Assembly (NCBI GenBank): GCA_020343675.1
Contig: CP070806.1
Location: 2,400,096-2,440,271, forward strand
Origin: Phycisphaerales bacterium
GTDB lineage: Bacteria; Planctomycetota; Phycisphaerae; Sedimentisphaerales; Anaerobacaceae
Reading direction: 5' to 3'
DNA length: 40,176 bases
The notes under the pieces are model-generated. The model was not told where the DNA came from, made no database searches, and saw only the letters and a list, made by a program, of their open reading frames with translations. Shown piece by piece: positions 1 through 40,176 of the stretch (positions are counted from its first letter, which is position 1; each line of letters begins with the position of its first letter). The position numbers were made by a program, and so were the translations under genes.

Positions 1-719
1 ACCTCATATCGAACGCCAACTGGGGTATCTGAATAGGGGATCTCCTTGGGGATTACCCGCACCGACAGGATATCGAGCGTCACAGCTTCCGCGTCCTCCT
101 CGCTGACGTACCCGATCGACAGGTGCGTCCAGGATCCCTGCCACTTCCGCATGTTGGGCCAGTCCAGCGAAAACCGGTACGTCTGGACCATCCCATCGGC
201 CACGGGGTGAGCCCGGTCGCTGCGGCTGTAGAGAGGAAAAAGGCCCATGGGATTCTCTTTTGTGTAGTTGAAACCCAAGCGGATATAGGCTATCGGATCT
301 CGAGTGCGGGCACGAATCTCCACATACGCCCAGTCCTCAATGTTCCAATCGGGCAGCTCGACGTAGATTCGGCCAATCAATACAGAGCCATTGATAGTGC
401 GGTTTTTTGCGGTTAACGGCAGACGCAGCGCATCTTCAACTCGGACAGGCTTGACGGTTTCCATCTGCGCATGGAGTGGTTTGAGCGGCCTCCAATCCGG
501 CTGTGGCTCATCGAAGCGCCACTCAACCGGCTCCAGAACCTCATCGGGAACCTTAGAGCCCTCGATGCGTGCAACATCCAGATACTCTTCGAGATACAAC
601 GGCATCTCTGCCATCAGGACCTTCTGTTGCCTGGGTCCAGCATCGCTAAAGCCAAAAAGCAACAATACGGCGGGCAATACGATAAAACACGTAAAGGCAC
701 GAATCGCTGATCTGTTCAT
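1..719 (-). CDS. Secreted protein, N-terminal part of a probable sulfatase (runs off the left edge)
   Basis: The minus-strand frame is open from an ATG at 719 to the window edge, giving about 239 residues of a longer protein. AGGGG lies about 8 bases before the ATG. The N-terminus is a signal peptide (AFTCFIVLPAVLLLFGFSDA). A soluble region follows, with EPVEWRFDEPQPDWRP, ELPDWNIEDWAYVEIRART and, near the edge, ILSVRVIPKEIPYSDTPVGV. From memory of the family, this order of motifs matches the jelly-roll-like domain found before the catalytic domain in some secreted bacterial sulfatases; that is family knowledge, not a search. The catalytic CxPxR motif would lie outside the window. The gene at the opposite end of the window is also a sulfatase, but the two are not linked. 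I am sure this is a coding region and less sure of the function. Confidence 0.65.
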   Translation of the reverse strand, partial: MNRSAIRAFTCFIVLPAVLLLFGFSDAGPRQQKVLMAEMPLYLEEYLDVARIEGSKVPDEVLEPVEWRFDEPQPDWRPLKPLHAQMETVKPVRVEDALRLPLTAKNRTINGSVLIGRIYVELPDWNIEDWAYVEIRARTRDPIAYIRLGFNYTKENPMGLFPLYSRSDRAHPVADGMVQTYRFSLDWPNMRKWQGSWTHLSIGYVSEEDAEAVTLDILSVRVIPKEIPYSDTPVGVRYE

Positions 720-1024
720 TGCATATTCCCCTAGTGGCACTTCCTCCACACAGCTTCTTGACAGCCAGCGTCAGAAACCACTATCAACATCGTACACAAA
801 TCGCTGGACGAGGGCAACCGTGACTACGTATTTTTGCACATAAGATGGCCATCGAGGCATCGAAAAGCGCGATTTCTGAAAAAAGGCTCTGTGATACCCG
901 CCAGACAGCAGATCATCCCTTCCACGAGCGCAGACTACCTCTGAGGGTTGCCATGTGAGATTCTGTGCGCTGGACTCATTCGCTTCAGGGCTTGGAGTAG
1001 AAAGCAGCTCAAGCGACCATATTG

Positions 1025-1105
1025 GCAGTGATCGCCGAATGCGACGATAATAGCGACCTGGTGCGCAAATACGTCCACGGCCCGGGCGTGGACCAGCCCG
1101 CCTGA
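1025..1105 (+). pseudogene. RHS/YD-repeat fragment
   Basis: A short plus-strand frame reads AVIAECDDNSDLVRKYVHGP followed by GVDQPA and a TGA at 1103. It closely resembles the RHS/YD-repeat consensus (WNVIAEYDxNGxLxRKYxxGPGVDQP), which normally sits near the conserved C-terminal end of the RHS core. The usual tyrosine after IAE is cysteine here, and a TAG lies about eleven codons upstream in the same frame. No further RHS sequence is visible on either side, so this is a remnant and not a gene. RHS genes recombine often, and remnants next to intact loci are common. Confidence 0.5.
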
Positions 1106-1485
1106 ACGGCTTGGCATCCGCTGCGTGGGGCTGTCTTGACTTTTGCATCGGCCCAACCTCCGAAGCCGGAGCGGGGCGGTCGCCAGTATCATGAGAGGGA
1201 CTTGCCGATAGGGCCTGCGTTTCTTTCTATGTTCTGAAGAATTTTACTTGACGGCTAATCGACCGAGAGTTATAATATATGTCGAACTAATCGGTCAGAA
1301 TCACCATACCCGACAGTTCATCGTCCATCGTCAGTTGGCAGTACTCAACAGCAAATCGGAAATCTGGAGGGTTCTCCTGGTGGCCGGCGACGCCCAATCC
1401 TCTCCGAGCTGCATGACGCCCAGGAATCGCCCCCCCCCGAGAGCCCGCCGAGGAATTCCGGCAGGAGCAAAATTGACCTGATTCT

Positions 1486-1660
1486 GAAAAGACAAAGCCA
1501 ATTTGCCGATGGGCCAAGTTCACGTAATATCAGCCATAACAGTGATTTACGGAGATTCTTATGGGCCGAAGCAGCTAAGCAGCAAAGCCAATCTCATAAT
1601 CCTCCGCGCCCTCGGTGCTCTCCCGTGAACCGGTCGGTTTTGGAAAAACAAACCCAATTC
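1486..1660. repeat. Three dispersed copies of a short AAACAAAGCCAAT-type repeat
   Basis: Related strings occur at 1486-1507 (GAAAAGACAAAGCCAATTTG), 1581-1596 (AGCAAAGCCAATCTCA) and 1642-1660 (TGGAAAAACAAACCCAATTC). A possibly related fragment, CAACAGCAAATCGGAAATCT, lies at about 1348. They share orientation and core but not their flanks, so this is not a tandem repeat. Similar AAACAAAGCCAATTT strings recur between genes in Phycisphaerae-type genomes; that comparison is from memory. No function can be assigned. Confidence 0.4.
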
Positions 1661-1834
1661 GAGGCCGGGCGCCTGCTCATTGGCCGGATGAAACAAAAAA
1701 ATGGCAGTTTTTCGTTGCATTCAGAGTTGCACGGGAGTAAAATATGGTGCTTTCGCTGTTTATAGAAGTGAAAAACCTCTGACTCACCTGTAATCTGCGG
1801 AAAATACTGAAGAATCGTTAGTGGGCACTGTTCA

Positions 1835-1844
1835 TATACGTATA
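1835..1844. promoter_or_regulatory. TATACGTATA palindrome upstream of the EF-G gene
   Basis: A perfect 10-base palindrome lies 56 bases before the EF-G start codon. The same 10 bases occur once more, at 6178-6187, upstream of the TPR-peptidase operon. It could be part of a -10 region or a small operator. I see no well-spaced -35 hexamer, so its role is a guess. Confidence 0.25.
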
Positions 1845-1899
1845 GGTGGAACGTGCAGCCACACAACTTGTTTATTGTGAATGATGGTATTGAAGGAAA

Positions 1900-3996
1900 A
1901 TGGAGAAGATCAACAGGATTCGAAATATTGGCATTTCGGCCCACATCGATTCGGGCAAGACGACTTTGAGCGAACGGATTTTATACTACGCCGGGCGCAT
2001 TCACCGTATGCAGGAAGTCCACGCCGACGCCGGTGGGGCAACGTTGGACTACATGGACCTCGAGCGCGAGCGGGGCATTACAATCACTGCCGCCGCCACG
2101 CAGGTTAGCTGGAATGACAAGAGCATCAACCTGATCGATACGCCGGGCCACGTGGATTTCACCGTGGAGGTGGAGCGGTCGCTGCGCGTGCTGGATGGGG
2201 CCATTATGGTTCTCTGCGCCGTCGGCGGCGTTCAGAGTCAGTCGATCACAGTCGATCAACAAATGAAGCGCTACCGCGTGCCGCGGATCGCTTTCACCAA
2301 TAAGATGGATCGCATCGGCGCCGATCCGGAACGGGTACGCAAGGAACTGACGGACAAGCTCGGCCTGAATGTGGTGCCCCTTCAGATCAGCATGGGTGCA
2401 GGCGAAGATTTTCAGGGCGTCATCGACCTTGTCACGATGGAAGCGGTTGCTTTCGAGGGTAGTTGTGGCGAGCACATCGTTCGCGAACCTATTCGGCCCG
2501 AGTACATGGATTCGGCGGCAAGGGCGCGAGAGGAGATGCTTGATGCGCTGTGCATGTTCAACGACGAGATGACCGAACGGCTGCTCGAAGGGCAGGAAGT
2601 CAGCCAAGAGATGATTCGCCGGACCATCCGCGAGGCCACGATCAACCGCAACATCGTGCCGCTGATGATGGGCTCGGCATTCAAGAACAAGGGCGTTCAG
2701 CCGCTGCTGGACGCGGTCTGCGATTTCCTTCCGAGTCCACTTGACCGTTCCAGCTTTGCCCGTGACCACGACAACGAGGGCACGGAGATTCCGCTGGCCG
2801 CCGATCCGGATGCACCGCTGGTTGCAATGGTCTTCAAAATCACAGATGAATCGTTCGGACAGTTGAGTTATGTCCGCGTGTACCAGGGTACGATTGTCAA
2901 GGGCCGTCAGTATCGCAACGCACGCACGAACCGGATGCAGCGCATCGGGCGTATCGTCCAGATGCATGCGAATGATCGCGAGGACGTTGCCGATGCAGGC
3001 CCCGGCGATATCGTTGCTTTGCTGGCCGCCGATTGCGCCAGTGGAGACACGCTCTGCGGCGACGGCATCAACTACTCGCTGGAGAGCATCTTCGTGGCGG
3101 ACCCGGTGATCAGCTTGTCGATCACGCCGGCCAGCTCCGCCGATCAAGAGCGCATGGCCAAGGCGCTGAGCCGGTTCATGAAGGAAGACCCGACCTTCCG
3201 CGTCTGGACGGACCCAAAAACCGGCCAGACCATCATCGCGGGCATGGGAGAGCTGCACCTGGACGTCTATGTCGAGCGGATCCGCCGGGAATTCAAAGCC
3301 GAAGTGCAGGTCGGGATTCCGAAGGTCAGCTACCGAGAGGCGCCGACCATCGAGGCCGAATTCAACCACCGCCACAAAAAGCAAACCGGCGGGTCGGGAC
3401 AATTCGCCCACGTGGTTGGCCGATTGATTCCGTTGCCCCAGGACGGCGAATCCTCGTATGAATTCGAGGACAATATTACCTCTGGGCGAGTCCCCGGTGA
3501 ATACATTCCGGCGGTGAACAAGGGATTTCAGGCTGCGATGAAGAAGGGCCCGTTGGGAGGCTATGAGATTGTCGGCTGCAAAATGTGTCTGGACGACGGC
3601 TCGCACCACCCGGTGGACTCCAGCGAGATGGCCTTCCGCACGGCGGCAAGAGACGCCTTCATTGAAGTATTCAAGAGGTCTCGGCCCTGCCTGCTGGAGC
3701 CGATCATGGCGGTCGAGCTTGAAATGCCCGCCGAATTCCAGGGTCCCATTATCGGCGATCTTAATTCTCGCCGGGGAATCATCCTTGGAACCGAAAACCG
3801 GGCCAATTGCACGGTTGTCCGAGCCGAGGTTCCTCTATCCAGCATGTTTGGCTATGCCACAGTGATCCGCGGGCTGAGCAAAGGAACGGCCATGTTCTCA
3901 ATGGAAATGGCCCGATATGCGAGGGTTCCCGCAAAGCTCAGCGAGGCTATCCTCGAGGAGCATCGCCGGCACCATCAGCAGGCCGTCGGAAAGTAG
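1900..3996 (+). CDS. fusA: Elongation factor G, spd/mitochondrial EFG1-like type
   Basis: A 698-residue translational GTPase of full EF-G length. G motifs are clear: P-loop AHIDSGKT near residue 14, the switch I end ERERGITITAAAT, DTPGH and NKMD. Domain IV and V landmarks follow (HKKQTGGSGQFAHVVG, GELHLDV). The serine in AHIDSGKT and the HKKQ.GG.GQ string resemble the mitochondrial EFG1/spd-EFG1 group more than classical fusA, where the P-loop is usually AHIDAGKT and the later motif KQSGGRGQ. Known biology: in spirochaetes with two such paralogues, spdEFG1 does translocation and spdEFG2 ribosome recycling. The gene stands alone, without rpsL, rpsG or tuf. The ATG at 1900 has AAGGAA just upstream. 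EF-G identity is very secure; paralogue assignment is moderate. Confidence 0.93.
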   Translation: MEKINRIRNIGISAHIDSGKTTLSERILYYAGRIHRMQEVHADAGGATLDYMDLERERGITITAAATQVSWNDKSINLIDTPGHVDFTVEVERSLRVLDGAIMVLCAVGGVQSQSITVDQQMKRYRVPRIAFTNKMDRIGADPERVRKELTDKLGLNVVPLQISMGAGEDFQGVIDLVTMEAVAFEGSCGEHIVREPIRPEYMDSAARAREEMLDALCMFNDEMTERLLEGQEVSQEMIRRTIREATINRNIVPLMMGSAFKNKGVQPLLDAVCDFLPSPLDRSSFARDHDNEGTEIPLAADPDAPLVAMVFKITDESFGQLSYVRVYQGTIVKGRQYRNARTNRMQRIGRIVQMHANDREDVADAGPGDIVALLAADCASGDTLCGDGINYSLESIFVADPVISLSITPASSADQERMAKALSRFMKEDPTFRVWTDPKTGQTIIAGMGELHLDVYVERIRREFKAEVQVGIPKVSYREAPTIEAEFNHRHKKQTGGSGQFAHVVGRLIPLPQDGESSYEFEDNITSGRVPGEYIPAVNKGFQAAMKKGPLGGYEIVGCKMCLDDGSHHPVDSSEMAFRTAARDAFIEVFKRSRPCLLEPIMAVELEMPAEFQGPIIGDLNSRRGIILGTENRANCTVVRAEVPLSSMFGYATVIRGLSKGTAMFSMEMARYARVPAKLSEAILEEHRRHHQQAVGK

Positions 3997-4037
3997 CTCC
4001 GTCGAGAGTCCCAACCGGGCCCGAAAGAGATGAGCAG

Positions 4038-5843
4038 CTAAGGCTGGAAATGCTCAGTTTCTTTGAGCGATTCCCGACTGTTGGAGAGCGCCAGGGCCGT
4101 GTCGATCAGCGCGATGTGAGAATAACCCTGGGGGAAGTTGCCCAGCAGCCGTTTCGAGGCGAAGTCTATGTCCTCGCTGAGAAGACCGACATGATTGCTG
4201 TATTGCAGAACGCGTTCAAACATCTCGACAGCCTGTTCTTCCCGCCCGATCAGGTACAGGCTCTTGATCATCCAGAACGTACATGTTGTGAAGGAAGATT
4301 CAGGCACACCGAAATCATCCGGGGTCTTGTAGCGGTACATCAGTCCATCCCTGCACAGGGCCTTGAAGGTTTGGAGTACTGTATTGACATAGACTGGGTC
4401 CTTGTGTGACAGGAAACCATACTGCTGGGCCAACAGGTTGGCCGCATCCATGGACGTGCCGCGATAGAACTGCGTCAATGTCTGGGTGGTCGGATCACAC
4501 CCCTTTTTCAGAATGTCGGCCTTCATTTCGTCACGCGAGGCGGAAAAACTCACGGCGTCGTTCTTCTTGCCAAAGAAATGGGCAATTCGGGCCGCCCGGT
4601 CCATCGCCACCCAGCAGAGAATCTTGGAGAACGTGAAGTGTTTCTGCTCCGTTCTGAATTCCCAAATGCTGGAATCGAGTTTCCTCCAGTTGTTCCGAAC
4701 ATGACGTGCAAGTGTCCTGACAACCGTCCAGATATCGTCCTTGTTATTCAGCGTGTGATGGAAAATCATCAAGCTGTCGTAAATAGCATCGAGCAGCACA
4801 CCATAGATATCATTCTGTTTTTGCTTGACCGCGGCGTTGCCGATGCGCACAGGCCTGGAATCCTCATAGCCCGCAAGCCACGGCAATTCTTTTTCTGTCA
4901 GGCGACCCCGGTGGTCGATGGGATAGACGATTTGGATTTTCTCGTCCTTGTAAGGTACGATATCCAGGATGAACTGCAGGAAACGTTTGGCTACGTTGAA
5001 ATGCCCCAGCCTTGCCAGCGTCGTAATGGTCATGGACGCATCCCGGATCCAGCAGTATCTATAGTCCCAGTTTCGCACGCCGCCGATGGTCTCGGGCAGG
5101 CTGGTTGTTACCGCGGCGAGAATGGCCCCGGTCTTCTGATAGGCCAGAAGTTTCAGAACCAGGGAGCTGCGTTCCACCTCTTTTTGATAGTGCGTATAGG
5201 TCGTGGTCTTGGCTACCCAACCCAGCCAATACACCTTCGTGCGCTCGAATTCCAGCCGGATCCAATCCAGATCGGGCTGGAAGAGCTTCTGATTGTAGCT
5301 GAGCAACAGAAAGCAATCCCGCTCGATTTCAAGAGGCTTGGCCTCTATCACCCTGGCGAAAGGCATATCCGTGTACAGATAAACGGATTCGTATTGTCCT
5401 TTGACGGTCAGATGTTTGATGAACTCGTCTGTGGTTTCCACTCGGGTCGGATGCTGCGCGTAGGCAGGCCGCGGGTGATAGTGAATCCGGATTCTTGGTT
5501 TGCCTGAGAGATGTCGAATGTAGCGAACAATGTCGGGCGGGCAGTGGTACAACCCATCGTCCGTCTTGTAACGCGGCATGAAGTCGATCAGCTCAAAAGC
5601 GTGTTCGGCACAAGAATATTTCGTAACGAGAATATTTGTCTTGCCCAGATATTCCTGCTCAATCCGGTATTTCCCCACAGGTTCGATGCGAAAGAAGCCA
5701 CCGTTCTGCTCATCCAGAATCTTTGCGAAAACAGATGTCGAATCGAAGTTGGGCAGACAGCACCAGTCGATGCTGCCGCACCGGTCAATCAATGCCGCAC
5801 TTTTGCAGTTTCCAATAATTCCGTAGTTCAAATTGTCCATCAC
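4038..5843 (-). CDS. Glycoside hydrolase family 15 (glucoamylase/trehalase-like)
   Basis: 601 residues, typical for bacterial GH15 proteins of the glucoamylase/trehalase/dextranase group, which release glucose from alpha-glucans or trehalose by inversion. An N-terminal beta-sandwich opens with YGIIGNCKSAALIDRCGSID. The (alpha/alpha)6 barrel carries the GH15 hallmark RNWDYRYCWIRDAS at about 257-270. Glu395 in SSIWEFR and Glu557 in GLLSEDID fit the general acid and base. No signal peptide is seen, so it is probably cytoplasmic and may act on stored glucan or trehalose. Start is GTG 5843 or ATG 5840; GGTGGG lies about 8 bases before the GTG. It converges on the EF-G gene with 41 bases between and diverges from the large operon. 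Substrate cannot be told from sequence. Confidence 0.9.
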   Translation of the reverse strand: MMDNLNYGIIGNCKSAALIDRCGSIDWCCLPNFDSTSVFAKILDEQNGGFFRIEPVGKYRIEQEYLGKTNILVTKYSCAEHAFELIDFMPRYKTDDGLYHCPPDIVRYIRHLSGKPRIRIHYHPRPAYAQHPTRVETTDEFIKHLTVKGQYESVYLYTDMPFARVIEAKPLEIERDCFLLLSYNQKLFQPDLDWIRLEFERTKVYWLGWVAKTTTYTHYQKEVERSSLVLKLLAYQKTGAILAAVTTSLPETIGGVRNWDYRYCWIRDASMTITTLARLGHFNVAKRFLQFILDIVPYKDEKIQIVYPIDHRGRLTEKELPWLAGYEDSRPVRIGNAAVKQKQNDIYGVLLDAIYDSLMIFHHTLNNKDDIWTVVRTLARHVRNNWRKLDSSIWEFRTEQKHFTFSKILCWVAMDRAARIAHFFGKKNDAVSFSASRDEMKADILKKGCDPTTQTLTQFYRGTSMDAANLLAQQYGFLSHKDPVYVNTVLQTFKALCRDGLMYRYKTPDDFGVPESSFTTCTFWMIKSLYLIGREEQAVEMFERVLQYSNHVGLLSEDIDFASKRLLGNFPQGYSHIALIDTALALSNSRESLKETEHFQP

Positions 5844-6285
5844 TCTACAATCCCACCCTCAATTGTATGCCGTTCAAATCTTGCAGTCCCTTCAGGAAAA
5901 CAGGTCGATCCTGAAGAGCGCTCGGCGTGAGTTTTGCCCTCATGGAGCCCCGCCTGATCTTGCAGGATGCCGCCCTTCTATGGCAAGGCAGCAGACGCAC
6001 GATCACAGTGTACCCCATTCAAAGGCGCATGTAAACTCTGAGGATTGTCATGAGCGTCGTTTTCTCGAAGGGCGGTGCGTCCAGATTTCGGTATGGACAC
6101 TTCAACAATGATATTCAGAGCGAAAACGGCAATATTCCCACAAAATCTTTGAAATAATTATGGTCGATTTCTCCGTCTATACGTATATACTGAGGTTAGA
6201 AATGTTGGCATCGCAACCATGCCTCTGCCGTGACAGCAGGAGGTAGGCAAGTTCAGTTTAGCCGAGTTCGCGATTCGAGATTTGG
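5844..6285. other. Divergent spacer between the GH15 gene and the MoxR-type operon
   Basis: A 442-base spacer between divergent transcription units, which should hold promoters for both. Its right half is AT-rich (about 6118-6200) and includes the TATACGTATA palindrome at 6178-6187. An AGGAGG at about 6238 is not followed by a usable start at normal spacing. No gene, RNA or repeat array was recognised. Confidence 0.5.
6178..6187. promoter_or_regulatory. TATACGTATA palindrome upstream of the TPR-peptidase operon
   Basis: Second copy of the palindrome seen before the EF-G gene, here 98 bases before the first operon gene inside the most AT-rich part of the spacer. TATACT overlaps its right side and could be a -10 element, but no convincing -35 hexamer sits 16-18 bases upstream. 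Confidence 0.25.
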
Positions 6286-8928
6286 ATGTACAGCAAGTCG
6301 AGTAGATGGCATATCGCTTCCTCGTGCGGGTACGCCTCGCACGGCAGCTGCCTGGTCTGGATGGTGGTGTTCACATTCGCACTTCTGGCAAGGCCGGGTA
6401 AGTCTGCATTGGCGGCGCCCGTTGACGAGGCCTATGAACAATTCACGGCCGGCCGATATGCTGAGTGCCTCAAGTTCGCCCAGAAGGCCATTGAGGATGG
6501 CGCCTATTCGGTGCAGTGGCGCATCCTGATGATCAAGTCACAGATGGCGCTTGGCCGATATGACGAGGCAGCAAACGACATGGACATCGCCCTGCTGAAT
6601 TACCCGGTGAGCATGCGATTGCTGGAACTGGGTCACCGCGCGTACTTAGACAACGGAGAGTCGGACCGGGCCGACGAAGTGCTCAAGAGGCTCCTTCGGG
6701 TCGGTACGGGCCGCGATCTGAGGTTTATGAGCCCGCGCGATCTGGTGGCCCTGGGCAGGGCGCTGCTGCTGCTCGGGGAAGAACCCCGGCTTGTGCTGGA
6801 TCAGGTTTTCGGCCGTGCCCTCGAGAACGACCCGAATTGCCTCGATGCCTATTTGGCTGCCGGGGACCTGGCGCTGGCCAAGCAGGATTACGAATTGGCC
6901 GCCAGTCAATATCGACAGGCCCTGGAGCGATTTGGCAAAGACCCGGATGTGCATTATGGATTGGCCAAGGCATTTTACGCCAGCGACCGCCGTCTGATGG
7001 TTGAGTCGCTGGATGCGGCTCTTCACGTTAACCCATACCATGCGCCGGCCCTGATACTTCTGGCCGAACACCATATTGACTGCGAGGACTATACCCGCGC
7101 AAGGGTCTTGCTCGATCGCATCATTGCCTTCAATGCCTGGCACCCCGAGACATGGGCGTACCGTTCCGTTTTGGCCCATCTGGCCAACGATTCCGAGGGC
7201 GGAAGGGAACATCGCCTCAGCGCGCTGAAGTACTGGCCGGAGAATCCGCGGGTGGATTATCTGATCGGCCGAAAGCTGTCCCAGAAATATCGTTTCGCCG
7301 AGGGAGCGGCTTACCAGCGCCAGGCACTGAAATTCGATCCTGAGTATCTGCCGGCGAAGATACAACTGGCCCAGGACCTGCTCCGGCTCGGCGCCGAGCA
7401 GGGGGGCTGGACGATGGCCGAGGAGGTCCACAATCAAGACGCCTACAATATCGAAGCCTACAATCTCGTTAATCTGAGGGATAATCTGGCCAAATTCAAG
7501 ACACTGCGCCCCGAAGGATTCATCATTCGGATGGACGAACTCGAAGCGGGTGTCTATGGTGATGAGGTCGTGAAACTGCTGCAGCAGGCCAAGTCGGAAC
7601 TGTGCGAGAAGTACGGCCTGGAATTGGATCACGCGGTTACGGTAGAACTCTTTGCCAACCAGCAGGATTTTGCCGTCCGTACGTTCGGCATGCCCGGCGG
7701 TGAGGGCTTTCTGGGCGTCTGCTTCGGCACCGTGATAACGGCAAACAGTCCCAGGCAGGAAATCCCCTCCAATTGGAAGGCCATGTTGTGGCACGAATTC
7801 GGCCACGTCGTCACACTCAACCTGACACGCAACAAGATGCCCCGCTGGCTAAGCGAAGGGATTAGCGTCTATGAGGAATTGCAGCAGAATCCCACGTGGG
7901 GCCAGCAGATGACGCCGGAGTATCGCGGGATGGTCCTGGGCGAGCAGCTGACACCGATCAGCGGCCTCAGCGGTGCATTCTTGAGTCCGCCAAGCCCGAA
8001 GCACCTGCAGTTTGCCTATTACGAATCGGCGCTCGTGGTCGAATTCCTCGTGGAGCGGTTTGGCTTTGAATCACTCAGGGCAATCCTTGCCGATCTGGGC
8101 GATGGTGAACAGATCAACAAGGCCATCAGCAAGCATACCGCGCCGATGAAGGAGGTTGAGCAGCAGTTCAGAGTTTTTGCCCGAAAGCGCGCGTTGGATA
8201 TGGCCCCGGATATGGACTGGGAGCAACCCGATAAAGAAGAATTGGACCCGTCGAATCCCGAAGCAGCAGTGAGCTGGCTCGAACAGCACACCAACAACTT
8301 CTGGGCCCTGGCTCTACACGCGAAGGCCCTTTTGGCTAATCGAGACTGGCAGAAGGCCAAGGAACCGCTCAAGAAGCTTATCGAGCTGTACCCTCAATAC
8401 GCCGGGGAGGATAATGCCTATCATCTTCTGGCCCAGGCCCATCGAAATCTCGGCGAGACCGAACGGGAGCAGGAGGTCCTTGAGAAGCTGGCTACGATAT
8501 CTTCCAACGTGGCCTATGCGTACGGCCGGTTGGTCGAGATTGCGATGGAGAAGGAAGATTGGCAGACCGCTCTCAAGTACGGGGAGAAATACCTGGCTGT
8601 CTATCCCATGCTGCCGCAACTGCACTGGCAGCTTGGCCGGGCCAACGAGGAACTGGGGCGCAATGAGCAGGCGGTCGGGTCATACAAGCGCCTGCTCTTG
8701 CTCGATCCTCCGGACCCCGCCGATGTCAATTACCGTCTGGCCCGATTGCTGGAGCACACAAACCCGGCGGAGGCGAAAAGGCACGTGCTCTTGGCGCTGG
8801 CCGAGGCGCCCCGCTTCCGCCAGGCGCACCGTCTGCTGTTGAAGATCGTCAGTAAGACGAGCGAAGCATCGGGACCGGAACCTGACGAACAGAGCAGGCC
8901 TTTACCAGCCTCGGAGAATAACTTGTGA
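6286..8928 (+). CDS. Exported TPR protein with gluzincin-type metallopeptidase domain (peptidase MA-like)
   Basis: 880 residues. A hydrophobic segment (WMVVFTFALLA) ending in ALAAP suggests export. Tetratricopeptide-like helical repeats fill about 45-400. A peptidase unit follows, with HEFGH at 503-507 and a downstream glutamate in WLSEG (Glu524), the HExxH...E zinc arrangement of peptidase MA-like gluzincins. A second TPR block occupies about 660-860. It probably acts outside the inner membrane on a protein substrate or as a TPR scaffold. It is the first of eight co-directional genes and overlaps the next by 4 bases (GTGA). No good ribosome binding site precedes the ATG, so the start is uncertain; ATG 6361 at the signal core is an alternative. 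Zinc ligands are intact, so activity is plausible. The substrate is unknown. Confidence 0.82.
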   Translation: MYSKSSRWHIASSCGYASHGSCLVWMVVFTFALLARPGKSALAAPVDEAYEQFTAGRYAECLKFAQKAIEDGAYSVQWRILMIKSQMALGRYDEAANDMDIALLNYPVSMRLLELGHRAYLDNGESDRADEVLKRLLRVGTGRDLRFMSPRDLVALGRALLLLGEEPRLVLDQVFGRALENDPNCLDAYLAAGDLALAKQDYELAASQYRQALERFGKDPDVHYGLAKAFYASDRRLMVESLDAALHVNPYHAPALILLAEHHIDCEDYTRARVLLDRIIAFNAWHPETWAYRSVLAHLANDSEGGREHRLSALKYWPENPRVDYLIGRKLSQKYRFAEGAAYQRQALKFDPEYLPAKIQLAQDLLRLGAEQGGWTMAEEVHNQDAYNIEAYNLVNLRDNLAKFKTLRPEGFIIRMDELEAGVYGDEVVKLLQQAKSELCEKYGLELDHAVTVELFANQQDFAVRTFGMPGGEGFLGVCFGTVITANSPRQEIPSNWKAMLWHEFGHVVTLNLTRNKMPRWLSEGISVYEELQQNPTWGQQMTPEYRGMVLGEQLTPISGLSGAFLSPPSPKHLQFAYYESALVVEFLVERFGFESLRAILADLGDGEQINKAISKHTAPMKEVEQQFRVFARKRALDMAPDMDWEQPDKEELDPSNPEAAVSWLEQHTNNFWALALHAKALLANRDWQKAKEPLKKLIELYPQYAGEDNAYHLLAQAHRNLGETEREQEVLEKLATISSNVAYAYGRLVEIAMEKEDWQTALKYGEKYLAVYPMLPQLHWQLGRANEELGRNEQAVGSYKRLLLLDPPDPADVNYRLARLLEHTNPAEAKRHVLLALAEAPRFRQAHRLLLKIVSKTSEASGPEPDEQSRPLPASENNL

Positions 8929-9767
8929 GAAAACCAATCCGGATCATCATAATACTGTGCATCGCAGCGTGCCTGGGGGCGGGGGGGGTGTTCGCGCAGA
9001 GATATCGCGATCGCAGATACTCCGAACGCAGAGGCGTGCCGAACTGGACACCTGACAAAAATTTCTCTCGCGACGTCTTCACGTTCGTGCGAATCCGGTA
9101 TTCCTCCGGGTACGGCGGAGGCCGGTATGACCGCAGGTATGGTCGCGGCTTTAGCGGCGGCAGTTGGGCAACGGACTACCCCGACAGTGATCTGAACTTC
9201 TCTTTTCGCCTTCAGCAATTAACGTCCATGGAAGTTGACCCGGATGGGCTCGTCCTCGAGCTAACCGACCCGGAACTCTTCGACTATCCCTTCATCTACA
9301 TGCTCGAACCCGGACGACTCGTCTTCAGCGACGAAGAGGTTGATTGCCTCCGTCGCTACCTTCTGAATGGCGGATTCCTGATGGTCGATGATTTTTGGGG
9401 TGAGAATGAGTGGGACAACTTCTACTATGAAATCAAGAACGTGTTTCCCGACCGTGAACCTATCGAGCTTCCGCTGAGCCACCCGATCTTTCACGCCGTG
9501 TTCGACCTCAAGGAAAAACCGCAGATACCCAGCATCGGCGTTGCCCTGAATTATGGCGTCACCTATGAACGTGAGGATGCGCGCACGCCTCATTACAAAG
9601 CTCTCTATGATGACAAAGGCCGGATGATGGCGATTATCTGCCACAACACCGATCTGGGGGACGGGTGGGAACGCGAGGGCGAGAATGAGTACTATTTTCG
9701 CGAGTTTTCAGAAAAGAAAGCCTATCCACTGGGAATCAATATCGTGTTTTACGCTATGACACACTGA
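8925..9767 (+). CDS. Exported DUF4159 protein
   Basis: 280 residues with a signal peptide (IIIILCIAACLGAGGVFA). An Arg/Gly/Tyr-rich linker (YGGGRYDRRYGRGFSGG) leads to a DUF4159 domain, recognisable by FLMVDDFWGENEW and LPLSHPIFHAVFDL. DUF4159 has a class I glutamine amidotransferase-like fold in relatives and is typically found in MoxR/BatA gene clusters; no catalytic Cys-His-Glu triad is visible, so it is probably a binding or structural module. Start is a GTG overlapping the previous stop by 4 bases. The stop is followed at once by the MoxR gene. Confidence 0.82.
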   Translation: MRKPIRIIIILCIAACLGAGGVFAQRYRDRRYSERRGVPNWTPDKNFSRDVFTFVRIRYSSGYGGGRYDRRYGRGFSGGSWATDYPDSDLNFSFRLQQLTSMEVDPDGLVLELTDPELFDYPFIYMLEPGRLVFSDEEVDCLRRYLLNGGFLMVDDFWGENEWDNFYYEIKNVFPDREPIELPLSHPIFHAVFDLKEKPQIPSIGVALNYGVTYEREDARTPHYKALYDDKGRMMAIICHNTDLGDGWEREGENEYYFREFSEKKAYPLGINIVFYAMTH

Positions 9768-9807
9768 CATGGTGCCGGGCACCTTACAAAGCAAAAGGAA
9801 AATCATT

Positions 9808-10815
9808 TTGGCGACAAAAACGTACGAATTCGAACGATGGGCCGTCGAGCAGATTGGCGGGGCACAGCAACGCATTGGGGCCGAGCTTTCGAAGGTCATC
9901 ATCGGCCAGCACGATGTGATCGAACATCTCCTTATCGCAGTCCTCTCAGGTGGACACGGCCTGATTACCGGCGCGCCGGGGCTGGCCAAGACGCTGCTGG
10001 TCAAATCGCTGGCCCAATTGTTCAATCTGAAGTTTCAACGCATTCAATTCACGCCGGACCTTATGCCGGCGGACATCACCGGCACCGAAATCCTTCAGCA
10101 AACGGCTGAAGGCCGAAAGATGATATTTGTCGAGGGCCCGATCTTTGCCAACATGGTTCTAGCCGACGAGATCAACCGTACCCCTCCCAAGACGCAGGCG
10201 GCGCTGCTCGAAGCGATGCAGGAGCACCATGTGACCACCGCGGGCATCTGCTATACACTCAGCGAACCTTTTTTCGTGTTCGCCACGCAGAATCCGATCG
10301 AGATGGAAGGCACGTATCCGCTGCCCGAGGCGCAGCTCGATCGTTTCATGTTTAATATCTGGATCGATTACCTTCCCGAGGATGACGAGGTGTCGGTCGT
10401 TCGTCAGACCACGGCGACCGAGCCGAAACCCATCGAGCAGATTTTCACGGGCGAAGACTTGCTGCGATTTCGCGACGCTGTACGCAAGGTGCCCATTGCC
10501 GAGGACGTCGTGCGGTACGCGGTGAGGATTGCGGTGGCATCGCGGCCGGCCCCGGCGAATTCCCTGGATTTTGTCAATGAGTGGGTCACATGGGGAGCCG
10601 GGCTGCGCGCCTCACAATACATGGTCCTTGGCGCCAAGGCCAGAGCGCTGCTTCACGGCCGGTCCCACGTGAGTTTCGAGGACATCAGGGCCCTCGCCCT
10701 GCCGGTACTTCGCCATCGCGTACTGATCAACTACCGTGCCGAGGCCGAGGGCGTGACCGTTGCGAATCTTATCGAGCGCCTGCTCACATCGGTTAAAGAG
10801 AGCCAAGTGAAATGA
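9808..10815 (+). CDS. moxR: MoxR-family AAA+ ATPase
   Basis: About 335 residues. The AAA_3 core has Walker A GAPGLAKT at about 55-62, Walker B in MVLADEINRTPPKTQAALLE, sensor FATQNPIEMEGTYPLPEAQL and a C-terminal AAA lid. MoxR ATPases are cytoplasmic and work with DUF58 and vWA partners as chaperones that activate or insert cofactors into client complexes. I prefer the TTG at 9808, because AAGGAA ends about 8 bases upstream and the protein then begins at the usual family position. An in-frame ATG at 9769, one base after the previous stop, has no ribosome binding site and would add 13 residues. The 3' end overlaps the DUF58 gene by 4 bases. Identity is secure. Confidence 0.93.
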   Translation: MATKTYEFERWAVEQIGGAQQRIGAELSKVIIGQHDVIEHLLIAVLSGGHGLITGAPGLAKTLLVKSLAQLFNLKFQRIQFTPDLMPADITGTEILQQTAEGRKMIFVEGPIFANMVLADEINRTPPKTQAALLEAMQEHHVTTAGICYTLSEPFFVFATQNPIEMEGTYPLPEAQLDRFMFNIWIDYLPEDDEVSVVRQTTATEPKPIEQIFTGEDLLRFRDAVRKVPIAEDVVRYAVRIAVASRPAPANSLDFVNEWVTWGAGLRASQYMVLGAKARALLHGRSHVSFEDIRALALPVLRHRVLINYRAEAEGVTVANLIERLLTSVKESQVK

Positions 10816-11783
10816 CAGCCAAAACAGCGTCATCGGGCCTGGGGGCCACTGCCGGCAGGACCGGCGGGATGATCGATCCGGTCTCGCTGATGAGGATCAA
10901 GTCCATGGAGCTGCGCGCCAAAGTCATTGTGGAGGGCTTCTGGAAGGGAATTCACCGAAGCCCCTATCACGGTTTCTCGGTGGAGTTCACCGAGTACCGC
11001 CAGTATACGCTGGGTGACGACCCACGGTACATTGATTGGCGCGTCTATGCGCGCAGTGATCGATATTACATCAAGAAGTTCGAGGACGAAACGAATCTGC
11101 GTTGCCACCTGCTGATCGATCACAGCCGGTCGATGAACTACAGCTCGGGAGACTATGCGAAGTCACAGTATGCCGGTACGCTGGCCGCAACGCTCGCCTA
11201 TTTTCTTTTTACGCAGGGCGACGCCGTTGGCCTGGCGACCTTCGACGACCGAATCAGACAGTACATGCCGCCCCGCAACCGGCCGGGGTATCTGCGCCGC
11301 CTGATGCTGGCATTGGAAGCTGTCCCCGAGGGCCGCACCACTGACTTGGGCGCACCACTACAGCAAATTGCCCAGATGCTGCCCAAACGCGGCCTGATCG
11401 TTCTGATTTCCGACCTGCTCACGTCAATTGACAGGCTCGAACAGGATTTGGGATATTTGTGTGCCGGAGGACACGATGTCGTGCTCTTCCATGTCCTGGA
11501 CCCGGCTGAATTGAGCTTTGATTTTGACTCGCCTGCACTATTCCTGGACCTGGAGACCGGGCGCAACATGTACGTCGACCCGGCGGACGCCCAGACGTCG
11601 TACAAAGGGATGCTGGAGAAACATTTGACCAAGGCGGAGTCCACCTGCCGGAATCTCGGCATCGACTACCATTTATTCGGTACGGACCGCGCCTTTGATT
11701 TGGCCCTGCTTGATTTCCTCCAGGACCGGCTGCATCGCAGAAAGCTCATCAGGCATCGTCAAAAGGTCAGGAGAACATTATGA
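10812..11783 (+). CDS. DUF58 (vWA-like) protein, MoxR partner
   Basis: 323 residues. The DUF58 signature is clear: EYRQYTLGDDPRYIDWRVYA at about 61-80, then RSDRYYIKKFEDE. A vWA-like domain with MIDAS motif DHSRS (103-107) follows, so a bound divalent metal is likely. DUF58 proteins are almost always encoded next to moxR and are thought to be the adaptor or effector of the ATPase. There is no membrane segment, so it should sit in the cytoplasm with MoxR. The ATGA overlap with both neighbours suggests translational coupling. Confidence 0.92.
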   Translation: MTAKTASSGLGATAGRTGGMIDPVSLMRIKSMELRAKVIVEGFWKGIHRSPYHGFSVEFTEYRQYTLGDDPRYIDWRVYARSDRYYIKKFEDETNLRCHLLIDHSRSMNYSSGDYAKSQYAGTLAATLAYFLFTQGDAVGLATFDDRIRQYMPPRNRPGYLRRLMLALEAVPEGRTTDLGAPLQQIAQMLPKRGLIVLISDLLTSIDRLEQDLGYLCAGGHDVVLFHVLDPAELSFDFDSPALFLDLETGRNMYVDPADAQTSYKGMLEKHLTKAESTCRNLGIDYHLFGTDRAFDLALLDFLQDRLHRRKLIRHRQKVRRTL

Positions 11784-13927
11784 GCTTCCTGTACCCGTTA
11801 TTCCTGGCAGGTATCACAGCGATTGGGATACCGATCATTCTGCATCTGATTCGGCATCAGACACGCAAACGTGTGACGTTCAGCTCGCTGATGTTCTTGC
11901 GTACCACAATGCCGCGATTCAAGAGTCGCAGCCGTCTGGAGAATTTGCTGCTTCTGATCTTACGGTGCATCATCGTGTGCCTCCTCGCGTTTGCCTTTGC
12001 ACGACCTTTGCTTCCAAGAAATATCCAGCAGGATCAAATAGCCCGCGTGCAGCGGATCACCCTGCTCATCGATACCAGCGCGTCCATGCGGCGTGCCGGA
12101 ATGTGGAACCAGGCTGTGAATGAGGCGCGGTCGGTGCTGGAGAATCTGAGCCCCGCCGACCGAGCGTGCGTCATGAGCTTCGACCAGGGCACAAAGACAT
12201 TGACTGGATTCGAAGAATGGGCTGCGATGGATCCAGCCCGGCGGGTCTCAATCGTGACCGAACAGATATCGAGATTAGAACCGGGGTGGGCACTCACCGA
12301 CGTGGGAAACGCCCTCGTTACGGCTGCGGAAGCTATCGAGAATGATGAAGTCGGCGAGGGGCAACAACAGATATGGACACATGAGATTGTGCTTGTCAGC
12401 GACCTGCAACGGGGCAGCAGCTTTGAGGCCCTGCACAGCTACGAATGGCCGGAGCATACCGAGTTGGCCGTCAGGTTGACCCACGCCAGGGGCACGACCA
12501 ATGCAACGGCTCACGTGGTGACGCAGCGCGATGATCTGCTCGGCCCTGACGGGCAGAACCTGTCCCACGTTCGTATCACCAACTCAGCAAATGCGAGTTC
12601 GGAGAGCTTCAATCTGCATTGGGCTGACACTGATCCCACAGCGCCGTCGGGGCAAACGATAGAGGTGTACGCCCCGGCAGGTCACAGAAGCGCTGTGCGT
12701 ATCCCGGCGCCGGCGGATGAGTCGGTCGGCCACAAGCTGGTTCTGACAGGTGACGACCACGACTTTGACAATACGTTCTATGTGGCCCCTCATACTGCTC
12801 AGAAAGTCAATATCCTGTACATAGGTGATGACGACCGAAACGATCCGCAGGGCATGCTCTATTTTGCCCGGCGGGCGTTTGGAGCCACTGGCGCTGTCGA
12901 GCCAAACCTGGTTGCCCGTCCGCCAGGGGTAACAACAGAGCAGGACACTGCCGGCGCCCATCTGATCATTGCGGCCGATACGATCGAGCCGGAACTTTGC
13001 GTTGTCCTGCGCCAATATCTTGAATCCGGCGGGATACTCCTTCTGGCGATGAACGCACCGGATGCAGCCGCGAGCATAGCATATCTTGCAGGAATTGAGG
13101 CGATTGAGTCGGAAGAAGCCGACGTGGACGGATACGCCATGCTCAGCCAGATAGACTTCGAGCACCCCCTGCTCGCGCCGTTCTCAGAGCCCCGCTTTGG
13201 GGACTTCACCCAAATTCACTTTTGGAAATATCGACGCACAAACATCTCCGATCTGCCGGGAGCGAGGGTGTTGGCCTCCTTCGACAGCGGCGACCCGGCG
13301 TGGTTCGAACTGAAGGTCGGCGACGGATCACTGTTGGTTCTGACGTGCGGCTGGCATCCGTCAGACAGTCAACTCGCGCTCTCATCCAAATTTGTCCCCC
13401 TGCTGTACTCAATCCTTGAGTATGGCGGCGCTCTGCTCGGACAGCAGTCACAATATTTTGTGGGTGAGCCGGTGCCTCTATGGCCCTCAACGAGCTCCGG
13501 ACCGGCGCAGGCACAGATTCGCGCGCCTGACGGTACCGTTGTCCCGCTGGACGGCAGCCAGAGAACCTTCACCCAAACGAATCTGCCCGGGTTCTACACC
13601 GTCGAGTCGCCGGTCGGAGGCCGGCTTTTCGCCGTCAATCTCTCTCCGAAGGAATGTCAAACGGCCGTCATGCCGATTGAAGATCTCGAAAACCTCGGCG
13701 TCTCAGTCAAGCAGCCTTCAGTCGCGGCCGCCGAACGGACACAGATGCTTCAGAATTCTCGGGTCGACCAGCAAGCGAGACATCGCGGCGACTTTGCTGC
13801 ATTGGAATCCGAGCAGAAACTCTGGCGGTGGGTGTTTGTCTTTTTGCTGGCTGTCTCGCTTGTTGAGATGGGGCTGGCGGGCTGGCTAACTCGGACGCCT
13901 TCGACATATGAAGGGGAACGAATATGA
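11780..13927 (+). CDS. BatA-like membrane protein with vWA domain
   Basis: 715 residues. It starts with the BatA/aerotolerance N-terminal segment: a membrane helix (FLYPLFLAGITAIGIPIILH), then LIRHQTRKRVTFSSLMFL and a second helix (LLLLILRCIIVCLLAFAFA). A vWA domain with intact MIDAS DTSAS (98-102) follows. The middle (about 350-600) resembles a glutamine amidotransferase-like or beta-rich domain, and a last membrane helix lies near 680-700. The large loop should face the periplasm. In Bacteroides, Bat genes were named for oxygen tolerance; the function in planctomycetes is not established. AGGAG precedes the ATG by about 7 bases, and the gene overlaps the DUF58 gene by ATGA. Confidence 0.88.
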   Translation: MSFLYPLFLAGITAIGIPIILHLIRHQTRKRVTFSSLMFLRTTMPRFKSRSRLENLLLLILRCIIVCLLAFAFARPLLPRNIQQDQIARVQRITLLIDTSASMRRAGMWNQAVNEARSVLENLSPADRACVMSFDQGTKTLTGFEEWAAMDPARRVSIVTEQISRLEPGWALTDVGNALVTAAEAIENDEVGEGQQQIWTHEIVLVSDLQRGSSFEALHSYEWPEHTELAVRLTHARGTTNATAHVVTQRDDLLGPDGQNLSHVRITNSANASSESFNLHWADTDPTAPSGQTIEVYAPAGHRSAVRIPAPADESVGHKLVLTGDDHDFDNTFYVAPHTAQKVNILYIGDDDRNDPQGMLYFARRAFGATGAVEPNLVARPPGVTTEQDTAGAHLIIAADTIEPELCVVLRQYLESGGILLLAMNAPDAAASIAYLAGIEAIESEEADVDGYAMLSQIDFEHPLLAPFSEPRFGDFTQIHFWKYRRTNISDLPGARVLASFDSGDPAWFELKVGDGSLLVLTCGWHPSDSQLALSSKFVPLLYSILEYGGALLGQQSQYFVGEPVPLWPSTSSGPAQAQIRAPDGTVVPLDGSQRTFTQTNLPGFYTVESPVGGRLFAVNLSPKECQTAVMPIEDLENLGVSVKQPSVAAAERTQMLQNSRVDQQARHRGDFAALESEQKLWRWVFVFLLAVSLVEMGLAGWLTRTPSTYEGERI

Positions 13928-16900
13928 TTGAGCAGGCTCTTCGCAAACGACTTCAACCCATAGTCAAACGCCGAAGGCGTCTGTACCTGGCATTCAGGCT
14001 GTCGGCTTGCTGGCTCGGTGCGGCCCTGACGGGTATCGGCCTTCTTGCCATTGATTGGCTCTGGGGATGGAAATCATCGTTTGCCAACTCGGCGTTGTGT
14101 GTCACAACCGTGCTGGCGACGGCTGTTGTGTTGTACCGGTCTTTTCGCATCGGCCCGGACTATAAGGCGGTCGCCCGGGACATTGAGCGGCGGCATCCCG
14201 ACCTGCGAGCCTTGCTGCTGGCCGCGGTGGAACAGGAGCCGCAAGAGCCGGACGGGCAATTTGGCTATCTTCAGGAACGGGTCATCGGCGAAGCTGTCAG
14301 ACATGCGGTCCGGCACGATTGGCTCAGAAGCGTCTCGTCCGCCAAACTCGTATCGGCACAGCTTGGCGGACTCATCGTGCTGCTGTTTCTTGCCGCGGCG
14401 TTTTCTCATCTGTTGCCGTCCATTCCTGCCTTCTTCGGAACCAATGGGTTTGTGCTTCCCAGGCGCGACTACCACGTCGCCGTTAGTCCCGGAGATACCC
14501 GTGTGGAGTCCGGGACGCCGGTGGTCATACTCGCGCGATTCAACGAGCTCGTGCCTTCCGAAGTCAGTCTCCAGTTCGGCCCCGTCGACGAGCAGGTGCA
14601 GGAAATCGTGCTGACGAGAAACCTGGAGGATCCCGTATTCGGCGGCATCATTCAGCAGGTCAATCAGGATTTGCTCTATCATATCGAATACGAGGGCAGG
14701 CGCACACGGGACTTTCGAATCAGTGTGTATGAGAACCCCGTGTTGATCAGAGCCGATGCCAGGATCACTTATCCTCCATTTGCGAAACTGCCCGAGAAGG
14801 TCATTAAGGACACGCGTCAAATCAACACCGTGGAAGGCTCGCGCGTTGCCCTGACCTTCATTCTCAACAAGGCGGTAACGACAGCCCAGCTTCTTCCCAA
14901 GGAAGGGTCCGCTCTGGAGCTGACGGTTGATACCGAGCATCCGAATGTCTATACCGCTTCACTGATCACCAATCAGAGTCAACGCTACGAACTGCAACTG
15001 ACCGATGCGCAGGGGCTGACCAACGAGGTGCCGCAGCGTTTTTCGATCGATGTCCACAAGAACCTTCCGCCCGAACTGAAGCCCGTTTTCCCAAATCGCG
15101 ACGTTGTGGCCTCGGCTTTGGAGGAGTTGAGTCTGGAGGCCAAAGTCTCGGATGATTACGGCGTAACCGGCTATGGGCTCAGCTATGCTCTTGCCGGCAC
15201 CGAGAGCAAGGAGATTGCATTGGGGCCCGTCGTTGAGTCAAGTGAGAACCAGCAAATGCAATACGTGCTCGCTCTGGAAGAGCTGGACGCCAAACCCGAT
15301 CAGTTGCTTACGTACTATTTCTGGGCCGATGACGTGGGTCCAGACGGGCAAACCCGCCGGACCTCCGGTGACATGTACTTCACAGAGATACGCCCCTTCG
15401 AGGAGGTCTTCCGGGAAGGTCAGTCATCTCAGGACCAGCGCAATCAGCAGAATCAGGACGGCCAGCAGCAAGGCGGTCAACAGGATGAACAGCTCGCTCG
15501 TCTGCAAAAGCAAATCATCAGTGCTACGTGGAATATCAAGCGGCAGGTCGATCAGTCCGGCAGCATGGATGACCGCAAGGAGGACCTTGACGTGGTCCGT
15601 CAGTCGCAGGCCGACGTGCTGCAGAAAGCCCAATCGGCCTTGACGGAGGCCGGAGAGCCGTCGCAGATCAGCGCTCTTCAAAGTGCGGCCGAGCACATGA
15701 AAACATCGCTGGATCATTTGTCCGGGGCCGCGGAATCGGCGTCGTCGACGGAACTGACTTCCGCACTGGCCTCAGAACAGTCGGCGTACCAGGAATTGCT
15801 CAAATTGAAGCAGAATGAGAGACAGGTCGGTCGCGGCCGCAGTTCGAGTGGAAACAGCACGGCCCGCTCGGCCCGCTCCGAACAACAACTGCAACAACTG
15901 GAGCTGCGACAACAGGAGAATCGATACGAGACAGAACGATTGGCCCAGTCCCAGCAGCAGGCGAGCCAGCGTGAAGACCTTCAGGTTCTCAACCGCTTGC
16001 GCGAGTTGGCGCGGCGGCAGAACGAAATGAGCGAGAAGCTCAAAGAGGCGGAGGCGGCCCTTCGGCAGGCGCGGACCGAGCAGGAAAGAGAGCAAATACG
16101 ACGAGAGCTCAAACGTCTTCGCCAGGAACAAATCGAGGCCCTTCGAGACGTTGATGAGCTGCAGCAGCGAATGGAGAGCGATCAGAACCGCCGGCGCATG
16201 GCCGAGGCAAGAGAGCAGCTCGGACAAACGCGATCGAGAATTCGTCAGTCCGCCGAGGAGCTCGAGACGCAAATGGTCTCAAGAGCCATCACGTCCACCA
16301 CGCGCGCACAGCGTGAACTCGAGCAAATGCGCGACGAGTTCCGGCGCAATACCTCCAGTCAGTTTACCGACCAGATGCGCGACATGCGCGAAAAGGCCCG
16401 GCAGCTTGATCAGCGTCAGAAGGAAATCGCCGAGGAAATCGAGCAACGAATCAATGCGAAACAGAAGACACTCACGGATTCCGGCGTAAGCCGCGAACTC
16501 GCGGGTCAGATGGATCAGCAAAGAGAGAATGTCAACGAACTGGTTGGCGAGATGAGGGACGTGAGTGAGCAGGCGGAATCATCAGAGCCGCTGCTTTCCC
16601 GAAAGCTTTACGATACACTCCGCAAGACAAGCACCGGAAATGTTGACAGAGCATTAGAGGTCACCAGCCAACTGCTCAGACGCAATTTTCTGCCGCAGGC
16701 TCGTGAGATTGAGCGCCAGGCCGGAAAAGGTGTCGAGCAGCTCAAGGAGGGTATCGAAGATGCCGCTAAAAGCGTGCTTGGCGACGAGGCTGAATCCCTG
16801 CGTCTGGCCCGGCAACAGATCGATGAGCTCATCAGGCAGGTCGATCAGGAGGTTGCGCGCGCCGGTCGGGCCGGGCCAGCCGATAGTGATCCCAATGCTT

Positions 16901-17478
16901 CCCAGAGCCGGGCGGGGGGCGAACAGCAGCGGGCCGATTCGCAGGCCCGAACCGGTCAGGGGCGAGGCGGCGATCCCAACAGTCCTCGAGAGGCAGATGC
17001 AAATCGTCAGCTTTCCGACGATCGGGCAAGAGCAGGCAGAGAGCAAACGGGGACACGAAGGGCAGGCGGGCCAGCTGATCCGACGGGCTGGGGCGGCAAT
17101 CGAGCAACGGCCGGACAGTGGGAGCAATTTGATCCGAACGGCCCGCTCACGGGAAGAAATTTTCCACAATGGTCCGATCGACTGCGCGATGTCGAGGAGA
17201 TGCTCAACGAGCCGGACTTCCGCAACGAAGTTGCAGGAGTCCGAGACCGCGCCCGCGCGATGCGGGCGGAGTTCACCCGTCATGGGAAGGAGCCCCAGTG
17301 GGACCTGGTCCGGCAGCAGATCACCAGGCCGCTGACGGAATTGCGAAACCGCATCAGCGAGGAACTGGCCCAGCTTCAGTCGGATGAGGCAATCGTCCCC
17401 ATTGACCGCGACCCGGTGCCCGGGCGGTTCGCCGAGCTGGTGCGGCGGTACTATGAGAACCTGGGAGGGGATGAGTGA
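13924..17478 (+). CDS. Large DUF4175-like membrane protein with long coiled coil
   Basis: 1184 residues. Three N-terminal membrane helices (about 25-47, 57-74 and 138-162) precede a beta-rich periplasmic part (about 180-500). From about 500 to 1010 the protein is very rich in Gln, Glu and Arg with heptad-like spacing, predicting a long alpha-helical coiled coil (for example LRQARTEQEREQIRRELKRL). The last 170 residues are low-complexity, rich in Gly, Arg, Asp and Gln, then helical. The architecture fits the DUF4175 family, often encoded with MoxR, DUF58 and BatA. It could be a scaffold spanning the periplasm. It overlaps both neighbours. The ATG has AAGGGG about 6 bases before it. Biochemical function is unknown. 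Confidence 0.8.
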   Translation: MIEQALRKRLQPIVKRRRRLYLAFRLSACWLGAALTGIGLLAIDWLWGWKSSFANSALCVTTVLATAVVLYRSFRIGPDYKAVARDIERRHPDLRALLLAAVEQEPQEPDGQFGYLQERVIGEAVRHAVRHDWLRSVSSAKLVSAQLGGLIVLLFLAAAFSHLLPSIPAFFGTNGFVLPRRDYHVAVSPGDTRVESGTPVVILARFNELVPSEVSLQFGPVDEQVQEIVLTRNLEDPVFGGIIQQVNQDLLYHIEYEGRRTRDFRISVYENPVLIRADARITYPPFAKLPEKVIKDTRQINTVEGSRVALTFILNKAVTTAQLLPKEGSALELTVDTEHPNVYTASLITNQSQRYELQLTDAQGLTNEVPQRFSIDVHKNLPPELKPVFPNRDVVASALEELSLEAKVSDDYGVTGYGLSYALAGTESKEIALGPVVESSENQQMQYVLALEELDAKPDQLLTYYFWADDVGPDGQTRRTSGDMYFTEIRPFEEVFREGQSSQDQRNQQNQDGQQQGGQQDEQLARLQKQIISATWNIKRQVDQSGSMDDRKEDLDVVRQSQADVLQKAQSALTEAGEPSQISALQSAAEHMKTSLDHLSGAAESASSTELTSALASEQSAYQELLKLKQNERQVGRGRSSSGNSTARSARSEQQLQQLELRQQENRYETERLAQSQQQASQREDLQVLNRLRELARRQNEMSEKLKEAEAALRQARTEQEREQIRRELKRLRQEQIEALRDVDELQQRMESDQNRRRMAEAREQLGQTRSRIRQSAEELETQMVSRAITSTTRAQRELEQMRDEFRRNTSSQFTDQMRDMREKARQLDQRQKEIAEEIEQRINAKQKTLTDSGVSRELAGQMDQQRENVNELVGEMRDVSEQAESSEPLLSRKLYDTLRKTSTGNVDRALEVTSQLLRRNFLPQAREIERQAGKGVEQLKEGIEDAAKSVLGDEAESLRLARQQIDELIRQVDQEVARAGRAGPADSDPNASQSRAGGEQQRADSQARTGQGRGGDPNSPREADANRQLSDDRARAGREQTGTRRAGGPADPTGWGGNRATAGQWEQFDPNGPLTGRNFPQWSDRLRDVEEMLNEPDFRNEVAGVRDRARAMRAEFTRHGKEPQWDLVRQQITRPLTELRNRISEELAQLQSDEAIVPIDRDPVPGRFAELVRRYYENLGGDE

Positions 17479-19847
17479 TGTTGCTCGGCTCAATTTCTAT
17501 CCCTGCAACCCGCTGGGTCTGGTTGGCTGCGCTGGCGTTGGTCGTTGCCTCGGCGCTCTTGTTCTGGTCGTACCGGCGCTCTGCGGAACGCGGCGCCGCG
17601 CAGAAGATTGCCTTCTTTCTCAGACTTCTGGGCACATTAATACTGGCGTTATCTCTGATAGAGCCAGTGTGGACCGGACAACAGGCTAAATCGGGCGCCA
17701 ATCTCTTTCTGGTCGTGGCTGACAACAGCAGCGGGATGAATGTCATTGACCGAGAGGCAGGCCAAAGCCGGGGGCAGATTCTCAAAACCGTCTTGCAGGC
17801 TGAACGGGCAGAATGGCTCAGCACTCTCGCTGCGAATTTTCAGGTTCGCCAATATATGTTTGACTCGCAACTGCGACGGTCAACAGACTTCTCGGAGTTG
17901 GTCTTTGACGGCAAGGCTTCGGCGGTCGGGGAGACTTTGCGAACAATAGCTCAACGCTACCGCGGCAGGCCGCTGGCCGGTGTGCTGCTGATGACGGACG
18001 GAAACGCCACGGACACGGGCGAGCAATTCTACGATCTGTCGGAGGTGCCTCAGGTGTATCCGGTCGTTATCGGCGCGGCCCAGCCGCCCAAGGACATCTC
18101 CCTGACAAATGTCGCTGTCAGCCAGACCTCTTTCGAGGACGCCCCGATAACAATCCAAGTCGAGGTCGAGGCTTCGGGATACGCCGGCAAGACCATTGCG
18201 ATTGCTCTTACAAAGCACTCCGGCCAACTGGTTGAACGCCAGAGACATAACATTTCCCGTCACGTTGAGAAGCAGTCCTTTCGTTTCCGCCTGCGCCCGG
18301 ACAGGACGGGTGTCCTGTTCTATCACCTTAACGTCGCCGAAGAAAACCCGCCGGAGGAGTCGTCCGATCAACAACAAGCACCGCCTGAAGCGACGATGGC
18401 GAACAACAGGCACACGTTCGTTGTGGACCGCGGCCGGGGACCTTACCGGGTTCTGTACGTCACCGGGCGGCCGAACTGGGAATACAAGTTCCTCAGGCGA
18501 GCCGTCAGCGAAGACGAACAGGTGCAGCTTGTCGGGCTGCTCCGTGTCGCAAGACGCGAGCCAAAATACGATTGGCGGGGCCGCAGAGGCGAGCAGACCA
18601 ATCCGCTTTACCGGGGATACGACAATAAAGACGACGAGCAGGCAGAGCAGTACGATCAGCCGGTCTTCGTGCGTCTGGGCACGCGTGATGAGGCAGAACT
18701 CCGCGATGGATTTCCGAAAACAGCCGAAGAATTGTTTGGCTATCACGCGGTCATACTCGATGACGTCGAAGCAGGGTTTTTCTCGCACGATCAAATGGAA
18801 CTGCTGAGACGGTTTGTGGCCGAACGAGGGGGCGGATTCCTCATGCTCGGTGGAAACGAATCATTTCAGGAAGGGAACTTTCATCGCACGCCCATCGGCC
18901 GGATTCTTCCGGTTCATCTGGACCGAATGTCTCAGACACAGACGGTTTCTCAGGTCCATTGGGATCTGACTCGTGAGGGCTGGCTGCAACCGTGGGCCCG
19001 ACTGCGTGACAATGAACAGGACGAACAGAAACGACTCGCCGAGATGCCGGCGTTTCGCGTACTCAATCGGGTCGGTTCGACGAGAGCCGGAGCGGCGGTC
19101 GTCGCGACCGTCGGCGATGACCAGGGGCAGCGGTGGCCGGCTTTGACCATACAACGGTACGGCAACGGCCGCGCCGCCGCACTGGCGGTCGGCGACGTGT
19201 GGCGATGGGGCATGAGAGAGCCTCAGACACGCGAAGACATGGACAAATTCTGGAGGCAGATGCTGCGCTGGCTGGTCGCGGACGTGCCCAATCGGATATC
19301 GTTCTACGCCGCGCAGAAGCCCGACCAGGTCAACCAGGCGGTCGTCTTTCAGGTTCGCGTTCGCGACAAGGACTTCGAACCGATGGACAATGTATCGGTT
19401 GCCATAGAAGTCAGCGATCCGCAGGCCCAAAAAGTCCAGCTCACTGCCGAACCCGTGCTCGATGAAGCCGGACTCTTCGAGGCCACGTACGTCCCGCGCG
19501 GTAACGGCAGCTACTCCGCGCAAGCGGTGGTGAGCGATGCCGAGCAATTGCAGGTCGGTGACGCCAAGACCGGATGGGCTGTGGATCTTGAGTCACGCGA
19601 ATTTCGCTCAATCGGAACGAACCGGCCATTGCTCGAAAAGATTGCACGCCAAACTGGAGGCCGGATGATCGAGGTTCATGCACTGGATAGTTTTGCTCGC
19701 ACCCTGCCCCACCGCAAGGCGCCGATTACCGAGACGTCGATCACGCCGCTCTGGGATTTGAGGGGGATCTTGCCGGCGGTTTTCCTGTTTGTTCTGATGT
19801 GCTTTGTTGGGGAATGGGCCCTGCGCCGCTGGAAAGGGATGCCATGA
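17478..19847 (+). CDS. Membrane vWA/glutamine amidotransferase-like protein of the BatA cluster
   Basis: About 789 residues. Two N-terminal membrane helices (about 12-32 and 45-65) are followed by a vWA-like domain, Ig-like parts, a glutamine amidotransferase-like domain (LLRRFVAERGGGFLMLGGNE) and a C-terminal helix (ILPAVFLFVLMCFVGEWAL). The MIDAS position reads DNSSG where DxSxS is expected, so the third ligand is lost and metal binding is doubtful. Start: GTG 17475 overlaps the previous stop by 4 bases, and ATG 17478 overlaps it by 1; GGAGGGG at about 17463-17470 fits both, and I chose the ATG. It ends in an ATGA overlap with the last operon gene. It is a paralogue-like companion of the BatA protein three genes earlier, not a close copy. 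Confidence 0.82.
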   Translation: MLLGSISIPATRWVWLAALALVVASALLFWSYRRSAERGAAQKIAFFLRLLGTLILALSLIEPVWTGQQAKSGANLFLVVADNSSGMNVIDREAGQSRGQILKTVLQAERAEWLSTLAANFQVRQYMFDSQLRRSTDFSELVFDGKASAVGETLRTIAQRYRGRPLAGVLLMTDGNATDTGEQFYDLSEVPQVYPVVIGAAQPPKDISLTNVAVSQTSFEDAPITIQVEVEASGYAGKTIAIALTKHSGQLVERQRHNISRHVEKQSFRFRLRPDRTGVLFYHLNVAEENPPEESSDQQQAPPEATMANNRHTFVVDRGRGPYRVLYVTGRPNWEYKFLRRAVSEDEQVQLVGLLRVARREPKYDWRGRRGEQTNPLYRGYDNKDDEQAEQYDQPVFVRLGTRDEAELRDGFPKTAEELFGYHAVILDDVEAGFFSHDQMELLRRFVAERGGGFLMLGGNESFQEGNFHRTPIGRILPVHLDRMSQTQTVSQVHWDLTREGWLQPWARLRDNEQDEQKRLAEMPAFRVLNRVGSTRAGAAVVATVGDDQGQRWPALTIQRYGNGRAAALAVGDVWRWGMREPQTREDMDKFWRQMLRWLVADVPNRISFYAAQKPDQVNQAVVFQVRVRDKDFEPMDNVSVAIEVSDPQAQKVQLTAEPVLDEAGLFEATYVPRGNGSYSAQAVVSDAEQLQVGDAKTGWAVDLESREFRSIGTNRPLLEKIARQTGGRMIEVHALDSFARTLPHRKAPITETSITPLWDLRGILPAVFLFVLMCFVGEWALRRWKGMP

Positions 19848-20893
19848 GACGAACGCAGAAGCCACAGATCCGAGATGCAGCATGGGCAAGCGAGTTGCCC
19901 ATCCTGCCGTTCTGTCTTCTGCCGCTGATTGTGGGCATCGCCTTTTCACGGGCATGCGGCGCCGTGGGCGAAGACGCTCAAAGGCCAACCGTCATAGTCG
20001 TCGTGGGGGCGGCCGGGACGCCTGAGTTTGGAGCGCAGTTCGCACAATGGGCCGGTCTCTGGAAGGAAGCGTGTGAAAGAGGCGGCGCACAATTTGCCGC
20101 GATCGGCTTGGAGGAGACTGGAGGCTCAGACGACCGTGCGCTCCTGCGCCAAATGCTCGCAGGGCAGTCGCGCCAAGGTGCCGCCGCCCTGTGGCTGGTC
20201 TTTCTCGGGCACGGAACATTCGACGGCAGGACGGCGAAATTCAACCTGCGAGGTCCTGACGTATCGGCCGATGATCTGGCCGAATGGCTGCGGTCTTTTT
20301 CCAGAGACCTTGTCATCATTAACGCGGCTTCGTCCAGTGCCCCTTTCTTGAATACGCTACCAGGTCCGAACCGGGTCGTCATTACAGCAACCAAAAGCGG
20401 TTTTGAGCAGAATTATGCGCGCTTCGGCGGCTATCTGGCGAAGGCAATCGCCGAATCTCAGGCGGACCTTGACAAGGACGGACAGACGTCGTTGCTCGAA
20501 GCCTTTCTGACGGCTTCCGCCCGGGTAGAGGAATTCTATTCCGGCGCGGGCCGTCTCGCCACTGAACATTCCCTGCTCGACGACAACGGAGACGGCCTGG
20601 GTACACGAGCCGACTGGTTCAGGGGCATCCGACCCGTGCAAGAAGCCGCAGATGGCGCCTCGCTCGATGGATATCGTGCTCATCAGTTTCATCTGGTGCG
20701 CAGCGAAGCCGAGAACAGAATGCCGCCTCAACTGCGCCGTGAACGCGACCGGCTGGAGCTCGATGTGGTCAAGTTGCGTGACATGAGAGAAGATCTTTCG
20801 GACGCCGAATACTTCCCCCGGCTGGAAAAACTGCTCTGTGAGATCGCTCAAATTTACGAGCGCACCGACACAGCCGAAGGCGACCTTGAATAG
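19844..20893 (+). CDS. Exported caspase/C13-fold protein without catalytic cysteine, with two calcium loops
   Basis: About 349 residues from an ATG overlapping the previous stop (ATGA), with GGAAAGGGA just upstream. A hydrophobic stretch (LPFCLLPLIVGIAFSRACGA) fits a signal peptide. The core resembles legumain/caspase-type peptidases: VFLGHGTFDG supplies the His (123), and about 40 residues later strand LVIINAASSSAPF stands where those enzymes have a catalytic Cys (E-A-C-x-S-G); here Ala/Ser replaces it. Two EF-hand-like loops follow, at 208-219 (D-x-D-x-D-G...E) and 246-257 (D-x-N-x-D-G...D). So this is probably a pseudoenzyme or calcium-responsive partner. From memory, relatives in similar operons often share this substitution. 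It closes the operon and converges on the next gene with 18 bases between. Confidence 0.78.
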   Translation: MRRTQKPQIRDAAWASELPILPFCLLPLIVGIAFSRACGAVGEDAQRPTVIVVVGAAGTPEFGAQFAQWAGLWKEACERGGAQFAAIGLEETGGSDDRALLRQMLAGQSRQGAAALWLVFLGHGTFDGRTAKFNLRGPDVSADDLAEWLRSFSRDLVIINAASSSAPFLNTLPGPNRVVITATKSGFEQNYARFGGYLAKAIAESQADLDKDGQTSLLEAFLTASARVEEFYSGAGRLATEHSLLDDNGDGLGTRADWFRGIRPVQEAADGASLDGYRAHQFHLVRSEAENRMPPQLRRERDRLELDVVKLRDMREDLSDAEYFPRLEKLLCEIAQIYERTDTAEGDLE

Positions 20894-20911
20894 GCATCTT
20901 CTCTATCGAGC

Positions 20912-22219
20912 TTAGCCGCCGACACAAACCAGCTTGCTCGCCGTGCGGATAAACAGGTGCCCATCGGCAATTGCCACTGACGCCTTTACGGGCTTGTCCT
21001 CCATGTCGATTCGACAGAGTACTTCAAATCGGTCATCGCCGGCCAACAGAACAACGGCCTCAGCCGCCTCGCTAACACAATAGAGCTTGCCGTCCCCGGC
21101 AGTGATTGACGCCCACCACGGGGCGCCGCCGCCGAGCTCACCCTGCCATTTCTGCCGGCCCGTCCGGGCATCGAGACAGGTCAAAACGCCTCCTTTTCTA
21201 TCGGCGAGGATATAAATGTTGCCCCTGTAGTACAGGGGTGTGCTGCAATCGGGTCCCGGGCCTTCAAATCGCCATGCGATACGCGCATCCGCAAGGGTCT
21301 GCTCTCCGCCGCTCTTGAGGGCGAGAAGGCCTTTTCTTCCCCTTGGCGGGACACCAAAGACCAGCCCTTCTCCGGCTACCGGCGAGCTGATATTACGATC
21401 CCTTGTGCCCTTCTGCTGCGAGTATCCATAGCGCCAAAACTGCCGGCCGGTGACCGGGTCATTGGCCGTGATGTAGTCGGCACCTATAACGAGAATCTCG
21501 GCACGTCCGGCATACTCATGCACTATCGGCGAACTGTATGAATCAAGCGATTCATTCAGAGCATCGGTCTCGCGAGGCTGTTTCCAGATGTTCTTGCCCG
21601 TTTTCGGATCAATGGCCAGCATGAATGCATCGAGCGTTGTGCTCTTAGGGGGGCGATAGGCCGTGTGGCGACGCTGGATTAGAACATAAAGTCTGCCGTC
21701 GTAGAGCAGCGGACTCGAACTGTAGCCATACTTAATTGAGATATTGCCATATTCAGCCTCGATATTGCGCGACCAGAGAATGTTGCCTTCGTAGTCGAGT
21801 GCAGCCAGGTCCCCTGAACCGTACATAAAGAACACACTTTTGCCATCGGTTACAGGTGACGGCGTAGCCGGATTATTACGTGGCACTTCCCGGCTGGACG
21901 TCCCCAGCTTTCGGCGCCATAGTTCCTTACCGCTTCGAGCATCCAGGCACAAAGCAAGAAGATCATCGCCCTCTCGGTCCGTCGAGCTGAGGAAGACTCT
22001 GCCGCCGGCGATCACGGCCGTGGCGGAACTAAGTCCCGGCATCGAGGCGACCCATTTGATGTTCTCGGTTTTGCCCCAGGCGGCCGGGAGATTCTTTTCA
22101 TCGGTTGAGCCGTTCAGAAATGGACCTCGCCAGTGAGGCCAATCCGTCGCAAACGAACGGCCGATACACAGTACAATTCCGGTTGACAACAGAAGCAGCG
22201 TTCTTCTTGAGGTTATCAC
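20912..22219 (-). CDS. Exported PQQ-like beta-propeller (BamB/quinoprotein-like) protein
   Basis: About 435 residues. Signal peptide SRRTLLLLSTGIVLCIGRSFA precedes WPHWRGPFLNG, the usual opening of planctomycete PQQ-binding-like propellers. Repeated blades end in motifs such as ALDYEGNILWSR, AIDPKTGKNIWKQ and CLDARTGRQKWQG (D-x-x-T/S-G-x-x-x-W). The fold resembles BamB and quinoproteins, but there is no evidence of bound PQQ or of a dehydrogenase active site. I chose GTG 22219, because GGAG lies about 9 bases upstream and the signal peptide then starts at once; the frame remains open to 22267. It lies 83 bases downstream of the GH26 gene on the same strand and could be co-transcribed. The likely role is scaffold or ligand-binding protein in the periplasm. 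Confidence 0.84.
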   Translation of the reverse strand: MITSRRTLLLLSTGIVLCIGRSFATDWPHWRGPFLNGSTDEKNLPAAWGKTENIKWVASMPGLSSATAVIAGGRVFLSSTDREGDDLLALCLDARSGKELWRRKLGTSSREVPRNNPATPSPVTDGKSVFFMYGSGDLAALDYEGNILWSRNIEAEYGNISIKYGYSSSPLLYDGRLYVLIQRRHTAYRPPKSTTLDAFMLAIDPKTGKNIWKQPRETDALNESLDSYSSPIVHEYAGRAEILVIGADYITANDPVTGRQFWRYGYSQQKGTRDRNISSPVAGEGLVFGVPPRGRKGLLALKSGGEQTLADARIAWRFEGPGPDCSTPLYYRGNIYILADRKGGVLTCLDARTGRQKWQGELGGGAPWWASITAGDGKLYCVSEAAEAVVLLAGDDRFEVLCRIDMEDKPVKASVAIADGHLFIRTASKLVCVGG

Positions 22220-22302
22220 GTTATCTTTCTCCGTAAATTCACATTGACAATCTTTAACGGACCGCAATGCGGCAGTGTAGTCAACTGATCGGACCTTACA
22301 CT

Positions 22303-24009
22303 TCAGTTTCCTGAATGCGACGAAGCCACATCTCCAATGTCTTTCGAGGGGACTGGAACTTCAAAGGCCACAAGCTGATAGCCGCCCCAAGTCTGTCGCC
22401 CCGCTCGCTTCGTGGCATGCATACGAACATATCGGGCTCGGGTCGGCGCGAAACGGATGCGATATGTGGCCTCCCATGTTGTGTAATGCTGGTCGGTTTG
22501 TGAGTAAACAGTGGTCCAACTGGTGAGGGCATCGGGATCGTTGAGAGCCACGTCGATAGAGTAATCTTCGGCGTGTATTTTCCAACCCCACAACAAATTG
22601 ACCCTTTCGACGTTGTGGATGGCTCCCAGATCCACATATATCCATTCGTCGTCACTCTTGCTGCTCGACCAGGTCGAATGGTAGTCCCCGTCCACCGCCT
22701 GCTGGGGTGACTGCCCCGAGGAAGCGACCACATCTTTGCCCAGGGCCAGATCCACCATCCCCACGACTATGCGGACATTGTTCGACGTAGTGGACTGGTT
22801 CAGATTGTCAACGGCCACGGCCTTGATATCGTAACAGCCGGGCGGCGCATCATTCCATGTGAACATATAGGGTTCGGATTCGTCAATGCCTTTCAGCATC
22901 TGATCGGCGTAGAATTCCACGCGCTTGATGCTGCCGCCGCGGTCCACGGCGCAAGCTGTGATGACCGGCGCATTATTGTCATACCAGGCAGAGCCATCGT
23001 CAAGCGGATCGAGAATACCAACGTGTGGTACGGTATCGCTCGCACCCAGCGCGGGCAATTCGTCGAGGGTGATGATAAAATCGTGTCGCATAGCATGCCG
23101 CGCCCAATCGACCGGCCGACGCGGATTGGGTGTGCCCCACCAGGGAAGCGCGTAGAGCCACTTCGGCAATTCACCTTGCTGAGTTTTGTCCGGGTCCGGG
23201 ATGGCATCGCACTCGCCACAGGCAAGCATTTTGTTGGGGGAGACCTTCGACATCAGATTGTAATACTCCCAGTACTTATCAACGTCATTTTCAAAATCGA
23301 CGCTGTAGATGTCAATGCCCGAGATATCGACGTACGCATCGCCGGGGTAGAACCTCTGACGATATTCGAGGGTATTGTTTCCGGCTCCGGCGCTGTACAC
23401 CCAGATCAGGTTGTCCAGTTTGCGCGTATGTGTGAGATAATCGTACATTATACGCCAAAGCTTGGCCGTGTTTTCAGGAGTATCCCTGTCCGTCCGCCAG
23501 AACCACCCGCCGTCAATCTCATGTAAAGGACGCCATAGCACGGGCACATCGGCATCCTCTAAAACTTGAAGCCTATCGGCCGCGGCGGCCATCTCGGCGA
23601 TAGCTTGCCGATGTTCGGCGGTCCCGGGCGTCACGACCCGGCCGACGTCCACCGGATTCTTGCGCTTATTCTTCCAGGCTGAGTCATCATCGTAGAACCA
23701 GTGCCAGTGCAACGTCAATATGTAGCCGTGCTTTTTAGCATGACTCGCTATGACCGGAGGATCTCCAAGCCAACGTATATCACGGCCCCAAATAGCGCCG
23801 TGTTTTGCCGTCTGCTCATAATCGTCAGGGGTGTGGACATACACATTGTATCCACAAAGCATTCTGGTTTGGTAGATGGAGGCCAGGTATTCGAGAACCT
23901 CCCGTCCGGACGGATCGAGGTTTGGATTAACCGGCTCAATGCCAAAAGCGCCGGGAAGGAAACAGCAGCTCACAGTGAACGCTATCAAGAATAGTCTGCG
24001 GCAATACAT
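22303..24009 (-). CDS. Secreted GH26 glycoside hydrolase (mannanase-like) with Ig-like and F5/8-type C domains
   Basis: 568 residues. A signal peptide (LFLIAFTVSCCFLPGAFG) is followed by a GH26 (beta/alpha)8 domain, about 30-330. WRPLHEIDGGWFW holds the acid/base Glu164, and LACGECD holds the probable nucleophile Glu266, both at the expected strand positions. An Ig-like segment (about 347-416) and a C-terminal F5/8 type C/CBM32-like domain (about 420-555) follow and probably bind the polysaccharide. Known GH26 enzymes cut beta-mannans or mixed-linkage glucans/xylans; the substrate is not decided here. AAAGGAG lies 7 bases before the ATG, and a good sigma-70-type promoter lies just upstream (24037-24065), so the gene can be expressed apart from the cytochrome operon behind it. 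Confidence 0.9.
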   Translation of the reverse strand: MYCRRLFLIAFTVSCCFLPGAFGIEPVNPNLDPSGREVLEYLASIYQTRMLCGYNVYVHTPDDYEQTAKHGAIWGRDIRWLGDPPVIASHAKKHGYILTLHWHWFYDDDSAWKNKRKNPVDVGRVVTPGTAEHRQAIAEMAAAADRLQVLEDADVPVLWRPLHEIDGGWFWRTDRDTPENTAKLWRIMYDYLTHTRKLDNLIWVYSAGAGNNTLEYRQRFYPGDAYVDISGIDIYSVDFENDVDKYWEYYNLMSKVSPNKMLACGECDAIPDPDKTQQGELPKWLYALPWWGTPNPRRPVDWARHAMRHDFIITLDELPALGASDTVPHVGILDPLDDGSAWYDNNAPVITACAVDRGGSIKRVEFYADQMLKGIDESEPYMFTWNDAPPGCYDIKAVAVDNLNQSTTSNNVRIVVGMVDLALGKDVVASSGQSPQQAVDGDYHSTWSSSKSDDEWIYVDLGAIHNVERVNLLWGWKIHAEDYSIDVALNDPDALTSWTTVYSQTDQHYTTWEATYRIRFAPTRARYVRMHATKRAGRQTWGGYQLVAFEVPVPSKDIGDVASSHSGN

Positions 24010-24036
24010 CAGCGGCTCCTTTCGATTCCAGGCGTG

Positions 24037-24065
24037 AGTATAGCATGCCTGGGCCGCTGAGCCAA
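24037..24065 (-). promoter_or_regulatory. Sigma-70-type promoter for the GH26 gene
   Basis: On the minus strand TTGGCT (24065-24060) is followed after 17 bases by TATACT (24042-24037). Spacing is ideal, and the two hexamers match the consensus at 4 and 5 positions. Transcription would begin near 24030, leaving about 20 bases before the ATG, enough for the AAAGGAG ribosome site. Confidence 0.5.
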
Positions 24066-24090
24066 GGGCTGAGGACGCCTCACGGTGGCC

Positions 24091-27066
24091 CTAAGGGCCC
24101 GGAGTCAGGTTTCGGTCGGGGTAGGGATTGCGCTGTTCTTTGTGGTAGTAAAGGAAACGCCACAAGGTCTCGACTCCGTGACAATCCGCGCAGAGCCCCT
24201 GGTTCGTTTCGGGCCTCAGAAAGCGGGAACGTCTGTCAGGCCGGTGTTGCGCGCTTCGGCCGTCTTGCTCCGGGCTCGGCGGCGCGATGTGCGGCTCATG
24301 GCAGGTCAGACAGGAGATGGCTCCGGTATCGGAGGGTTCCCCGGCCTGATCGAGAGTCGGCATGTACCCGGGCTGCCCCGGAGGCGTGCGGTTCACCAGA
24401 GCCACATCCGGGTGGTCCAGATGTTTTGGAATATGATTCGATGCACATTCGCCCTGACGGTGGCAGCACGTGCATAAACCCCGGCCGTGCGAGCCTTCAA
24501 ACCTCGATCCTTGCGCCCACACGCCGCCGACATCGGAAGCAAAGTGCGCCAGATGGCAAGAACTGCAGGGGCCGGACTCGGCGGCGGTTTCGCCTCGCAC
24601 GTTGCGTGCGTCGGGCGCCGAGGTTCTCAGGTCATGAAGCGTTCCGATGAGTTCGGCGGCTTCCACGTGACAGGCAAGGCACACGCCCGAATCCGTTCTC
24701 GCCGATGCAAGCAGCTTCGGGCCCTGTTCGGCCTGGTGAATATCGTGACATGTCACGCACAAGATGTGTCGTTCGGTGCTCAAGGGCATGTTCTCCGGCA
24801 GCTCTTCAATCTCGGCCCCCAGGGATTTACCCATGTGCGGCGTCTCCATCGCCTGGCCCGGCGCGGCTGGCCGGTGGCAGCTCTCACAGCTCTGTGCCTG
24901 GCTAATCTCACTCCCCAATGCAGTCCAAATGCCGCTTTCGCCCGGCGGACCATGAGGCGGGTGGCAGTCGATGCAGGAACCCCGGGAGACAAAGCCAAGC
25001 TCTTTCGCCCAGTCGGCTACTCCGGGATCATGCACTGAATTCCGTATCCCCAGCTTGTCTTGGTGGCAGGCGCCGCAAAGAGCGGCAATGGGAGCTACAA
25101 GCAGCTTCGCCCCCTGCGGCTTCTGGTGGATGTCGTGACACGTAGTGCACACTATCCGTCCGGCCGAATCCACGATCATGTTCGCGGGCAAGCTCTCTAT
25201 GTCCGGCCCAAGCGGCTTTCCCATGTGGGCTGTCTGCATGGCTTTTCCAGGCGCTCCGGCCCGGTGACATGTTTCGCATGACCAGGGTGCGGTACCGTCG
25301 CTGCTGATGCGCCCCCAGATACCACCTTGCTCATTTGGATCGTGGACCGGATGACAGTCGAGACAGGAGCCTTTCGAGACAAAGCCAAGCTCCCGGGCCC
25401 ACTCTGCGGCCCCGAGGTCGTGCACGGAATTCGCTGCGCCGAGCTTGTCTCCGTGGCAGTCGCCGCAGAGGCCGGTGATTTGGCCCTCGGTGGCTACCGG
25501 TGACCGTGCCCACAGATGAGGGCCTTGCGCATTGTGGGTCGTGTGGCACACGCGACATGGGCCTGTGGAAGGATGCACGAGAAGCTTATCGCGAGCGGCC
25601 GGCCCGAACCGTTCCGGGTCGTGCGGCTGGCCAGGAAGGTCGGTAAGCGTATCGTGACAGAGACGGCATAGTCGCGAGCCTCTGTACCGCAGAAATGAAC
25701 GTGGTTCCTGGACCTCAGAATCAATCCGGCCCGGAGGCGTTGTTATCCGAGGATGGTGTACATCCGGCAGCTCACTCGGAGCCGCTATTCCATCGGTCTT
25801 CTCGGCCTCGATTTCTGCTGCGAGCGGACTGTGCGGTTCGTGACAGGTCAGGCAGCCGATACTCCCTGTGGTTTTATCCAGAGGCAACGTAGCAGGCATA
25901 TCCGTCGGAACGGGGGTTCCCACAGTGTGTGCGTCCACATAAAGCCGATTGGGCGACCCGGGTCCGCCTGACTGGTGACACTCCATGCATCCGGAACTGT
26001 GGGGCCGATGTGTATCCGGGACATCCCGCGCCCAACCATGAATGCGGTGACATGCGCCACAAGGGCCGGATTCCGAAGCGGTCTGCCCGCTGGCGTTCAC
26101 GGTCTGCGGAGAGCTGAATCGAAGATCGTGGGGGGAATCGAGAACCGTCTTCTCGGTCGGATGACAATCGAGACAGAGAGAGCTGTCCTGGTTGTTTCGA
26201 ATCAGCAACGGCTTGGCGCCTGAAGCGTCGTGCAGGCGGTGACAGGAAAGACAGGAAAGCTCCCCGCCAGCGCCAAACGTGGCCTTCTCCTGCAATAAAG
26301 TGGCCGGCGGTTCAAAACCGGGGTAGGCTTGTCCTATGTGGTGTATCGGCGCACCGGCCGGAGGGGCGGTCTCGGGACTCTTGTCAGTGTGGCAGGCGAT
26401 GCAAAGCTTTGAGGGCGGCAGGACCAGCATCCAGGGGTTTCGTGCTCCGTGTGGCTCGTGGCAGGTCTGGCAGATAATCGTGTGGCCCTGGGCGGAAGTC
26501 TTGCCGCCGGCCTCCAGGATTTCCTGCGGTATCGGATAATCGACGTTCCCCAGAGGGTGCTGGAAATCATTCTTCGCGGCGTGCTCGAGGTGACAGGCGA
26601 GACAAAGCGAGGAGTCAACATTCGGTTGGCGCAGAAAGATCACGGTCCGCAGATCGGAACTCTCCGGCACGGCGTGTGCCGTGTGACATGTTGCGCACGT
26701 CATCCGACCCTGGGCGTCCAGAGGAAATGTCTCTGTCGGAATACGTACGGCAGCAGAGGGCACGGAATCCGTCGTATGGTGGCGCGTGGACCAGACCTTG
26801 AAACGTGAATCGGTTACCGAACCGTCGTGGCAGGAAAGGCACATATCGCCGCTGCCCGCCTGGCGTTCGAGAACTTCCTCCATGCGATCCTCCGGCGTCT
26901 CGGTTCTCTCGAACGCCCGGACCCATCGGATGTGGCAAATGGCGCATTCTTTGCTTGAATTAGGCATGACTTCCTGGCCGAGAATCGACTGAACCGCCCC
27001 AGATATCAAAAGAAAGATCGCCATGCCGGCATGTGAGGGCGTGATAAGAAACTTCGCTCTCAGCAT
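24091..27066 (-). CDS. Exported 26-haem c-type cytochrome
   Basis: 991 residues with a signal peptide (AGMAIFLLISGAVQSILGQ) and 26 CXXCH haem-binding motifs by my count, about one per 38 residues, with many extra His for the second axial ligand. Residues around motifs 14-17 and 18-21 form a tandem duplication of about 130 residues (57% identical by hand count). Motif pairs 8-9 and 22-23 are also alike (HDLR...ESGPC..CH). There is no membrane anchor after the signal peptide, so it is periplasmic or cell-surface, and likely a long-range electron carrier. GGAG lies 9 bases before the ATG. It follows the NHL gene by 6 bases and is the last gene of the cytochrome operon. I find no motif marking a known reductase. 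The number of haems actually attached must be tested. Confidence 0.9.
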   Translation of the reverse strand: MLRAKFLITPSHAGMAIFLLISGAVQSILGQEVMPNSSKECAICHIRWVRAFERTETPEDRMEEVLERQAGSGDMCLSCHDGSVTDSRFKVWSTRHHTTDSVPSAAVRIPTETFPLDAQGRMTCATCHTAHAVPESSDLRTVIFLRQPNVDSSLCLACHLEHAAKNDFQHPLGNVDYPIPQEILEAGGKTSAQGHTIICQTCHEPHGARNPWMLVLPPSKLCIACHTDKSPETAPPAGAPIHHIGQAYPGFEPPATLLQEKATFGAGGELSCLSCHRLHDASGAKPLLIRNNQDSSLCLDCHPTEKTVLDSPHDLRFSSPQTVNASGQTASESGPCGACHRIHGWARDVPDTHRPHSSGCMECHQSGGPGSPNRLYVDAHTVGTPVPTDMPATLPLDKTTGSIGCLTCHEPHSPLAAEIEAEKTDGIAAPSELPDVHHPRITTPPGRIDSEVQEPRSFLRYRGSRLCRLCHDTLTDLPGQPHDPERFGPAARDKLLVHPSTGPCRVCHTTHNAQGPHLWARSPVATEGQITGLCGDCHGDKLGAANSVHDLGAAEWARELGFVSKGSCLDCHPVHDPNEQGGIWGRISSDGTAPWSCETCHRAGAPGKAMQTAHMGKPLGPDIESLPANMIVDSAGRIVCTTCHDIHQKPQGAKLLVAPIAALCGACHQDKLGIRNSVHDPGVADWAKELGFVSRGSCIDCHPPHGPPGESGIWTALGSEISQAQSCESCHRPAAPGQAMETPHMGKSLGAEIEELPENMPLSTERHILCVTCHDIHQAEQGPKLLASARTDSGVCLACHVEAAELIGTLHDLRTSAPDARNVRGETAAESGPCSSCHLAHFASDVGGVWAQGSRFEGSHGRGLCTCCHRQGECASNHIPKHLDHPDVALVNRTPPGQPGYMPTLDQAGEPSDTGAISCLTCHEPHIAPPSPEQDGRSAQHRPDRRSRFLRPETNQGLCADCHGVETLWRFLYYHKEQRNPYPDRNLTPGP
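24682..25077 (-). repeat. Internal duplication in the 26-haem cytochrome, copy 2
   Basis: This encodes 132 residues carrying haem motifs 18-21, starting at CGACHQDKLG. It aligns along its whole length with copy 1, including NSVHD, W.KELGFVSRGSC, SCESCHR, HMGK.LG and TCHDIHQ. It is directly adjacent to copy 1, so it arose by unequal crossover or slippage, followed by divergence. Confidence 0.8.
25078..25467 (-). repeat. Internal duplication in the 26-haem cytochrome, copy 1
   Basis: This encodes 130 residues carrying haem motifs 14-17, starting at CGDCHGDKLG. Hand alignment with copy 2 gives about 74 identical positions of 130, highest around the haem motifs and lowest in the GIW... loop. Confidence 0.8.
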
Positions 27067-27072
27067 CGCACT

Positions 27073-28113
27073 TTACTCCAGATCCACCCGGCAGAGGCGG
27101 TGCGCTTTGAGTTCGACAACGTAGAGGCGTTTGCGCTCGGCATCAGTCGCCAGCCCCGTAGGCGTAGTGAATTTAATCGCAGTTCCCGCCGCATCCGTCA
27201 GCACGCCGAAGAAACTGCTGCTCATATCGAAGACCTGAACAGTGCCAAGATAGCTGTCGCTCACAAAGACCAGACCGTCACAGGTCGCCACACCCTTGGG
27301 GCGGAATAACTGCCCGGGTTTGACCCCCCAGCCTCCGATGAAGTTGACAAACTTGCCGCTTGCGTTGAGAACCTGCACGCGCGTGTTGATCGGCTCAACC
27401 ACGAACAGGTAACCTTGTGGGGAGATATCCATCAGAAACGGAAAACGGAACTGCCGCTGACCTTGTCCTGGGCCACCCCAGACCGTTTCAAAGCTTGCGT
27501 CGGTCAGGTTATAGAGAGCCACGTGGTGGTTATCGTTATCGGCGATATACAACCGCCGGCGGCTTGAATCCACGACTACATCACTCGGGTCGGGCGGCAC
27601 GTCCGACTTTGTACGCGGCAAAGGAACCGCCTGCAACAGTGTTCCATCGGTCGCAAAGACCTGAAAACGGTGATTTCCCGAATCAGCAACGTAGATTTGC
27701 CCATTGGGCCCCGCGCCGATTCCAAGCGGAAAGAGAAGCTGGCCGGGTTCGCTGCCGCGACTGCCGAACTGAAAGCGGAATTGCCCCTCGGCGTCATAGA
27801 CGACGACGCGATGGTGAACTCCATCCAGTACATAGACATGACCTTCACGCCCGACCGCGACGTCGGTCGGCATATCGAAAGGCTCCCCTTCCGGCCCAAC
27901 CAGCACGGTCCGATTGGCCGCCCTGATGCCCTCGACGTTCTCTTCTGGAGCGGGTCCGCTCCGGGCGCCGAAGACTGTGCAGGCCGCTGCCAAGACCAGC
28001 AATCCGGCACCGTGCCGGACTGCGCCGATCCAGCATATTCTGTCAGAAGGTGCCATGGCTCCTGCTGCCGGCTTCCCTGCGTTGGCGTTAGAAGAATGCA
28101 ACTTCAATCTCAC
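27073..28113 (-). CDS. Exported NHL-repeat beta-propeller in the cytochrome operon
   Basis: 346 residues. A hydrophobic N-terminal segment ends in LAAAC, which could be a weak lipobox or an ordinary signal peptide. About six NHL repeats follow, for example FPLGIGAGPNGQIYVADSGN, DVVVDSSRRRLYIADNDN and GLATDAERKRLYVVELKAHR, forming a propeller of the SMP-30/NHL type. It has no haem motif. NHL proteins recur beside multihaem cytochromes in metal-reducing and conduit gene clusters, so a structural or docking role is inferred. GTG start overlaps the trihaem gene stop by 4 bases (GTGA), with AGGAG about 7 bases upstream. Confidence 0.82.
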   Translation of the reverse strand: MRLKLHSSNANAGKPAAGAMAPSDRICWIGAVRHGAGLLVLAAACTVFGARSGPAPEENVEGIRAANRTVLVGPEGEPFDMPTDVAVGREGHVYVLDGVHHRVVVYDAEGQFRFQFGSRGSEPGQLLFPLGIGAGPNGQIYVADSGNHRFQVFATDGTLLQAVPLPRTKSDVPPDPSDVVVDSSRRRLYIADNDNHHVALYNLTDASFETVWGGPGQGQRQFRFPFLMDISPQGYLFVVEPINTRVQVLNASGKFVNFIGGWGVKPGQLFRPKGVATCDGLVFVSDSYLGTVQVFDMSSSFFGVLTDAAGTAIKFTTPTGLATDAERKRLYVVELKAHRLCRVDLE

Positions 28114-28979
28114 TGGGTCTCCTCTTCGGTACCCTGCTCCTGTTGTTCCTCGGGATTGAGTAAGTTCGGCATGTGAAACGTCTCGTAACGCCGCACAAGG
28201 TCAACGACCTCCGCACTAACGAGAAAAGCCGCTCGTTCGGGGGGATACCCGAGGGCCGTATAGGGCAAGAACTGGCTTTCTGCATCATGACAACCGCTGC
28301 ACCGCACCGGGTTCTCCACACATTTCCTGTGAATGAACTTATTGCCTATCACTTTCTGGCTGTCGTTGATGCTGTTCATGCGCTGGCGGAACTCCCTGGC
28401 GAACTCCTGCTCCTCTTCAAGGCTCAGAGGCTGCGGATTCTCCGCAGGACCCGTCAGTGGAACGATCTTTGCACCATATTCGCCCCAGACGCCCTGGACC
28501 ATTTCAGGGTTTGCACCGAGAGCCCCGGTGGTCATGTCCACCCAGCCAAAACGGTCGGGCACGACGCCCTGGCTCTCCTGCACATGACAGACCTGGCACG
28601 AGATGAAGAGGCCGTGCATGTTGAGAAAAGCGCGTTCCTTCAAACTCCGGGAATGAGGAATGGGCCCGTGACACTCGATGCAGAAGTTCCACTCGTCGGA
28701 TTGGTACCAGCGGCCGATATGGTGGAAATGCCCGGGCAGTTTCGGCTCCAGGAACTCCCATTCTCCCAGATAGCGCACCACTTTCTTGTCTGTCAGCGCC
28801 AGGACGCTGTCGAACACCTTCGCATCGGCGGACTCCAGCCCCTTGCCCGCGAGAGGATCGCCCAGCGTTCCACAGAGGTACGCGGTCAGCCATGCCCCTG
28901 CCGCGATCAGAAGGATGCTCCAGATCCCAACATAGAACATGAGGAAACATCGTTTCGAAAGGTCCGGTTTATGACTCAT
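28110..28979 (-). CDS. Membrane-anchored trihaem c-type cytochrome
   Basis: 289 residues. One N-terminal membrane helix (FLMFYVGIWSILLIAAGAWLTAYL) anchors a periplasmic domain with three haem motifs: CIECH, CQVCH and CSGCH. It is not NapC/NirT-like, since those have four haems and different spacing, and I cannot name its family. The C-terminus is acidic and Glu/Gln-rich. It overlaps the cytochrome b/c fusion gene by ATGA and the NHL gene by GTGA, so the products are likely made in fixed proportion. It probably passes electrons between the b/c protein and the soluble carriers. Confidence 0.82.
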   Translation of the reverse strand: MSHKPDLSKRCFLMFYVGIWSILLIAAGAWLTAYLCGTLGDPLAGKGLESADAKVFDSVLALTDKKVVRYLGEWEFLEPKLPGHFHHIGRWYQSDEWNFCIECHGPIPHSRSLKERAFLNMHGLFISCQVCHVQESQGVVPDRFGWVDMTTGALGANPEMVQGVWGEYGAKIVPLTGPAENPQPLSLEEEQEFAREFRQRMNSINDSQKVIGNKFIHRKCVENPVRCSGCHDAESQFLPYTALGYPPERAAFLVSAEVVDLVRRYETFHMPNLLNPEEQQEQGTEEETQ

Positions 28980-30820
28980 GACTTCACCTCCGCTACCGCA
29001 CCGAGACTCTGAACCTCGCCTCCGTGTTCTTCGGCGAGTGCCCGAGGCGAGATTTTGCCGTTGATGACCATGCTGGAAAGGGGCGATACGCCGGGTCTGC
29101 CAATGACCCCTGGTATGTGCACAAGCATGATATGCGCTACAGCCAGGAGAGACTCATATGTGTGGGCCAGATAGGCTACATTGAGGGCCCAGCCCGGCAG
29201 TATGTGACTCGATATGCTCTCGGCCCAAAGCAGGATGCCGGTGACGGTTATCAGGGGAATGCCCCAGAATAGCCCGAGGTACTCAAGTTTCTCCTTCCAG
29301 CAGAAATGACCATAATTCGGTCGCTCGGGGCTCAGGAAAAAGACGTACTTTGCCATCCCCACCAGATCCTTCAGATCGCACGGCTTCGGTATCATCGGCA
29401 GGGCCAGGATGGCACTGATCCAGGCTTTGATTCCTCGCTTTCGGTCTCGCTTCAGCGCGCGCCAGACGTTCACCAGAATCAGGAGGATATGCGCGGCAAA
29501 GCCAATCATCAGCGCAACGCCGGCAATACGGTGCACGATCGGAGCCCCGTGGATTCCGCCGAACAGGTCATAAATCACCGGTGCCCAGGGCGCTTCCGGA
29601 AACTTCATTGGAAATCCCGTCAAACAGAGGACTACAAAAACGACGACCAGAAAAGCATGTTGCAGCCGCAGTGAACCGGTGAAACGCAGAATGCCGTTCT
29701 CACGGGCCGCCTTCTTTTCCGCGATCTTCGTAAGGCGTTCGATTTCCTCTTCGGCTTGGTGACTCGGCAAGAGCTCTCGGACGAGGCCGAGGATATTGAG
29801 CGTCAGGACGGGCAGTAGAATGCCGAGCGTTGCGATCACGAAGAACGCGCCGACTGCGAATTCGAGGGCGTGTGTTCGCGAATTCCGATTGGCGTGCACA
29901 TCAAAAGAGGCCAGGGCCGGGCCGGCGGACTTGTGGCAATCTTGGGTGTTGCACGTGGCAGGGCGATTTTCCGGATGAATGGAGGAGCGTGGATCCGTCG
30001 CCGCACGCATTTCGTGCACGCTGTCCTGGCTGGCGTGACAATCCAGACAATCCGGCGCAAGGGGCGAGCCGAACAGGACCGCCTTGCCATGGTATGTCTC
30101 CAGGTAGCTTGATACAACATCGGGCAGATCGTGTCTCCTTGCAAACGCCGGGTCAGCGTGGCAACTCGCACACATGCCGACTACCTCCCGAGGATCGCGA
30201 GCCTTGTGGAGGCGAGTCGTGACATGAGAATAAAAATAACGCACGAAATTCTCGTCGGAGTGACACTGGGTGCAGCGGCTGATGGCACGCTCGGAGACAC
30301 CCGCGCGAAGCTGTTTGAAAATGGATACGGGCCGGAAAAGCGGGATGTCGTGGCAGTCTTTGCAGCGGGGGTAGTCCTCGGGATTGCCGGGTTCCGTGCC
30401 GTTCTCGGCCGTCAGGGCGTGCACGCTGTCTTCGAGACCCTTACGTACCTTGGCGTGCGTGAAGATGATTTCCCGCGTCGGCTCCTCGATGTGACAGCTC
30501 CGCAGGCAATCGACCGGTTCGGCGTTATCGTGGGGTATCTTCTCGATGTCGGCGTGGCAGCCCCTGCAATTCACACGGGCGTGCGGGCCGCGACTGAACA
30601 GTGACTCGTCCACGTAAAAGAGACGATAGTCACCCTCCTTGTCCACTCGGGCCAGACCGCGGAAGCGGTGACACATCAGACAGTTCTCCGCATCCACGGC
30701 ATACAACACCTGCGGCAGAAGGACGGTCAGTGCCAGCACCAGAAGGGCTGGTACAAGACGCGGACTTAGTGTCCTTCGTCCTCGAGTCACCGCGCGGTTA
30801 GCAATGGTAAAGTACTTCAT
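28976..30820 (-). CDS. Multihaem cytochrome c fused to a cytochrome b-type membrane domain (CbcL-like architecture)
   Basis: About 614 residues. After a signal-anchor (LVPALLVLALTVLLPQVLYA), a periplasmic domain has six CXXCH motifs plus two variants: CLRSCH (CX3CH, 30491-30508) and CNTQDCH (CX4CH, 29933-29953). A membrane domain of about five helices then carries His residues at positions fitting a dihaem cytochrome b of the FdnI/HydC type. This resembles Geobacter CbcL, an inner-membrane quinol oxidase feeding electron export; that is an analogy of architecture, not a homology search. I prefer ATG 30820, because GAGG is 6 bases upstream; GTG 30844 and ATG 30832 are also in frame. It follows the octahaem gene closely. 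A quinone-linked role is the best inference. Confidence 0.84.
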   Translation of the reverse strand: MKYFTIANRAVTRGRRTLSPRLVPALLVLALTVLLPQVLYAVDAENCLMCHRFRGLARVDKEGDYRLFYVDESLFSRGPHARVNCRGCHADIEKIPHDNAEPVDCLRSCHIEEPTREIIFTHAKVRKGLEDSVHALTAENGTEPGNPEDYPRCKDCHDIPLFRPVSIFKQLRAGVSERAISRCTQCHSDENFVRYFYSHVTTRLHKARDPREVVGMCASCHADPAFARRHDLPDVVSSYLETYHGKAVLFGSPLAPDCLDCHASQDSVHEMRAATDPRSSIHPENRPATCNTQDCHKSAGPALASFDVHANRNSRTHALEFAVGAFFVIATLGILLPVLTLNILGLVRELLPSHQAEEEIERLTKIAEKKAARENGILRFTGSLRLQHAFLVVVFVVLCLTGFPMKFPEAPWAPVIYDLFGGIHGAPIVHRIAGVALMIGFAAHILLILVNVWRALKRDRKRGIKAWISAILALPMIPKPCDLKDLVGMAKYVFFLSPERPNYGHFCWKEKLEYLGLFWGIPLITVTGILLWAESISSHILPGWALNVAYLAHTYESLLAVAHIMLVHIPGVIGRPGVSPLSSMVINGKISPRALAEEHGGEVQSLGAVAEVKS

Positions 30821-30828
30821 GAAATACC

Positions 30829-31815
30829 TCATTTTTGATGACACGCTTTACAGAGTTGACCTTGGATGGCACGAAGTCGATGATTGTGAGCTTGTTTCGG
30901 CTCCGATCCTATCGATCGCGGATTCCAATTTGGCAGTAGTCCTCTCTCGTGCGGATTGTGACAGCTATAGCAGGTGATGCGCCCGGCCTCGTCCAGGGGG
31001 ATCGAGCGAGGAGCCCGCTCGGCGGCTCGCACGTACTCCAGAAGCTGCTTCAAGGGCAGGTTCATTCGAGGTTGTATCTCGTGGGCAGACATATACCACG
31101 TCATCTCCGCCGGAGGGGTCGCGCCCATGTGCGGGCCGTCGTTCGGGTGGCCTCTTGCGACCGGATGGCAGTTGTTGCATATCCCGTGCGGTTTAGCGCG
31201 AAGGGCGTGCGAGGCATCCGCTTCAGGACCGGTGTCCACATCCGGGACGCCGGTGTGACACCAGATGCACGCATCGGCCTTCGGTCTGCCGGCTCTGATC
31301 TGGTCGTGCGCGTTGAAAGGCCGGCTGTTTTCCCTCGCATGGCATCGGAAACAGAACTCCAACGCGTGGGACACATGGGCCCCGCGCAGGAAATTCCGCT
31401 GAAATCCGCCGGCAGGCCGGCTTGTCCTGCACTGCCGGGCAACATCATGACAGGTTGAACACGTCACTACTCCCTTATCAAGCGGAAATTCGCGAGGGAT
31501 CCTGTCCGCCATCACCTCGCTCGGCGCCAGATCCACAGGATGGGTCTCGCGAGCAGCATGCTGTCCATCGTGGCAAGACCGGCACAGTTGGGAGACATCC
31601 CCGTCAAAGAGTAAATGGCCTCGTCGGCCGGCGACGGAGGCATGGCAGGAAGAGCATGTCGCCGGGTGTCCGTGTGGATTCTCCACCGGTTCGGCCTTCT
31701 TCGCAGCTTCCTGTCCGCTTGAGATCGGTCCGAGGAGCAATGCCGCGACCAGCGTACGGATTTCCCAACAGCTACCGCGTCTGAGACGACTTGTGGGCAA
31801 GTTCTTTCCTTCCAT
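30829..31815 (-). CDS. Exported octahaem c-type cytochrome
   Basis: 328 residues with eight CXXCH motifs (CSSCH, CRSCH, CSTCH, CFRCH, CIWCH, CNNCH, CYSCH, CKACH) spread to the very C-terminus. A hydrophobic segment near 20-33 (TLVAALLLGPISSGQ) is a probable signal peptide. There is no Lys- or Tyr-type catalytic haem motif, so it is not recognisable as a nitrite, hydroxylamine or tetrathionate reductase; electron carriage is inferred. Start is ATG 31815; a TTG five codons on is possible, since AAGGAAAG precedes it. It is the first gene of the cytochrome operon and overlaps the end of a decayed coding segment. Confidence 0.85.
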   Translation of the reverse strand: MEGKNLPTSRLRRGSCWEIRTLVAALLLGPISSGQEAAKKAEPVENPHGHPATCSSCHASVAGRRGHLLFDGDVSQLCRSCHDGQHAARETHPVDLAPSEVMADRIPREFPLDKGVVTCSTCHDVARQCRTSRPAGGFQRNFLRGAHVSHALEFCFRCHARENSRPFNAHDQIRAGRPKADACIWCHTGVPDVDTGPEADASHALRAKPHGICNNCHPVARGHPNDGPHMGATPPAEMTWYMSAHEIQPRMNLPLKQLLEYVRAAERAPRSIPLDEAGRITCYSCHNPHERGLLPNWNPRSIGSEPKQAHNHRLRAIQGQLCKACHQK

Positions 31816-32483
31816 ATTTCTCGAAAGTCACCGCTCCCAAACTCTCAGCTTCCCAACAAACTACCTGCCGCTCAAAGGCGTCCGCTCCGTCAACCACACG
31901 TTGTCAATGCCAACAGATATCCCCAGAGGCATCGCATACTACGATCCCGTCTTTGGATCGATTTCGCATTTCACAGCCCGTAACAGCATTCGCATCGAGT
32001 GCTTCGCCATCCACGAGCGGAAGTTTATCCTTACACAGGTCACCCGCCCGCACAGCTGAGGCTTCAGGCACATCGGGCCATCCACGACAATCCAACATGA
32101 TCACATAATCAGAGGGACTCAATCACAGACGAGTCCTCAACCAGCATTCTTGAATCGTAACGTAACGTGCCGCCCTCGCGAAATGAGGTCAGCCCACCCA
32201 GATACACAGGCCGACCTTTCATTATCGGCCCCAAACCGATAGAGTAGCGATCCTGAACTCTCTATCTTAACATCAGGTTACCATATTTGGGGCGGCCGGT
32301 CAATGACTATTTTCTCACATTTTGGAATGATGGATTGTACCCTTGATTGAAAGTGCCTCCTGATACCCAAAGACGCACACTTGGCTCCAGGACAAAACCC
32401 GGTTGCGGGCCGGGCTTTTCTGAATCCAGGTCGGCGGGCCACTCGTCGGGGATCACGACCCGCGCAGAGACGATGCCGGAGAT
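31772..32483 (-). pseudogene. Decayed coding-like segment upstream of the cytochrome operon
   Basis: On the minus strand one frame from 32483 to 32109 reads like protein: ARVVIPDEWPADLDSEKPGP, RLWVSGGTFNQGYNPSF, YSIGLGPIMKGRPVYLGGLT and GGTLRYDSRMLVEDSSVIES. TAGs at 32309-32307 and 32264-32262 and a TGA at 32111-32109 interrupt it. Shifting frame near 32120, it continues as DYVIMLDCRGWPDVPEASAV and GDLCKDKLPLVDGEALDANA, through one TGA (31906-31904), to a TAG at 31774-31772 that overlaps the octahaem gene start. I recognise no family. Protein-like composition with several stops and one shift fits a pseudogene; sequencing error could explain the shift but hardly all the stops. TTGACC-17-TAACCT at 32303-32275 is a weak candidate promoter inside it. 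Confidence 0.35.
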
Positions 32484-32640
32484 TCATCGAGAGGCAGTGT
32501 GCGCAAAACGAAGTGTCCTATTCGCACAGGCCACGCGGGCCTACTTGACAAGCAGATTCTGATGGGACCCGCTGATCTGCAGCTTCCACAGTACGGTTGG
32601 GAACTTGGAAATGGATGACCCTGTCGTCATGAAAGCTGGT

Positions 32641-34182
32641 TCAGAGACCATGCCCCAGACCCGGATCGGTCTGAGCGCCGGTGTCTTCGTCAAGACGAAT
32701 CCTCCCCGCTTTCGTATCTTCTCCGTGCCCCGGCTGGACAGCCGTGTGCGCTATGGCCTTCTGCCAGCGCTGCTCTACCGTCGGCATATAAGGCGCCAGC
32801 AAGGCAACCCCCGCCCATGCTATCAGGCAGGTTACCGCCCCGACAACGGCGCCGACCTTCAGCCACTCAAAGAAACGGATACTGGTCCGATAGCGTTTTT
32901 CCAGCATGCCCAGCGCGACAATGTTGGCCGTCGAGCCAATCATGGTAATGTTGCCCCCCAGGCATGTCCCTTGCACAAGGGCCCAGACCAGCGGCGTCTG
33001 TTCAAGCTTGTCCACCACCGGGAGAAATACGGCCGCAAAAACAATGTTGTCCACGAAGGCCGAGCCAATCGCGGAGACCCCGATGATCACCGGCGTCAGT
33101 AGCGAAGGCTGGTCGCCAAATACGTGCTGAAAGTAATCCGAAATTGTCTCCGTCACGCGCGTCTCTTCCAGCGTCCCGGCCACGGCGAAGAGCATCATGA
33201 AAAACAAGAGCGTCCACCATTCGACGTCGGCCTCGATGTAATGCCGGGACCGCTCATGTCGCCACATCATCAGAAACCCGGCGATTACAAGAGGAGCGAC
33301 GATCAGAACCGTATTCGGCGCCAGACCCAGTCGCGCCTCCAGATGGTGGTGGGAAGCGATAAACAGGATCATGCCGGCCAGAATCGCCAGTCCGCGCCGA
33401 TACGGCACCTGCACGAGCGGACCCAATCCCAATCCCAGCTGACGCCGGGCCTCCAGGCGTTCGGACAGCACAGCAATGTCCTTGCGGAACCACCACATCA
33501 GAATACCCATCGTGATTGCGAGCGTTACAACCATGATGGGGAACGACCACGCCAGGAAATCGATGAATCGAAGTGGAGGTGTAGAGTTCTGTCCGATCAG
33601 GATCCCCACCGGATTGCCCAGCATGGTCCCGCTCGAACCCACGTTCGTTCCCATCACAGCGATAATCAAAAAGGGAACGGGTCGTACCTTCAGTGTGTCA
33701 CAGACCTGAAAGATCAGGGTAGCGACAAAGACAATCGATGTCACTTCGTCCACGGCACAGGCCATGAATGCCCCGAGGACAACAGTAATCGCCACAAACC
33801 TTGACCCGGTCATGCCCGGCACGCCGATAACGCTCTGGATGATCCATGTGAACAGACCCAGCTCCTTGAGGACGCCCACCGTCACCATCATCCCAACCAG
33901 AAACAGGATCACGTCCAGCTTGCACTCGCGAAGGAAAGTAGGCAAACTCAGCACATTGCTTCCCATCAGGGCCCCGATGCCAACAAACGCTATCGCCAGG
34001 CGAAACTTCCAGAATAGAAGAGTGGCCATAATAATGACCATGAAGATCGAACAGGAGATGACTTGTTGTCGATCCAGCCCGATGGAATGTGTGAGCAGTC
34101 CCACGAGAGTGGGGACGACCAACAACACACCTGCACGACCGCCTCTCTGAAGAGCACTCGTCTTGTCTTGTAGCTTCAGCAT
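32641..34182 (-). CDS. ArsB/NhaD/SLC13-type ion transporter permease
   Basis: 513 residues with about 11-12 hydrophobic helices and the duplicated layout of the ion transporter superfamily (ArsB, NhaD, CitM, SLC13). Matching re-entrant-type motifs occur in both halves: VDEVTSIVFVATLIF...NVGSSGTMLGNPVG and VDNIVFAAVFLPVV...LGGNITMIGSTANIV. Substrate could be sodium/proton, dicarboxylate, sulfate or arsenite, and the sequence does not settle it. The 3' end is long, charged and low in hydrophobicity. The ATG is 3 bases downstream of the EIIA-CBS stop, so the two are one operon. Identity as a superfamily permease is secure; the substrate is not. Confidence 0.86.
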   Translation of the reverse strand: MLKLQDKTSALQRGGRAGVLLVVPTLVGLLTHSIGLDRQQVISCSIFMVIIMATLLFWKFRLAIAFVGIGALMGSNVLSLPTFLRECKLDVILFLVGMMVTVGVLKELGLFTWIIQSVIGVPGMTGSRFVAITVVLGAFMACAVDEVTSIVFVATLIFQVCDTLKVRPVPFLIIAVMGTNVGSSGTMLGNPVGILIGQNSTPPLRFIDFLAWSFPIMVVTLAITMGILMWWFRKDIAVLSERLEARRQLGLGLGPLVQVPYRRGLAILAGMILFIASHHHLEARLGLAPNTVLIVAPLVIAGFLMMWRHERSRHYIEADVEWWTLLFFMMLFAVAGTLEETRVTETISDYFQHVFGDQPSLLTPVIIGVSAIGSAFVDNIVFAAVFLPVVDKLEQTPLVWALVQGTCLGGNITMIGSTANIVALGMLEKRYRTSIRFFEWLKVGAVVGAVTCLIAWAGVALLAPYMPTVEQRWQKAIAHTAVQPGHGEDTKAGRIRLDEDTGAQTDPGLGHGL

Positions 34183-34185
34183 GGC

Positions 34186-35118
34186 CTACTCCCGCAGGAT
34201 CTTGCTTAGAAATGTTTCGAGCGAAACGACACCCACAAGCCTCTTTCCTTGTAGAACGTACGCCCAATTCGTCCGCTCGCGGGTAATCTGCTTGGCGACC
34301 TGAACTGCAGGCTCATCGACCTGGACGATGGCATATTCATCGGTCATAATTTCGGTGAGCCAGGTCTGGCTCTCTTTGCGAAGAATCTCAGCGAACGGCT
34401 CGAAATTCATGATAGGGGTCAGGTCGTCCATCCAGAGAATATACTCAGGCAGACACACACGAAGCAGCTCGTGCGTGGAGACCACGCCAACCAGGTCACC
34501 GTCTTTGTCCAGAACCGGCAGCTCGTTGAGGCGGTGCCGCACAAACAGATCAATGGCTCGCTCCAGCGTATCATGTTCCAGCAGCTTCACCTCGATGGGG
34601 TCCATGATGTCGCGGGCCCGCAGATGGTCGGGCAGGGCCACGCCTCCCTCGTCAAAGAAGTTCCAGACCTTCTCGCGCGTCGATAAGCTCGAAACGACCT
34701 CAGCGGTCGTTGGATCCTGGCAAATCTTGGCCACACAACTGACGCTCTGCAGGTATGCTCCCGGGGCGTGCTTCGGCGCCAACGTCAGGATAATGAGCTT
34801 AATAAGATTCTCCGGCTGCCCGCTGTCGTAAACGATTCCGTTTCGCGATGTCGCCACGGCTACCACAATCTCGTCCAGCGCCTCCAACTTTGCATGGGGC
34901 ATGGCAATCCCCGGCCCCACGATCGTGGGGACATCTGCCTCGCGAGCCAGCACGGCCTTGTAGGCCTCCTCCACATTTCCGATGCCGCGCTCGTACGCCA
35001 GCAGGCGCAGCATCTCAAGTAGAAGCGTGTCTCGGTCAGCCTGCTCGGTCTGGCACATAACTTGCGAGGGCCTCAAGAGCGAGGAGAACTTGATGTCAGC
35101 GTTATTTTGCAGAGCCAT
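34186..35118 (-). CDS. EIIA(Ntr/Fru)-like domain fused to a CBS pair
   Basis: 310 residues. An N-terminal PTS EIIA (fructose/nitrogen type) domain occupies about 10-160, with GPGIAMPHAKL placing the phospho-accepting His at 75. Two CBS domains follow (about 167-220 and 254-310), with LNELPVLDKDGDLVGVVS and GKRLVGVVSLE, a module that senses adenine nucleotides or ions in many transporters. No other PTS protein is encoded nearby. The gene sits 3 bases before a permease gene, so I infer it gates or regulates that transporter in response to phosphorylation and ligand binding. Same-operon pairing of EIIA/CBS proteins with ion transporter superfamily members recurs in bacteria. A promoter lies about 80-107 bases upstream. 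Confidence 0.86.
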   Translation of the reverse strand: MALQNNADIKFSSLLRPSQVMCQTEQADRDTLLLEMLRLLAYERGIGNVEEAYKAVLAREADVPTIVGPGIAMPHAKLEALDEIVVAVATSRNGIVYDSGQPENLIKLIILTLAPKHAPGAYLQSVSCVAKICQDPTTAEVVSSLSTREKVWNFFDEGGVALPDHLRARDIMDPIEVKLLEHDTLERAIDLFVRHRLNELPVLDKDGDLVGVVSTHELLRVCLPEYILWMDDLTPIMNFEPFAEILRKESQTWLTEIMTDEYAIVQVDEPAVQVAKQITRERTNWAYVLQGKRLVGVVSLETFLSKILRE

Positions 35119-35197
35119 ATATCATTACCACATAGAAAAGATGATGCCGTCACCGGCAATCCGAATGTCACTGCAACTCTCATCAATGTTTGGCCAC

Positions 35198-35225
35198 ATA
35201 TTAACGCTCTTGTTCTCCGTGTCAA
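35198..35225 (-). promoter_or_regulatory. Sigma-70-type promoter for the EIIA-CBS/permease operon
   Basis: On the minus strand a perfect TTGACA (35225-35220) is followed after 16 bases by TAATAT (35203-35198). Transcription would start near 35190, leaving a leader of about 70 bases before the ATG at 35118. I see no operator or riboswitch fold in the leader. Confidence 0.45.
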
Positions 35226-35380
35226 CAATTCTTTGGGCAGGAACGTCTCGAGCCGGGCGGCTTTGTTGTCTCCGGAGAATAGAGAGAATTCACAGATCCG
35301 AACCTCCGCATTAAGGGATCGGCGGCCACGATGCTCCACGTTTCCCTCTTCATCGAGGGAACCGTCGAGGCCCTTGTTTG

Positions 35381-36035
35381 TCAGCTTCTTTTCTCGATTT
35401 GCCTGATCAGACTTTGGAAGATGAAGAAGTGGAAGGGAAGGAATATGCACCAATAGGGCTTTCCGAACACGGCCCGGGGCTGATAGCAGGCCTTCACGAG
35501 CAGCCGGTTCTTGTCTGCTTCCGGGTCGATCCGGGACTGAAGCCACGCTTTGCCGGGCAGCTTCATTTCGGCCCCCAACAGAAGCATCGTATCTCGCTTG
35601 AGATCTTCGATCCGCCAAAAGTCAATGACGTCGCCAATTCGCAAGCTGGAGGAGCTTCTTCTGCCGCGCACGGATCTGACTCCCAGGAGGAGTCGATCGA
35701 CCGCACCCCGAAGCCGCCACAGCCAATTGCCGTGAAACCAGCCCTCCTTGCCCCCGATCCTGCAGACCGAACGAAAGAGCGAAGAGGCGCTCTTTTCGGT
35801 CAAAAGTGAATACAAGCTTGTAGGGCTCGCCTGTTTTTTCGGGCTTTTCCAGGACACCAACGAGGTATTTGATCACGTCGCGAATGCCAATCAGCTGGCA
35901 CCTCGTTTTGGCCCAGTGCGGCACCAGACCTATCGGCAGGTTTTTTACCAGATGTTCGATGATCTCATACGAAGCGCTGCCCGAACCGATAATGATGGCC
36001 GCGCGCAAAACCGCCGCCGGGACGGCAAATTGCAG
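35381..36035 (-). pseudogene. Decayed NAD(P)-binding/DUF2867 gene (YbjT-like family)
   Basis: Two minus-strand frames together give a broken SDR-type NAD(P)-binding protein with a C-terminal DUF2867 domain. The upstream frame has LRAAIIIGSGSASYEIIEHL and CQLIGIRDVIKYLVGVLEKP. The downstream frame has GGKEGWFHGNWLWRLRGAVD, LRIGDVIDFWRIEDL and AEMKLPGKAWLQSRIDP. The N-terminal Rossmann part (about 120 residues) is absent, a TGA lies just above 36035, and about 100 residues between the two parts are missing; the join needs a frameshift near 35760-35800. This is clearly a remnant. It separates the permease operon from the beta-helix gene. Function of intact relatives is not well established. Confidence 0.7.
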
Positions 36036-36135
36036 CAGAGAAGACTGTCATCGGCCGACGCCATCGTCGTTTCTTCCGCCGGATCATTCGCTCTCTTGTG
36101 TTTGTGTCGTTAATCTCTCAGTGCTCGCAAGTCGG

Positions 36136-37413
36136 CTAATTCAATGATTCGTCGGCCCCCACGTCGGGTTTGGCCCCGCGCGGTTGTCCGTCGATGTCCT
36201 CAGTGACTTCGGTCAGAGCGAGGCCCCGGTCAATGGCTTCGACCGCTGCCCCCTTGAGATGCAGGTCTCCGCGTTCCGGATATACAAAAGCGTGCGTGAA
36301 GTCTCCGATAAGGTTGCTGTGAAATGCTATTTCGCTCTCAGATTCATTTCTGATTCGCGGCCCGCTGAAGAGGTTGTTGGCGACCACCAGGCCATCATTC
36401 GTAAATACCATCCGAATCAAACGTCCCATCCGGCTTTGCGGATCGTGAATCGTGTTGTTGAGGACCCTGCAATCCTTGGTATATACCGTCACGATTCCGG
36501 CTTCCGGCGCTCTGGTGATAAAGTTGTTCCTGGCTATGAAGCGAACACAATGATATTGGACGTCGGCTGGCCGATGCGGATTCCCGAGTTGCAAGCCGAC
36601 ATCACAATCGATGACGATGTTGCGTTCGACCACACAGTCCTGTGAATCATGCCAGATGAATATCGCGCCCCGTCCTTCATAGGTCCTTCCTTGAATCCCC
36701 ACAAACACATTGTCACTGATGGTCCAGTCTTTGGCATACATCACGTCGATGCCGGCGATATAGTTCCCCTGGGCAATGTCGGCCGCATCGTCACTGAGGC
36801 GTTTAGGCCGGTCGTTGTAGAACAGGCAGTATTGCACGCGACATTCTCTCGGACGAATGGCGTCGCGATTCTCTTCGGGCACCTTCACGCCTTTGACGCC
36901 GCGTTGCCAGATGTTGTGAATGATGCAATTGTAAATCGTCAATTTCTGAACGTTTGTCTGGGAGTTAATCTTGAAACCGTTCCACTTGATATTCTGAATG
37001 GTCAGATCTGCAATGGTCACGCCGGAACAGGCACGGATGCCCAGCAGTTCCCCGTCGCGACTCTGCGCGCCGTCGATGATCACACGCTCGCGCTGACCGG
37101 ATGCGCTGCGCAGCGTAACGCCGTCGGCGGCAATTTGCACATAATGAGGCATCATGTAGTGACCATCCGCAACGAGGATGGTTTGTCCCGGCTGGGCCTG
37201 TTTGACTGCGTCGATCAACTCGTGGACGTCAGAGACTTCAACCGTAAGTCCCGGCCGTCGAGGCAGCGAGGGAGCCTTTGGAAACCACGTTTCCTCAGGC
37301 ATCTCCACACCATGAGCCGATGGCGCAATCGACAATACTGCCAGGACAAGAAACGCACCACATAGAATCACTCTTGTGTATTGATTTGCCACTCTGCTCA
37401 AGCGTCCGCCCAA
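36136..37413 (-). CDS. Secreted right-handed beta-helix protein (lyase/NosD-like fold)
   Basis: 425 residues. A signal peptide (VILCGAFLVLAVLSIAPSAHG) is followed by AVKQAQPGQTILVADGHY and GVTLRSASGQRERVIIDG, the usual start of planctomycete parallel beta-helix proteins of the polysaccharide lyase 6/NosD/pectate-lyase-like type. Repeated turns such as GVTIADLTIQN, NCIIHNI, DNVFVGI, RNIVIDC and NNFITRA build the helix. The C-terminus IDGQPRGAKPDVGADE is the common end of such proteins. No catalytic set can be assigned, so lyase activity is possible but unproven. The TTG at 37413 has AAAGG immediately adjacent, too close to serve, so translation may begin at the GTG at 37392 or 37374. A good promoter lies upstream. 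Confidence 0.82.
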   Translation of the reverse strand: MGGRLSRVANQYTRVILCGAFLVLAVLSIAPSAHGVEMPEETWFPKAPSLPRRPGLTVEVSDVHELIDAVKQAQPGQTILVADGHYMMPHYVQIAADGVTLRSASGQRERVIIDGAQSRDGELLGIRACSGVTIADLTIQNIKWNGFKINSQTNVQKLTIYNCIIHNIWQRGVKGVKVPEENRDAIRPRECRVQYCLFYNDRPKRLSDDAADIAQGNYIAGIDVMYAKDWTISDNVFVGIQGRTYEGRGAIFIWHDSQDCVVERNIVIDCDVGLQLGNPHRPADVQYHCVRFIARNNFITRAPEAGIVTVYTKDCRVLNNTIHDPQSRMGRLIRMVFTNDGLVVANNLFSGPRIRNESESEIAFHSNLIGDFTHAFVYPERGDLHLKGAAVEAIDRGLALTEVTEDIDGQPRGAKPDVGADESLN

Positions 37414-37442
37414 CCTTTCTGATCATTCGCGATACGGACGAT

Positions 37443-37471
37443 CCTATAGCCTAAATTGGGACCTCCGTCAA
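37443..37471 (-). promoter_or_regulatory. Sigma-70-type promoter for the beta-helix gene
   Basis: On the minus strand TTGACG (37471-37466) is followed after 17 bases by TATAGG (37448-37443). Expected start of transcription is near 37436, a short leader before the beta-helix gene. It is only about 50 bases from the divergent promoter of the aldo/keto reductase gene. Confidence 0.5.
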
Positions 37472-37520
37472 ATCAATTCCAGCCGCCAGATAAGGCAACG
37501 AGTCCGCCATTATTCACTCG

Positions 37521-37549
37521 ATGACAAATCGGAGGCAAATCCTTATAAT
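37521..37549 (+). promoter_or_regulatory. Strong sigma-70-type promoter for the aldo/keto reductase gene
   Basis: ATGACA (37521-37526) and a perfect TATAAT (37544-37549) are 17 bases apart. Transcription should start near 37556, which excludes the in-frame ATG at 37521 as the start of the gene and supports ATG 37599. Confidence 0.6.
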
Positions 37550-37598
37550 TGTGGGGATTTCAGTTGAGTTAGCAAAACATAACGGAAAGGAACACCAA

Positions 37599-38573
37599 AT
37601 GAATAATCGCGTTATTCTCGGCGCTACGGGATTGGAGGTCTCACCCGTTTGTTTCGGCACATGGCAGCTCAGCCCTCGCTTCTGGGGCGGACAATCTAAA
37701 ACGGATGTATTGGCCGCCATGAACACGGCTTTCGACGCTGGAATAAACTTCTTCGACACCGCAGACGCCTATGGCGACGGCTACGCTGAAGCGGTCGTGG
37801 GTGAGTTTCTCGCCGACAAATCCCGCGACGACGTTGTCATCTGCACAAAGGTCTTCAACCATTTCAATCCCGACGGATCGCGCTATCCGGACCTATCGCC
37901 CGCACACATACGCCAGCGCTGCGATCTGCAACTGCAACGCATGGGTGTCGAGACAATTGATCTTTATCTTCTTCACTTGTTCGACCCGGCCACGGCCTTG
38001 GCCGACGTGGCGCAGACTCTGGATTCGCTTAAGAAAGAAGGAAAGATACGTACATATGGCGTCAGCAACCACACCGTGGAGCAGCTTCGCGCACAGCGGC
38101 GTTTTGGCGCCTACGACGCCGCCCAGCCGTGCTATAGCCTTGTGGATGCGAAAATCGAAAACGATTTATTACCTTACTGCGAATCGGAGAACGTCGGCGT
38201 AATGGTCTATTCACCCATGCACAAAGGACTGCTCACGGGCAAATACTCCGGCACTGAGACTTTCACCGATTTCCGCAAACATCTTCCCGACTTCCAGGGA
38301 GAACGCTTCCGGGCAATCGCGGGGGCGGTCCAGGGCCTGGCGCCGCTGGCGGAGAAGTATCAACTCACCACGTATCAGCTGATACTGACCGCCACATTGA
38401 TGCATCCGGCCATCCACGTGGCCGTGGTCGGAATTAAGAATCCATCTCAGATTCAAGAAGCGATTGGCGCGATGGACAAAACAATCTCCAGGGAAGACTA
38501 TTTCGCGGTCCGCAAAGCACTCGCAGTGGGTGGGATATCGAAGATAAAAGACGCTTCCGGCCAGAAGAAGTAA
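37599..38573 (+). CDS. Aldo/keto reductase
   Basis: 324 residues from ATG 37599; AAAGGA is about 8 bases upstream. A longer frame reaches 37521, but the promoter lies there. The AKR barrel shows GINFFDTADAYGDGYAEAVVG (Asp and Tyr of the catalytic tetrad), VVICTKVFN (Lys) and DLYLLHLFDP (His), in order. The C-terminal NADPH-binding part ends in VAVVGIKNPSQIQEAIGAMD. Such enzymes reduce sugar aldehydes, ketones or xenobiotics with NADPH; the substrate is unknown. It sits beside carbohydrate-related genes and about 90 bases before a sulfatase gene, perhaps co-transcribed with it. Confidence 0.92.
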   Translation: MNNRVILGATGLEVSPVCFGTWQLSPRFWGGQSKTDVLAAMNTAFDAGINFFDTADAYGDGYAEAVVGEFLADKSRDDVVICTKVFNHFNPDGSRYPDLSPAHIRQRCDLQLQRMGVETIDLYLLHLFDPATALADVAQTLDSLKKEGKIRTYGVSNHTVEQLRAQRRFGAYDAAQPCYSLVDAKIENDLLPYCESENVGVMVYSPMHKGLLTGKYSGTETFTDFRKHLPDFQGERFRAIAGAVQGLAPLAEKYQLTTYQLILTATLMHPAIHVAVVGIKNPSQIQEAIGAMDKTISREDYFAVRKALAVGGISKIKDASGQKK

Positions 38574-38664
38574 CACCAATGCAATGGCTAAATCACACCT
38601 CCTGGCCTCCACGTAACGGGACCGAGAGACTGTGTGGATATGGCAGTGATAGAGGGCGACAGAC

Positions 38665-40134
38665 ATGGCATTTGGACCGACCAGACGAGATTTTCTAAAA
38701 TACGGGGCATGCCTTGCCGCCCAGGCCCTACTGCCTGTCGGCACGCGCGGCGCAACGAAGGACTCTTCCGCCCCGCCCAATTTTGTCTTCATCCTTGTTG
38801 ACGACCTCGGCTGGGCGGATGTGAGCTGCTACGGCAGCGATCTGCACGAGACGCCCAATATCGACCGGCTGGCCCAACAAGCAATGCGGTTCACCGATGC
38901 GTACGCTGCAGCACCGGTATGCTCGCCGACCCGCGCTTCGATCATGACGGGCAAGTACCCGGCCAAGCTGCACATGACCATCTGGTATGAAAGCTCGGCG
39001 AACCCGCCGCAGAACCGAAGGCTTATCCCGCCGGTGACGCAAGGCAATCTACCTCATGAGCAGGTGACCATCGCCGAAGTGCTCAAGGAGGCCGGATACT
39101 TCACGGCTCACGTGGGCAAGTGGCATCTGGGCGACGCCGGACATTACCCCGAGACGCAGGGCTTCGACGTCAACATCGGTGGGACCTTCTGGGGCGCCCC
39201 GGCCACATTTTTCTATCCCTATGGCGGTTCGAGCCGGTGGGGCGGGGAGTTTAGATATGTGCCGCACCTCGAATTCGGCCGTGAAGGTGAGTACCTAACC
39301 GACCGCCTGACTGATGAGGCGATTAGCCTTCTGGACAAGGTCAAGGATAAGCCGTTCTTTTTGAACCTCTGCTATCACACGGTGCACACCCCAATCGAAG
39401 GCAAGCCCGAGCTGGTTCAACACTATAAGAAGAAGGTCAAACTCGGCATGCGCCATCAGAACTATGAATATGCCGCTATGGTCCACAGTCTCGACGAGAA
39501 TGTCGGCCGAATTCTGGCGAAGCTGAACACGCTCGGCATCGCCGACCGCACGGTGGTCATTTTCTTCTCCGACAACGGCGGCTTCATCAACAAGTACAAG
39601 ACAAAAACCGTCACGGACAACTATCCGTTGCGCTCGGGCAAAGGCTCACTGTACGAAGGAGGCGTCCGGGCGCCGCTGATTGTGAAATGGCCGGGCGTAA
39701 CCGAAGCCGGCAGCACGTGCCGAGAGGCGGTCAGCTCGATTGATTTCTACAGGACGATTCTCGATATAAGCGGCCGCTCCGGCGACGCAAAGCACAATGC
39801 CGAACTGGATGGCCTTAGCCTGGTGCCCTTGCTCAGGAACCCGAACGCCAGGCTGAAGCGTGATGCCCTCTATTGGCACTACCCCCATTACTATCCCACG
39901 ACCAGCCCGGTCAGCTCAGTTCGCCAGGGCGACTGGAAGCTGCTCGAGTACTTTGAGGACGACCGCGTCGAACTGTACAACCTCACCAGCGACATGGGTG
40001 AGCAAAACGACCTTTCAGAAGAAATGCCCGAGAGGGTCGCGGAACTGCGAAGACGCCTGGAAGCCTGGCGCAGGACGGGCGATGCTCAGATGCCCGTGGC
40101 AAATCCACGGTACAAATCCAGGAACAGCAAGTAG
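38665..40134 (+). CDS. Tat-exported arylsulfatase-type sulfatase
   Basis: 489 residues. The N-terminus has a twin-arginine signal (TRRDFLKYGACLAAQALLPV). Metal-site Asp pair in FILVDDLGWADVSCYG and the sulfatase signature CSPTRASIMTGKYP follow; Cys86 is the residue converted to formylglycine, and the Pro-x-Arg of the recognition sequence is intact. HVGKWHLGD and FFSDNGG, the conserved later sulfatase motifs, are also present. The protein ends in the usual C-terminal subdomain (WHYPHYYP, VRQGDWKLLEYFEDD). It should be a periplasmic sulfatase of family S1 acting on sulfated polysaccharide; specificity cannot be read. A formylglycine-generating or radical-SAM maturase gene is not in this window. 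GAGGG lies about 9 bases before the ATG. Confidence 0.93.
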   Translation: MAFGPTRRDFLKYGACLAAQALLPVGTRGATKDSSAPPNFVFILVDDLGWADVSCYGSDLHETPNIDRLAQQAMRFTDAYAAAPVCSPTRASIMTGKYPAKLHMTIWYESSANPPQNRRLIPPVTQGNLPHEQVTIAEVLKEAGYFTAHVGKWHLGDAGHYPETQGFDVNIGGTFWGAPATFFYPYGGSSRWGGEFRYVPHLEFGREGEYLTDRLTDEAISLLDKVKDKPFFLNLCYHTVHTPIEGKPELVQHYKKKVKLGMRHQNYEYAAMVHSLDENVGRILAKLNTLGIADRTVVIFFSDNGGFINKYKTKTVTDNYPLRSGKGSLYEGGVRAPLIVKWPGVTEAGSTCREAVSSIDFYRTILDISGRSGDAKHNAELDGLSLVPLLRNPNARLKRDALYWHYPHYYPTTSPVSSVRQGDWKLLEYFEDDRVELYNLTSDMGEQNDLSEEMPERVAELRRRLEAWRRTGDAQMPVANPRYKSRNSK

Positions 40135-40176
40135 GGCGGCCGTGACAAGATTGACGCTGTCTGAAGGGAATTACCG

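Follow-up and report, generated by a model that had tools for sequence, protein, structure and literature searches.

Within the window, that is, the whole analyzed stretch of 40,176 nucleotides, five genes follow one another on the minus strand. The first, c8 (30829..31815), encodes an octahaem cytochrome of 328 residues that contains eight CXXCH motifs and displays a signal-like N-terminus. The second (28976..30844) encodes a 622-residue protein, hereafter the c/b fusion, which carries six CXXCH motifs, one CX3CH and one CX4CH, and matches Pfam PF01292 (E = 4.8e-14). The ensuing c3 gene (28110..28979) encodes a trihaem cytochrome of 289 residues, in which a hydropathy peak at residues 11-29 corresponds to an N-terminal membrane anchor, and is followed by the gene of an NHL β-propeller (27073..28113; 346 residues; Pfam PF01436, E = 1.4e-30) without any haem motif. 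Lastly, c26 (24091..27066) encodes 991 residues with 26 CXXCH motifs (Pfam PF09699, E = 6.2e-50). Consecutive genes are separated by -16, -4, -4, and +6 bases, and the original prediction of five cytochrome and NHL genes that overlap or lie close together on one strand proved exact in its coordinates. The five proteins hold 8, 8, 3, 0, and 26 haem motifs, respectively, or 45 in total (43 CXXCH and the two odd motifs of the c/b fusion). Shuffled versions of the proteins average 0.0-0.2 motifs each and never exceed 2, and just two more CXXCH codon strings turn up elsewhere in the six frames of the window, which together rule out a chance origin of the CXXCH motifs. Scans for promoters and terminators returned nothing convincing above chance. 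The nearest named relatives are Phycisphaerae MAGs, in agreement with the planctomycete host that had been proposed.

The c/b fusion comprises a c domain (residues ~50-320) and a b domain (residues ~330-610). In an alignment of 100 homologues, the CX3CH (C113-H118) and CX4CH (C298-H304) motifs of the c domain are conserved as expected of true haem sites: 98-100 sequences retain C113, C117, H118, C298, C303, and H304, along with every other Cys and His of all eight sites. Because both odd motifs are kept in at least 98 of these 100 relatives, the predicted count of 45 c-haem motifs stands. Eight additional His (88, 105, 130, 142, 207, 252, 277, and 317) are near-invariant (95-100 of 100 homologues) and are possible distal ligands, which would pair one to each haem and yield eight bis-His haems. 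In the b domain, H396, H438, H561, and H576 are invariant in 93 out of 93 homologues, and H452 is kept in 89 of them. A profile built from 18 b domains reports a hit with E. coli FdnI (1kqf_C, E = 1.7e-13, residues 3-212), in which these four invariant His align on H18, H57, H155, and H169, which we take to be the haem ligands of FdnI. In view of this match and of the aligned ligands, the fusion therefore consists of a dihaem b subunit of the quinone type with an eight-haem periplasmic domain attached to it. The quinone-linked inner-membrane architecture originally predicted for this protein is thereby supported, and the membrane His pairs for haem b, on which that prediction had been made to depend, are all present. 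Hydropathy and a low-confidence model suggest about five C-terminal transmembrane helices and an N-terminal signal or anchor. The AlphaFold2 model itself, computed from 9 sequences, has a mean pLDDT of 48, and a Foldseek search with it returns FdnI as its sole match, at an E-value of 0.02.

The haem motifs of c8 are kept in 41-43 of 43 homologues. We rejected a hydroxylamine oxidoreductase or Onr identity for c8, as no such Pfam or NCBIfam match was obtained. The c3 protein weakly resembles NapC/NrfH and the octahaem tetrathionate reductase (1sp3, profile E = 2.1e-7). Outside its three haem motifs, c3 possesses four near-invariant His (86, 109, 122, and 217), one of which is without an obvious haem partner, as well as an invariant W146. 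The NHL protein starts with a hydrophobic segment of the export type. The c26 protein is built of paired-CXXCH repeats behind a Sec-type signal and has neither a lipobox nor a second membrane segment; its match to nitrite-reductase-type proteins is weak, and its profile matches filament-type chains, namely OmcS and one other, and MtrA alike, in each case partially. The AlphaFold2 model of c26 (26 sequences) has a mean pLDDT of 58, and no match was returned by Foldseek with this low-confidence model; neither it nor the model of the c/b fusion is used here for structural conclusions. In Prado173, the NHL protein and c26 are encoded in one open frame (L016 7639-12036), which reflects either a genuine gene fusion or the loss of a stop codon; this single frame hints that the two proteins interact.

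All five genes are found in identical order, with 52-74% identity, in CP070675 (Phycisphaerales bin71) and in BS750m-G58, which rules out an assembly chimera. The order is also retained in SG8_4 as far as the contig end, and in Prado173 apart from the single frame mentioned above. Scattering of the genes in relatives, which would have spoken against an operon, is thus not seen. A scan for the c-domain signature, with one genome per species, yielded 77 loci, in which 98 copies were assessed. Since retrieval used c-domain patterns only, the neighboring genes provide independent evidence. The b domain accompanies 92 of the 98 copies, c3 80, NHL 70, a protein with at least 12 haems 60, and an upstream c8-type gene 45. 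Both the b domain, separate or fused, and c3 follow in 77 of the 98 copies; in 50, these two are accompanied by an NHL gene and a cytochrome with at least 12 haems, contig ends truncating many of the other loci. According to the sequence records, the loci belong to Nitrospirota, Desulfobacterota, other "Deltaproteobacteria", Gammaproteobacteria, Planctomycetota, Acidobacteriota, Sumerlaeota, Schekmanbacteria, and others, so related gene sets extend across many phyla and nearly all come from uncultured organisms. The original prediction had placed the conduit in a planctomycete, calling this poorly described; the planctomycete assignment holds for the host, but the module is not specific to planctomycetes. 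The c and b parts are fused in every Planctomycetota copy seen, while elsewhere they are usually encoded by two genes; the order of the genes is nevertheless shared by Nitrospirota, Desulfobacterota, Gammaproteobacteria, and other groups. The planctomycete copies fall into two groups, that of the window having a support of 100 in a quick tree with some long branches. A search of 392 Planctomycetota genomes returned a clear full-length match to the c/b fusion in the host genome only; the matches in other genomes are mostly CbcL-like fusions or lone b subunits, so that the joint occurrence of module and porin across 392 genomes each carries no information. Ten Nitrospirota loci (L019, L020, L021, L037, L040, L052, L067, L068, L080, and L086) contain tandem sets. 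In these, several of which belong to Thermodesulfovibrionia, an eight-haem c protein, b, c3, NHL, and an 18-haem protein are followed by a diverged set with a protein of roughly 20 haems, and the paired sets represent an old tandem duplication.

Beyond the operon, the window encodes glycosidases and a sulfatase, and a packed block on the plus strand (8925-19847) contains DUF4159, MoxR-type AAA, DUF58, BatA/VWA, and GATase1-like genes, mostly with start-stop overlaps. A CitMHS/DASS-type ion transporter (32641..34182, minus strand) lies 825 bases upstream of c8, and 3 bases from it is a gene for a PTS EIIA and CBS regulatory protein (34186..35118, minus strand). In CP070675, an 88% identical transporter homologue is located after c26, and the EIIA/CBS homologue overlaps c26 by 4 bases. 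In both genomes, the pair thus adjoins the operon and shares its strand, and a link between the two is possible. If the transporter and its regulator belonged to the unit, electron flow could be coupled to ion movement in an ion-coupled respiration. We consider this very improbable, as the pair lies on one side of the operon in the window and on the other in CP070675, has no counterpart within about 10 kb of it in BS750m-G58 and Prado173, and is 85-88% identical between the window and CP070675, far above the 52-74% of the cytochromes.

The operon and the window encode no porin, as originally predicted, but this does not extend to the genome. A cluster on the minus strand at 4715005-4720981 of the host contig (G000:C1; L117 9006-14982), 2.28 Mb away from the operon, encodes a 5-haem cytochrome, a 677-residue β-barrel, an NHL protein, and a 12-haem cytochrome, and a cluster of this type is conserved in three further genomes (G025, G035, and G008). 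The porins tested did not return any Pfam family above the cut-off. Six porins exceed their shuffled versions in amphipathic-strand peaks (z of 2.5 to 4.8, versus -2.0 to 1.8 for other proteins), and the four members of the host-porin family end with FF, LF, or IF, an aromatic C-terminus. In a sample of 60 genomes including the host, a profile search detects the porin in 3 out of 3 module-bearing genomes versus 5 out of 57 others. Given eight porin genomes among 60, the hypergeometric chance of this overlap is near 0.002, a value that is merely suggestive because the sampled genomes are related. The original prediction had advised looking for a porin near the operon in relatives, and it is present there: homologous porins with NHL and multihaem neighbors lie directly upstream of the module in three UBA1845-type planctomycetes (L022, L023, and L081), and a homologous porin cluster occupies the same position in a Sumerlaeota MAG (L046). 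A partial porin cluster is found upstream of the module in L024. Owing to the 2.28 Mb between porin and operon in the host, the functional link between them rests on these relatives.

The module could alternatively be confined to the periplasm, with quinol electrons delivered to a soluble periplasmic reductase or stored as charge in c26. Consistent with this, the operon lacks a porin, most loci of Nitrospirota and Desulfobacterota show no homologue of the host porin within 10 kb, so that the module may work there without a porin of the host type, and c3 and c26 display the weak tetrathionate- and nitrite-reductase-type resemblances described above. In contrast, no catalytic reductase is recognized in or beside the operon, in line with the predicted absence of a terminal reductase from it, and the porin is present in all three module-bearing genomes sampled and, as part of a cluster, adjoins the module in four loci, which makes a purely periplasmic role rather unlikely. 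The original prediction also suggested that the 26-haem protein might be the terminal carrier; since the genome encodes a porin-cytochrome conduit, c26 need not have this function. Because it has a Sec-type signal but neither a second membrane segment nor a lipobox, c26 is likelier to act as a wire that connects the inner-membrane complex with the porin through the periplasm.

The host genome possesses cytochrome c assembly proteins, formate dehydrogenase-type proteins, and one DmsA/YnfE-family reductase at 1.553 Mb. No match to COX1 (haem-copper oxidase), cytochrome bd, NrfA, or NrfD was obtained in its single 5.06-Mb contig, while control genomes were positive; since its completeness is listed as 82%, these absences are no proof. 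At 666-679 kb of the host contig (L115), a bc1-type cytochrome b is located beside a 923-residue, 21-haem protein with a FixO-like stretch, near which a 696-residue decahaem protein with an MtrC/MtrF domain is encoded. At 4466-4472 kb (L116 6369-12379), NapC-type 12-haem, 15-haem, and 4-haem cytochromes surround a 359-residue exported protein, and a gene similar to the latter in size and start sequence is also found next to the porin cluster of both G035 and G008. Given the bc1-type cytochrome b, the NapC-type 12-haem cytochrome, and the DmsA-family reductase, other electron donors and acceptors exist in this genome.

Taken together, the five genes probably specify a module that connects the quinone pool with extracellular electron transfer, leading from the inner membrane through the periplasm to a porin conduit encoded in trans. 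The b domain would oxidize menaquinol in the inner membrane via its two b haems and pass the electrons to the eight-haem c domain of the same polypeptide. The membrane-anchored c3 and c8 would relay them into the periplasm, where c26 may form a long wire and the NHL propeller may serve as a scaffold or docking protein. Electrons would finally reach the outer-membrane 5-haem/porin/NHL/12-haem conduit encoded at 4.715-4.721 Mb. The model is built on the observed gene content and order, the conservation of haem sites and His, the FdnI-type b domain, the porin cluster, and the linkage in relatives, from which we infer that quinol is the donor, that electrons flow outward along the carriers in this order, that the NHL protein acts as proposed, and that the acceptor is extracellular. 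Regarding direction, the FdnI-type b subunit of formate dehydrogenase works as a quinone reductase, so that a b domain of this type fits either direction. Of the original proposal of an electron-export or periplasmic conduit, the quinone-linked architecture is upheld, whereas export rather than uptake is plausible only. If the chain ran inward, electrons from an extracellular donor such as Fe(II), a conductive mineral, or a syntrophic partner would enter the quinone pool. Relatives of CbcL, MtrH, and MtoC are known from Fe(III) reducers as well as from Fe(II) oxidizers, the direction not being readable from sequence (PMC6295460), and several relatives of the module belong to chemolithotroph lineages, e.g., Thiodiazotropha and Sedimenticola. 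However, as searches of the host genome for haem-copper and bd oxidases, NrfA, and NrfD gave no match, few sinks are visible besides the DmsA-family reductase, and the glycosidases and sulfatase of the window suggest a heterotroph. Uptake is therefore unlikely.

It is in Geobacter and Shewanella that the pathways of extracellular electron transfer have been elucidated. Planctomycetes are common in anoxic sediments but, to our knowledge, little is known of this process in them. The module would help explain respiration in a genome without a detected oxygen reductase, NrfA, or NrfD-type complex. The c-domain signature, together with the companion porin cluster, could serve as a marker for such metabolism in uncultured lineages, and the spread of the module over Nitrospirota, Desulfobacterota, Gammaproteobacteria, and Planctomycetota makes the function testable via transcripts across habitats. 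We found no published account of this gene order or set as a unit in a literature search that drew mainly on open-access papers. A broader proposal, which we put forward tentatively and hold to be somewhat less than an even bet, is that c8, an eight-haem c protein with an FdnI-type b subunit, a trihaem anchor, an NHL protein, and an 18-31-haem wire constitute an undescribed, widespread inner-to-outer-membrane conduit spread over mostly uncultured phyla. The large cytochrome would span the periplasm, the NHL protein would dock the complex to interchangeable porin conduits, and planctomycetes would have fused the c and b parts.

Among known systems, the CbcL/MtrH/MtoC proteins of Geobacter, Rhodoferax, and Dechloromonas combine a multihaem c part with an FdnI/HydC-type b part and have been proposed to act as quinol oxidase or quinone reductase in extracellular electron transfer (PMC6295460). 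The c/b fusion likewise has an N-terminal multihaem c part and a C-terminal FdnI/HydC-type b part with the haem-b His. Six transmembrane helices are predicted for the CbcL/MtrH/MtoC family, compared with the roughly five C-terminal ones and the N-terminal signal or anchor suggested for the fusion. Unlike CbcL, which has nine CX2CH motifs, it carries eight c haems including the CX3CH and CX4CH sites, and unlike all three proteins, it sits in a fixed order with c8, c3, NHL, and c26. CbcL-like proteins are common in the phylum, and their matches mostly begin at about residue 200 of the fusion and span residues ~200-620 (392 genomes). As published (PMC11434368), the Geobacter Cbc5 complex (CbcEDCBA) comprises three c-type cytochromes, one b-type cytochrome, and a membrane protein, and its description mentions no NHL protein. 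Cbc5, including CbcBA, a predicted menaquinol:ferricytochrome c oxidoreductase, resembles the module in assembling several c-type and one b-type cytochromes, and its separate c and b genes are shared with the non-planctomycete relatives of the module, but its content as published differs from the c8, c/b fusion, c3, NHL, and c26 of the window.

On the outer-membrane side, the Uet pathway of Tenderia and Gallionella comprises NHL proteins, triheme cytochromes, and a β-barrel porin with multihaem cytochromes, typically with the 11-haem UetJ and a prolyl isomerase (PMC10734462). NHL, a triheme cytochrome, and a porin with multihaem cytochromes are shared with our system; in contrast, the operon has no gene for the 11-haem UetJ or the PPIase UetB, and a c/b quinone module is absent from the description of Uet. 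OetABI of syntrophic sulfate reducers associates a periplasmic cytochrome, a porin, and an extracellular cytochrome into an outer-membrane conduit, with no NHL protein mentioned (PMC10553843), whereas the operon represents the inner-membrane and periplasmic side. The porin with inner and outer multihaem cytochromes typical of Mtr, Pcc, Oet, and Uet is absent in the window but present at 4.715-4.721 Mb and beside the module in L022, L023, L081, and L046. In Desulfovibrio ferrophilus, DFE_0448-0451 and DFE_0461-0465 similarly place NHL proteins beside multihaem cytochromes, no c/b quinone module being described there, and mutants deleted of these clusters still reduce Fe(III) oxide (PMC9769857). 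NHL proteins adjoin extracellular-electron-transfer cytochromes in Gallionella Uet clusters, Geoalkalibacter, and D. ferrophilus (PMC10734462, PMC12016550, PMC9769857), and these precedents support the setting proposed here rather than a specific role of the NHL protein. The operon is therefore best read as a probable novel form of CbcL/CbcBA-type quinol-to-porin export, which differs from Cbc5 in gene content and from CbcL in haem motifs as these systems have been described.
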